This document shows, in pieces, positions 1 to 41,821 of a DNA stretch of 41,821 nucleotides (its first letter is position 1; every line of letters starts with the position of its first letter). The notes below the pieces were generated by a model. The model saw only the letters and a list, made by a program, of their open reading frames with translations, was not told where the DNA came from and did no database searches. A program made the translations under genes and the position numbers. This DNA comes from a virus, in IMG/VR virus record IMGVR_UViG_3300046812_000278, positions 1 to 41,821 of that record. One strand, written 5' to 3'.

Positions 1-417
1 ATGTTCGGCCTCCACCGGATGCTCGTCGGCGATCTGTCGCGGTGCGGCCCTGGCGACGATCCGGCCGTCGCGATCGTGAGCCCGCGGAAGAAGCAGTCCC
101 GGATTGCGCTGAAACGAGCGCTCGCCACGTGCGCTAAGTGGCATCCACTCGGAGAAGGTGAGCCGCCGGATCTTGTCGACGCGAGGAAGGCGCTCGTGTT
201 GGTCCTGGACGATCTGGGGCTAGAGCGTGACCCGTGCGAAATCATCGACGTCATCCACGCGCGCTATGAGACTGGCCTGGTGACCTGGACGACGACCGGC
301 CTGGGCCTGGACGAGCTACGGTCGAAGTACGGCGAGGCAGTCACTAGGCGGCTCGTGGAGGGGCAGACGTCGCCGGGGCGGCTGGTGTCGTGCTTCGAGA
401 AAGCGAAGGCCTCGTGA
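1..417 (+). CDS. DnaC/IstB-like helicase loader ATPase, 5'-truncated
   Basis: This is the C-terminal part of a DnaC-type AAA+ ATPase, which loads the replicative helicase on DNA. Seen: a Walker B-like segment VLVLDDLG at about residues 66-73, then a sensor-like stretch WTTTGL and the ELRSKYGEAVTRRL segment typical of the DnaC/IstB C-terminus. No Walker A (GxxGxGKT) is present, so the true start lies left of the window and the ATG at base 1 is probably internal. The stop overlaps the next start as TGATG. It could instead belong to an IstB-like transposition helper, but the phage early-region setting favours replication. Confidence 0.7.
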   Translation: MFGLHRMLVGDLSRCGPGDDPAVAIVSPRKKQSRIALKRALATCAKWHPLGEGEPPDLVDARKALVLVLDDLGLERDPCEIIDVIHARYETGLVTWTTTGLGLDELRSKYGEAVTRRLVEGQTSPGRLVSCFEKAKAS

Positions 418-647
418 TGCATTTTAGGGGCATCCCACCCGCCATCAACGCCCTACCCGCCCCACTCTGCGACCTCCGCAGCGTCGGCGAGACGACGACA
501 ATCCTCGGCGACATCGACTGTCCGACATGCCGCCGCATCCTGAAACTCGACGGCAAGCAGTGGGCGCCGAGGCAGGACCCGAAGATGAATCCCGCCTCCC
601 GCTCCCTCATCGACCGCAAGCGAGCGGCAAGTGGAGATGAGACGTGA
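417..647 (+). CDS. small zinc-binding-type hypothetical protein
   Basis: A 76-residue protein of unknown function. The ATG at 417 overlaps the upstream stop (TGATG), and GAAGG at about 404-408 lies at Shine-Dalgarno distance, so I prefer it to the upstream in-frame codon at 390. It carries a single CPTC motif (DCPTCRR), which resembles half of a zinc knuckle, and a basic C-terminus. It sits between the helicase loader and another Cys-rich small protein in an overlapping run. I do not recognise the family. Confidence 0.6.
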   Translation: MHFRGIPPAINALPAPLCDLRSVGETTTILGDIDCPTCRRILKLDGKQWAPRQDPKMNPASRSLIDRKRAASGDET

Positions 648-967
648 GCCACTTTACCACGTTCGACGAACTCACGAAAATCGAGGCAACGCTAGAGCGC
701 GAGAACACGAATCCGCGTCTCGTGCTGGCGGTATTTCGCGAGGTAGAGAACGGAACCGAATGCGAGTTCGTGTCGGTCCGCTGCGACCGGTGCGCGCATT
801 GGGGAAAGCCTGACGCTGGCGGCTTCGGCGTCTGCAACGGACTCGATGACAAGCGTGGCGCGTTCGTGGCCGACGTCGCGGAGTACGGGAACTCGGAGCT
901 ACTGACGCGCGGTAGTTTCGGTTGCTCAATGTTCACGCCCCGAACGGAAACGGAGACGGCGAAGTGA
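644..967 (+). CDS. Cys-rich small phage protein, probable zinc binding
   Basis: A 107-residue protein starting at GTG in a GTGA overlap, with GGAG about 8 bases upstream. Seen: CDRCAHWG near residue 47, GVC about 15 residues later, and FGCSMF near the C-terminus. This C-x2-C-x-HW ... C ... FGC spacing is familiar from small cysteine proteins of phage early regions that probably bind zinc. Function unknown. It lies directly upstream of the HslV-like gene and is coupled to it by a second GTGA overlap. Confidence 0.65.
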   Translation: MSHFTTFDELTKIEATLERENTNPRLVLAVFREVENGTECEFVSVRCDRCAHWGKPDAGGFGVCNGLDDKRGAFVADVAEYGNSELLTRGSFGCSMFTPRTETETAK

Positions 968-1515
968 CACTCATCCTCGGACTACGTGATCCAATCAAGA
1001 ACCGCGCGATCGTCTGCGCCGATACGGGCGCGTGGCGCGGCGACGAGATCGGAACCTTGAAGACGCCGAAGCTCTGGGGTGCAGACGGCTGGGTGGCAGG
1101 CTTCGCGGGAAAGAAACGAACACTCGACGCCATTCAGTTCGTGCCGTTCCCGGGCGACGACTCTCCCGCGCAGCTGCACGACTACGCGATCAGGATTGCC
1201 GAAGTTGCGGCACGAATAGCTGAGCTCGTTCGACGCATCGATCTCGACCAGAAGGACGACGGCTACGGTCTGATCCTCGCGCGAGGCGAACGGCTCTGGT
1301 CGGTGTCGATCGGCGAAGTGACGGAAACTACGGCGCCGTATGCCGTCGAGGGCGCCGGGGCCGACTATGCGACGGGCGCGGTCATCATGCACTCACTCGC
1401 CGCGACACTCACGGTGGCAGAGAACGTGATGCGCACGGTCGCGACGATCACGACGCGCGTTCACGCGCCGTTCGTGTGGATGGCAACGGACGGGACGGAG
1501 GGAACGTGGACGTGA
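964..1515 (+). CDS. HslV/20S-proteasome-like Ntn-hydrolase peptidase
   Basis: The 183-residue protein matches the HslV/proteasome beta fold along its whole length (E. coli HslV is about 176 residues). From the GTG at 964 (GGAG 8 bases upstream, GTGA overlap) it begins Met-Thr-Leu-Ile. Removal of Met would expose Thr1, the family's nucleophile. Further matches: an Asp in VCADTG at mature residue 19 (HslV Asp17), a Lys in LKTPKLW at mature residue 32 (HslV Lys33), GWVAGFAGKK (HslV VIAGFAGG), and GAGADYATGA (HslV GSGGPYAQAA). Known: HslV works with the HslU unfoldase. No HslU/ClpX-like partner is seen here, so any partner would be the host's or outside the window. It could instead be an Anbu- or BPH-like relative. 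Confidence 0.75.
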   Translation: MTLILGLRDPIKNRAIVCADTGAWRGDEIGTLKTPKLWGADGWVAGFAGKKRTLDAIQFVPFPGDDSPAQLHDYAIRIAEVAARIAELVRRIDLDQKDDGYGLILARGERLWSVSIGEVTETTAPYAVEGAGADYATGAVIMHSLAATLTVAENVMRTVATITTRVHAPFVWMATDGTEGTWT

Positions 1516-1561
1516 GAATCGACGGGGCGATCGTTTGCGCGGAGTGTGGAAGGGAAAAGGG

Positions 1562-2161
1562 ATGAAAAGAAAACTCAACTTCGATCATGAGATAGTCGCC
1601 GAGGAGCACAACGATCCGCGTGAATCGGAAGTGACGCGCCCGCTTGATTTCTCGGACGGCGCATGCGCGGCAGAAGAGCTTGCATACCGAACGTACGAAG
1701 TGGACGCGAACGGCGAAGACCGATTACGTCAGACCAACTATGAGGCGTTCATGGGAGAGCGAAGCCGGCGCGCCAGGATGCGAGATCGCGCCCGTCGTAG
1801 GAGCAAAGAGCATCCGCTCCGTACAACTCGGCTCGTGGTTGGTCAGAACATCCGCGCACAGGACACCGAGCGCCCGGGTGTGCTGAAGGTCGAACAGTGG
1901 GAGGCATGGCGCTGGTGCTTCAGCGGCGAGTGCGCCTATTGCGGAGGTAAACCGGACTACGAATGCATCGAGCACGTGGTCCCGCTCTCGCGCGGCGGCG
2001 AGAACACGATCTACAACGTCGTCCCGTCATGCCAGCGATGTAACCAAGCCAAGGGCATCAAGGATGCAATCCGGTGGATGACGCGAACGGCCCGGCTCTC
2101 CGGGTTCATGGAGCGGATTGCCGTTGCGCTAGAGCGCATGAACGAAAAAACCAGCCCGTGA
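1562..2161 (+). CDS. HNH endonuclease
   Basis: A 199-residue protein with a C-terminal HNH nuclease domain: CAYCGG, then EHVVPLSRGGENT, then the Asn of YNVV and CQRCNQAKG. The two CxxC pairs form the structural zinc site, and the EH...H/N residues the metal-dependent catalytic centre. The N-terminal half is charged, with an Arg-rich stretch (RSRRARMRDRARRR). The ATG at 1562 follows a purine-rich GGGAAAAGGG, so it is preferred to the codon at 1535. HNH nucleases near terminase often help packaging or cos cleavage; a free-standing homing role is also possible. The gap to the previous gene is 46 bases. Confidence 0.85.
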   Translation: MKRKLNFDHEIVAEEHNDPRESEVTRPLDFSDGACAAEELAYRTYEVDANGEDRLRQTNYEAFMGERSRRARMRDRARRRSKEHPLRTTRLVVGQNIRAQDTERPGVLKVEQWEAWRWCFSGECAYCGGKPDYECIEHVVPLSRGGENTIYNVVPSCQRCNQAKGIKDAIRWMTRTARLSGFMERIAVALERMNEKTSP

Positions 2162-2211
2162 GAGCTGGCCTTCCCGAGTCCTTTGGCGGGGATTCACGAA
2201 AGGCTAGCACA

Positions 2212-3105
2212 GTGAACGCGACACAAACAGATCCGACCTCACCCGCCGGCATCCCGGTGGACTTCTCGTCCGCGTCGATCCACATGCCCGCCTCCGACGC
2301 GAGGGCGCTCCGGGTGTACTTCCGAAGCGGAGGGCTCTCCGGCTGCAACGGGAGCAACTGGGGGCAGCAGCTAGAGCGGCTGTTCACGACGGCGGGCGGC
2401 TCAAAGCCCTGCGAGGACTGCGGGGGAAGCGAGAAGGACGGCCGCGCCGGTAGCGGGTTCATGCCCGTGCGGAAGCCAAAGAAGAAGCGCGAGCAGAACG
2501 AAGCGCTCTCGCTCCTCATGGGCGAGGAGATCGCCGCGAAAGTGGAGGCCGAAATCCCGCAGATGAGCGGCGACTACTGCGTGTCGTGCGGCGGCCGAGG
2601 CATCGTCGCGCTACGAAAGCAGACGCGCCCGACGGGGCCGGTGACGGTGCGCCCGACAGGATCCAGCAAGCACGGGCGGGTACCGAACACGACGATCGAC
2701 GTCGACCTGCTCACGGTCGGGCGGATCCTCCGATGTATCGCCGCATTGCGCGAGGTGTGGCCCGAGGCAGTGGCGGTAATCGGTGCGAAGTTCGGCCCCG
2801 ACTCGGACAGCGAGGAAGGAGGCAACTCGCTCTTTCCCATCTACCCGCTCACGGAAGCCGGAAAGAAGCTGCTCCGAAAGAACCCGACCGGACTCCCCGC
2901 CGTGGCGCTCCTCGCGAACGAATACTCGGCAGCCATCGAGCACAACGACGCGACGAAGAAACTCCAGTTCGCGGCCGCAAAGGTGCAGGCGCAAGAGCTC
3001 TACCGTCGCGCGTGTCAAGCATGGAACGCGGCCGTCCACCCGGAGGCGAGGAGCGACCTCACCGAGCGAGCGGATCGGCTTCTCCGAGGCGAGGCGCTCC
3101 AGTGA
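2212..3105 (+). CDS. hypothetical protein with paired CxxC motifs
   Basis: A 297-residue protein. The GTG at 2212 has GAAAGG 8 bases upstream and avoids the overlap with the HNH gene that a start at 2074 would need. Seen: CEDCGG and, about 55 residues on, CVSCGGRG, a DnaJ-like CxxCxGxG zinc pattern, separated by a Lys/Arg-rich segment. The rest is mostly alpha-helical and carries no motif I recognise. Its place just before the late genes, together with the DnaJ-type zinc motif, recalls Q-type late antiterminators, but this is only a suggestion from context. It is coupled to the next gene by a GTGA overlap. Confidence 0.65.
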   Translation: MNATQTDPTSPAGIPVDFSSASIHMPASDARALRVYFRSGGLSGCNGSNWGQQLERLFTTAGGSKPCEDCGGSEKDGRAGSGFMPVRKPKKKREQNEALSLLMGEEIAAKVEAEIPQMSGDYCVSCGGRGIVALRKQTRPTGPVTVRPTGSSKHGRVPNTTIDVDLLTVGRILRCIAALREVWPEAVAVIGAKFGPDSDSEEGGNSLFPIYPLTEAGKKLLRKNPTGLPAVALLANEYSAAIEHNDATKKLQFAAAKVQAQELYRRACQAWNAAVHPEARSDLTERADRLLRGEALQ

Positions 3106-3599
3106 GACCGCCCCGGGACCCCGGCGAGCTGCTGTCGCTCCCGCAAGCCCAGCAACGGCTCGGCATGGCGGGACCGCGCGGGAGACGGCTACGCGGCGTC
3201 TTGCTCGCCAAAGAGTCCGAAGCCGGCACCCGAATCATGATTCGCCTCCAAGGCACGAAGCGGCCTAAGTGCCGAATCACGTGGAGCCTTCTCCGCCGTC
3301 ATTGTCCCGAGCTTTTCGAGTCGAAAGTGGAGCAACTCGAACGCGACATGAAGAGCTATCTGGGGTCGATTGACGCGAAAATAGCCGAAAGCGTGTCGAC
3401 GCATGTTGCCTCGCAGGTGGAGCCGCGCCTCGACGAACTGTGGCAACGAGACGAGACCATTGCGGAAAGTGTGCGCCAACTAGCGCGAAGAGTGACGCTC
3501 ATCGTAGGCCCGGAAAAGCCCGGAACGGCACACGGGAAAGCCAAAAGAGTAGAGACCCCTCGCGCGCCCGCTCAGAATTCCAGAGCAGCCGCAGAGTGA
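3102..3599 (+). CDS. putative DNA-binding coiled-coil protein
   Basis: A 165-residue protein starting at GTG in a GTGA overlap. Residues about 8-65 read like a winged-helix/excisionase-type domain (LLSLPQAQQRLGM then a basic loop, then a short strand and CRITWSLLRRHCPELF). A long amphipathic helix from about residue 66 to 130 (ESKVEQLERDMKSYLGSID onward) follows and is likely a coiled coil. The tail is basic and Pro/Ala rich. This suggests an oligomeric DNA-binding regulator or packaging accessory. No family is named with confidence. Confidence 0.6.
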   Translation: MRPPRDPGELLSLPQAQQRLGMAGPRGRRLRGVLLAKESEAGTRIMIRLQGTKRPKCRITWSLLRRHCPELFESKVEQLERDMKSYLGSIDAKIAESVSTHVASQVEPRLDELWQRDETIAESVRQLARRVTLIVGPEKPGTAHGKAKRVETPRAPAQNSRAAAE

Positions 3600-3608
3600 C
3601 AGCTCACG

Positions 3609-3791
3609 ATGTGGCTCGACCTCCCGCCGCGACTATCGCTTCGCCAGCAAATCCAAGACGACTTCGACGCACACCGCACCCCAACGGGATCGGTAGCGAC
3701 ATCGCCGACGAAGCGACGACGCAAACCTTCCAGCGAGCGCCGAGACGCGACGGAAGCCGAGACGATTGTCGCGAGCGCAGGGAAGGCGTGA
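3609..3791 (+). CDS. small hypothetical protein
   Basis: A 60-residue ORF starting at ATG, 9 bases after the previous stop. It has no clear Shine-Dalgarno and no recognised domain. It begins with a hydrophobic patch (MWLDLPPRLSL), then is hydrophilic with a basic TKRRRKPSSERR segment. Kept because it fills the space between two genes on the same strand and its frame is free of stops. It could be non-coding. Confidence 0.4.
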   Translation: MWLDLPPRLSLRQQIQDDFDAHRTPTGSVATSPTKRRRKPSSERRDATEAETIVASAGKA

Positions 3792-3794
3792 CAG

Positions 3795-3971
3795 ATGGAC
3801 GACACAGAACGTGACCCGTTCGGGTTTCCGACAGCAGGAGCGATCGTCACCGGTTGCCCCGATGGTTCCATAACCGTCGAGTACTCCTGCGGTGCCAAGG
3901 CGCAAGCGAAGGCAAACGACGCTGTCCTCTGGACGCTGCCGGCGCTTCGTAAGACCGCGCGCAAGGCGTGA
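3795..3971 (+). CDS. small hypothetical protein (58 aa), possibly extended past its TGA
   Basis: A 58-residue ORF from the ATG 3 bases after the previous stop. It reads as a compact acidic-to-basic small protein (MDDTERDPFGFPTAGAIV ... KTARKA), with two Cys. No family recognised. After the TGA at 3969-3971 the same frame stays open to a TAG at 4140-4142 (56 more codons), so either stop-codon readthrough or an old nonsense mutation in a longer gene is possible. Confidence 0.45.
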   Translation: MDDTERDPFGFPTAGAIVTGCPDGSITVEYSCGAKAQAKANDAVLWTLPALRKTARKA

Positions 3972-4204
3972 CGGGAAAAGATTTGGGATGCCCTCGACGG
4001 GGAACAGCCGTCGCCAGCCTGTTTCGCTGGTAGTCGTAGCAACGGGCCGTCCGGAACCAACGGAACGACTCGACACTCTGGTGAGAAGCCGGAGCATCCC
4101 GCCAACGATGGCGCGGCATTCCGCCGTAGCCGACTGAAGTAGCAGCAAGACACTCGCAAGCTGACGCCGAGCGCAACGGGCGATGGCGAGTAGGAGCAGC
4201 GAAA
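3972..4204 (+). other. 233-base stretch before terminase without a clear gene
   Basis: The only long open frame is the in-frame continuation of the preceding 58-residue ORF (REKIWDALDGEQ... to RRSRLK at 4142). A 49-codon ATG ORF at 3988-4137 lies in another frame and looks random. No tRNA, terminator with T-run, or convincing -35/-10 pair was seen. AGGAG at 4192-4196 is the ribosome-binding site of the small terminase gene. Confidence 0.4.
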
Positions 4205-4672
4205 ATGAACGGCGTGCCGACACCGGCCGACGTGGAGATTGTGTTTCGGACGCACTACCTGCGAACGGGAAACATCCGAGCATCGGCGAGACAGGCGAAG
4301 ATACCGGAACGGACAGGGCAAGATCTCGCGACACGGGCTCAAGCTGACCCGGAATTCACGCAAGCCCGCGCAGCTATGTATGCCCGCGCGCTTCCCGACG
4401 CCGAACGCATGCTCGTGAGCGCGCTCGAGATCGCGTACGACCGACTCGAGGCGGGACCCGAGTCGGTGCTCTCGGATCTGCCGGGTGGCGCGTCGAAGGT
4501 CACCATTCAGGACCCGGGACCGCAGTACCTCCGAGGCATCGCGGACGGCACGAAAGTCCTGACGCTCGTGCGCAAGGCTGCCGAGCCGACCGCGACCGAC
4601 ACAGGCCCTTCCGTGATCGTGAATCTCACGGTCGAATCGCCGCCTCCGAAGCCTGACATCGATGGCGCTTGA
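4205..4672 (+). CDS. terS: terminase small subunit
   Basis: A 155-residue protein directly upstream of the large terminase, with an AGGAG 8 bases before the ATG. The N-terminal region (residues about 8-45: VEIVFRTHYLRTGNIRASAR, then QAKIPERTGQDLATR) has the helix-turn-helix layout of TerS DNA-recognition domains: a gap-free helix, a turn, and a recognition helix. The central part is helical and would form the oligomer core; the tail is Pro-rich. TerS recognises the packaging site and regulates the TerL motor. It overlaps terL by 11 bases. The call rests mainly on HTH plus position. Confidence 0.75.
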   Translation: MNGVPTPADVEIVFRTHYLRTGNIRASARQAKIPERTGQDLATRAQADPEFTQARAAMYARALPDAERMLVSALEIAYDRLEAGPESVLSDLPGGASKVTIQDPGPQYLRGIADGTKVLTLVRKAAEPTATDTGPSVIVNLTVESPPPKPDIDGA

Positions 4673-5939
4673 GTTCACGCTCGACCGTCACCAGTCGCGA
4701 GCGTTTCAGATGGTGCGGCCCGGCGTGGTCTGCACGTTCCCGCTCGGCCGTGGCAGCGGCAAAAGCTTCCTGGCTCGGTCGCTGATTCATACCGGCGGAC
4801 TGAACCAACCTGGCGCGCACGTCGGGCTCATCATGCCGTCGCTCAAGCAGGCGCGGCAGGTGTTCTGGCCGGCGCTGCTCGACGACTTCGAGGGTGCGCT
4901 TCGTGGCTCTCTTCGTGGTCCGCCGAACCGCACCGAGCTGACCGCCACCTATGCGAACGGCTCACGCTTCACGACGTGGGGCACCGAGAACGCGGGCGGC
5001 ATCCGCGGCCAACGCTTCACGCGAATCATCCAAGACGAGACGGACCTGATCGACCCAGCTACCGAGCACGCGGTCATCACACCGACGTTTTCCAGAGTGG
5101 GCCGCAACTTCGAGCACGCCAAGTTTGGCACGCCTCTCCGCGGTCGATACGGATCGCTCTACGCGACGTTCTCGCTTGTCGGCAAAGAGCCCGGCTTCGA
5201 CGGTTTCAAGCTCCGGAGCGAGGAAAGTCCGCAAGTCGACCAGGAGTGGCTCGCTCGCGTGAAAGCGACGACGCCGCCCGACATCTTCCGCCGCGAGTAC
5301 GAGTGCGACTTTGATAGCGGCGAAGGCCTCGTCTACGACCTCTTCGACGAGAACTTCCACGTACGGGAACCGTTCGCGAATCAGGTTTGGTCCGAAGTCC
5401 TCGTCGGCGTCGACTGGGGCTACGCACATGCCGGCGCGATGATTGTGATCGGCGTCATCGGCAACGGCGAAGACGCGCAGGCTCACGTCATCGAGGAAGT
5501 CTACACGCCGGGCAAGGTGCTCGACTGGTGGACGGATGCGGCGCGAGATATTCAGCGGCGGTACCAGCGCGCCCGATTCTTCTGCGACCCCTCTCAGCCC
5601 GCCTCGGTAGAGACGCTCTCCGGCGCGCTCGGCAAGTGGGTCGAGGCTGGAGATAACAAGCACGACCAGGGCATTGCTCGCGTGGCGACGATGCTCATGC
5701 GTACTGGCGAAGAGCCGAAGTGGTGGGCGCGTCTGTACGTTTCGGCGAAGTGCCCGAACGTCATCCGCGAGTTCAAGACCTATCGGCGCCGGAAAGATCC
5801 GAAGCGCGACGACCGCTACCTCGACGACGTCGAGAAGCGCGACGACGACGCCATGGACGCGATCCGGTACGCGCTGCTTTCCCGCTTCGGAGCGCCCCCC
5901 AACATTCGACACGAGTGGACGGCTACGAGCTTCGGATGA
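4662..5939 (+). CDS. terL: terminase large subunit
   Basis: A 425-residue packaging motor and nuclease. ATPase domain: Walker A GRGSGKS at 29-35, Walker B RIIQDE at 121-126, coupling-type segment around GTPLRG. RNase H-like nuclease domain: VGVDWGYAH with Asp251, FFCDP with Asp309, and the RDDDAMDAIRYA acidic triad near 393-404. Length and motif order are typical of TerL. It cuts concatemeric DNA and pumps it into the prohead through the portal encoded next. It overlaps terS by 11 bases, implying translational coupling. Confidence 0.95.
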   Translation: MALEFTLDRHQSRAFQMVRPGVVCTFPLGRGSGKSFLARSLIHTGGLNQPGAHVGLIMPSLKQARQVFWPALLDDFEGALRGSLRGPPNRTELTATYANGSRFTTWGTENAGGIRGQRFTRIIQDETDLIDPATEHAVITPTFSRVGRNFEHAKFGTPLRGRYGSLYATFSLVGKEPGFDGFKLRSEESPQVDQEWLARVKATTPPDIFRREYECDFDSGEGLVYDLFDENFHVREPFANQVWSEVLVGVDWGYAHAGAMIVIGVIGNGEDAQAHVIEEVYTPGKVLDWWTDAARDIQRRYQRARFFCDPSQPASVETLSGALGKWVEAGDNKHDQGIARVATMLMRTGEEPKWWARLYVSAKCPNVIREFKTYRRRKDPKRDDRYLDDVEKRDDDAMDAIRYALLSRFGAPPNIRHEWTATSFG

Positions 5940-5942
5940 GCC

Positions 5943-7784
5943 ATGGCCGACCCGTTTGCAGTCCTCCAGAAAAACCTCACCCCGCGCTACCGCTGGATCG
6001 ATAGGCTCGAAGCCTACGTCGAGGGTCGGCAGTATGCGGGCCTGGCGCCTTGGTTCGCTGACGGCGTTCCGCTGCTCGACCGTGCGCCGTGCATCGTCGA
6101 GCCGATTGCCGAGAACGCGATCGAATCGTTCGTTGACTTGTGTCTCGGCGAGGGCCGCTTCCCTTGCATCACGAGCCATGTTGACGAGAGCGACGACCTC
6201 TTCGACCCACGTTTCGGCCTGAGCGAGACGGACAGCGAAGAACTCGACCGCGCCATTCAGCATATCGCCAAGCAGGCGAACCTGGAGCAGACAGCCCGCG
6301 ACGCGATGGCGTGGGCGCTCGGTGAGCGCTCGGTCGCCGCAATCATCTGCGTTCGTGACGGCAAGCTGGCGATCGACAACGAGCACGCGAAGAGCGCGGA
6401 GCCGACGTTTGATCCGCAGCGGCCCACTGTTGTCACGAAGCTTGAAATCCGATTCCCGTACATCGACACGTACTGGAACGACGCCGAGAAGAAGTGGAAG
6501 CAACGCTGCCTCCTCTATCGCCGCGTCATCGACGACAAGTTCGACACTGTCTACAAGCCCATCGAGGCGCATGAGAGCGGTGAAGAGCCAGGCCCCGGCG
6601 AGTGGACGCCTGAGACGCAGACCGAGCACGGCTTCACGTTCTGTCCGGTCGTCTGGTACGCGCACCGCAAGACGGTTGCGACCGATCGCGGCTTCGACGG
6701 CGTCTCGCTGCATGAGCGCCAGCTTGACGAAATCGACGCGCTGAACCGCACGCTTTCGCAGAAGCACCGCGCGGGGCTCTATTGCGGCGATCCGCAGCCA
6801 ATCGAAACGGGTGTAGCCGAGGACGTGAACCCGGCGCCGATGGGTCAGGCCGCGCAGGGGATGAAGCCCTACGCGGACGCCAGCGGTCGGGTGCTCGAAG
6901 ACCCGGCGACCCGCGAACAGAATCAGCGCTGGCAAACGGCCGGCGGCGGCCCTGCGGGACGCAAACGCGGCCCCGGCGTCATCTGGCGCTACCCGAATCC
7001 GGCAACGAAAGTCGAATACCTCGTGCTGCCGCCCGAGGCCTTGAAGGTTCTCGAAGACGAAGCGAGCGCGCTCCGCGGCATCATCGCAAACGCATTCTCC
7101 TGGGTCCGTAGCGATCCGGCGAGCATGGGCGAAGGCAGTCACCGGCAGGTCTCGCTCTCGAACATCTCCGGCAAGGCGCTCGCGTGGATGTACAAGCGCC
7201 AGACGACGGCGTGCGACACGCTGCGGCCTGACTTCTGGAACGGCTGGCTTCTGCCGGTCGTCAACATGCTGCTGCGCGCGGCGCTGTCGTTCGCGACTGA
7301 TAAGAGCCGCGGCGAGCTGTATCTGCCCGGCCTCGCGAAGTTCCCGACGCTCCTCGCTCGTTTCGAGCAAGACGTCGCGAAGGGCAACGACCAAGCCGGC
7401 AAGCCCGTCACGGTCAAGCAGTGGTTCTCGCCGGTGCTGTCGCCGCAGTGGGGGCCATACTTCCCGCCGACCGAGGAAGACCAGAAGCGCGTCTCTGACC
7501 AGACGAAGCAAGACCACGACTCGGGCTTCATTACGAAGCGCACGGCAGTCGGAAAGCTCGCCGAGTTCTACGGCGACATCGACAACGTCGATGAGTACGT
7601 GAAGACGCTCGAGGACGAAGCGCAGAAGAAATCCGACGATGAGCACGCCAAGCAGCTCGAAGTGCAAAAGCAGCTCGGCGAGACCTTGAAGGATGGCGGT
7701 TCCAAGTCCGGAGCACGAAGCGGCAACGGAGCGAAACCGGAACCGGTTGGCCGCAGCGGTGGGGCTGTGGGCGCTGTGGCCTAG
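5943..7784 (+). CDS. portal protein
   Basis: A 613-residue protein, 3 bases after terL. Portal features: an N-terminal helical region, a long alpha/beta wing, a segment LDEIDALNRTLSQKHRAGLY typical of the portal stem area, and a charged helical C-terminus (LEDEAQKKSDDEHAKQLE). The portal forms the dodecameric ring at the capsid vertex that docks TerL and later the neck. Position between TerL and a Mu-F-like minor head protein is classic. Its last 92 bases are also read in another frame by the next gene. Confidence 0.88.
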   Translation: MADPFAVLQKNLTPRYRWIDRLEAYVEGRQYAGLAPWFADGVPLLDRAPCIVEPIAENAIESFVDLCLGEGRFPCITSHVDESDDLFDPRFGLSETDSEELDRAIQHIAKQANLEQTARDAMAWALGERSVAAIICVRDGKLAIDNEHAKSAEPTFDPQRPTVVTKLEIRFPYIDTYWNDAEKKWKQRCLLYRRVIDDKFDTVYKPIEAHESGEEPGPGEWTPETQTEHGFTFCPVVWYAHRKTVATDRGFDGVSLHERQLDEIDALNRTLSQKHRAGLYCGDPQPIETGVAEDVNPAPMGQAAQGMKPYADASGRVLEDPATREQNQRWQTAGGGPAGRKRGPGVIWRYPNPATKVEYLVLPPEALKVLEDEASALRGIIANAFSWVRSDPASMGEGSHRQVSLSNISGKALAWMYKRQTTACDTLRPDFWNGWLLPVVNMLLRAALSFATDKSRGELYLPGLAKFPTLLARFEQDVAKGNDQAGKPVTVKQWFSPVLSPQWGPYFPPTEEDQKRVSDQTKQDHDSGFITKRTAVGKLAEFYGDIDNVDEYVKTLEDEAQKKSDDEHAKQLEVQKQLGETLKDGGSKSGARSGNGAKPEPVGRSGGAVGAVA

Positions 7785-8244
7785 AAGCCGCAAGACCGAC
7801 GCTCTCACGGCGGCGCTCGTTCATGGGCGCATCGACGCCATGCAGACGGGCGCCGACGTCGCGAACGCGCAAGCTAAGGCGAAGATCGCGGCGCTCGACT
7901 TTGAGATCACGAAAGCCGAGGCGAGGCACGCTCAGCGGGTCGCGTCCAACTATGCCGAGATCGTGCAAACGACCGGCGAAGTAGACGCGGCAGCGCTCGA
8001 ACGAATCGCCGTCACCGAGACGTCTCGCGCGTTCAACGATGGCGTTGTCGAGCAGGCGCGTCAGATACAGGAAGAGACCGGCGTCGAACTAGAACGCATC
8101 TGGCGAGCCGAAGGGAACGCCTGCGAAGAGTGCGCGGGGCTCGACGGCAAGACGGTTGGCGTCAACGAGGACTTCCCGGAAGGGGAGCCCGGTTCGATCC
8201 ACCCGAATTGTAACTGTGAGTCCGAGATTCAACCGAAGCATTGA
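7693..8244 (+). CDS. minor head protein, Mu F / SPP1 gp7-like C-terminal domain
   Basis: A 183-residue protein whose second half has the head-morphogenesis signature: IAVTETSRAFNDGVVEQA, then ERIWRAEGNACEECAGLDGKTV and PGSIHPNCNCE. The CxxC ... HPNCNC cysteines and His are the usual metal-type pattern of this domain. These proteins are minor capsid components near the portal. The start is uncertain. The ATG at 7693 overlaps the portal gene by 92 bases out of frame and has AAGG too close to it; a later start would shorten the N-terminal helix. It is shorter than Mu F, holding little beyond the C-terminal domain. Confidence 0.8.
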   Translation: MAVPSPEHEAATERNRNRLAAAVGLWALWPRSRKTDALTAALVHGRIDAMQTGADVANAQAKAKIAALDFEITKAEARHAQRVASNYAEIVQTTGEVDAAALERIAVTETSRAFNDGVVEQARQIQEETGVELERIWRAEGNACEECAGLDGKTVGVNEDFPEGEPGSIHPNCNCESEIQPKH

Positions 8245-8256
8245 AAGTGGGGTTTC

Positions 8257-8751
8257 ATGCAATGCGCCGCCTGTCAGATCGAAGTTCATCCCGTCAAAGA
8301 GATGTACGGCCCGGGCGTCTTTATCTCCAAGTGCCCGCGTGCTGAATGCGGCGCTCCCATGGATGACGCGCCAACCATCAGCGTGAATCCAGATGCGGCG
8401 TCCGAGCTGCAAGGGCTGCAGAACGAGCTCGACATGCTCTCCGGCGTCGAGAACCCGAACGCGGAAGAGCGGCAAAGCCTGATGTGGGTCCGTCAACGGA
8501 TCATGCGGCTCAAGAATCCCCCGCCTCCGGCACTTGCTATGGCGGTCACGGAGGCTTTGTCGGCGGCGCGTCCGGTTGCTGCACCGGTCCCCTCCCCGAG
8601 TGCGCCCGATGCGCCCGTCGACTTCTTCGATCAGGTTCGCGCCAGGCTCGTCGCTATCGACGCGCAAGTGGCGGACTTGGAAAAGCTCAAGGCCGAAGCT
8701 CGAAAGCTCCGCGCCATGCTTGCTGCGGCAGAAGCCGCGGACGCGAACTGA
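8257..8751 (+). CDS. zinc-ribbon plus coiled-coil hypothetical protein
   Basis: A 164-residue protein. Residues 3-31 hold CAAC and CPRAEC, a short zinc-ribbon-like pair. The middle is helical, followed by a Pro/Ala linker (about 95-115) and a C-terminal heptad-rich helix (LVAIDAQVADLEKLKAEARK) that should form a coiled coil. Its position between minor head protein and scaffold suggests a head accessory protein. Function unknown. Confidence 0.6.
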   Translation: MQCAACQIEVHPVKEMYGPGVFISKCPRAECGAPMDDAPTISVNPDAASELQGLQNELDMLSGVENPNAEERQSLMWVRQRIMRLKNPPPPALAMAVTEALSAARPVAAPVPSPSAPDAPVDFFDQVRARLVAIDAQVADLEKLKAEARKLRAMLAAAEAADAN

Positions 8752-8961
8752 ATGACCGCGATCGTCCAGCCCGCACAGCGGTTCACCGCATCGGGCAATC
8801 CAGGGGACACCGCGTACGACAAGGCGCAAGCGTGGCTCGGTGACAAGCGATTCGCGGGATTCGTTCCGCTGCACATCGCTGCCACCGGTGACGCCGCGTC
8901 TCTGCTCCTGAGCGGCCCCGAAGGCGGCGCGATCGTGTTCGTCAAGGCCGACAAGAAATGA
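8752..8961 (+). CDS. small hypothetical head-region protein
   Basis: A 69-residue protein whose ATG follows the previous stop with no gap, and whose stop overlaps the next start as ATGA. It appears mostly beta (FAGFVPLHIAATGDAASLLL, then GGAIVFVKAD). No recognised family. The tight coupling on both sides argues that it is translated. Confidence 0.55.
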   Translation: MTAIVQPAQRFTASGNPGDTAYDKAQAWLGDKRFAGFVPLHIAATGDAASLLLSGPEGGAIVFVKADKK

Positions 8962-9425
8962 CCACCTCCCGCCGCCTCCTCTACACGATCTCCGACACGA
9001 GCCCGGCAGTGGCGAGTACCGCGTTGTCGGCGGCGACACTCGGCGGGCTCGAAGAGTACGACTGGTTCACGATCGACGCGGCACTCGTCGGCGCAACCGG
9101 TGGCACGCTCGACGTCTACCTGCAGCGACAGATTGCGGCAGCCGCCGAGGTTTCCGGCGGAGTGTGGGCCGATTGGCTCCACTTCCCGCAGCTGTCCGCG
9201 GGAGGCGCGGCGGTGAAGTACAGCGCAATCACAGGCGCGAGCACGACCATCACGGTCGTCGGCAATGCGACCGATGCATCTGGCGCAACTCCCGCGCTTG
9301 CCGCCAATACCTTCATCGGGGGTCACCCCGGGAACATGCTCCGCGCGGTCTACGTGGCGGGCACCAGCACCTCGGCAGGCGCCGCGGTGAAAATCTACGT
9401 CACCGCGTGGAAACGCCGAGTCTGA
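8958..9425 (+). CDS. probable beta-rich virion protein
   Basis: A 155-residue, Ala/Thr/Gly-rich protein with alternating hydrophobic strands and no signal peptide. Its composition resembles capsid decoration or neck proteins. The pattern of a measured-value-like beta sandwich (LDVYLQRQ ... YSAITGASTTITVV ... AVYVAGTS) is also seen in the product at 12006, so the two may share a fold. It starts in an ATGA overlap. Function not assigned. Confidence 0.55.
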   Translation: MTTSRRLLYTISDTSPAVASTALSAATLGGLEEYDWFTIDAALVGATGGTLDVYLQRQIAAAAEVSGGVWADWLHFPQLSAGGAAVKYSAITGASTTITVVGNATDASGATPALAANTFIGGHPGNMLRAVYVAGTSTSAGAAVKIYVTAWKRRV

Positions 9426-9440
9426 GCAAAGGAAATACCC

Positions 9441-9851
9441 ATGGCCGTCACCGTCGGAACCGTCAAGAACGCATTCGCCTTCACCGAGTCGATCGGGCCT
9501 GGTCTCGCGCTGGATTCGAGCGCCGACAAGATGCTCGAATGCCGCGTCACCGTTCAGTTCGACGCCGGCACGTACGCGCAGGCCGACGGGAGCTCGTTCT
9601 CTCCGGCGACCGTCATTCAGAACACGCGCCGAAACGGCAAGACCGTGACGGTTCGTCGTGCGGCTTTCGTGTCCGCTGGCGACGAGAACGGAACGACCGT
9701 GACCGGCGGAGACACTACGGTGTCGACGAGCGTCGTGTCGCTGCACCTCTACGGCTCCGACCAGACGACCGAGCATTCCAATGCTGCGCTGAGCGCGACG
9801 TGGAACCGGCCGTTGACGTTCGCGGTCTCGTTCACCGAATCGATCGCGTAG
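9441..9851 (+). CDS. probable virion structural protein
   Basis: A 136-residue beta-rich protein (Val/Thr/Ser strands) preceded by AAAGGAAATACC, a good ribosome-binding site. The similar end segments FAFTESIGPG and FAVSFTESIA suggest a weak internal symmetry. Located between minor head and scaffold genes, so a decoration or head-stabilising protein is plausible. No family recognised. Confidence 0.5.
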   Translation: MAVTVGTVKNAFAFTESIGPGLALDSSADKMLECRVTVQFDAGTYAQADGSSFSPATVIQNTRRNGKTVTVRRAAFVSAGDENGTTVTGGDTTVSTSVVSLHLYGSDQTTEHSNAALSATWNRPLTFAVSFTESIA

Positions 9852-9858
9852 TCCGCCA

Positions 9859-10116
9859 ATGGCTGCCCCGAAGTTCTCGCCCGCGTACCCGTGGTGTGCC
9901 GTGGTTTCGTTGGAAGACGAGGCCGAAGAAAACGCCGAGGCGGGTCCGGGCGATGAACTCGAGCTGTGTCAGCTCGTCGCTGTCTGCGATGCGTGCAGCA
10001 TGAAGCCCGGTCAAACGGTGCTCGTGCAGCCCGCCGCGTACCACTACGCCGACCGATATGAAGATGTGCTGTTCGTGCCGATGGAATCGATCCGAACAGT
10101 CGTGAACGAGAAATAG
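9859..10116 (+). CDS. small protein with GroES-like layout (tentative)
   Basis: An 85-residue protein. The pattern CQLVAV...MKPGQTVLVQPAAY...YEDVLFVPMESIRTVV parallels the co-chaperonin layout G-VLAVG...VKVGDIVIF...EEVLIMSESDILAIV in order and length, though the N-terminal Arg/Pro signature and the mobile-loop Gly-Gly-Ile are not clear. If correct, it would help fold the major capsid protein with host GroEL, as T4 gp31 does; its position beside scaffold and capsid genes fits. It could instead be an unrelated beta-barrel protein. Confidence 0.4.
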   Translation: MAAPKFSPAYPWCAVVSLEDEAEENAEAGPGDELELCQLVAVCDACSMKPGQTVLVQPAAYHYADRYEDVLFVPMESIRTVVNEK

Positions 10117-10164
10117 CCTCCTAAGCCGACGCCGGGCGTTGTTCGGGCGAACACAGGAGACACG

Positions 10165-10854
10165 ATGGCAGACGCAATCGCGACTGCGGGCACAGGTGCG
10201 CCCGCGGCAGGGGATACGACCGTAACGACTCCGGCAGCTCCCGCGGCACCGGCCGCTGCAGCTCCGGCAGCACAGCCCCAAGCCGACGACCCGACATGGT
10301 TCAAGCCGAGACTCGAAGCGGCGAAGACTGCGGCGGAGCGGAAGATCCTCGCGGATCTCGGCGTCACCGATGTCGCGGCCGCAAAGGCGATTCTGGCCGA
10401 GGCGAAGGCCAAGGCGGACGCGGGGAAGACGGCCGAGCAGAAAACGGCCGAGCTCGAAGCTCAGTTGCGATCCGTAATCTCCGTCTCCGAACGGAACGCG
10501 GCAATCGTCAACGAGCAGGCGGCGCGCCTGTACGGATCGCTGTCCGAGAAAGAGCGCGCGATCGTCGACATCGCCGCCAACAACGATCCCGCGCTGCGGC
10601 TCGACGCCATTCAGAAGCTTGTCGATGCCGGCGTGATCGACGGAGGCGACGAGCCCGCTCCGCCGAAGGCCGCGCCAATCCCTGCCGCCGCATCTACCGG
10701 CAATGCAGGGGCGCCACCCGCGCCAGGCGCTCACGCGCAACCCAACCACCTCGCCACGTACACGGATCTCCAGCGTCGGAATCCGGTCCACGCGGCTCAT
10801 TACCTGATCACCAACTTCGACGCGATTCAGAAAGCCAAACAGGCAACGACGTAA
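10165..10854 (+). CDS. capsid scaffolding protein
   Basis: A 229-residue protein with the composition of phage scaffolds: a long Ala/Pro-rich N-terminus, a highly charged helical centre (AKAKADAGKTAEQKTAELEA), a Pro/Ala linker, and a C-terminal helical domain of about 50 residues that would bind coat protein. It lies directly before the major capsid gene and has AGGAG before its ATG. A small hairpin (TGTTC-GGGC-GAACA, 10140-10153) sits just upstream of the ribosome-binding site. Scaffold guides prohead assembly and is then expelled or degraded; no protease domain is seen here. Confidence 0.75.
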   Translation: MADAIATAGTGAPAAGDTTVTTPAAPAAPAAAAPAAQPQADDPTWFKPRLEAAKTAAERKILADLGVTDVAAAKAILAEAKAKADAGKTAEQKTAELEAQLRSVISVSERNAAIVNEQAARLYGSLSEKERAIVDIAANNDPALRLDAIQKLVDAGVIDGGDEPAPPKAAPIPAAASTGNAGAPPAPGAHAQPNHLATYTDLQRRNPVHAAHYLITNFDAIQKAKQATT

Positions 10855-10868
10855 CGCGAAGTCGCGTT
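10853..10868 (+). other. short hairpin between scaffold and capsid genes
   Basis: A perfect inverted repeat AACGCGA-AG-TCGCGTT begins within the scaffold stop codon. There is no T-run, so it is not a standard terminator. It could set mRNA ends or stability before the highly expressed capsid gene, whose AAGGAG lies about 15 bases downstream. Confidence 0.35.
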
Positions 10869-10894
10869 CGCCGGTGCTCTGAAGGAGCCAATCC

Positions 10895-11995
10895 ATGACC
10901 CTCGTCAACCGCGCCTCTCTCCCGCAGGAGTTCTTCGACTTTTGGTCTGCCCGCCTCTTGGTGCAGCCGGAGCCGATGTACCTCCACGGAAAGCTCCTCA
11001 AGATGGCGCTCTCCGCATCCCTCGATGTCGGAGGACTCCTCGGCATGCCGATCTCCGGTCGCCAGTTCGGCGGCACGGGCGATCCATATCAGACGGATCC
11101 CGAGAAGGGACGCCTGGTGCTCTCGGACGGTCTCTACGATCAGTCCGTCGTCTTCGTGCCGGAGCTCGGCAAGGGTCCGGGTCATACGGTCCGCATCAAC
11201 CGCCCGAGCTTCACGAACACGACCTACACGCAGGCGTCTCGTGAAGTCGCGAGCGGCACCACGATCTCGGTCGTTCCGATCGCGGTCTCGAGCGAGCAGA
11301 CGAGCGTCACGCTGCGCCGGTTCGCGGGTCCCTACGACCAGACGAACACGCGCGTCGCGCCGCTCGGCATCGATCGCTTCGACGGCTCGGTGATGCTGCA
11401 CAGGCCCGCGCAGATCACGGGCCTCAACCTGGTCCGTGACTTCGATCGCACGCTCGACAAGTTCGGCGTGACCTTGTTCGACAACGCCACGACCATCGTG
11501 CGCCCGACCGGCATGACGAGTGACAACTCGCCGGCCGTCGCGGGCGACTACCCGATGACGTGGTCGGTGCTGCAGAGCACGGAGCGCCAGCTCGACGACC
11601 TGAACATCCCGACCTTTGGGAACGGGAAGCGCGTCATGGTGCTGCACCCGCGCCAGGTCGAGCAGCTCACGCTTGATCCGACGTATCAGCGGCTCGCACG
11701 GTACGAGCGCGACATCAATCCGCTGTTCAACGGCACGTACGTGTCAAGCGTCGGCAACTGGGACATCTTCAAGTCCACGACGCTGACGACCGCCACGGCG
11801 AGCCCGAGCAACGTCACCGTGTACTACGGCCAGGCGTTCGGCCCCGGCGGCATCGGTGCCGGCATCGGCGACATGCCGCGAGTCGCCTACAACTCGCAGG
11901 ACAACTACGGCGAAACCGCGCTCGTGATTTGGCTCATGTACTCCGGTTTCGAGGTTCTCGACTCGCGCTTCATTGCGCGAATCACGACGTCCTGA
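10895..11995 (+). CDS. major capsid protein
   Basis: A 366-residue protein following the scaffold, with a strong GAAGGAG. Length, position and the C-terminal pattern (YYGQAFGPGGIGAGIGDMP ... NYGETALVIWLMYSGFEVLD) match the major coat proteins of the N4 gp56/P22-coat-like HK97-fold group. It forms the icosahedral shell. No N-terminal delta-domain or protease-cleavage site is evident. It is the best candidate for the most abundant virion protein in the window. Confidence 0.85.
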   Translation: MTLVNRASLPQEFFDFWSARLLVQPEPMYLHGKLLKMALSASLDVGGLLGMPISGRQFGGTGDPYQTDPEKGRLVLSDGLYDQSVVFVPELGKGPGHTVRINRPSFTNTTYTQASREVASGTTISVVPIAVSSEQTSVTLRRFAGPYDQTNTRVAPLGIDRFDGSVMLHRPAQITGLNLVRDFDRTLDKFGVTLFDNATTIVRPTGMTSDNSPAVAGDYPMTWSVLQSTERQLDDLNIPTFGNGKRVMVLHPRQVEQLTLDPTYQRLARYERDINPLFNGTYVSSVGNWDIFKSTTLTTATASPSNVTVYYGQAFGPGGIGAGIGDMPRVAYNSQDNYGETALVIWLMYSGFEVLDSRFIARITTS

Positions 11996-12005
11996 GGAGA
12001 GCACG

Positions 12006-12413
12006 ATGGCTTTCAACGATCTCGTTCAGAACGCGCAGCAGTCCACCTCACTCACGCTGACGAGCATCAGCTCCGGCAACATCGTTGCCGGGCCGACGCT
12101 CCTCATGTCGCGAGTGAAGGCGGGTACGCTCGGCGCCCACGTCGTGGCGACGGCCGCGACCAGCACGATCACGCTCACCGCAGTGTGGGAAGTCTCCGAC
12201 GACGCGACCACGTGGGACCGTGTCCTCGATGCGGCGGCTTCCGTGCTCTTCGCCACCGGCACCGTTTCGGCGGTGACGGGGCAGGTCAGCGCTCCCAACG
12301 CCGTGAACAGCAAACGCTACGCTCGCTGCTCGTGCCTTGTTGGCGTCACCACCGGCGGCGCATCGGATCATTTCGTCGTCCGGTACGACTATATCCTCGA
12401 CCCGGGCGCGTGA
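12006..12413 (+). CDS. probable capsid decoration-type protein
   Basis: A 135-residue beta-rich protein starting at ATG 12006, with GAGGAG overlapping the capsid stop. It is directly downstream of the major capsid gene with an excellent ribosome-binding site, as expected of a protein made in capsid-like amounts. Seen: TSTITLTAVWEVSDDATTWDRV and a C-terminal HFVVRYDYILDPGA strand. No family recognised; decoration or head-fibre role is inferred from position only. Confidence 0.5.
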   Translation: MAFNDLVQNAQQSTSLTLTSISSGNIVAGPTLLMSRVKAGTLGAHVVATAATSTITLTAVWEVSDDATTWDRVLDAAASVLFATGTVSAVTGQVSAPNAVNSKRYARCSCLVGVTTGGASDHFVVRYDYILDPGA

Positions 12414-12422
12414 ACGTGACCG

Positions 12423-13025
12423 ATGGCTCTCACAGCTTCGGAGCTGCAGCGCGTCCGGTTTGAGACGGGATATAACGTCCTTTCGGCAGGCGCAGAGCCG
12501 TACATCAGCTACGTCGCCGTCTTCGACAAGGTCATTCAGCAGTACATCAACGGCGCCGCGAAGACGACCAGCGCGACGCCTGTTGCTGCCTCGACCGCGT
12601 TCACTCCCGCAACCCTGACGCTGGCGGACCCAACCGGGTTCACGGCGTTCGACCGCGTGGTGGTGGACGTAGACGACCGGCTCGAAGTGGCGACGCCGCA
12701 GAGTCTGTCTGGAGCCTCTCTGACATTGCTGCTTCGGCGCCCGCACTCCGGGACGTACCCGATCAGCGTCGAGAGCGGCGAGACCATCGTTCGGGAGAAG
12801 CTGCGGCAAATCCTGATCTTCCAGGGTGAGCTCACCGCAAGCCCCGGGACCGGCGCGCTGAAACAGGTCGACGAGATCCAGTTCTACGGCGTCGGCGAGC
12901 GCTCCGGATTCGCCGTCGCGCGCTCGGACCTCATGGCACTTCGAGATGAACTGGCAGGCGCGCTGGGCGTCGCCAACCTCTGGCGCGAACGAACAGGCGG
13001 CGGCGGAATTGCCGTCAACTACTGA
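12423..13025 (+). CDS. probable head-tail connector / head completion protein
   Basis: A 200-residue protein. The N-terminus is helical (LTASELQRVRFETGYNVLS), the centre beta-rich with an FDRVVVDVDDR strand, and the C-terminus helical (DLMALRDELAGALGVANLW). Located after capsid genes, where the first neck ring protein is normally encoded. The helical-beta-helical order is compatible with connector proteins but no diagnostic motif is visible. Confidence 0.45.
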   Translation: MALTASELQRVRFETGYNVLSAGAEPYISYVAVFDKVIQQYINGAAKTTSATPVAASTAFTPATLTLADPTGFTAFDRVVVDVDDRLEVATPQSLSGASLTLLLRRPHSGTYPISVESGETIVREKLRQILIFQGELTASPGTGALKQVDEIQFYGVGERSGFAVARSDLMALRDELAGALGVANLWRERTGGGGIAVNY

Positions 13026-13034
13026 AGGATTCAC

Positions 13035-13685
13035 ATGACCGTTTCGAGCACGATCGTAATTCCGCCTGCTGGCCGAGAACAATGGAACCAGGGCGGGGAA
13101 GCCACGGATCCGTCGCTGATCCCGGTCCTCACTCAGGCGAAGGCGGACATCGCGGCGATCCTCGTCGACGCCCAGACAGCCCAGAAGCGAATCAATATTC
13201 CGCTGACGTCACTGCGAGAGGCGTCGAGTCTCAATGTACTGAACATTGCCGGGAACGGCGGCGTCCTCGCGTCCGATACGACCCCCGTCCTGTCGGCCAT
13301 CAACGGCGCAACGGATGGCTGCCAGCGAGTTACGTGGGCGTCGAGCAACAACGACCAGGTGATTTTTCAGGTCATCGTCCCGACGGACTTGGACGATACC
13401 GCGGACCTGAAGCTGTATACGCGCATCGCCAGCGGCGGAACGACCAACGCGGTCGGGTTCGCCGTCAAGACATTCTTCGACGAAGGGTCGACGGCGGTCG
13501 ACGACACGAGCGCCACCAATCAGACGACGACGTACGCGAACAAGCTGACGACGATCGACAAGGCGGACGTTCCTGCCGGAGCGACCACGCTGACGATCGG
13601 CCTCACGCCTGCCGCGCATACCACGGACACGCTGAACCTGACGGCGGTGTGGCTCGAGTACCAGCGCAAGACGCTGACGTCGTGA
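13035..13685 (+). CDS. hypothetical virion protein
   Basis: A 216-residue protein, GAAGGATTCAC before the ATG. Its N-terminal 55 residues are partly helical (LIPVLTQAKADIAAILVDA), the rest a beta sandwich with DDTADLKLYTRIASGG and TLNLTAVWLEYQRK. It resembles small carbohydrate-binding-like or discoidin-like beta domains seen in virion proteins, but I cannot place it in a family. Confidence 0.5.
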   Translation: MTVSSTIVIPPAGREQWNQGGEATDPSLIPVLTQAKADIAAILVDAQTAQKRINIPLTSLREASSLNVLNIAGNGGVLASDTTPVLSAINGATDGCQRVTWASSNNDQVIFQVIVPTDLDDTADLKLYTRIASGGTTNAVGFAVKTFFDEGSTAVDDTSATNQTTTYANKLTTIDKADVPAGATTLTIGLTPAAHTTDTLNLTAVWLEYQRKTLTS

Positions 13686-13688
13686 GCC

Positions 13689-14156
13689 ATGCCCGCCCCG
13701 GGCCATTCGCTCTATCGGCGCGCACTGCTGCACCATGCCGGCGCGTCCACGTCGGGGATCTCCGAGACCGTCTACCAGCAACTCGCCGAAGACTTTCCGA
13801 AGCGCTGGATCCAGTGGGTCCGTTCCGCGAAGTGGCGCGGGCCGATCGAAGTGCCGCTTGAGTCCGTGGACTTCACGAATCGGAAGACGTGGACCGCCGA
13901 GCCTGACGACAAGAAGGTCAAGCGATTCATGCAAGACATCCGGGACGGCGTCGTCAAACCCGCCATCCTGGTGAACGAGCCCAACAACGAGAAGATGGTG
14001 ATCGCCGACGGGCACCACCGTTCACTTGCCGCGCAAGAACTCGGCGTACCTGTTCGCGCGTATGTGGCAACCGTCGGAATGGTGCACGGAGACTGGGACT
14101 TCATGCACAGCCACCAGCTCAAGCGCGACGCGGACGGTGCCAAGGCGGACCGGTGA
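13689..14156 (+). CDS. ParB/sulfiredoxin-fold protein
   Basis: A 155-residue protein with a ParB-like nucleotide-binding domain: IEVPLESVDF at about 57-66, then KVKRFMQDIRDGVVKPAILV, then DGHHRSLAAQELGVPVRAYVA. The DGHHR loop corresponds to the GxxR nucleotide-phosphate motif of ParB/Srx proteins. In phage head regions this domain occurs alone or fused to minor head proteins; its role there is not established. No HTH of a plasmid-type ParB is present, so partitioning is unlikely. It is coupled to the next gene by a GTGA overlap. Confidence 0.7.
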   Translation: MPAPGHSLYRRALLHHAGASTSGISETVYQQLAEDFPKRWIQWVRSAKWRGPIEVPLESVDFTNRKTWTAEPDDKKVKRFMQDIRDGVVKPAILVNEPNNEKMVIADGHHRSLAAQELGVPVRAYVATVGMVHGDWDFMHSHQLKRDADGAKADR

Positions 14157-14623
14157 CATTCGGCACTGACCGCCGCGACCGCTACCGAGAGCTCGCGAGC
14201 CGAATCCGAGCCATCCCGGGAGAGCGCTTCGGGCTCAGGCCGTACACGGTCGCGGTCCGTCTGCGCGGCTACGCGGGCTTCGAGCTCGGCGAAGGCGGCG
14301 CTACCGATTCGGTAATCGACATCGTCGAGGCGAACGGACAGCCGCCGAAGGTCCGGGTGCTCAACAACGAGCAGTTGGCCGTAGCCGGCTATTCCAAGCA
14401 GACATGGCGCATCGGCCCCATCACCCCGAACTTCCCCGGCGGTGGGACGGTCATCGAGGCACTCACGCAAGTGGGTCTCACCTCCGAGACCGAGCCGCAC
14501 ATCATCCTCACCGGCCCCGAGTTCCCCGACGGTGCGAACTTCCGGACCATGCGCGTCGACAGCGACCGCGCCATTCACTACACGCTCGAAGTCCAGCGCG
14601 TCGCAGATAGCGGGACAGGATGA
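14153..14623 (+). CDS. hypothetical protein in head-tail joining region
   Basis: A 156-residue protein from a GTG start in a GTGA overlap. It opens with a basic helix (RRDRYRELASRIRAIPGERF) and continues as mixed alpha/beta with VRVLNNEQLAVAGYSKQTWRIGPITP. No family recognised. The position between ParB-like and later tail genes suggests a head-tail joining role, but nothing in the sequence proves it. Confidence 0.5.
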   Translation: MTFGTDRRDRYRELASRIRAIPGERFGLRPYTVAVRLRGYAGFELGEGGATDSVIDIVEANGQPPKVRVLNNEQLAVAGYSKQTWRIGPITPNFPGGGTVIEALTQVGLTSETEPHIILTGPEFPDGANFRTMRVDSDRAIHYTLEVQRVADSGTG

Positions 14624-15348
14624 CCGACTCCGTCTACCGCCACTTCGGCGACACCGAGTTTCCGCAAGACCTGACGGCGAGCCCCGAGACGCTCTTCGCG
14701 TCACTCGACCCGCAGCTCGACGCGATTCTCGCACTGTTCAAAGCCGCGCTGAATGCGGAGCTCGGAGCCGCATGGGACCTCGCCCGCGTCGGCACCGCGC
14801 TCGAGTTCCTCAAGGGGACGATGACGGCGTCAACGCCCGTGGTGGACACGCTCTGGACGCAGCCGACGAAGGCTTCTCTCCGCGCGCAATCGCTCGGCTT
14901 CCCACTCCTCTGTCTGGCCCGCGTCTCGACCACCAACGAAGAGCTGACGCTCTCGAAAGAGATGGTCTCGACGACGTGGGCACTAGATTACCTGCTCGGC
15001 CCGCTCTCGGGAGCTGACTATCGTCGGCTCGCTGCCGCGCTTCCGGCTGCGCTCAAAGTCATTCAGATGACGACGCGCGAGCTTTCTCACCCGGCCTACC
15101 TGAGCGGCGCCCGTCAGTTCGACGGTTTCAACACCATCGGCATCAAGTCTTCCGCGATGGGTCCGGCTTCGTTCGGTGAGGACGGCGGCGGCGTCGAATA
15201 CTTCGGCCTTCACGTCGACTTCGAGACGACCGAAACCGACAAGCCACTTGATGGCTCGGTCACTGGCTACGTCGGCTCCACTTTCGTGTTCGGCGTCGGC
15301 GATGCGTCTGAGATCCTTCCGGACGAAATCATCGCCTACAGCCCCTGA
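14620..15348 (+). CDS. hypothetical virion protein
   Basis: A 242-residue protein in an ATGA overlap. The N-terminal half is helical (FASLDPQLDAILALFKAALNA; YRRLAAALPAALKVIQMTT), and the C-terminal 80 residues look like a beta domain ending GSTFVFGVGDASEILPDEIIAYSP. No recognised family. Confidence 0.5.
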   Translation: MTDSVYRHFGDTEFPQDLTASPETLFASLDPQLDAILALFKAALNAELGAAWDLARVGTALEFLKGTMTASTPVVDTLWTQPTKASLRAQSLGFPLLCLARVSTTNEELTLSKEMVSTTWALDYLLGPLSGADYRRLAAALPAALKVIQMTTRELSHPAYLSGARQFDGFNTIGIKSSAMGPASFGEDGGGVEYFGLHVDFETTETDKPLDGSVTGYVGSTFVFGVGDASEILPDEIIAYSP

Positions 15349-15357
15349 AAGGTTCGC

Positions 15358-15747
15358 ATGAGCAACGCCACATTCTCGCTCAGCAACACGTTCACGGACG
15401 GCTCCAAGCCGATCGTGGCGTCGCTTGCTGTCACGGCGCCGTACACGGCCGAGCAGGAATCGCGCGTCGACATTGCCGCGCTGTTGCCGCAGCAGACGTT
15501 TAACGTCGACTTCGGCAGCATCGAAAATGGCGCGACAGTGCTAATTATTCAGAATGCCGTCGACAATCAGGAGATGTTCCTGGATCTCAACGACAACGGC
15601 TTCACGCATGGGCTCGCTCCCGGAGCGATGTTCGGCGTCGTGTCGCCAACGCTCGGGGATCTTCCGATCACGCAAGCCGCGCTCGTCATGAAGACCAACC
15701 AGGTCGGCGCGTCCTCGTTCAGCACACTCGTCCTCGGGGACCCATGA
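15358..15747 (+). CDS. beta-rich virion protein, paralogue of the next gene
   Basis: A 129-residue protein. The segment TVLIIQNAVDNQEMFLDLN ... LAPGAMFGVVSPT aligns by eye with GFVIRNDTNQPLGVELN ... LQPGAEMFEISPT in the next product, with the same spacing. A jelly-roll-like beta fold is likely. It overlaps the next gene by ATGA. Function unknown; probably a small decoration, neck or fibre-attachment protein. Confidence 0.5.
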   Translation: MSNATFSLSNTFTDGSKPIVASLAVTAPYTAEQESRVDIAALLPQQTFNVDFGSIENGATVLIIQNAVDNQEMFLDLNDNGFTHGLAPGAMFGVVSPTLGDLPITQAALVMKTNQVGASSFSTLVLGDP

Positions 15748-16148
15748 GCAACACTCTCCGCATGACGGCGCAGCTGTCGTATGACCCGGCATTGCCGCCG
15801 ACGCCGCGCACGATGAAAATCGTGAAAGACCTGGCGATCGGAAGCGGGCAGGCCCTGTCCCTGATCGGCGGCACATGGCCGATACCGGTCGGGTTCAGCG
15901 GCAGCATCCTGCTCCCGTTCCTGAACGAACGCATCGCGGGCTTCGTGATCCGCAATGACACGAACCAGCCGCTTGGTGTGGAACTCAATGGTGACGGACC
16001 GCAGTTCAACCTGCAGCCCGGTGCGGAGATGTTCGAGATCAGCCCGACGGCGCCGACGGTTCAGCTCCAGGACATCCTTTTGGATACGACTGTCGAGCAG
16101 GACGGCGGACCGAACCAAATCCGATTCTTCATCGTGGAGCGCGCGTGA
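15744..16148 (+). CDS. beta-rich virion protein, paralogue of the previous gene
   Basis: A 134-residue protein read from the ATGA junction. It shares the I/V-x-N-x-x-x-[NQ] ... LxPGAxMF pattern with the preceding product, so the pair likely arose by tandem duplication. The terminal strand NQIRFFIVERA is hydrophobic. No family assigned. Confidence 0.5.
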   Translation: MSNTLRMTAQLSYDPALPPTPRTMKIVKDLAIGSGQALSLIGGTWPIPVGFSGSILLPFLNERIAGFVIRNDTNQPLGVELNGDGPQFNLQPGAEMFEISPTAPTVQLQDILLDTTVEQDGGPNQIRFFIVERA

Positions 16149-16438
16149 TGGCCGAGTGGAGAATCTCGATGGACGCGATCATGGCGTTCAACCCGTGCGC
16201 GGCGCCCATGATCGGGAACAAGTATTTCAACGAGACCACGCAGGAGTTCGTGCTCCCTGACGGCTGGACCGACGAGGTCATCGCCTACTACCTAGCGGAG
16301 CGAGGGGAAGCGTCCCTGCTCTGGTGGGTCGGACTCCGTTGGGCGGACGGCTCGCGCGTGATCCCGGTTGACGGGAAAAAGGCATGGGCGGCGATCAGAG
16401 CCGAGCGCGAAGCGAAGAAGTCCGCGCCGAAGCCCTGA
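16148..16438 (+). CDS. small hypothetical protein
   Basis: A 96-residue protein. ATG 16148 overlaps the previous stop (TGATG); GTG 16145 is the alternative start. Seen: FNPCAAPMIGNKYFNETTQ, a Trp-rich centre (LLWWVGLRWADG) and a basic C-terminal helix (AIRAEREAKKSAPKP). Unknown function. Confidence 0.55.
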   Translation: MAEWRISMDAIMAFNPCAAPMIGNKYFNETTQEFVLPDGWTDEVIAYYLAERGEASLLWWVGLRWADGSRVIPVDGKKAWAAIRAEREAKKSAPKP

Positions 16439-16439
16439 C

Positions 16440-16892
16440 GTGGGATTCAACATCGCGTCTCTGAAGGCGCAACACAGCGCCATCCTGAAGAAGTCCGAGC
16501 GCGCGATTACGGAAGTCCTCGACGAGTCAATCGACGTCGTCAACGCCGGCATCTACCAGCGTCCCGGGTTCAAGCCCGTAACGCACAAGACGCAAGACGC
16601 CACGAAGGCGCGCGTCGTCCGCACGAGCAAGGGAAACGTGCTCCGTGTCACCAACAATACGAAGCGCGCTCTCTGGCTCGAAGAGGGAACGCAACCGCAT
16701 TGGATCTTCCCACATAAGAAGAAGGTCCTTCGATTCAAGAATCAGAGCGGGCACTGGATCTCCAAAAAGGTGGTCCGGCACAAGGGCACCAAGCCTTACT
16801 GGTTCATTCGCGGGGCCTTCTCTCGAGCCTCGACGCTCGCTGTCTCCCGAATCGAATCGAAGCTCGCTCGCATCGCTAGCGAACGCTACTGA
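16440..16892 (+). CDS. HK97 gp10-like tail completion protein
   Basis: A 150-residue protein from GTG 16440, 1 base after the previous stop. It shows the gp10-like order: N-terminal helix (LKAQHSAILKKSERAITEV), a positively charged middle, then LWLEEGTQPHWIFP (the LxYGT/FGT-type motif) and GTKPYWFIRGAFSRAS, matching the family's C-terminal xRPFLRPAF element. Such proteins form the tail terminator or neck ring. An upstream extension to 16368 is not needed. Confidence 0.65.
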   Translation: MGFNIASLKAQHSAILKKSERAITEVLDESIDVVNAGIYQRPGFKPVTHKTQDATKARVVRTSKGNVLRVTNNTKRALWLEEGTQPHWIFPHKKKVLRFKNQSGHWISKKVVRHKGTKPYWFIRGAFSRASTLAVSRIESKLARIASERY

Positions 16893-16929
16893 CAACCGCG
16901 CCAGCTTCGGCGGCGCACTCGGAGAACTC

Positions 16930-17337
16930 ATGCTCCTGCGTTTTTACGCATGTGGAAACACGCTCGTGTCCGTTCCGGGGCCGCGCTTCGTCGGCCAGGT
17001 GCCGCGTTACGTCGGCCGAAAGTTTCAGCCGGCGGCAGACGGAAAGCCCACGTCGCATCCGGCGACCGAGAAGCCGTACGAAGTCGACTCGGCAAGCAAT
17101 GAGGGGCGCCGCCTCTCGCTCGTCTGCCGCCGTGACGGTTCGCTGTATGCGGCGGATGTCGAGACCGCGAAGGCATGCGGCGTCGATCTCCTGGACGTCA
17201 GTTTCGCTGATGGCACGTGGAGCGCAAAAGCCAAGGCGGCCGCGGAGCCCGCGAAGGCACCAGCGAAGCCGCAGAAGCCCGCAGTGCCAGCGAAGCCCGC
17301 GGCCGAGCCCGTGAAGGAGCCCAAGACCAATGGCTGA
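16930..17337 (+). CDS. hypothetical protein with Pro/Ala/Lys tail
   Basis: A 135-residue protein. ATG 16930 follows CGGAGAACTC. The first 95 residues form a mixed domain (LRFYACGNTLVSVPGPRFVGQ; LSLVCRRDGSLYAADV), the last 40 are a low-complexity AK/AP-rich tail (KAPAKPQKPAVPAKPAAEP). In many Mu-like phages a small protein with such a tail precedes the sheath gene. It overlaps the sheath start by 8 bases. Role unknown. Confidence 0.6.
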   Translation: MLLRFYACGNTLVSVPGPRFVGQVPRYVGRKFQPAADGKPTSHPATEKPYEVDSASNEGRRLSLVCRRDGSLYAADVETAKACGVDLLDVSFADGTWSAKAKAAAEPAKAPAKPQKPAVPAKPAAEPVKEPKTNG

Positions 17338-18919
17338 TATCCCGATCGTTGGCGTCCCGTCTTCGTGGCGGTACCCCGGCGGCTACGCACAGATCCTTTT
17401 CGGACAAGGCCCGAGCACCGCTGCCGGCGGCCGGCGTCAGATCGTGTTCCCGATGCCGATGCGAGATGGCGTTGGCACGTGGACGCCGAACACGCTCTAC
17501 CGCATCCGGTCCGCATCGGAAGCGGAGCTCGGTGGCGGCGCCGGGGCACCCATCCACCGCGCGCTCGACGCTGCGATTACGTCGAACAAGAACGCGGACT
17601 ACTACGCGCTGCCGTACGTCTTCGCGAGCGACGGCGCCAGCGCGACGCTCGTTCTCACGTTCTCAGGAACGGCGACGGGCACCGGCACCGCGACCGTCAC
17701 GGTTTGCGGCGAGAAGCGCTCCTACGTGTTCCGAAGCGGAGACACTGAGAGCGACGTCGCGACTGGGCTCCAGAACGCGATCAATGGCAAAACGATTTTG
17801 CCAGTCACCGGAAACGCAACCGTCGGCGCGTTGACGATCGAATCGAAGATCGCGGGCGCTTCACAGGGCGACGGCACGACTGGTCAGTATCAGGTGCGCT
17901 GCGAGATCAGCGACACGAGCCTCGGGATCTCCGTGGATGTGACGTCCGGAGAGCTCGGCGACGATACGGCCGGTTCGGACGGTTCCGATGCCGAAGCGGA
18001 TGCGCTAGACGCGGCGCTTGCGACGCTTGCGGCTACCCGCCGGTACTATATCGGGGTCGCCGCATTCGACTCGGACAGTCTCGACAACCTCAAGGCGCGG
18101 ATCTCGACCGAAGCGGAGCCGATTCCCGGCTTCCGTGAGCGAGGCTTTGCGTGCTTCCCGGGCTCCCTCGGGGACGGGCAGACGCTCGCGGTCGGCGAGA
18201 ATTACGAACGGCTACAGCTCGCATGGGCGCCGAACGACGACTCCGACGTTGCCCAAATAGTCGGCAACCTCTGCGCCGTCTTCCAGGCGGACGAGCAAAT
18301 CACCTCCGCGGCAAGCTTCGATCTGTACCGCGTCTCGCCATTCGGCGCGGCAACGTGGAATGTCAAAGGTTGCCACGACCCCGCGAGCCGCCCGACGCAG
18401 CAGGACTGCAACGACGCGATCAATGACGGGCTGATGCCGCTCGGCACCGACGATGCCGGCTCATTCATCGTCATGGCGGTCACGACCCGGAGCAAGGACG
18501 CGAGCGGGAGTCAAGACGACTTCCGCGCCGCCGAGCCGCACCGTGTCAGCATCTCCGACGAGTGGACGGATCGCATCCTCGCGCGCGATTCCGCGACGTG
18601 GCGGAATGCGCTGCTCCAGGAAGACAAGCTCCTGGATCCGAACAAGCCCCGTACGGACGACAACATCGACACGAACCAGCGGCTCCCCGTCATCGCTGGC
18701 CGCAAGGTCGTGACTCCGTTCAACTGGAAGAAATGGTACTTCGGCGAATTGGATCAGTTCGCGGACGGTCACTTCCAGGCGCTCGACTCGATGAAGATGG
18801 CGACGCGCGTGCAGCGTGATCCGAGCAACACGGGCCGCATCGAAGTGAGCAGCGACCTGCGAACGGTCGACATCTGTCATCAGACGACGATCCTGCTCGC
18901 CGAGGTTTCGCCCGGCTGA
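17330..18919 (+). CDS. tail sheath protein (Mu gpL-like)
   Basis: A 529-residue protein that defines the contractile tail. Seen: N-terminal domain with GGRRQIVFPMPM, an inserted beta domain around residues 105-210 with Thr/Gly-rich strands (LVLTFSGTATGTGTATVTV), and the sheath C-terminus with TNQRLPVIAGRKVVTPFNWKKW... and terminal strand DICHQTTILLAEVSP. The sheath surrounds the tube encoded next and contracts to drive it through the envelope. A GC-rich hairpin follows the gene. Confidence 0.85.
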   Translation: MADIPIVGVPSSWRYPGGYAQILFGQGPSTAAGGRRQIVFPMPMRDGVGTWTPNTLYRIRSASEAELGGGAGAPIHRALDAAITSNKNADYYALPYVFASDGASATLVLTFSGTATGTGTATVTVCGEKRSYVFRSGDTESDVATGLQNAINGKTILPVTGNATVGALTIESKIAGASQGDGTTGQYQVRCEISDTSLGISVDVTSGELGDDTAGSDGSDAEADALDAALATLAATRRYYIGVAAFDSDSLDNLKARISTEAEPIPGFRERGFACFPGSLGDGQTLAVGENYERLQLAWAPNDDSDVAQIVGNLCAVFQADEQITSAASFDLYRVSPFGAATWNVKGCHDPASRPTQQDCNDAINDGLMPLGTDDAGSFIVMAVTTRSKDASGSQDDFRAAEPHRVSISDEWTDRILARDSATWRNALLQEDKLLDPNKPRTDDNIDTNQRLPVIAGRKVVTPFNWKKWYFGELDQFADGHFQALDSMKMATRVQRDPSNTGRIEVSSDLRTVDICHQTTILLAEVSPG

Positions 18920-18926
18920 TTCCCCC

Positions 18927-18949
18927 GCGCGCCTCTAACCGGGGCGCGC
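18927..18949 (+). other. GC-rich hairpin between sheath and tube genes
   Basis: GCGCGCC (18927-18933) pairs with GGCGCGC (18943-18949) around a 9-base loop. There is no T-run, so transcription likely continues. It may limit readthrough or mark an RNA processing point between sheath and tube. Confidence 0.35.
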
Positions 18950-18994
18950 TCTGACCGATCACACATCGCGCGGATCGCCGCGTGAGGAGCATTC

Positions 18995-19369
18995 ATGGCT
19001 ACTGTCCCCAGGGAACATGCGCGGCTCGCCGTCTTCGTCGATGGCCAGTACCTCATCGAGTGTACGTCGATCGAACTCGGCACCGAGAGCGGTCAGATTC
19101 GCGTCGACACGTTCGAGGGTCTCGCTGGGTTCACTCCCGGAAGCGGCAAGACGACGATCAAGCTCGGGCTCGCGATCCCGATCTCCGGACAGGAATTCCC
19201 TTTCCAAGAGACTTGCGCCGCGGGCTCGCTACTCCCGATTCAGATCCCGGTCGGGCAGAAGTCCTTCACGGGCATCGGCAAGTTGATGGACGTCAGCATC
19301 TCGCAGAGCGTGAACGCGGCTGCAGATGAAACCGTCACCTGGGAAGGCGGGCTCACGAGCCTGCAGTGA
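18995..19369 (+). CDS. tail tube protein (Mu gpM-like)
   Basis: A 124-residue protein right after the sheath, with GAGGAG before the ATG. Length and layout are those of Mu-like tube proteins: short beta strands (ARLAVFVDGQYLIECTSIELG), a loop region with SGKTTIKLG, and a last strand (VNAAADETVTWEGGL). Hexamers of it stack to form the inner tube. It is followed by a terminator-like hairpin. Confidence 0.8.
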   Translation: MATVPREHARLAVFVDGQYLIECTSIELGTESGQIRVDTFEGLAGFTPGSGKTTIKLGLAIPISGQEFPFQETCAAGSLLPIQIPVGQKSFTGIGKLMDVSISQSVNAAADETVTWEGGLTSLQ

Positions 19370-19433
19370 TTTGAATCCGCGGCAGTTGCGCCCTAGTGGG
19401 AACAAGGCGCAACACGAAAGCCGTTAGAGGACT

Positions 19434-19494
19434 AAGGCTCCTCACAAGTTACGCGGTGCCCCACTCTCCGCTGGCTTGTGACGGAGCCTTTTTT
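19434..19494 (+). terminator. intrinsic terminator or attenuator after tail tube
   Basis: AAGGCTCC-TCACAAG (19434-19448) pairs with CTTGTGA-C-GGAGCCTT (19475-19490): a 15-bp stem with one bulged base and a 26-base loop, followed by six T (19489-19494). This is a textbook rho-independent terminator. The next + strand gene begins 22 bases later without room for a promoter, so it probably acts partially, lowering expression of downstream tail genes relative to capsid, sheath and tube. Confidence 0.75.
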
Positions 19495-19515
19495 CATTTC
19501 CGAAAGTGGGACACA

Positions 19516-20340
19516 GTGGGACCTCCTGACAACGTATCTCCATCCGATCTCTGGCTGAAACTCACCGAGCGCCAGCAGCCTTCTGAAGTCGTCGACTTCC
19601 CTGGCTACGACGTGAACGGGAAGCCGCTTGGGAAGGTGCGGATTCGCGTGCTGACCGGTGACGAGCAGGACCGCGCGCGCATCGCGGCGCAGCGACACAT
19701 GACCGAGGCGCGCAAGGTCAGGACTGACGAGCTCGGCGGCGAAATCATGCGAGAGGCGCTCGGAGACGCCGTGGCGCGCGAACTCCTGTGCATCGCATGC
19801 ACCGGGCCAGATCCGATCGGTCAGCAAGCCACCGGGCGCGCTCCTGCGTATCCGCGCGTGTTCTCACGCGGCGAGGACATCGCGAAGACGATGAGCCAGG
19901 CCGACATCATGGCTCTGTGGGGCCTCTACTTGCTCGTTCAAGAGAAGTACGGACCGACTGAGCGCACGATCGACTCACCGGAAGAGCGAGACGCATGGGT
20001 GTCGCGGCTTGTGGAGGGGGCCAGCCGCTACCCTTTAGCGCGACTGCAATTGCCAGCCTTACACGATTTGATCATGTTGTTGGCGGCGCGTTCCTATTCC
20101 CTGTCGTGCATCCTGGAATCCCTACTCTCGAGCTCTCCCGATACTTTGGAATCGATCCGCAAGAGCTTGGACTCTGGCACGAGCTGGTCTGGCTCGCTGC
20201 CCTCAGAGCTCGAAAGCATTGGTTCAAGCCCATCCAGATCCTCCGGTGAGACCGAGACTGCGCCAGTGGCGCCGCATTCGGTGGAAGTGATCACGCCCGA
20301 GATGGCGAAGGAAGCCGCGCGGAACTTTCGGCGCGAGTAA
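19516..20340 (+). CDS. tail assembly chaperone, unshifted product
   Basis: A 274-residue product between tube and tape measure, the standard place of the tail assembly chaperone. GTG 19516 is chosen because the terminator hairpin occupies the upstream in-frame part; ATG or GTG further up would place it inside the coding sequence. The N-terminal domain has WLKLTERQQPSEVVDFPGYD and a long helical part with DEQDRARIAAQRHMTEARK. After about residue 174 the frame becomes Ser/Leu rich, then ends in ITPEMAKEAARNFRRE. The stop is 4 bases before the tape measure. A slippery site at 20031 gives a second product. Confidence 0.7.
   Translation: MGPPDNVSPSDLWLKLTERQQPSEVVDFPGYDVNGKPLGKVRIRVLTGDEQDRARIAAQRHMTEARKVRTDELGGEIMREALGDAVARELLCIACTGPDPIGQQATGRAPAYPRVFSRGEDIAKTMSQADIMALWGLYLLVQEKYGPTERTIDSPEERDAWVSRLVEGASRYPLARLQLPALHDLIMLLAARSYSLSCILESLLSSSPDTLESIRKSLDSGTSWSGSLPSELESIGSSPSRSSGETETAPVAPHSVEVITPEMAKEAARNFRRE
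20031..20037 (+). promoter_or_regulatory. -1 ribosomal frameshift site CCCTTTA
   Basis: In the chaperone frame the codons are TAC-CCT-TTA, giving C CCT TTA, which fits the X XXY YYZ rule for tandem -1 slippage (CCT to CCC, TTA to TTT). TTA is a rare Leu codon in GC-rich DNA, which could cause pausing. The -1 frame is open from 19962 to the TGA at 20247-20249. Programmed -1 shifting in this gene is well known in long-tailed phages (for example lambda G-GT). I did not identify a stimulatory pseudoknot. Confidence 0.65.
20037..20249 (+). CDS. tail assembly chaperone, -1 frame extension
   Basis: The shifted product would keep residues 1-174 and add 70 residues from AGC at 20037 to the TGA at 20247. 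The extension ends LSRYFGIDPQELGLWHELVWLAALRARKHW, resembling the second part of frameshifted chaperones, which bind the tape measure protein. Unusually, it would be shorter than the unshifted product (244 versus 274 residues). Alternatively, two compensating sequencing indels could produce this picture. Confidence 0.55.
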   Translation, partial: SATAIASLTRFDHVVGGAFLFPVVHPGIPTLELSRYFGIDPQELGLWHELVWLAALRARKHWFKPIQILR

Positions 20341-20343
20341 CCG

Positions 20344-22347
20344 ATGTCCGTCCTCCTCAGCTACGAATTTGCCACCGGGTCACTGAGCGCGATCAAGCGT
20401 TCATTCAAGACCATCGAGGGCATGGCGGAGCAGTCCGCCCGTAACGAGGAGAAGATCAAGTCTCGCGTAGCCGCTCGCGCTCGTCCCGCCGCGGCTCGCG
20501 CCAGCCTCGACCCGCAAAAGAAGGCGTGGGACGACATGGCGAAATACGGGGAGACCCGTATGCGCCAGACGGTGACGTTCCGCGAGCGGATGGAAAAGCG
20601 CGGGCATTCTGACCGCATGCGGATGATCGCAACCGAGCAGCGCGCTCGGGATGCAGCGGAGCGCGCCCGGGATCGCGTACGGCGCGCCACCGTCGGCCGA
20701 GTCGCGGACTCTGCAATTCGCAGCACCGTCGGCGTCGGGAAAGCCATCCTTGGCGCCACCGGGATCGCCGGCGGAGCAATCGCCGCTAGTCGCATCGGGC
20801 CCGCAATCGACCTACAGCACCAGCAACGAGAGTTGCTCAGAGCTGGGCGCGCCGCTGGCACCGACTACGGCATGAGCGAGGCCGAGTTGTCTGGCCGCGT
20901 GAAGGGCGCTGCGCTGGCGACCGGAACATCGCAAACGGATGTCACGGCCGGCGCGCACGCATTCGTAGAGAAGACCGGAGACCTAAAGGGAGCCGTCGAC
21001 AACCTGCAGACGTTCGCCACCGTTGCGGCGGCCACTGGTGCAAGTGTCGAGGACATCGGATCCGCTGCCGCGGACCTGTCGCAGAAGTTCGACATCAAGA
21101 CCACGGAGGGGATGTCGGAAGCGCTGGCGATGCTCGCTTTCCAGGGCAAGAAGGGCGCGTTCGAGATCAAGAACATGGCGGCGGAGTTCCCGCTGCTCGC
21201 GTCCGCTGCCGCGAACGCCGGCCTGCGTGGAGAGGGCGGCGTCAAGAATCTTGGCGGGCTCATTCAGATCGCAACGGTCGGCGCCGGCAAAGAGCAGGCG
21301 ACCACTGCGCTCGTGGATGCGTTCACCGAGCTATCGAAGCACGCGAAGGAACTCGAGGGTGGTTCGCTCGGAAAGCGGATCAACGTTTTCGAGAAGGGCA
21401 AAGGCATCGGCCACGGTGAGGTGCAGCGCAACTTCGGCGACGTAATCCAGGAGCTCGTGAGCGCCGCGCATGGCGACATGACGAAGATCGAACCGATCTT
21501 CGGACTCCGCGGCATCAAGGCCATCAACCCGCTGGTCGGCGCATATCAGAAGGCAGACATCGCGGCGGGCGGCGGCCGAGCCGGCGACATGGCGGGCCGT
21601 GCAGCGCTCGTCAAGATGATTCAGGAAAACGTCGAGGCCGGCGGCACGTTCAAGGAAGTCCAGATCGACGCCGCGCACGCGCTGCAGGATACGAGCGCGC
21701 AGCTAGAAAACCTGAACACGAACCTGACGGACGCGGTTCGGTCGAAGCTGCTTCCGGCCCTGATCGAGCTGGTGCCAAAGCTGCAGCCGCTGATCCCGCT
21801 CTTCGGCGATGTTCTCGACAAGCTCGCCGCACTCATCGGGTGGGCATCCGAGAATCCGTGGGCTCATATCCCGGAGCTGATCTCCGGATACGTTCTCGCG
21901 GACTTGGCGGCTACGGGGATCGGAAGCGCGGTCAAAAACATGATCGTGGGGCTGATTGCCGAGGGCGGCGCAGCGAAGGCCGTGGGTGGCATTGCCGGAG
22001 CCGTCACCGGTGCCGCCGGGACCGCCGCGGGCGGCCTCGGACTCGGGGCCGCTGGGGCCGGAGCGCTCGCCGTGGGAGGCGCCGCGGCGCTCGCTGCCGG
22101 TGGACTCGGCGCTGCCGCTTACCAGGCTTACGGGCTCTACAAGGACGTCAGCCAGACCGGCTGGGGCGGTGATGCCGGCAAGGCGAGCACCCCAGAGCAG
22201 TACGACGCGATGATCGCCGAGATGCGGAAGAACTCGGCCGCACTCGCCGAGAACACGGCGGCCACACGCGCGTCGGGGTCCGGTGTGTCCACCGGTCCCG
22301 TGACCAGCCCGAACCGTGGACCCGACCCGACAGGGGCGCGACTCTGA
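20344..22347 (+). CDS. tail tape measure protein
   Basis: A 667-residue protein. Seen: long charged helical N-terminus (RERMEKRGHSDRMRMIATEQ; RARDAAERARDRVRRATVGR), hydrophobic Gly/Ala segments around 130-150 and 540-600 that could enter the host membrane, a central TP901-type region with TQTDVTAGAHAFVEKTGDL and EMAAEFPLL-like repeats, and a flexible C-terminus. It sets tail length and is ejected ahead of the DNA. No lysozyme or peptidase domain is evident. Its stop overlaps the next start (TGATG). Confidence 0.85.
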   Translation: MSVLLSYEFATGSLSAIKRSFKTIEGMAEQSARNEEKIKSRVAARARPAAARASLDPQKKAWDDMAKYGETRMRQTVTFRERMEKRGHSDRMRMIATEQRARDAAERARDRVRRATVGRVADSAIRSTVGVGKAILGATGIAGGAIAASRIGPAIDLQHQQRELLRAGRAAGTDYGMSEAELSGRVKGAALATGTSQTDVTAGAHAFVEKTGDLKGAVDNLQTFATVAAATGASVEDIGSAAADLSQKFDIKTTEGMSEALAMLAFQGKKGAFEIKNMAAEFPLLASAAANAGLRGEGGVKNLGGLIQIATVGAGKEQATTALVDAFTELSKHAKELEGGSLGKRINVFEKGKGIGHGEVQRNFGDVIQELVSAAHGDMTKIEPIFGLRGIKAINPLVGAYQKADIAAGGGRAGDMAGRAALVKMIQENVEAGGTFKEVQIDAAHALQDTSAQLENLNTNLTDAVRSKLLPALIELVPKLQPLIPLFGDVLDKLAALIGWASENPWAHIPELISGYVLADLAATGIGSAVKNMIVGLIAEGGAAKAVGGIAGAVTGAAGTAAGGLGLGAAGAGALAVGGAAALAAGGLGAAAYQAYGLYKDVSQTGWGGDAGKASTPEQYDAMIAEMRKNSAALAENTAATRASGSGVSTGPVTSPNRGPDPTGARL

Positions 22348-23237
22348 TGGCTGACGTCCTCAAATCCCTGCCGCTCTTCAGTTGGCGCGGCATTACCGTC
22401 CCGCTCACGAGTTGCAAGGGCTCGTTCGAGCAAGACGACGTCGTTCACAAGTTCGAGTTCCGTGACAAGGAACTGATCGAATCGCAGGGCGTCAAAAACT
22501 GGCGCTTCACGTACACGATCCCGTTCCGCGAAGACATCATCAAGGGGCCATACAAGCAGCTCTTTTCCAACGTCTTTGCCGACTTCGTTCTGGCCTGCCG
22601 TGACCGTACGCCGGGGCAGCTACACGATCCGGTGCTCGGTTCGTTCCGGGCCAAGGTCGCGAACTTCTCGCACGAGGTCGACGTCCACAAGCGCGACGGC
22701 ACCGACGTTTCGGTGGACTTCATCGAGGCGCCCGAGATTGGCGAGATCGATGACTTCATCGCCGTCCACGACGTCACCGACAAGGCGGACGCGCGGACCA
22801 TCGACGAACAGGTGAAGCTCGTCGACTGGAAGCAAGAGACGCCGCCGGATCCGACGGTAGACATCCTCGACGCCATCAACGGATTCGGCCGGCAGATCGA
22901 AGCAAGCGGCGACCGGTATCGCGCGGCGATCGACGGCTTCCGGTTCCGTGTCGAGAACATCGAAGAGACGCTCGACCGGTTGGAAGACCCAACGACGTGG
23001 CCACTGCGGCTGTCGGTGCGTCAGGCTCGATACAACGCCGTCGTGCAGCTCCTCACGAACCAGACCGACGGTAGCCGCAACCGCATCACGCACCGGATCA
23101 CGGGCGGCGGCCCCATCGCGGCAGTGGCGCAGAGCGTGAAGATGAACGTGCAGGCTTTCATCGCGCTGAATCAGCAGCTTTCCGGGCATCCGCTCGTTCC
23201 TGCCGGTACCGACATCCGCTTCATTCAGGCGGCGTGA
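22347..23237 (+). CDS. Mu gpN-like DNA circularisation / tail protein
   Basis: A 296-residue protein. The N-terminal about 100 residues match the DNA-circulation N-terminal domain: LFSWRGITVPLTSCKGSFEQDDVVHKFEFRDKELIE (in order), then FTYTIPFREDI and LFSNVFADFVLACRDRTPGQL, then HDPVLGSFRAKVANFSHEVD. The C-terminal part is helical, ending in a LysM-like VQAFIALNQQLSGHPLVPAGTDI. In Mu this protein is a tail/baseplate component. It is coupled to the tape measure and followed 1 base later by the gpP-like gene. Confidence 0.8.
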   Translation: MADVLKSLPLFSWRGITVPLTSCKGSFEQDDVVHKFEFRDKELIESQGVKNWRFTYTIPFREDIIKGPYKQLFSNVFADFVLACRDRTPGQLHDPVLGSFRAKVANFSHEVDVHKRDGTDVSVDFIEAPEIGEIDDFIAVHDVTDKADARTIDEQVKLVDWKQETPPDPTVDILDAINGFGRQIEASGDRYRAAIDGFRFRVENIEETLDRLEDPTTWPLRLSVRQARYNAVVQLLTNQTDGSRNRITHRITGGGPIAAVAQSVKMNVQAFIALNQQLSGHPLVPAGTDIRFIQAA

Positions 23238-23238
23238 C

Positions 23239-24573
23239 GTGGCTGACTTCGGCGAGCCACAGCTAACGATCCGTTTCCCGGCGCTCGGTCGCGACGTCGT
23301 GCTGCAAAAGGGCTGGTCGCTCGATACTTCCTACCTGACTCCGACTGACGGTTTTGAGTTCACGCTCTACGACACGAACCGCGCGAAACTTCGCGGGCTA
23401 GAGCTGCAGCCGGTGGAGCTGCTCCTCGACGGAAACTCCCAGTGCCTCGGCCGCATCGACATGACCGAACGCGGGACGGACGGCACTGCGGTCACGTGCA
23501 AGGGCCGCGACTACCTAGCCGACCTGACCGAATGCCACATTGATCCGACGCTCCAGATCAAGAAGGAGATGACGCTCGAGACCGCGCTCCTGATGGGGTG
23601 CGGCGTCGTAGGTATCGACACGATCGTCAGCGATGACGAAGTGACGATGCAGCAGATCCGGACGGGACGGAAGATCAAGAAGAAGGGCAAGCAAGCGAAG
23701 CGGCACAAGAAGCCGCTGAACGAGTACAAGCCGCAGCCCGGTGAGAGCATCTTCGCGTTCTACAACCGGATCGTGGCCAGGCTCGGTGCTACCATTCAGC
23801 CCGGCGACGCGCGTAACAAGCTCGTAATCACCTCTCCGCGGTACGACCAGGATCCGCTCTACTCAATCACGCGCCTCATCGACGAGCCGCCAGGTGAGCG
23901 CAACCTGGTCATGCATGCGACGGCCACGCGGGACTTCTCGAGCTTCCCGACGTTCGTGCTCGTCTCCGGCAAGATGGTTTCTGTCGGATCCACGAGGGCA
24001 CCGACATACGCAAAACTGACGGTCGTTCGGCAAGGCGTCGGCGTGTTCAAGCCGCCAAATGCTCTATTTGAGGTCCCCTATGCGGTTCTCGAAGATGAGC
24101 AGGTCACGACACTCAAGCAGCTCGACCGCAAAGCTTCGACGACGGATCTCGCTCGCGTTCTGAACGCCGAGCTAGCAGAGATCCTCGGTCGTGCAGTTGT
24201 CCCGGGTCGCCGGCTTCCCTCCTCTTCTCCGGCGACCCCGGGACCCCTCTATCGGCTGCTCTATCAGAAGGACGCCGAGAGCGGCGATCAGGCGCAGATC
24301 GATCGCGTCGCGGTCCGAGCGTTCGCGCAGAAGTTCAAGGAAACGCTCACGTACCGAGTGACGCTCCGGGGTCACGTCGATCCGAGCACTGGCGCGACAT
24401 GGGCGGTCGACACGATGTGTCGGGTGAAAGATGAGGTCTGCGAGGTCGATGAGGTGATGTGGGTCGCTTCGCGGCGCTTCAGCTTCTCGGGGGGACAGGG
24501 CGCTTGCACCGATCTGGAGCTTCTTCGCCCCGGATCATTCCAAGTGGACACGAACGAAGACACGGCGGCCTGA
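23239..24573 (+). CDS. baseplate hub protein (Mu gpP / gp44-like)
   Basis: A 444-residue protein from GTG 23239, 1 base after gpN. Hub signature: N-terminal strands (LTIRFPALGRDVVLQKGWSLD), a second domain with LLLDGNSQCLGRIDMTERGTDGT, a highly basic insertion (KIKKKGKQAKRHKKP) near 140-155, and a C-terminal beta domain (YRVTLRGHVDPSTGATWAVDT; WVASRRFSFSGGQGACTDLEL). Trimers form the central hub on which the spike sits. Position and pattern agree with gp27/gp44-type hubs. Confidence 0.8.
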   Translation: MADFGEPQLTIRFPALGRDVVLQKGWSLDTSYLTPTDGFEFTLYDTNRAKLRGLELQPVELLLDGNSQCLGRIDMTERGTDGTAVTCKGRDYLADLTECHIDPTLQIKKEMTLETALLMGCGVVGIDTIVSDDEVTMQQIRTGRKIKKKGKQAKRHKKPLNEYKPQPGESIFAFYNRIVARLGATIQPGDARNKLVITSPRYDQDPLYSITRLIDEPPGERNLVMHATATRDFSSFPTFVLVSGKMVSVGSTRAPTYAKLTVVRQGVGVFKPPNALFEVPYAVLEDEQVTTLKQLDRKASTTDLARVLNAELAEILGRAVVPGRRLPSSSPATPGPLYRLLYQKDAESGDQAQIDRVAVRAFAQKFKETLTYRVTLRGHVDPSTGATWAVDTMCRVKDEVCEVDEVMWVASRRFSFSGGQGACTDLELLRPGSFQVDTNEDTAA

Positions 24574-25442
24574 TGGCAATCGACGCAGAAATAGCCAAGA
24601 TCGGCGCCTCCCGACTTTCATCGACCGGACTACCGGTTGTGGTGGCAACGAACGCGCTCGGCAGCGAGGACGCGGACGTCGAGCACTTCGGGGAGATCGA
24701 CCAGTTCGGCGTCCTGGGCGTAACGGCTCGACCAGCCGCCGCCAACACGAACGGGCACGCGGAGGCGCTCGTCTTCCGTGGCGTCCCGGGCACGACGGGC
24801 ATCACTGGCCTGGTCCGCGACGAGCGCGCCGCCGACGCCTACGCGATGCTTTCGGAGGGCGACTCGTGCCTCCACGCCACGGGCGCCAAACATGGCGCGA
24901 TGCTCCTCACTCGCGAGGACGGCCGCGTCACGATGCTCACGAGCGAGGACGCGACCATCACGGGTCGCACCGTCTTCTGCGAGGTCGCCGCGGGCACGAC
25001 GGACGAACCGGGAGGCAACTTCCGCGTTGTCGGCCCATTCGGCAAGATGACGATGGGGCAGAACGGCTTCCACCTTCGCCACTACACGGGCGCACGGATC
25101 GATCTGGGCGGCATTGGTGGCCTACCATCGCCGCTCGATTCGATGGGCGCATATGTCGGACTCTCGGCGCCAATCATTCGACTCGAAGGCGGAGCTATCA
25201 CGCTCGGCGCTGGCGTCGGATCCGATGCAGTGGCCAAGTCGACCGCTGTTGTTGCCGCCCTGACCGCTGCCGCAACGGCTCTTACCGTGCTCGCGGGGGC
25301 GCTTCCCGGCATCGGTGCCGCCACCGTCTCGGGCGCTGGCGCTGGACCAGCCGGGACCGCATCTGCGGCCTGCACGGCAGCCGCGCTGGCAATCGATGCC
25401 GCGCTCGCACTCATCCCATCAACGAGCACCACGGTTTCCTGA
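24573..25442 (+). CDS. baseplate spike protein (gpV/Mu gp45-like)
   Basis: A 289-residue protein in a TGATG overlap with the hub gene. The first 100 residues resemble an OB-like domain (EIDQFGVLGVTARPAAA); the middle is Gly-rich short strands (GRVTMLTSEDATITGRTVF; FGKMTMGQNGFHLRHYTGARI) as in trimeric spike helices; the last 80 residues are an Ala/Gly/Leu-rich hydrophobic tail. It would form the membrane-piercing tip under the hub. The assignment rests on order and repeat-like strands. Confidence 0.65.
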   Translation: MAIDAEIAKIGASRLSSTGLPVVVATNALGSEDADVEHFGEIDQFGVLGVTARPAAANTNGHAEALVFRGVPGTTGITGLVRDERAADAYAMLSEGDSCLHATGAKHGAMLLTREDGRVTMLTSEDATITGRTVFCEVAAGTTDEPGGNFRVVGPFGKMTMGQNGFHLRHYTGARIDLGGIGGLPSPLDSMGAYVGLSAPIIRLEGGAITLGAGVGSDAVAKSTAVVAALTAAATALTVLAGALPGIGAATVSGAGAGPAGTASAACTAAALAIDAALALIPSTSTTVS

Positions 25443-25690
25443 TGGCCTGCATCGACGCACCGACGCCGCCGTTCCCGACATTGCCGGGCGGGCTCACGCT
25501 TGGGTCGGGCATTCCGGCTCCGTCCTTCAACGTGGCTTTCTGCTGCAAGCTCCTCGATTTCTCGCCCGCGCCCATCCCGCCGATCGTCGTTGCCGGTCCG
25601 GTCCTCGACGCGCTTGCCATTCTGCTCGCTTCGCTCAACGCCTACTTCGACGCGATCCCGTTCACGTGCCCGCGCGAGGCCGGTCCGTGA
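25442..25690 (+). CDS. small Pro/Cys-rich protein of Mu-like tail modules
   Basis: An 82-residue protein (TGATG overlap). Seen: MACIDAPTPPFPTLPGG, a CC pair (FCCKLLDF), a Pro-rich stretch, a hydrophobic helix (PVLDALAILLASLNAYF) and FTCPRE at the end. Four cysteines in this spacing could bind a metal. Small proteins of this style occur between spike and gp25-like genes; a spike-tip or hub-cap role is possible but unproved. Confidence 0.55.
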   Translation: MACIDAPTPPFPTLPGGLTLGSGIPAPSFNVAFCCKLLDFSPAPIPPIVVAGPVLDALAILLASLNAYFDAIPFTCPREAGP

Positions 25691-26127
25691 CGACGCCGTT
25701 CGACTTCGGTCCGTTCGGCATCGGGACGCCCATCGACGCACCCGCCCCGCCAATGGTCAAAGCGTCGATGTCGCGCTACATCGACCCGGTTAGCAAAGAC
25801 TTCGGCGTCGATCCGTTCACTGGAAACCTGCGATCCATGCCCGGGGTGCGGCAGCGGTTCTTGCTGCTCGCCGCGACGCTCCTCGGCTCCTCGTCGGTAT
25901 TACCGGACCTCGGGATCGTGTTCCCGACAATCATCGACGACTCATTCGCCAGGCGCGTCGATGTCGCGATCCGGAGCGCAGCCAGCCACATGACCGACGT
26001 CGAGAAGGTGGCGCGCATCAACAAGGTCTCCGTCACCACCGGCTCACTCGGCCGCGTGCTTGTCCTGATCGCATACGACGATCTGACGCTGGGCGTTTCC
26101 GATTCCATCTCGGTGCCGATCCAATGA
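25687..26127 (+). CDS. baseplate wedge protein, gp25/GPW-like (Mu gp46)
   Basis: A 146-residue protein from GTG 25687 in a GTGA overlap. Seen: ISP-type segment (MSRYIDPVSKDFGVDPFTGNL), then RQRFLLLAATLLGSSSVLPDLGI with the conserved baseplate turn, then a C-terminal beta strand (SVTTGSLGRVLVLIAYDDL). Matches the gp25-like wedge protein that starts sheath polymerisation. ATGA overlap with the J-like gene. Confidence 0.75.
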   Translation: MTTPFDFGPFGIGTPIDAPAPPMVKASMSRYIDPVSKDFGVDPFTGNLRSMPGVRQRFLLLAATLLGSSSVLPDLGIVFPTIIDDSFARRVDVAIRSAASHMTDVEKVARINKVSVTTGSLGRVLVLIAYDDLTLGVSDSISVPIQ

Positions 26128-27626
26128 ACCCCGACGCTACCGAAGTCTTCGTCCCAAAGAACGCCGAGGAGCTGCGCGACACGTGGCTTCGCGACGTGCG
26201 GCTGGAGGCGCTGTCCGCTGGTCTCACGGACCCGCCGATCGGTCCCGGCTCGGACCTCTACATCCGCGCGACGGCCAATGCGAACGCGGACCTGATTCAG
26301 TACGCGAACATCGCAATCGCCGACCAGGACGCCGACGTGCTCTCCGCAACCGGAGACGCGCTCGACGACAAGCGTAAGGCTTACGGGCTTCCCGAGGTTG
26401 CGCCGTCCCCGAGCACCGGGAATCTGACCGTCGGCGTGGACGGCGGTGGAACCGTCACGCTCACGACCATCACGCGGTTCGTTTTCCCGAACGGACTCCG
26501 TGGCAAGGTAGCCGTCAATACGGCCGGCATCGCGAATGGTGGCCAGGTCCCGGTGGTCGCCATCGACACGGGCACCGGAACGAATCTGCCGGCGGGCGCG
26601 AAGGTACGCTGGGTTTCGCCGCCGCTCAACGTCCGCACCGGGGCAACCGTCGCTAGTGGCGGGCTCGTCGGTGGCGTGGACGAGGAGAACGACGAACGGA
26701 AGCGGGAACGGATCCTCAACTCGCTCGGCCATCTCCGCGCTGGCGGCAACTGGTCCCAAAAGATTCAGGTCGCGCTCGATGCGGTCGCGAACCTCCAATA
26801 CGCCTTCGTCTATCCGGCACTCGGCGGCCCCGGTTCCGAAAAGGTCGCGGTCATGCGCGAGCTCGACCCGGCGAACAATGACTACTCCCGCGAGGTCTCC
26901 GCTGGCGACGTGGCGCTCGTCAAGGGCGCCATGGATGACGAGTTCGCGCAGCCGTTTGAGCTGATCGTGCAGAGCGTCGCGGACGAACCGGTCGACGTTG
27001 CGCTCCTGCTGGCGCTCCCGGACTTTGCAACGAACGGATGGGTGAATCGTCCGGTGTGGCCGCCGCTGGAAGGTGGGGACACTCGCGTCAGGATTACGGC
27101 GTATGCGGGCGCTCTCTCTGTGACGGTGAACGCCACGACGACGACTCCGCCGACCCCGAATGTTTCCAAGATCATGTGGTGGTCCCCGAACGACCAGACG
27201 TTTTACACGAAGACGATCACGAGCGTCGGCGGCGGGACTGGCGCATGGGTACTCGGAATCGATTCCGAACTAGTCGACTCGCTCAGCAACGACGCGGCAG
27301 CGGGTGAATTCATCTCGCCGGCAGCTGTGAACGCGGCGGCCTACGGCGCAACCTGGCGCACAGTGCTGAACGTTCTTGGCCCAGGCGAAAACACGTCGGA
27401 TACGGCGCGAGTTGACAGGCGCCGCTCGCGCAGGCCGACGACCGCCGAGAAGTTCCCGAGCGCGCTCACGAGCCGTCAGACGGACGCGCTCGAGTCGGCG
27501 CATGCGGAGATCGCGGACGTGCAGTACTCGTACCGCAGCCAGAACGCCCCGACGATTCCGGGCACTCTCGCCGCTGCCCCCAATGTCCTCACGCCGCGAC
27601 AGTTCGGCATCTACGAGAGCACCTGA
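26124..27626 (+). CDS. baseplate J-like protein (Mu gp47)
   Basis: A 500-residue protein. Baseplate_J features: N-terminal helices (ELRDTWLRDVRLEALSAG) with GSDLYIRATANANADLIQY, the Gly/Thr-rich beta domain (NLTVGVDGGGTVTLTTITRFV), GLVGGVDEENDERKRERIL, the family's hallmark, followed by a helical pair (GGNWSQKIQVALDAV). The wedge forms the baseplate ring holding the fibres. Longer than Mu gp47 because of a C-terminal region (about 340-500) with extra beta content. Confidence 0.85.
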   Translation: MNPDATEVFVPKNAEELRDTWLRDVRLEALSAGLTDPPIGPGSDLYIRATANANADLIQYANIAIADQDADVLSATGDALDDKRKAYGLPEVAPSPSTGNLTVGVDGGGTVTLTTITRFVFPNGLRGKVAVNTAGIANGGQVPVVAIDTGTGTNLPAGAKVRWVSPPLNVRTGATVASGGLVGGVDEENDERKRERILNSLGHLRAGGNWSQKIQVALDAVANLQYAFVYPALGGPGSEKVAVMRELDPANNDYSREVSAGDVALVKGAMDDEFAQPFELIVQSVADEPVDVALLLALPDFATNGWVNRPVWPPLEGGDTRVRITAYAGALSVTVNATTTTPPTPNVSKIMWWSPNDQTFYTKTITSVGGGTGAWVLGIDSELVDSLSNDAAAGEFISPAAVNAAAYGATWRTVLNVLGPGENTSDTARVDRRRSRRPTTAEKFPSALTSRQTDALESAHAEIADVQYSYRSQNAPTIPGTLAAAPNVLTPRQFGIYEST

Positions 27627-28165
27627 TGGCCGTTGTACCCACCGGCGCCCCAGCCTGGCTCAGAGTAAATGACTTTGAGACATATGGCGGCAACACTTCC
27701 AAGCGCAACTACATGGCGCAGGGCTCAACCGATCCGACCACGGACGTCAGCGCCGAGCAGTTCTCGCGGATGGTCGAGGACATGGCGCAAGTGGCCCGCG
27801 TGGCTTCGTTCGCGACGCTGACCTACCAGTGCAACGACTCGTCGCCGGGTGCGCCGACGGTCCTGAATTACGACCCGATGGCGGGCGGAGCTCCGGTCGG
27901 AACGCGGAACGGCGACGGCGATGTCACGTGGAAATGGGACGCCTCCTATCTCGACTCTTACGGCGTCTCCGCACAGTTCCACATCGGGCACGCGAAGGCT
28001 GGGTGGCAGAACGCGACGACGAGCGGCGCCGCGAACCATGAGATTTCCGACTCCGACGCAGATGGGCTGAACGACTCGGTTCAGATTGTGGCACGTGACA
28101 ACACGAATACGCCAGTGACCGACGCAATCGTGACGCTCACGATCTGGACTTCCGTGGTGCCCTGA
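27626..28165 (+). CDS. beta-domain protein, domain shared with the next gene
   Basis: A 179-residue protein in a TGATG overlap. Seen: FATLTYQCNDSSPGAPTVLN, then GDGDVTWKWDASYLDSYGVSAQ, then TDAIVTLTIWTSVVP. The same elements, in order, occur in the N-terminal half of the next product (FAVLTYTKSGSTITVTAYNG; GMGDVTWTWPATWTDSTGM; PVTLEVWS). It is probably a single baseplate or fibre-attachment beta domain. Function unknown. Confidence 0.55.
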   Translation: MAVVPTGAPAWLRVNDFETYGGNTSKRNYMAQGSTDPTTDVSAEQFSRMVEDMAQVARVASFATLTYQCNDSSPGAPTVLNYDPMAGGAPVGTRNGDGDVTWKWDASYLDSYGVSAQFHIGHAKAGWQNATTSGAANHEISDSDADGLNDSVQIVARDNTNTPVTDAIVTLTIWTSVVP

Positions 28166-29325
28166 TGGCATTCGGCGCGTTCGCACCGATGCCGCTACGC
28201 CTCGGGGGCGCGGCGCAAGAGGGCTGGACTCCAGGACAGCACGCGCGCCTCTCTGCCGATCTTGCTGCCGCTTACTCGGCCGGCTCTTTCGCTGTCCTTA
28301 CCTACACGAAGAGCGGCTCGACGATCACCGTCACGGCCTACAACGGCCGGAACGGGATCGGGGTCACGTTCGCGCCGACGCCGACCGTCAACGGCATGGG
28401 TGATGTGACGTGGACCTGGCCCGCAACGTGGACCGACTCCACCGGTATGGTCCACACGATGAGCATCACGGCGGCCGATGCCGAGGTGGGCGCGGTCGAC
28501 GCGATCCACTTCTGCAGCACGTACGACGTCGGCGGGCGAGTGGCGAAGGTCATCGCCGATTCCGACAACCCGGTGACGCTGGAAGTCTGGAGCCCGGAAG
28601 CACGAAAGCCTGCGCACTACGGCGGCTCACGGGACAAGCGGGAGAGCGCGACGGAAGGCACTATCCCTTACGCTTGGGGCTGGTACCGCCACTACATCTC
28701 GGCCATGGGCTCAGCCTACACGGTCGACCGCGGCACGATGGTCCACGCCGAGAACTTGGCGGACGCACGGCGCCAAGCGGGCAAGATGCGCGCGGCGGAA
28801 CGGCTAGAGAAGAATTCGATCCCGACGACGAGCGACGAACGGCTGGCCTACTGGGCAACGGTGATGCTCGTGCCGTTCATCGCGACGGACCTGACGGAAG
28901 ACGTGCGGACGCGGGTAGCCGCGAAAGCTCAGCTCTCTGTGGTGCAGAACAAGGCCGCGATCGATGCGGCAATGACGACGCTGCTCGGTGATGCATTCGT
29001 CCAGACGATCCTGATCACCGGCAGCGACCTCGACAATCCTCCGGACGTCACCTACTGGCCCATCGTCAATCCGGGAGATCCGGTGATGAACCTCGGCAAT
29101 GGGACGTGGTCTTCGAGCCGGTGTGAGCTGGTCGTCGAAGTGACGGAAGACACGCCGCCACCGGCCGCTCCGAATCTCGACTTCCTGCGCCTCATCAACG
29201 GTGCCGTGCCAGCGCTGCTCGATGAGGCTCTGCCTAGCTACGCCGTATGGATGACAAGCCGCATCGATCACACTAACGGGTTCCGCTGCGAGATCAGCGA
29301 GCTCGACATCGACGGGATGCTCTGA
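28165..29325 (+). CDS. tail protein, Mu gp48/gpI-like with extra beta domain
   Basis: A 386-residue protein. Residues about 30-150 form the beta domain shared with the previous gene. The remaining part contains ERLEKNSIPTTSDERLAYWA, RVAAKAQLSVVQNKAAIDAA and a beta region, resembling the gp48/DUF2313-type proteins that follow the J-like gene and link the baseplate to the fibres. The gp48 call is tentative, based on order and the helical middle. Confidence 0.5.
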   Translation: MAFGAFAPMPLRLGGAAQEGWTPGQHARLSADLAAAYSAGSFAVLTYTKSGSTITVTAYNGRNGIGVTFAPTPTVNGMGDVTWTWPATWTDSTGMVHTMSITAADAEVGAVDAIHFCSTYDVGGRVAKVIADSDNPVTLEVWSPEARKPAHYGGSRDKRESATEGTIPYAWGWYRHYISAMGSAYTVDRGTMVHAENLADARRQAGKMRAAERLEKNSIPTTSDERLAYWATVMLVPFIATDLTEDVRTRVAAKAQLSVVQNKAAIDAAMTTLLGDAFVQTILITGSDLDNPPDVTYWPIVNPGDPVMNLGNGTWSSSRCELVVEVTEDTPPPAAPNLDFLRLINGAVPALLDEALPSYAVWMTSRIDHTNGFRCEISELDIDGML

Positions 29326-30107
29326 TGCTAACCAATCCGAATCCGGGTGGCTGGGCCACCTACGACCAAGTCACCCATACGCAGATGAACTCGATCGGGA
29401 CGCAGCTCCCGTTCGCCATCGACGGCAATGCAGGCGGCACCTACACGCCCAGCGCCCCGATCGTCATCGGCGGAATCACGCTCGACGGAAACAACCTCTA
29501 CGCCATCGGCATCATCTCCACCACGTCTACCGTCGTCGGTGACATCGTCCAAGGGACGAGCGACCTCATCTCGCTCGGCAGCTTCCTGTCCGTGGGAACT
29601 AGCACGTTCACTGGCACTGCGACGTTCAACGGGCTAGGTGACTTTGCGGACGGGCTTCACGTCGGGACGTCCGGAGTAGTCCTGATCGAGCGCGCGACCA
29701 CGATCACGCAATCGCTCACGCAGCAGGGAACGGCGCAGTTTGAGGCCGCGGTAACGGCGCAAGACAAGATCGACCTATCGACGGGGACGGGACGGCTCGT
29801 CGAACGCGTTGTGTATGCCCCGGACGCGGATCACACATACGCGGCGACCGATGCGACCGTCATCGTCTATCAGAGCGGGGTCGTGACCGGCACACACACT
29901 TACAAGCTGAATGATGCTGCGGCAGTTGGCCAAAAGCTCAAGCTCGTGAACTGCACGCTATTTGACCAGAACCTGCAGAACAGCGGCGGCGGGGCCATCA
30001 TACTCGCTCCGCTTCTACCGGCCGCCGCAGCGTTCGTGCCCGGAGTCGTCGATCTGCTTTGGGTTAACAATGGCACCTATGTCGGCTGGACGCAGGTGGG
30101 GGCGTAA
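29325..30107 (+). CDS. tail fibre-like protein
   Basis: A 260-residue protein (TGATG overlap). Gly/Thr/Ser-rich short repeats (TTSTVVGDIVQGTSDLISLG; TFTGTATFNGLGDFADGLHVG) indicate an elongated trimeric beta fibre; the last 90 residues look like a globular tip (HTYKLNDAAAVGQKLKLVN; WVNNGTYVGWTQVGA). Likely a receptor-binding or fibre-network protein. No tail fibre chaperone is seen nearby. Confidence 0.65.
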   Translation: MLTNPNPGGWATYDQVTHTQMNSIGTQLPFAIDGNAGGTYTPSAPIVIGGITLDGNNLYAIGIISTTSTVVGDIVQGTSDLISLGSFLSVGTSTFTGTATFNGLGDFADGLHVGTSGVVLIERATTITQSLTQQGTAQFEAAVTAQDKIDLSTGTGRLVERVVYAPDADHTYAATDATVIVYQSGVVTGTHTYKLNDAAAVGQKLKLVNCTLFDQNLQNSGGGAIILAPLLPAAAAFVPGVVDLLWVNNGTYVGWTQVGA

Positions 30108-30568
30108 TGGCCGGGATCCTTGCAAATAGCACGTCGCACACCATGGACAGCGGCGACACGTCCGCGGACAACTCCGTCGCCGGATACATCCGCGCGGAGC
30201 AAGTCGTCCTCACGACGTACCCAACGGGCGCCGTCTACTCATGGGGAATCGCGAAGCCATCGGGCGCGACGAGCCGTAGCGATCTGAGCGCCTCGGACTC
30301 ATCGGCGCCCGTCTTCACCCCCGACGTTGCCGGCTACTACGTCATCACGTGCACGGTTGACGAAACAACGTCGTACGTAATTCGACTATCGGTCACGCTC
30401 GCAGCGGTCACGACGCCATACGAGGCGATCCGCCTGCAACCGATGGCCGACTCGCAAGTAACAGCACCGACGCTCGGTGTCTGCCTCTACTTCTCGTCCA
30501 CGCAAGACGCGCTCTGCGTGAAGTTCCCTGATGACTCTGTCTCGACCGTGACCGTCGTTCCGGTCTGA
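30107..30568 (+). CDS. Ig-like domain protein of the tail fibre region
   Basis: A 153-residue protein with an Ig/PKD-like sandwich: EQVVLTTYPTGAVYSWGIAK, then FTPDVAGYYVITCTVDETTS with the typical central Trp and the AGxYxI/VxCxV end strand. The C-terminal 40 residues form a separate small domain ending in VSTVTVVPV. Ig-like modules in tail genes usually bind surface sugars weakly. A similar domain starts the tailspike gene downstream. Confidence 0.6.
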   Translation: MAGILANSTSHTMDSGDTSADNSVAGYIRAEQVVLTTYPTGAVYSWGIAKPSGATSRSDLSASDSSAPVFTPDVAGYYVITCTVDETTSYVIRLSVTLAAVTTPYEAIRLQPMADSQVTAPTLGVCLYFSSTQDALCVKFPDDSVSTVTVVPV

Positions 30569-30577
30569 GGAAACACA

Positions 30578-33103
30578 ATGGCATCAGCCGCATTCGAGCT
30601 CGACCCGGGCACGGCCACCTTTGGTACTTCTCCGCAAGAGGTGAGCGCATCCGGGGCCACCGTCCGCTGTCGTCTCCTGAGCGTTGCCGGCATCACACCC
30701 GGATCGATTCGTTGGAGCTGCATCGGCACCAACAACGAAAGCGTCGCGATTCCAACGGCTACACCGTCCGGATCTCCGAGCGGCCAGATCGCAACCTTCA
30801 CGATCCCGTCCGGCTCGAATCAGGCCTATATCATCCAGTGCGAAGTCAATGGTGGACCCGACGTCAACGGACAGGCATCCACGCGCTCGAGTGGCAAGTT
30901 CTACGTTCTGAACGTCGCAAGCCGCGAGCCGATCGCATACTTCGAGACGACTGAGAGCTCTACCAGTCACGGCACGTTCGAGCTTATCGACGCGATTAAC
31001 AATACTGCCGGCGGTGGCGGGACCGGCGGAGTTGCCGGCATCGGCACCATTGCGGTCCCCGGCGTGCTCCGCGGCGTCGTCGGCGACGCGACAAAATACG
31101 CCTATCACGTCGGCGGCTTCTGGACGCTCGCTGACTCTGGAGGTGGTTCGTTTTACTGGGACGGCGCGAGCACCGCGACGGACGATGGCGGGACGATCAT
31201 TCGGCCAACCGCCATCGCCGCGCCAGACCCCGGCCGCTGGAAGCGGATCTACAATGGCGAGCTACAGGCCGAGTGGTTCGGCGCGCGTGGCGACGGCTCG
31301 CGTACGCTAGGAGACACGAGCGGCACCGATGACGCCGACGCGATCCAAGCATGCATCGAGGCCGCCAAGGCGAACGGTCAGAGCGTCGGATTCGATCCGC
31401 GCCGGGTATACAAGGTCTCGCAGCGTACCGGCGCGCTGAAGACCGATCCGGTTCTGCTGTGCGATGAAGCGCAGGGCCTACAGCTGGACGGTACCGGGGG
31501 TATCAAGTTCGCTCTCGGCGCGCGGATCAAGATAGTAGGTAAGAAGTCCCAGGCGCTGGTCAGTGCCAAGTCCTCGCTCGGCTTTCGGGCGAACGGCATT
31601 CATTTCGACGCGACGTCCGTCACCGGCATGACCACATTGGGCGATGGCCTGACGTGGGTTTATGCGAACTCGGCCGCGCGGATCGCAGACGCGCCGCATC
31701 TCACTGGTGACCGCGGCAAGGTCGCATTCGATACGGATACGGGCTTGCGGTTCGTGCTCCGCGCCGTCGGCACACCGGATACCTGGGACCCGGAGTCGAT
31801 CGACATCCTCGACACCACGCACACGCATATGTGGGGTATCGGCGGGACGGAAGGCGGCGACTCGGCGAACGTCGACATCGAGCATTGTGCTTTCTCCGGG
31901 AACGCCGGTACGCACGTCATTAGCCGCGGCGTGCGCTTCGCGAACACGCTCGATTCCGCAGTACGGACATCGCAGTTCACGAACCTTAAGGTCGGCGTCG
32001 GCGGTTCCGATAGCGACTTCGGCGCCGGCTACGCCAATGTGATTCGGGTTCGTGATTGCACGTTTAACCGTTGCGATAGCCACGGGATCGAGAATCCGCG
32101 CCAGTCCTGGACGGTCGAATCTTGCACGTTCGAGACGAAAACCGACGGCTCGATTGTCGACATCGCGACGACTCTGGCCGGCTGCGAAGGGCTCACCGTC
32201 CGAGGGTGTTGGTTCGGAGACGCGACGGCAGGCGGCACTTGCATCGATCTGTCTGCCGGACTCCTCGGCGGCAGCTTCACCGGCAACCTGGTCGAAGTTA
32301 CCGGGACGGGAACCTACTGCAAGCTCGCAGGCGTGACCGGTCTACACTCGCACGGGAACACGCTGGCAATTACGACCGGGTACAACGTCACCTCGACATC
32401 GGACGGGTGTGAACTCGGACACGATCGATTCAGCGGCACGACGTTCGCGACCGGTAAGACGAACCTGCGCAACGGGAAGATCCTGGAGAACAGCGGCACG
32501 GGCGTCGGTGGCATGTCGCTGGGCGGCTCGAACACGCTGAGCGGAGGTCCCGGATTATCGGTCGGCACAGGGAACACGAACAGCGGCAACAACACCGCGA
32601 CGATCGGCGTCAACAACGTCGCGGCAGCGCTCGACTCTGTGTGCGTAGGAGCCGCGGGCGTGTCTGCTACCACGTGTCAATTCGTGGTGGGCGGAGGGCA
32701 GGTTCTCGGTTCTGGCGGGTCGCAATGGTCCACCGTCATCCTGACGAAGGTTGTAACGAACGGCGCGAATCAAGAGCTGCCGAACGCCTCGGTCGCGACA
32801 CCTGGGATCGTCGGGACGAACCGACATAGCTATTCGATGATCGCCACGTACATGGCGTCCGACCAGGGCACGGGACCGACGAAGTCTTTTATGGCTATCC
32901 TCCTCGTCACTGCGCGGCGCAATAGCACCGGCACAATGACGATCTCCGGGCAGACCATGAACGGACTCGTAGACGCGGACGGCACCGGCTGCACGGTGGA
33001 CGCGATCGCGACTGGCGGCGGCGTCTCTTTCCGGTTCAACAACACGAGCGGCGTCACGATGAACGTCGTGTGCAGCGTTTCAATCACCGAGTGCGCTACC
33101 TGA
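30578..33103 (+). CDS. tailspike, pectate-lyase superfamily beta helix
   Basis: An 841-residue protein. Order: Ig-like N-terminal domain (1-115), a Gly-rich linker, a head-binding-like segment with DSGGGSFYWDGASTATDDGG (a common tailspike motif), AEWFGARGDGS...DDADAIQACIEAAKA (the pectate-lyase_3 opening), a long parallel beta helix (ANVDIEHCAFSGN; IRVRDCTFNRCDSHGIENP; GLTVRGCWFGDA), a repeat-rich part like YadA heads near 640-715, and a C-terminal beta domain. Such spikes bind and often cleave capsule or O-antigen. The active residues cannot be assigned from sequence alone. Confidence 0.8.
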   Translation: MASAAFELDPGTATFGTSPQEVSASGATVRCRLLSVAGITPGSIRWSCIGTNNESVAIPTATPSGSPSGQIATFTIPSGSNQAYIIQCEVNGGPDVNGQASTRSSGKFYVLNVASREPIAYFETTESSTSHGTFELIDAINNTAGGGGTGGVAGIGTIAVPGVLRGVVGDATKYAYHVGGFWTLADSGGGSFYWDGASTATDDGGTIIRPTAIAAPDPGRWKRIYNGELQAEWFGARGDGSRTLGDTSGTDDADAIQACIEAAKANGQSVGFDPRRVYKVSQRTGALKTDPVLLCDEAQGLQLDGTGGIKFALGARIKIVGKKSQALVSAKSSLGFRANGIHFDATSVTGMTTLGDGLTWVYANSAARIADAPHLTGDRGKVAFDTDTGLRFVLRAVGTPDTWDPESIDILDTTHTHMWGIGGTEGGDSANVDIEHCAFSGNAGTHVISRGVRFANTLDSAVRTSQFTNLKVGVGGSDSDFGAGYANVIRVRDCTFNRCDSHGIENPRQSWTVESCTFETKTDGSIVDIATTLAGCEGLTVRGCWFGDATAGGTCIDLSAGLLGGSFTGNLVEVTGTGTYCKLAGVTGLHSHGNTLAITTGYNVTSTSDGCELGHDRFSGTTFATGKTNLRNGKILENSGTGVGGMSLGGSNTLSGGPGLSVGTGNTNSGNNTATIGVNNVAAALDSVCVGAAGVSATTCQFVVGGGQVLGSGGSQWSTVILTKVVTNGANQELPNASVATPGIVGTNRHSYSMIATYMASDQGTGPTKSFMAILLVTARRNSTGTMTISGQTMNGLVDADGTGCTVDAIATGGGVSFRFNNTSGVTMNVVCSVSITECAT

Positions 33104-33113
33104 GGATCTAACC

Positions 33114-34496
33114 ATGCCAGTTTCTACAATCATGACTACGACCGAGAAGGCGAGTTACGACGCCTCAGTGTTGCAGCTTGTCGGGATCTCCGCCGGCAGC
33201 GGCGCGGTCAAGGCGTACGTGGATGCCACTGCGGCGGGGCTCAGCGCCAAGCCATCTGTGGTCGTATCGGCGATCACGAATCTGACGCTTTCCGGTGAGC
33301 AGACGGTCGATGGCGTGCTGACGAGCGCCTCCCGGATCCTGCTGACCGGTCAAACGTCGGGGATCGAAAACGGGATCTACGTCACCGGAGCCGGCGCGTG
33401 GACGAGGGCGACCGACATGGCGGCGACATCGGGAGCCTCGGGCGCGTTCGTGCTTGTGGAGCGCGGTACGGCGCGCGCGGGATCTGCGTGGGTTTGTACG
33501 ACGGCGGCGGGATCAGACGTCGTGGGCGTGAATTCGTTAACGTTCGTGGAATTCGACATCGGCGCGATCACCTTCACCAAAGTGAACGCCGCGCTTGCGA
33601 CGGCGAACGCATCGATCGCAGTCAATAGCCAAAAAATCACATCCCTCGCAAACGGTTCGGCTGCCACGGACGGCGCCGCGTTCGGACAGATCCCCGTGGT
33701 CGCCACAGCTACGCCGTCCGATGTGACCTACCCGGCGGCAGTAGGCACCGGGACCAAGTGGGCGGCAGAGGACCACACGCATCAGATGGCGCGTAGCGCG
33801 GCCCGCATGGGGTTCCGTTGCGATTTCGCAGCGGCGAATACCGCAAACTTCGTCGCGGCGACTCTCTACGTCGGTACGATGGGAGAGCCAGGCTGGATCG
33901 GAACGAACGCGAATAGCGCCACCGGGCTCACGCTTAACGCGAACAGCGCGACCGAGATCGGGACGTTGCTACTGTCCACGGGTTCAAATACCGCAGGCGC
34001 GTGCACGGCGGTAACGTCTGCCGGCAACGGCGGCCAGACGGTCACGCCAACGAGCGCCAACCCGCTCTTCTTCGAGGTCAAGTTTGCGTGTGCAGACGCC
34101 GTGAGCGACGGCGTGAACACGTACAAGATTATCGTCGGACTGAGCGACACGCTGAACGCCGCCCCGGCGAACGGATTTTGGGCCGAGGTGGACGCGAACA
34201 GCGATACGCACATTCTCGTGAAGACGTGCAGCGGCGGCGCGGGCAACGTCGTCACGGCAGTGACGTCCTCGGTCGTCATGGGTACGGCGACCTATCACAC
34301 GTTCAAAGTGGTCAAGCCGGCGGGCTCGCTGACATGTAATATTTTCCTGGACGGCACTCTCGTCGGCGCTGGCGCGATGCCTACCAACCTCATGAGCCCC
34401 ACACTTGAGATCATCAAGTCAGCGGGCGGCACGGCACGGCGCCTCGCGGTCGATTGGTTCGACATGGAGCAAGTCTGGGCGACACCGCGCACGTGA
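33114..34496 (+). CDS. tail fibre protein with repeated-fibre motif domain
   Basis: A 460-residue protein. Residues about 45-150 match the frequent fibre module (ITNLTLSGEQTVDGVLTSAS; RILLTGQTSGIENGIYVTGAGAWTRATD; GAFVLVERGTARAGSAWVC). The next part is a trimer-type shaft, and the C-terminal 230 residues look like a lectin/concanavalin-like sandwich (FFEVKFACADAVSDGVNTYK; TFKVVKPAGSLTCNIFLDG) that could bind surface carbohydrate. It ends 2 bases from the end of a convergent minus-strand gene. Confidence 0.75.
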   Translation: MPVSTIMTTTEKASYDASVLQLVGISAGSGAVKAYVDATAAGLSAKPSVVVSAITNLTLSGEQTVDGVLTSASRILLTGQTSGIENGIYVTGAGAWTRATDMAATSGASGAFVLVERGTARAGSAWVCTTAAGSDVVGVNSLTFVEFDIGAITFTKVNAALATANASIAVNSQKITSLANGSAATDGAAFGQIPVVATATPSDVTYPAAVGTGTKWAAEDHTHQMARSAARMGFRCDFAAANTANFVAATLYVGTMGEPGWIGTNANSATGLTLNANSATEIGTLLLSTGSNTAGACTAVTSAGNGGQTVTPTSANPLFFEVKFACADAVSDGVNTYKIIVGLSDTLNAAPANGFWAEVDANSDTHILVKTCSGGAGNVVTAVTSSVVMGTATYHTFKVVKPAGSLTCNIFLDGTLVGAGAMPTNLMSPTLEIIKSAGGTARRLAVDWFDMEQVWATPRT

Positions 34497-34498
34497 GA

Positions 34499-34711
34499 TC
34501 AGTCCGGCACGGGACGGAGAGGTGTCTCGCTGGGGGCCACCTCGACGTTGCTTCGCGCGAGTCCGCGGCCCATTGCCGGCCAGTAGATTTCAAAAACGCC
34601 GTCATCCTCGAAACGCACCACTTCGATCACCGACTCGCATCCGCAGCAGCACCGGAGCTTCGCGCCGACACAGACTTCGACACCATTCCGGTCGACACCA
34701 ATTCTCGTCAC
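34499..34711 (-). CDS. small Cys-containing hypothetical protein
   Basis: A 70-residue protein starting at GTG 34711, with AGGAG 7 bases upstream that overlaps the stop of the gene before it. Seen: CVGAKLRCCCGCESVIEVVRF, with a CCCGC cluster likely to bind metal, and a conserved-looking FEIYWPAMGRGLARSNV. Last gene of the minus-strand cluster and convergent with the fibre gene. Unknown function. Confidence 0.6.
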   Translation of the reverse strand: MTRIGVDRNGVEVCVGAKLRCCCGCESVIEVVRFEDDGVFEIYWPAMGRGLARSNVEVAPSETPLRPVPD

Positions 34712-34720
34712 GGCTTTCTC

Positions 34721-34945
34721 CTACGACTTTGCGAGTTTCTTCTTGTGGGATGACTTGCGGAGATTGCGCAGGCGCTGGCGGAGCGCTGGGTTTGGCTCCG
34801 AGCCGATAGCGTGCGACACCGCTGCCGGGTGCTTGCCGACGGTTGCCGCAGCATGAGCCTGCGCGTCACGCTGGGCGAAGAGGCGCGCGAGCTCCTCGGG
34901 GCCGATGGCGCGGAGGCCGGGAAGGAGCTTGGGCGGGGCGGTCAT
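34721..34945 (-). CDS. small DNA-binding-like hypothetical protein
   Basis: A 74-residue protein from ATG 34945, which overlaps the previous stop (ATGA). Seen: LARLFAQRDAQAHAAATVG, then KHPAAVSHAIGSEPNPALRQRL and a Lys-rich tail (KSSHKKKLAKS). The middle reads like a Cro/C1-type HTH: an AAATVGKHPAAVSHAI turn. It may regulate the cluster. A longer start at 35089 would overlap the neighbour strongly and is not needed. Confidence 0.55.
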   Translation of the reverse strand: MTAPPKLLPGLRAIGPEELARLFAQRDAQAHAAATVGKHPAAVSHAIGSEPNPALRQRLRNLRKSSHKKKLAKS

Positions 34946-35160
34946 GCGTTTCCCCAGCGCAACGTGATGTCGTTTTCGATCAGCGCGTACGTCGCGGAAT
35001 GCGGCCCCTCGTGGCGCTTGCGAAGCTGGCACCTCGGAGTGTGAAGACCGACCCCAGGGACATTCACTGTCTGCCCAGGTGCGGCGCATGCGTCACCGCT
35101 GACGGCAGCCTCGTCACTGAGACGGAGGGACTCGCTGATCGCTAAGACGGAAGTCACCAT
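34942..35160 (-). CDS. small hypothetical protein
   Basis: A 72-residue protein. ATG 35160 has GGAGG 5 bases upstream, a better start than ATG 35178. Seen: SDEAAVSGDACAAPGQTVNV, then CQLRKRHEGPHSATYAL and LRWGN. The C-x2...CxLRxxHxGxHS stretch is typical of small actinobacterial/phage proteins that bind metal through Cys and His. It is coupled by overlaps on both sides. Confidence 0.55.
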   Translation of the reverse strand: MVTSVLAISESLRLSDEAAVSGDACAAPGQTVNVPGVGLHTPRCQLRKRHEGPHSATYALIENDITLRWGNA

Positions 35161-35423
35161 CCGAGCCTCCGCCACCATGGCGCCGCTTCGATCTGAAAGT
35201 CTCCGTGGTGGTCAGGTTCGCCTGGGATCGATAGTGTCGGCTGTCGATGCTCGGGACAGAACACCGCGTTCGGGTATCGCTGGCCTTGCCATCCCGATTC
35301 GGCGAGCGTCACCGCATCCCATCGTGAACCGAAGGGCTGCACGTTCGTACGACAGAATCCGATTGTTCGACGTGAACAGCCGGGCTCGTCGCACTCCACG
35401 AAGACTTGGAATCGCATCGCCAT
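35154..35423 (-). CDS. small Cys/His-rich hypothetical protein
   Basis: An 89-residue protein starting at ATG 35423, whose A is shared with the TAA of the PHM-like gene (TAATG). Seen: VECDEPGCSRRTIGFC, a middle WDAVTLAESGWQGQRYPN and VFCPEHRQ, a pattern of Cys/His consistent with one zinc site. It ends with Trp-rich APWWRRLGW. An ORF extended upstream to 35852 is ignored because it would lie inside the PHM-like gene. Unknown function. Confidence 0.6.
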   Translation of the reverse strand: MAMRFQVFVECDEPGCSRRTIGFCRTNVQPFGSRWDAVTLAESGWQGQRYPNAVFCPEHRQPTLSIPGEPDHHGDFQIEAAPWWRRLGW

Positions 35424-36427
35424 TATTGCACCCTCGCCGTCCACGTCTCCGGCCCGACGACGAACCCGACGACGTTGCACATCTCGCCCGTCATGACGGC
35501 GTTCGACCAGCGGAGCACTGCATTCGTGGTGTTGTCGACGTCGCACTCCCAGGAGAGCACGCCTTGACTCGGGACGTGTAGAGGCGCCGTCTTGCTGGTG
35601 AACCACGAAACGGAGGGCTCCGACCACGACGACGTCGAATACTTCTGCGCGCCGTCCACCGCCACTCGCTCCTCGGTCGTGTGCGCATGGAAGTGTCCGG
35701 TGATTTGCAGGATGTCGATCGCGTGTCCGGCGACGACCGACGCCCGGATCGTTTGCTTCGTATGAGCCGGGACGGTCATGCCGGCACCACCGGCCATCTG
35801 CAGCGGAGAGATCGGCCTCACCGTGCTCGCAACCGTGTGCAGGTTCACCCACGCTTCGACGAGCTGCGGGCGGTCGGTCATGTTGATCGCGTGAGCGGCG
35901 ATCACGAAGGACCCCGCGGGAACTTTCAGCGCGGCTCCGGCGAGCTCCGGCGCACCCTGATCGAAAGCGACGCTCTCGGTCGGGACCTGTGTCAGGAAGA
36001 TTGCCGGGTTGATGAGCGCCGCCGTCGCGTTGGGTTTTCCGGTCGCGCCGTTGTAGAACGCAAGGTGATGCATGCCGGTGCGCTCGCTCACATCATAGCT
36101 CTCGATGAGCATCGCCGCGTGCAACGGTGAAACGATCTCGTAGGAGAGCGTCTCATCGCCGGGCGCGATCAGGAATTGCCCCAGCTCGGCGGGGTCATCG
36201 TAGTTCGCCGGACCGTATCGGAGCTGGACGACGTTCGGATCCGTAGAGGCAGCGAGGCAGGCCTCGTCCCCCGCGTAGGCCGTGCGGAGTCCGCAGGCAT
36301 TGCCAGCCGCGACCGGTGCGGCGCCTCCCGCATCCTCCGAAAGCGGTGAGCCGGTCGGAAGCGCTCCGGGAGGCGAGGAGCAGGCGGCAAGGAACGCAGC
36401 GGCGAGCGCGAACGTTCGAGCGGTCAT
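35423..36427 (-). CDS. PHM-like copper type II monooxygenase lipoprotein
   Basis: A 334-residue protein with a lipoprotein signal (lipobox LAAC, Cys16) and a region resembling peptidylglycine alpha-hydroxylating / dopamine beta-monooxygenases. All copper-ligand positions appear: His120-His121 (MHHLAFY), His179 (AAHAINM), the HxH of GHFHAHTTEE (His245/247/249) and Met316 (GEMCNVVG). This matches the H/H/H and H/H/M sites of PHM in order. Such enzymes hydroxylate C-H bonds using copper and ascorbate; the substrate here is unknown. Coupled by ATGA to a small lipoprotein upstream and TAATG downstream. Alternatively it is a non-catalytic envelope protein with this fold. Confidence 0.7.
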   Translation of the reverse strand: MTARTFALAAAFLAACSSPPGALPTGSPLSEDAGGAAPVAAGNACGLRTAYAGDEACLAASTDPNVVQLRYGPANYDDPAELGQFLIAPGDETLSYEIVSPLHAAMLIESYDVSERTGMHHLAFYNGATGKPNATAALINPAIFLTQVPTESVAFDQGAPELAGAALKVPAGSFVIAAHAINMTDRPQLVEAWVNLHTVASTVRPISPLQMAGGAGMTVPAHTKQTIRASVVAGHAIDILQITGHFHAHTTEERVAVDGAQKYSTSSWSEPSVSWFTSKTAPLHVPSQGVLSWECDVDNTTNAVLRWSNAVMTGEMCNVVGFVVGPETWTARVQ

Positions 36428-36630
36428 GATTCGCACCGCGCCCCGTTGTTGCCAACCGTACAGCCCGGCAGACGTCCGACGCTCCGAAAACCTCCGGAGC
36501 CCCCGTCCGAAGCGCTCGCCTCAAGCGAGCCCCCGTCTTGGGCTGCCGGCGGCGTCGTACTGGTGACTGTTCCGCCGCACGCCGTCACGATGACGGCTAC
36601 AGCGATCGGCGCTATGGTGTTTATGTTCAT
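36424..36630 (-). CDS. small lipoprotein
   Basis: A 68-residue protein with a lipoprotein signal: MNINTIAPIAVAVIVTAC, lipobox VTAC, Cys18. The mature part is Gly/Ser/Pro rich with two Cys near the end (PGCTVGNNGARCES). It overlaps the PHM-like start (ATGA) and is likely made with it. No strong ribosome-binding site. Possible partner or helper of the PHM-like lipoprotein. Confidence 0.6.
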   Translation of the reverse strand: MNINTIAPIAVAVIVTACGGTVTSTTPPAAQDGGSLEASASDGGSGGFRSVGRLPGCTVGNNGARCES

Positions 36631-36657
36631 CGGGAATCCATTTCTCGGTGGACTAAT

Positions 36658-36689
36658 GCTCCCCGGCCGTTTGCCGCGGCGCGGGGAGC
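36658..36689 (-). terminator. GC-rich hairpin between RHH gene and lipoprotein operon
   Basis: GCTCCCCG (36658-36665) pairs with CGGGGAGC (36682-36689); the 16-base interior can fold further (GCCG...CGGC). It lies downstream of the RHH gene and upstream of the lipoprotein gene on the same minus strand. There is no T-run after it on the minus strand (ATTAGTCC follows), so it may be a weak terminator, attenuator or mRNA-stabilising hairpin. Confidence 0.45.
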
Positions 36690-36768
36690 GCGCGTTCGCC
36701 GGGACTGCCCCAGCAATGCAGCGAGCCCCGGGGACGGAACCTGCGGGGCGGAGCGGATGCCGGAGCGG

Positions 36769-36939
36769 CTACTTCGACAGCTTGCCTTTCGCGACCGTGA
36801 CGCCGAGCTTCTCAGCGTAGGCCCGAAGCGCGCGACGGATGACGTCCGCCCGAGTCCGTTCCTCGGCCACGACGAGGCGCTCGAGGAGGGTGAGCTCTGG
36901 TTCCGGCAGGCGAACGGCCACGATTGAGCTGGGAGCCAT
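36769..36939 (-). CDS. ribbon-helix-helix regulator (CopG/Arc-like)
   Basis: A 56-residue protein. The pattern SIVAVRLPEPELTLLERLVVAEERTRADVIRRALRAYAEKLG (in segments) is the RHH layout: a beta strand, helix 1, turn, helix 2. Such proteins dimerise and insert the strand pair in the major groove. ATG 36939 chosen because the RHH strand follows directly. GGAG lies immediately before it, which is unusually close. It likely controls its own promoter and perhaps the cluster downstream. The ORF extended to 37023 would precede the strand and is not preferred. Confidence 0.7.
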   Translation of the reverse strand: MAPSSIVAVRLPEPELTLLERLVVAEERTRADVIRRALRAYAEKLGVTVAKGKLSK

Positions 36940-36948
36940 CTCCAAGCT

Positions 36949-36980
36949 TGTAACACCGACGCGCACGCTGTGCAACACCG
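36949..36980 (-). promoter_or_regulatory. possible RHH operator with divergent promoters
   Basis: Two near-identical sequences TGTAACACCG (36949-36958) and TGCAACACCG (36971-36980) lie 22 bases apart, about two helical turns, right before the RHH gene. Direct repeats upstream of an RHH gene are typical operators. On the minus strand TTGCAC and TTACAA-like boxes overlap them; on the + strand an AT-rich patch GGATAAATA (37005-37013) could be a -10 for the lysis genes. Confidence 0.35.
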
Positions 36981-37016
36981 TTGCCGCCACATCTAGTTTC
37001 CCTCGGATAAATACCC

Positions 37017-37145
37017 ATGGCACTCGGAATCGGTACCCAAATTGCCCTTGCCATCATGTCCGTTTCGTTCCCGGCCGACGACTGGGTCAACGAGCTGGGC
37101 GTGCCGTGGGTCAACGAGTTCAACGTGATTTGGAGAACCGACTGA
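37017..37145 (+). CDS. 42-residue ORF of unknown status
   Basis: An ATG ORF beginning right after the AT-rich GGATAAATA patch and ending 15 bases before the holin-like gene. It reads MALGIGTQIALAIMSV, then WVNELGVPWVNEFNV with a small internal repeat (WVNE). There is no Shine-Dalgarno, so it would have to be leaderless, or it is simply part of the leader. Hydrophobic start then acidic end. Confidence 0.35.
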   Translation: MALGIGTQIALAIMSVSFPADDWVNELGVPWVNEFNVIWRTD

Positions 37146-37160
37146 TTTTCAGGAGACCCC

Positions 37161-37358
37161 ATGAGCCTCAACGAACACAAGATGACGCTAGCCCTCGCGG
37201 TCCTGACCATCGCTGCGGGCACATTTCTGCCCTACTTTCCGCACGTGTCGGCCGGCCTCGCCGCGTCGATCGTGGGCTTTCTCGGGACCGTGAATTCCCT
37301 CGTGCAGCGGTATTCGATGCCGCCGCTCGGGAAGGAAACGCCGAAGGTGGAGTCGTGA
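37161..37358 (+). CDS. holin-like small membrane protein
   Basis: A 65-residue protein with CAGGAG before the ATG. Two likely membrane helices: residues about 8-25 (MTLALAVLTIAAGTFLPYF) and 31-49 (AGLAASIVGFLGTVNSLVQ), followed by a short polar tail (PPLGKETPKVES). Size, two helices and being first in the lysis-type cluster fit a class II-type holin, which would permeabilise the inner membrane. Not proved. Confidence 0.6.
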   Translation: MSLNEHKMTLALAVLTIAAGTFLPYFPHVSAGLAASIVGFLGTVNSLVQRYSMPPLGKETPKVES

Positions 37359-37609
37359 GAGCGCTCATCCCGATCGCCTTCCTGGCCGGCGTCGTCATCG
37401 GCTGCGGCATGCCAGCGAAGACGGTCATCCAAGACGCCTGCACGGTCATCGATTCGGGCAATCCGGCAATCGGCGCGCTCTGCCTGACCGCGGAGGAAAT
37501 CGCGTCGCTGTTCGGCCACGTCCGGGCCGCGAGAGCGTTCCGTGCCTCGCATCCCGCGGCGAGTCCGGGTGGCAAGGTCGACGTGTGCGAGGGCGAGGTG
37601 GCGCCGTGA
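37355..37609 (+). CDS. small lipoprotein of the lysis region
   Basis: An 84-residue protein from GTG 37355 (GTGA overlap). Lipoprotein signal: MRALIPIAFLAGVVIGC, lipobox VIGC, Cys17. The mature part has three more Cys (DAC, LC, VC) and a helix TAEEIASLFGHVRAARAFRA. It could be an outer-membrane spanin-type subunit or an exclusion lipoprotein. It overlaps the peptidase gene by GTGA. Confidence 0.6.
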   Translation: MRALIPIAFLAGVVIGCGMPAKTVIQDACTVIDSGNPAIGALCLTAEEIASLFGHVRAARAFRASHPAASPGGKVDVCEGEVAP

Positions 37610-38361
37610 CGCTCCGACCCGTCAAAGGCTGGATCCCTCCGAAGCGCTGGCCAACTCGGGAAGAGTTTGCCGCGCACCACGCGCGCATGGCTCGCGCCGC
37701 CGCATCTGGTCCGCTCGGGCCGGTGACGCTCGGGACGCCGACGATCCTCGACCAGCTCGACACCTCGGCATGCTTCGGATTCGCAGCCGTCCAGGCCGCT
37801 CACATCGCGACCGGCAAGCCCATCGGGAGTCCGCTCGTCCCGTACTGGTGCGCCCGTCGTGAGGCGGCATCGGCGGATACCGACGTCACGGACGACGGCA
37901 TCGACCCGGATTCTATGGTCGCCGCTCTGAACGATTTCGGCGTCGCTCCGATGGCGGAAGATCCGTTCGACTCGGCGCGCATCAACGAACGGCCGAGCGA
38001 CACGGCCATGCTCGCCGCGCAGCAGGTGACGTGCGCGATCGAGCCGTTGCTTGCGACGGGTCCCGAGCTGTGGACTGCCATCCAGCACGCGATCTGCGTC
38101 GAGCGGCTCCCGGTCCTCGTCGCGCTGGAAGTCGTACCGGCCTTCGACAACGCGGGCTCGACCGGCGGCATCATCGACGACCCGAGCGGCACGAGCCGAG
38201 GCGGACACGCGCAGTGTCTCTACGGCACCACGGACCGCGGCGCGCAGCTCGCCAACTCGTGGGGCGTCGGGGAGTGGACGGCGGACGGCACCGCCGTCCT
38301 GACACCTCGTTTCATCGCTGGCGCTGTCATGTGGGCGGGAGCCCTGAAGGTGAACCCATGA
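37606..38361 (+). CDS. papain-like cysteine peptidase (C1 family-like)
   Basis: A 251-residue protein from GTG 37606. Full papain-type active site: Gln50 (oxyanion, in LDQLDTSACFGFA) exactly 6 residues before Cys56, His201 (GGHAQCLYG) and Asn217 in NSWG. The spacing and NSWG/GGHA context are those of C1 peptidases. No signal peptide, so it would act in the cytoplasm or reach its target after holin opening. It sits in the lysis-type cluster, so it may cut envelope proteins, spanins or structural precursors; an anti-host role is also possible. Confidence 0.8.
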   Translation: MTLRPVKGWIPPKRWPTREEFAAHHARMARAAASGPLGPVTLGTPTILDQLDTSACFGFAAVQAAHIATGKPIGSPLVPYWCARREAASADTDVTDDGIDPDSMVAALNDFGVAPMAEDPFDSARINERPSDTAMLAAQQVTCAIEPLLATGPELWTAIQHAICVERLPVLVALEVVPAFDNAGSTGGIIDDPSGTSRGGHAQCLYGTTDRGAQLANSWGVGEWTADGTAVLTPRFIAGAVMWAGALKVNP

Positions 38362-38729
38362 AAAGCCTGATTCCGCTCGTACTCCTCGCGTCCCTCGTCG
38401 CGGCCTGGTCTCCCGGGTGCGGCGGCAACACGCCGGCCCCTGTCCCGCCCCCGGCGCCGCCTCCGGTGGTCATCGCGGACGCTGGCAATCCGCCGGCACC
38501 GCCCGCTCCTGTGCCCACGCCGGAGCCGACGCCGCAACCTCCCACGGACTCATGCGCGGCAGAATGCGCGACGCTCGGCCGGCTCCGATGTCCCGAATGG
38601 TCGCCGACATGTGACGCCGATTGTGCGCGGCTCGATTCCAAACTCGCGGCGCTCCGTTCGGCTCCGCAGAATCACGCCTGCATCGCAAAGGCGGCAACGT
38701 GTGCGGCAGCGAAGGCGTGTCGGCCGTGA
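38358..38729 (+). CDS. Pro-rich, Cys-rich lipoprotein-like protein
   Basis: A 123-residue protein (ATGA overlap). N-terminal signal MKSLIPLVLLASLVAAWSPGC, with the lipobox less ideal (SPGC, Cys21). A Pro/Ala linker of about 40 residues (PAPVPPPAPPPVV ... PTPEPTPQPP) follows, then a Cys-rich helical domain with eight Cys (CAAEC, RC, TCDADC, AC, TC, AC). Pro-rich lipoproteins in lysis regions can act as outer-membrane spanins. Function inferred from context. Confidence 0.6.
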   Translation: MKSLIPLVLLASLVAAWSPGCGGNTPAPVPPPAPPPVVIADAGNPPAPPAPVPTPEPTPQPPTDSCAAECATLGRLRCPEWSPTCDADCARLDSKLAALRSAPQNHACIAKAATCAAAKACRP

Positions 38730-39022
38730 GAGCGGTCGGCGCCTTCCTCGTCGCACTCGTCGTCATCGGTTGCCACTTCGGCGAGTACGTGACGCCCGAT
38801 CCGCACGACAAGGCCTACCCGTGCCATCGCGCGGACGGGAGCGCCGATCCGAACGCGAATTGGTGCTTTCCGGTCGACGGATCGCACACGTGCTGCCCGG
38901 AGCGGTCGTCGTGCGCGTCGCTCGAGGGGCAGCCGATCTGCGCCTACCAAGGCCCCGAGGTCGGCCCGGGCGGTTTGTTCGAGGCGCGACGACCGGTCGC
39001 GCGCACGCCGGAGCACCCTTGA
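38726..39022 (+). CDS. Cys-rich lipoprotein
   Basis: A 98-residue protein from GTG 38726 (GTGA overlap). Lipobox VIGC (Cys16) after MRAVGAFLVALVVIGC. The mature part has six further Cys (PCHRADGS, WCFPVDG, TCCPERSSC, ICAYQG), probably forming disulphides in the periplasm. The knot-like spacing resembles small extracytoplasmic proteins of Myxococcota. Role unknown. Confidence 0.6.
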   Translation: MRAVGAFLVALVVIGCHFGEYVTPDPHDKAYPCHRADGSADPNANWCFPVDGSHTCCPERSSCASLEGQPICAYQGPEVGPGGLFEARRPVARTPEHP

Positions 39023-39141
39023 CCCGCTCGGCGCTCTCCGAGCTCGGCGACGCGTTCTTTCGGAGCGTGCTGATCGCTTTCGCCGGCGCCGCTGGGCTCG
39101 TCGTCGTCGTGTGGTTGCTACTCGGGGGGCCGTGGACGTGA
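39019..39141 (+). CDS. 40-residue membrane protein with TTG start
   Basis: Starts at TTG 39019 overlapping the previous stop (TTGA) and ends in a GTGA overlap with the next gene. One membrane helix: AFFRSVLIAFAGAAGLVVVV...WLLL. The junction style on both sides supports translation. Could be a pinholin/antiholin-like or small accessory membrane protein of the lysis set. Confidence 0.5.
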   Translation: MTRSALSELGDAFFRSVLIAFAGAAGLVVVVWLLLGGPWT

Positions 39142-39434
39142 GCCTCTCACGCGAGCGCCGCCTCATCGAGCAGACCCTCGTCCAGGCGCGGCAGATCGTC
39201 GACGACGTGACGGCCGCGCTGAAAGCGAATGACTCGCCCGCGCTCCGAGGCCTCCGGGGCGCCGCGGCGTCGTTCGCGGTGCAGGCGTCCTCGGCGCTCG
39301 ACCGGCACACAGAGGACGATGGCGAGCTGACTCCGGTAGCCGTCCCGACATCGAAGTCATCGTCGAACTTCCAAGCCGTCGGGCGGATCCTCGACGACGC
39401 GAACAAGGGCCGACCGCTCAAGGACGAACCATGA
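39138..39434 (+). CDS. helical hypothetical protein
   Basis: A 98-residue protein from GTG 39138 (GTGA overlap), no signal. A long helix (RRLIEQTLVQARQIVDDVTA; SPALRGLRGAAASFAVQASS) suggests a coiled-coil dimer. The tail is hydrophilic (FQAVGRILDDANKGRPLKDE). It overlaps the lysozyme start by ATGA. Function unknown. Confidence 0.55.
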   Translation: MSLSRERRLIEQTLVQARQIVDDVTAALKANDSPALRGLRGAAASFAVQASSALDRHTEDDGELTPVAVPTSKSSSNFQAVGRILDDANKGRPLKDEP

Positions 39435-40183
39435 ACCTCCTCGGCTACGGTTGTGACGTCTCATCGTTCCAGGCTCCGAGCGTGATCGACGCGCTCGCGG
39501 GGCAGGTCGATTTCGTGATCTGCCGCGCGGCATATGGGACGAGCATCGATAAGCGGGCGCTCGAGCACGCGGAACGCGTCCGGGCCATCGGCGCAAAGCT
39601 CGGGCTCTATCAGTTCTTCCGGAACATCCAGGACGTCGGCGCGCAGTTCGACGCGTTCCGGACCGTCGCGGACGCGATCGGCTACGGCGCCGGCGACATC
39701 GTGCCCGCGGTCGACATCGAGCTCGACCCGTTCCCGACGAAGCGAGCGGTAGATCCGAGCTGGGCGGGCCCCGCGGAAGAGCTCGTCGCGAAGCTCGTCG
39801 AGACGTTCGGGGACGCGATGATTTACATTACGCGCCGAGAGTTCTCCTTCATGGGCTCGCCGACATGGGTCCTAGTTCGCCCGCTCTGGGTGTCGCACTA
39901 CACCGGAGCGGCGACGCCCGCGACGCCCGGCGGTCTCACGCCGACCGTGTGGCAACATTACGTCGGTCCGTTTCAGCGCTTCCACCCTGGCGGCTACTGC
40001 GAGCCGAACCCGTCGCTCGACCAGGACCGGCTCGTGCAGCCGCTACCGCTCATCGCAGCGAAGGCGCCGGAGCTCACCGACGAGGACCGATCACGGATCG
40101 CGAGCCTCGTATCCCTCACCGCCGAGCAGGCCGCCGACGACGCGTTCCGGAGCGCGCGTCGCGCCGGGGAGCTAGCAGCGTGA
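39431..40183 (+). CDS. endolysin, glycoside hydrolase family 25 lysozyme
   Basis: A 250-residue protein with the GH25 fold: GCDVSSFQ with Asp9, then VDFVICRAAYG, AVDIELDP with catalytic Asp95 and Glu97, PLWVSHYTG, and VWQHYVGPF ... LDQDRLV near the end. GH25 enzymes cleave the beta-1,4 bond between N-acetylmuramic acid and N-acetylglucosamine. There is no signal peptide, so it probably needs the holin to reach the wall. A short helical tail (SLTAEQAADDAFRSARRAG) follows the domain. Overlaps by GTGA with the next gene. Confidence 0.9.
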   Translation: MNLLGYGCDVSSFQAPSVIDALAGQVDFVICRAAYGTSIDKRALEHAERVRAIGAKLGLYQFFRNIQDVGAQFDAFRTVADAIGYGAGDIVPAVDIELDPFPTKRAVDPSWAGPAEELVAKLVETFGDAMIYITRREFSFMGSPTWVLVRPLWVSHYTGAATPATPGGLTPTVWQHYVGPFQRFHPGGYCEPNPSLDQDRLVQPLPLIAAKAPELTDEDRSRIASLVSLTAEQAADDAFRSARRAGELAA

Positions 40184-40560
40184 GCGACGAACGCGACACC
40201 GACCCAGCCCCATTCCAGCCCGAGGAGGAAGAAGTGGATCAGCACGAGGAAGCGAAGGCCGTTCGACGTAAGCAGCTCGAGACCATGGACGCCCATGCGC
40301 TCCTCGTATCGCTGCACCTCCGACTCGACGAGGTCGATGTCTGGCGCGCGAAGACGGATCGCCGACTCGCCGAGGGAGACGCAGAGATCGGCATGTGCCT
40401 CGAATCGGTCCGGGTCCTCTGCGAGATCCGAGGCGCCGAGAACGCGGCCGAGCAGCTCGGGAAGTACCTCGAGGAGAAGCGGGCCCGGAACGGTGCCTTC
40501 GCGGACCGCGATTCGCCGACGAACCCCGGGAATGAGCGCCCCGACGCGGACGCGGAGTGA
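40180..40560 (+). CDS. coiled-coil hypothetical protein
   Basis: A 126-residue protein from GTG 40180 (GTGA overlap). Acidic N-terminus (PFQPEEEEVDQHEEAK), then a heptad-rich helix (RRKQLETMDAHALLVSLHLR; VDVWRAKTDRRLAEGDAEIG), acidic C-terminus. It follows the endolysin and precedes the spanin-like gene. No family recognised. Confidence 0.55.
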   Translation: MSDERDTDPAPFQPEEEEVDQHEEAKAVRRKQLETMDAHALLVSLHLRLDEVDVWRAKTDRRLAEGDAEIGMCLESVRVLCEIRGAENAAEQLGKYLEEKRARNGAFADRDSPTNPGNERPDADAE

Positions 40561-41072
40561 GCGAGATCCCGCCCATCACGTCCCCCGTCGCGTTCCTCGG
40601 ATGGGCCGTGGCGGGGCTCGGTGCCGTCGTGGGCCTCCTCTACCGAACCGCCGAGAAGGCTCGGGATCGCGAGCTCGCGACGCTCCGCGAGGCGCACGCC
40701 GGGGAAGTTGCGTCCCTGAAGGCGCAACTCGACGAGTCCCGCAGGCGTGAGGCCGAGCGCCGCGACGAACGGGATAAGCTCGGGCGACTCTATGACGAAG
40801 AGCGAGCAGGTCGAGCGTGGGACCTCGAGCGGATGGCGCGCGCCGTGGCTCTCAGGACCCCGCCAGAGGCCGCAAGGAGCGTCGCGTCCGATTGGGTCGA
40901 ACTCCCGACGGGGGTGCACGACCGGCTCGACCTGGTGGCGCAGGCGCTCTCCCCGGTGCCGCTCCCGGAGGCCGAAGAGCGACGGCTCGGGCGCTACGTC
41001 GCCGGCGACCCGCTCTCGACGCCTCCCGAGCCCGCGGCGCAGCGTCCTCGGCTGCCATCGCGCTCGCGCTGA
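40557..41072 (+). CDS. membrane-anchored coiled-coil protein, Rz/i-spanin-like
   Basis: A 171-residue protein from GTG 40557. N-terminal membrane helix (FLGWAVAGLGAVVGLLY) followed by a long charged coiled coil (RDRELATLREAHAGEVASLK; RRREAERRDERDKLGRLYDEE) in the orientation of inner-membrane spanins, which bridge to an outer-membrane lipoprotein and fuse the membranes. The Pro-rich C-terminus is unusual. A partner could be one of the lipoproteins upstream. Last gene before the terminator. Confidence 0.65.
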   Translation: MSEIPPITSPVAFLGWAVAGLGAVVGLLYRTAEKARDRELATLREAHAGEVASLKAQLDESRRREAERRDERDKLGRLYDEERAGRAWDLERMARAVALRTPPEAARSVASDWVELPTGVHDRLDLVAQALSPVPLPEAEERRLGRYVAGDPLSTPPEPAAQRPRLPSRSR

Positions 41073-41080
41073 TTCTCTCT

Positions 41081-41101
41081 CCGAGCGTCCTCCTCGCTCG
41101 G
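41081..41101 (+). other. perfect hairpin after the last lysis gene
   Basis: CCGAGCG (41081-41087) pairs with CGCTCGG (41095-41101) around a 7-base loop. It has no T-run but sits 9 bases after the stop and 46 bases before the strong terminator, so tandem hairpins end this transcript. Confidence 0.5.
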
Positions 41102-41146
41102 TCCGCCTCGGTGTAGAGTCGAGGCTCCCACGGCTGGTGCGCCGTA

Positions 41147-41178
41147 GCCCCGTCCGGTGACCCCGGGCGGGGTTTTTT
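41147..41178 (+). terminator. strong intrinsic terminator ending the late transcript
   Basis: CCCCGTCCGG (41148-41157) pairs with CCGGGCGGGG (41163-41172; one G-T pair) around TGACC, followed by six T (41173-41178). This is a clear rho-independent terminator for the + strand. On the minus strand the A-run precedes the stem, so it terminates that direction poorly. Confidence 0.9.
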
Positions 41179-41311
41179 GCGTTTTAGGGCTCTATGTCCG
41201 CGGTTCGGAGAATCCCCCGGTCGCTATCGCACGAGATGCGAGAAGGCGGCCATGGTCAACGAATCGCCTTTCTCGTGCTCCGCTCGTCCCGGACAGCCGG
41301 CATCCACTGCT

Positions 41312-41473
41312 TCACGGTTGCACCGCAGGTTTCTTTGCTGGTGCGCCACCCAGCGGGCGCACGACGCAAAACGCGCAACCGATGTAGCGCTTGCCGTGAT
41401 TGTCGATGGCGGCGATCCAGCGTGAGCCCCCGCAGCAGAGGCAGGTATTCGGGCGAGGTCTCCAGCGTCTCAC
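41312..41473 (-). CDS. small zinc-ribbon-like protein
   Basis: A 53-residue protein from GTG 41473, which overlaps the upstream stop (GTGA). Seen: NTCLCCGGSRWIAAIDN, then YIGCAFCVV: a CxCC ... CxxC pattern suited to one zinc. Basic N-terminus (RRWRPRP). Function unknown. After its stop about 130 bases before the terminator hold no supported gene. Confidence 0.6.
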   Translation of the reverse strand: MRRWRPRPNTCLCCGGSRWIAAIDNHGKRYIGCAFCVVRPLGGAPAKKPAVQP

Positions 41474-41721
41474 GATTGAATCCCCAGGGCCTCGCGAGCC
41501 CTCCTGGACCACGCGAGCAATTCGTCGCTCGGCATGCACTGCGGGACAGCTACCCCCTCCCGCAGCAGCGACTCTGCGATGATGAGGCGCTCACGCAGCG
41601 AGCCAAGTTCGGTCAGCGCCCGCGCGACAGTCTCATCGCTCAGGACGACGATTTTCTGGGTCTGCGAATCAGTTGGTTGCATGACGGGGTCCGTAGTGTC
41701 GGGTTCGCTGGGATGCTTCAC
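41470..41721 (-). CDS. hypothetical protein
   Basis: An 83-residue protein from GTG 41721, overlapping the previous stop (GTGA). Polar N-terminus (HPSEPDTTDPVMQPTDSQTQ), then a helical part (SDETVARALTELGSLRERLI; SDELLAWSRRAREALG). No recognised family. Confidence 0.6.
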   Translation of the reverse strand: MKHPSEPDTTDPVMQPTDSQTQKIVVLSDETVARALTELGSLRERLIIAESLLREGVAVPQCMPSDELLAWSRRAREALGIQS

Positions 41722-41821
41722 GGCGCACGCTCGCTTTCTCTACCTATCGCAATGTCCACTCTGTCGAGCACGACTCGACGGATCGTGTCCGCTGGCCACT
41801 GCTGGAAGGCTGGGTTTCTCA
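41718..41821 (-). CDS. 3' end of a gene running off the right edge
   Basis: A reading frame open from the window edge to a TGA at 41718-41720, overlapping the next start by GTGA. It reads RNPAFQQWPADTIRRVVLDR, then VDIAIGRESERAP. Coding quality is good and the junction is the usual one, so this is the C-terminus of a protein whose start lies outside. Too short to name. Confidence 0.6.
   Translation of the reverse strand, partial: RNPAFQQWPADTIRRVVLDRVDIAIGRESERAP

What the first reader, a model, noticed from the sequence alone, without database searches (positions are those of the whole stretch)
35423..36427. Phage-encoded PHM-like copper monooxygenase lipoprotein
A lipoprotein inside a phage structural region carries, in order, His-His (120-121), His (179), HxH (245-249) and the Met of GEMCN (316), the two-copper ligand set of peptidylglycine/dopamine monooxygenases. 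I know of no phage system built on this enzyme class. A surface lipoprotein that oxidises a peptide or sterol-like substrate, or that changes the envelope to block other phages, would be new.
Basis: partly seen in the sequence, partly recalled or inferred. Interest (0 to 1): 0.8.

Follow-up and report, generated by a model that had tools for sequence, protein, structure and literature searches.

The report
Phage lipoprotein resembling copper monooxygenases
Two otherwise unrelated tailed phages carry, beside the gene for their host-recognising fibre tip, a gene for a membrane-anchored protein that keeps the whole copper-binding pattern of the animal enzymes PHM and DBH, which may point to a phage enzyme acting on the bacterial surface, although neither the fold nor any activity has been shown.

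Summary
The gene is real: minus strand, 35423-36427, 334 aa, lipobox LAAC. It carries the PHM/DBH copper-ligand pattern in order (HH120/121, H179, H245xH247, M316). Its Cys pair C295/C317 has the exact 22-residue spacing that PHM and DBH share. Ligands alone recur in 0.03% of shuffles; ligands plus Cys in 0 of 400,000. Pfam finds nothing in this protein. Its only relative (58% identity, phage contig G001) gives one sub-threshold Cu2_monoox_C hit in the right place (E 0.0053 for the C-terminal half). Fold prediction failed (pLDDT 32), so the jelly rolls stay unproven. G001 belongs to another myovirus lineage. The two contigs share essentially one module: fibre tip (72% identity), this lipoprotein, and a 65-aa small membrane-type ORF (84%). 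In G001 the three are packed on one strand. In the window the lipoprotein is inverted, in a tight opposite-strand operon behind an RHH-type repressor-like gene and a small second lipoprotein. Neither tip nor lipoprotein was found in any other searched collection. Best reading: a PHM-like envelope lipoprotein linked to the receptor-binding tip, probably modifying or shielding the surface as T5 Llp does, possibly by copper chemistry. Inferred, not shown.

The parts
35423..36427 (-). PHM-like lipoprotein, 334 aa: lipobox C16; candidate CuH-type ligands H120, H121, H179; candidate CuM-type ligands H245, H247, M316; Cys pair C295/C317
33714..34496 (+). C-terminal tip domain of the last tail-fibre gene (33114-34496), shared with G001 at 72% aa identity
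37161..37358 (+). 65-aa small hydrophobic (holin-like) ORF, 84% identical in G001, where it follows the lipoprotein gene after 12 nt
36424..36630 (-). second, small lipoprotein (68 aa, lipobox VTAC), start-stop coupled (ATGA) to the PHM-like gene
36769..36939 (-). ribbon-helix-helix (CopG/Arc type) DNA-binding protein, first gene of the minus-strand operon
35154..35423 (-). 89-aa Cys-rich ORF that overlaps the stop codon of the PHM-like gene (TAATG)
34942..35160 (-). 72-aa ORF with a C-x5-H-x3-H motif, overlapping its neighbour
34721..34945 (-). 74-aa ORF, ATGA overlap with its neighbour
34499..34711 (-). 70-aa ORF with a CCCGC motif, last gene of the minus-strand run
37355..37609 (+). small lipoprotein after the 65-aa ORF (lipobox VIGC), possibly an Rz1-type lysis lipoprotein

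Best explanation
The gene encodes an exported lipoprotein whose mature part is a divergent PHM/DBH-like domain pair with two type-2 copper sites (inferred from ligand and cysteine pattern). It belongs to a mobile host-recognition module: fibre tip plus lipoprotein plus small membrane ORF, shared by two unrelated myoviruses (shown). It is made in the infected cell, or lysogen, and anchored in the envelope. There it most likely modifies or masks the surface feature that the adjacent fibre tip recognises, protecting the cell from superinfection and released virions from sticking to debris, as T5 Llp does for its neighbour pb5. The copper site would supply oxidative chemistry on that target, or may be a metal-stabilised binding fold. 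Shown: lipobox, ligand pattern, conservation, module sharing, gene coupling. Inferred: fold, copper binding, location, target and exclusion function.
For: Ligand order and spacings match PHM: 58/66/69 residues against 64/70/70, and C-to-MC spacing 22 in window, PHM and DBH. Shuffle test. The block ending in EMC aligns ungapped to PHM even with EMC left out (p = 0.0007 for G001, 0.002 for the window; weaker against DBH, p = 0.06 and 0.10). Cu2_monoox_C is the only Pfam family hit for the G001 C-terminal half, E = 0.0053. hhalign puts the HxH, C and EMC elements in register, though weakly. Purifying selection. G001 is a different myovirus, and the only clear shared stretch is fibre tip, lipoprotein and 65-aa ORF. 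In G001 the lipoprotein start overlaps the fibre stop by 22 nt. Precedent: Llp is a phage lipoprotein adjacent to the receptor-binding protein gene and blocks the receptor (PMC9586334, PMC4728585).
Against: The window protein itself matches no Pfam family with any significance, and no NCBIfam, PHROG or PADLOC family. The N-terminal Cu2_monooxygen domain is not detected. AlphaFold models are uninformative. A two-sequence PHM+DBH profile does not separate the proteins from shuffles. Known exclusion lipoproteins of this type (Llp, Cor) are small and non-enzymatic. Linkage rests on two contigs only, and neighbours can be exchanged together without working together. In the window the gene has left the late operon, so a shared expression time is not conserved.
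Confidence: 0.4

Rival explanations
1. A captured host copper-monooxygenase-like lipoprotein serving as a moron: it changes the lysogen's metabolism or secreted chemistry (oxidising a peptide or small molecule) and has nothing to do with phage adsorption; its place beside the fibre is only where extra genes accumulate.
For: Inverted, tightly coupled operon with an RHH repressor-like gene in the window, a typical moron layout. Composition (GC 0.66, GC3 0.81) is like the phage's other genes. PHM-like lipoproteins are, from memory only, known in some soil and aquatic bacteria such as myxobacteria.
Against: In G001 the gene is wedged between fibre and 65-aa ORF with overlapping start, as a late gene would be. 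The same fibre tip accompanies it in both phages. No bacterial close relative was found, though those scans see only close relatives.
Confidence: 0.27
2. A lysis-associated envelope lipoprotein: it sits with the 65-aa holin-like ORF and helps outer-membrane disruption or release.
For: Directly before the 65-aa ORF and another small lipoprotein-like ORF in G001, and beside the lysis-type region in the window.
Against: In the window it is on the opposite strand with its own regulator-like gene. Conserved copper ligands have no known part in spanin or holin function.
Confidence: 0.1
3. Not PHM-related at all: an unrelated beta-rich exported protein that binds some other metal (for example zinc) through its HxHxH cluster; EMC and Cys spacing are coincidental.
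For: Scores stay below curated cut-offs; a third His (H249) makes a zinc-like HxHxH cluster; models predict beta strands but no confident fold.
Against: The full ligand-plus-Cys pattern in 0 of 400,000 shuffles, PHM similarity outside EMC above shuffles, and a hit to the single pre-named Pfam family.
Confidence: 0.17
4. A virion component (tail-tip or fibre-associated lipoprotein) rather than a cell-envelope protein.
For: Neighbour of the fibre gene in both phages; start-stop overlap with the fibre gene in G001.
Against: Lipoprotein signal in both copies; opposite-strand operon with a regulator-like gene in the window.
Confidence: 0.06

Closest known systems
Peptidylglycine alpha-hydroxylating monooxygenase (PHM; PDB 1opm/1sdw) and dopamine beta-hydroxylase (DBH; PDB 4zel), Pfam PF01082 + PF03712
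   Same: Order and near-equal spacing of all six copper ligands; Cys pair flanking the Met ligand with identical 22-residue spacing; GDxLxxxC motif (in G001); EMC(N) motif
   Different: Bacterial lipoprotein signal, few cysteines (no other PHM disulfides recognisable), below Pfam cut-off, N-terminal domain not detected, phage-borne; fold not verified
T5 Llp / BF23 Llp receptor-blocking lipoproteins
   Same: Phage lipoprotein encoded next to the host-recognition protein; fibre tip and lipoprotein occur together as a module
   Different: Llp is small and non-enzymatic; this protein is 334 aa with a putative metal site; no receptor known; exclusion untested
Phage cta39025 (MW202476.1), nearest named relative of the window's structural genes
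   Same: Sheath 42% identity over the full length, terminase 34%, similar gene order including a Mu-like gpP gene and baseplate J
   Different: No PHM-like lipoprotein or related fibre tip found in it by tblastn; other genes after the fibre region

Membership tests
PHM/DBH copper type II ascorbate-dependent monooxygenases | Six copper ligands HH...H...HxH...M in order with family-like spacing | tested here: met
   conserved in the relative
PHM/DBH copper type II ascorbate-dependent monooxygenases | Cys pair bracketing the Met ligand (PHM C293/C315, disulfide from memory), 22 apart | tested here: met
   C295/C317, PHM chain 249/271, DBH segment 257/279
PHM/DBH copper type II ascorbate-dependent monooxygenases | Score over the curated cut-off of PF03712 (Cu2_monoox_C) | tested here: not met
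   window protein no hit; G001 C-terminal half 16.7 bits against a cut-off of 23, E 0.0053
PHM/DBH copper type II ascorbate-dependent monooxygenases | Recognisable PF01082 (Cu2_monooxygen) N-terminal domain | tested here: not met
   no hit for N-terminal halves at a limit of E = 10 (HMMER's filters drop most matches above 0.1); control PHM/DBH hit both models
PHM/DBH copper type II ascorbate-dependent monooxygenases | Two jelly-roll domains with two copper sites | tested here: inconclusive
   AlphaFold on two sequences, pLDDT 32; Foldseek result meaningless
PHM/DBH copper type II ascorbate-dependent monooxygenases | Copper- and reductant-dependent hydroxylation | not testable with these tools
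   needs purified protein
Llp-type receptor-blocking phage lipoproteins | Lipoprotein signal | tested here: met
   LAAC in both copies
Llp-type receptor-blocking phage lipoproteins | Gene next to the receptor-binding/fibre-tip gene | tested here: met
   window and G001; only two contigs; that the tip binds a receptor is inferred
Llp-type receptor-blocking phage lipoproteins | Small lipoprotein (mature Llp about 60 aa) | tested here: not met
   334 and 329 aa precursors
Llp-type receptor-blocking phage lipoproteins | Blocks adsorption of the same phage | not testable with these tools
   needs an experiment

The most novel reading that the evidence does not exclude
A phage superinfection-exclusion enzyme: a surface-anchored, PHM-type two-copper monooxygenase that oxidatively modifies the receptor recognised by the phage's own fibre tip, inherited with that tip as a recognition/anti-recognition module.
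Probability: 0.14. Interest if true: 0.85.

Novelty: new variant of a known kind. Interest (0 to 1): 0.57.

Why it matters
PHM/DBH chemistry is best known from animal hormone and neurotransmitter synthesis. A phage copy with the full ligand pattern, maintained by selection and shared together with a receptor-binding fibre tip between unrelated phages, would be the first phage use of this class known to me, and would suggest enzymatic receptor modification as a way of superinfection exclusion. It also gives a simple test case for recognition/anti-recognition modules outside enterobacterial phages.

Tried and rejected
Structure prediction twice with the only two available sequences: pLDDT about 32, not used; Foldseek on that model gave no match at E <= 0.001 and is disregarded. 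Profile from PHM+DBH only: not separated from shuffles. Relatives in genome contigs: none confirmed in two scans; phages and plasmids: none with the phage protein or with rat PHM, where rat PHM would in any case be too distant to find divergent copies. No PHROG matches PHM. The genome search could not be centred on a bacterial genome. A fixed-spacing HxH/C/EMC DNA pattern over viral contigs found only G001; the other nine matches lie in no suitable reading frame. Site-specific inversion of the segment was considered, because the gene is inverted relative to G001, but only short imperfect inverted repeats, as expected in GC-rich DNA, were found around it. Defence-system membership: no PADLOC hit. 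'Mu-like transposable phage': no transposase seen, TerL-type terminase present.

Full report
OBSERVATION. The plus strand of 35423-36427 is closed by stops; the minus strand is open for 334 codons plus stop. The product starts with a short signal and lipobox LAAC(16) and carries HH120/121, H179, H245-F-H247-A-H249 and G-E-M316-C-N. The record is a virus contig with an extensive contractile-tail gene set: terminase 4662-5939, portal 5943-7784, head protein 10895-11995, sheath 17330-18919, tape measure 20344-22347, baseplate 26124-27626, endolysin 39431-40183.

CHANCE. PHM and DBH sequences were checked against PDB entries. Ligand spacings are HH-58-H-66-HxH-69-M here and HH-64-H-70-HxH-70-M in PHM; the cysteine just after the Met and the one 22 residues before it have identical spacing in the phage protein, PHM and DBH. 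With plus or minus 10 residues of freedom per loop, shuffled versions of the protein show the ligand pattern in 107 of 400,000 cases and the ligand-plus-cysteine pattern in none. The tolerances were chosen after seeing the protein, so the numbers are guides rather than exact probabilities.

HOMOLOGY. The window protein hits nothing of significance in Pfam and nothing in NCBIfam, PHROGs or PADLOC. Its relative on contig G001 hits only Cu2_monoox_C, in the right place: E = 0.034 for the protein, 0.0053 for its C-terminal half, still under the curated cut-off. The ungapped 42-residue block around EMC resembles PHM even when EMC is left out (p = 0.0007 and 0.002; DBH p = 0.06 and 0.10): G001 AAGDSLSWEC against PHM TFGDILAARC and DBH HPGDVLITSC. 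Profile-profile comparison of the two pairs gives the right register for HxH, C and EMC but only P = 0.05, and a PHM+DBH profile search does not separate the proteins from shuffles. The N-terminal domain is recognised only by its ligands. AlphaFold failed on two sequences. I judge PHM-like ancestry or fold at about 0.8, and do not file the protein as a formal family member because curated cut-offs were tested and not met.

SELECTION. The two proteins are identical at 189 of 328 aligned positions (58%), dN/dS about 0.25; all ligands and both Cys pairs are kept, the two longest invariant blocks are GHFHAHTTEERV and EMCNVVGFV, and identity around the ligand sites is 76% against 60% (p = 0.02).

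CONTEXT. G001 is another myovirus: Mu-type portal, S49 protease, a sheath of another PHROG family, helicases, tyrosine integrase. Between window and G001 the clear matches are the fibre C-terminal tip (72% aa), the lipoprotein, the 65-aa hydrophobic ORF (84%), and a weaker 153-aa neighbour (41%). In G001 the order is fibre, lipoprotein (start 22 nt inside the fibre gene), 65-aa ORF 12 nt further on, all on one strand. In the window the lipoprotein is inverted and lies in a tightly overlapping minus-strand run: RHH protein, then after a gap a small lipoprotein, the PHM-like protein and four small ORFs. The fibre tip, like the lipoprotein, was found in no other viral contig and not in the phage collection.

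MECHANISM. A lipoprotein tied to a receptor-binding tip and exchanged with it is the anatomy of the T5/BF23 Llp modules, where the lipoprotein blocks the receptor of the neighbouring receptor-binding protein (PMC9586334, PMC4728585). I therefore favour surface modification or shielding linked to the fibre's receptor, with the copper site either catalytic or structural. The opposite-strand operon with its RHH gene fits expression apart from the late genes in the window's phage, which also keeps the simpler moron reading alive. Host, substrate, copper content and exclusion are all untested. PHM and PNGase F form one Pfam clan, and the double jelly roll is shared with some virus capsid proteins (PMC8812541), so fold alone would not fix function.

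Noticed in passing
window 30578-33103: 841-aa fibre/spike-like ORF whose sequence suggests a pectate-lyase-type beta-helix tailspike; no family search was run on it.
   Followed up: no
window 37585-38361: 258-aa ORF beside the lysis genes reads like a papain-type cysteine peptidase (SACFGFA...GGHAQCLYG...NSWG), but no Pfam family matched.
   Followed up: partly
window 922-1515: 197-aa ORF resembling an Ntn-hydrolase/proteasome-like protein by eye; no convincing Pfam hit.
   Followed up: partly
window 13689-14156: ORF within the structural genes that reads like a ParB/sulfiredoxin-type domain (VIADGHHRSLAA).
   Followed up: no
window 1535-2161: HNH endonuclease (Pfam HNH) upstream of the terminase.
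   Followed up: partly
L002 7529-7822: In G001, a small exported Cys-rich protein follows the module; function unknown.
   Followed up: no
window 33114-33560: The N-terminal part of the last fibre protein belongs to a very common domain: 196 viral contigs matched; the best 80 align mainly over residues 25-187.
   Followed up: partly
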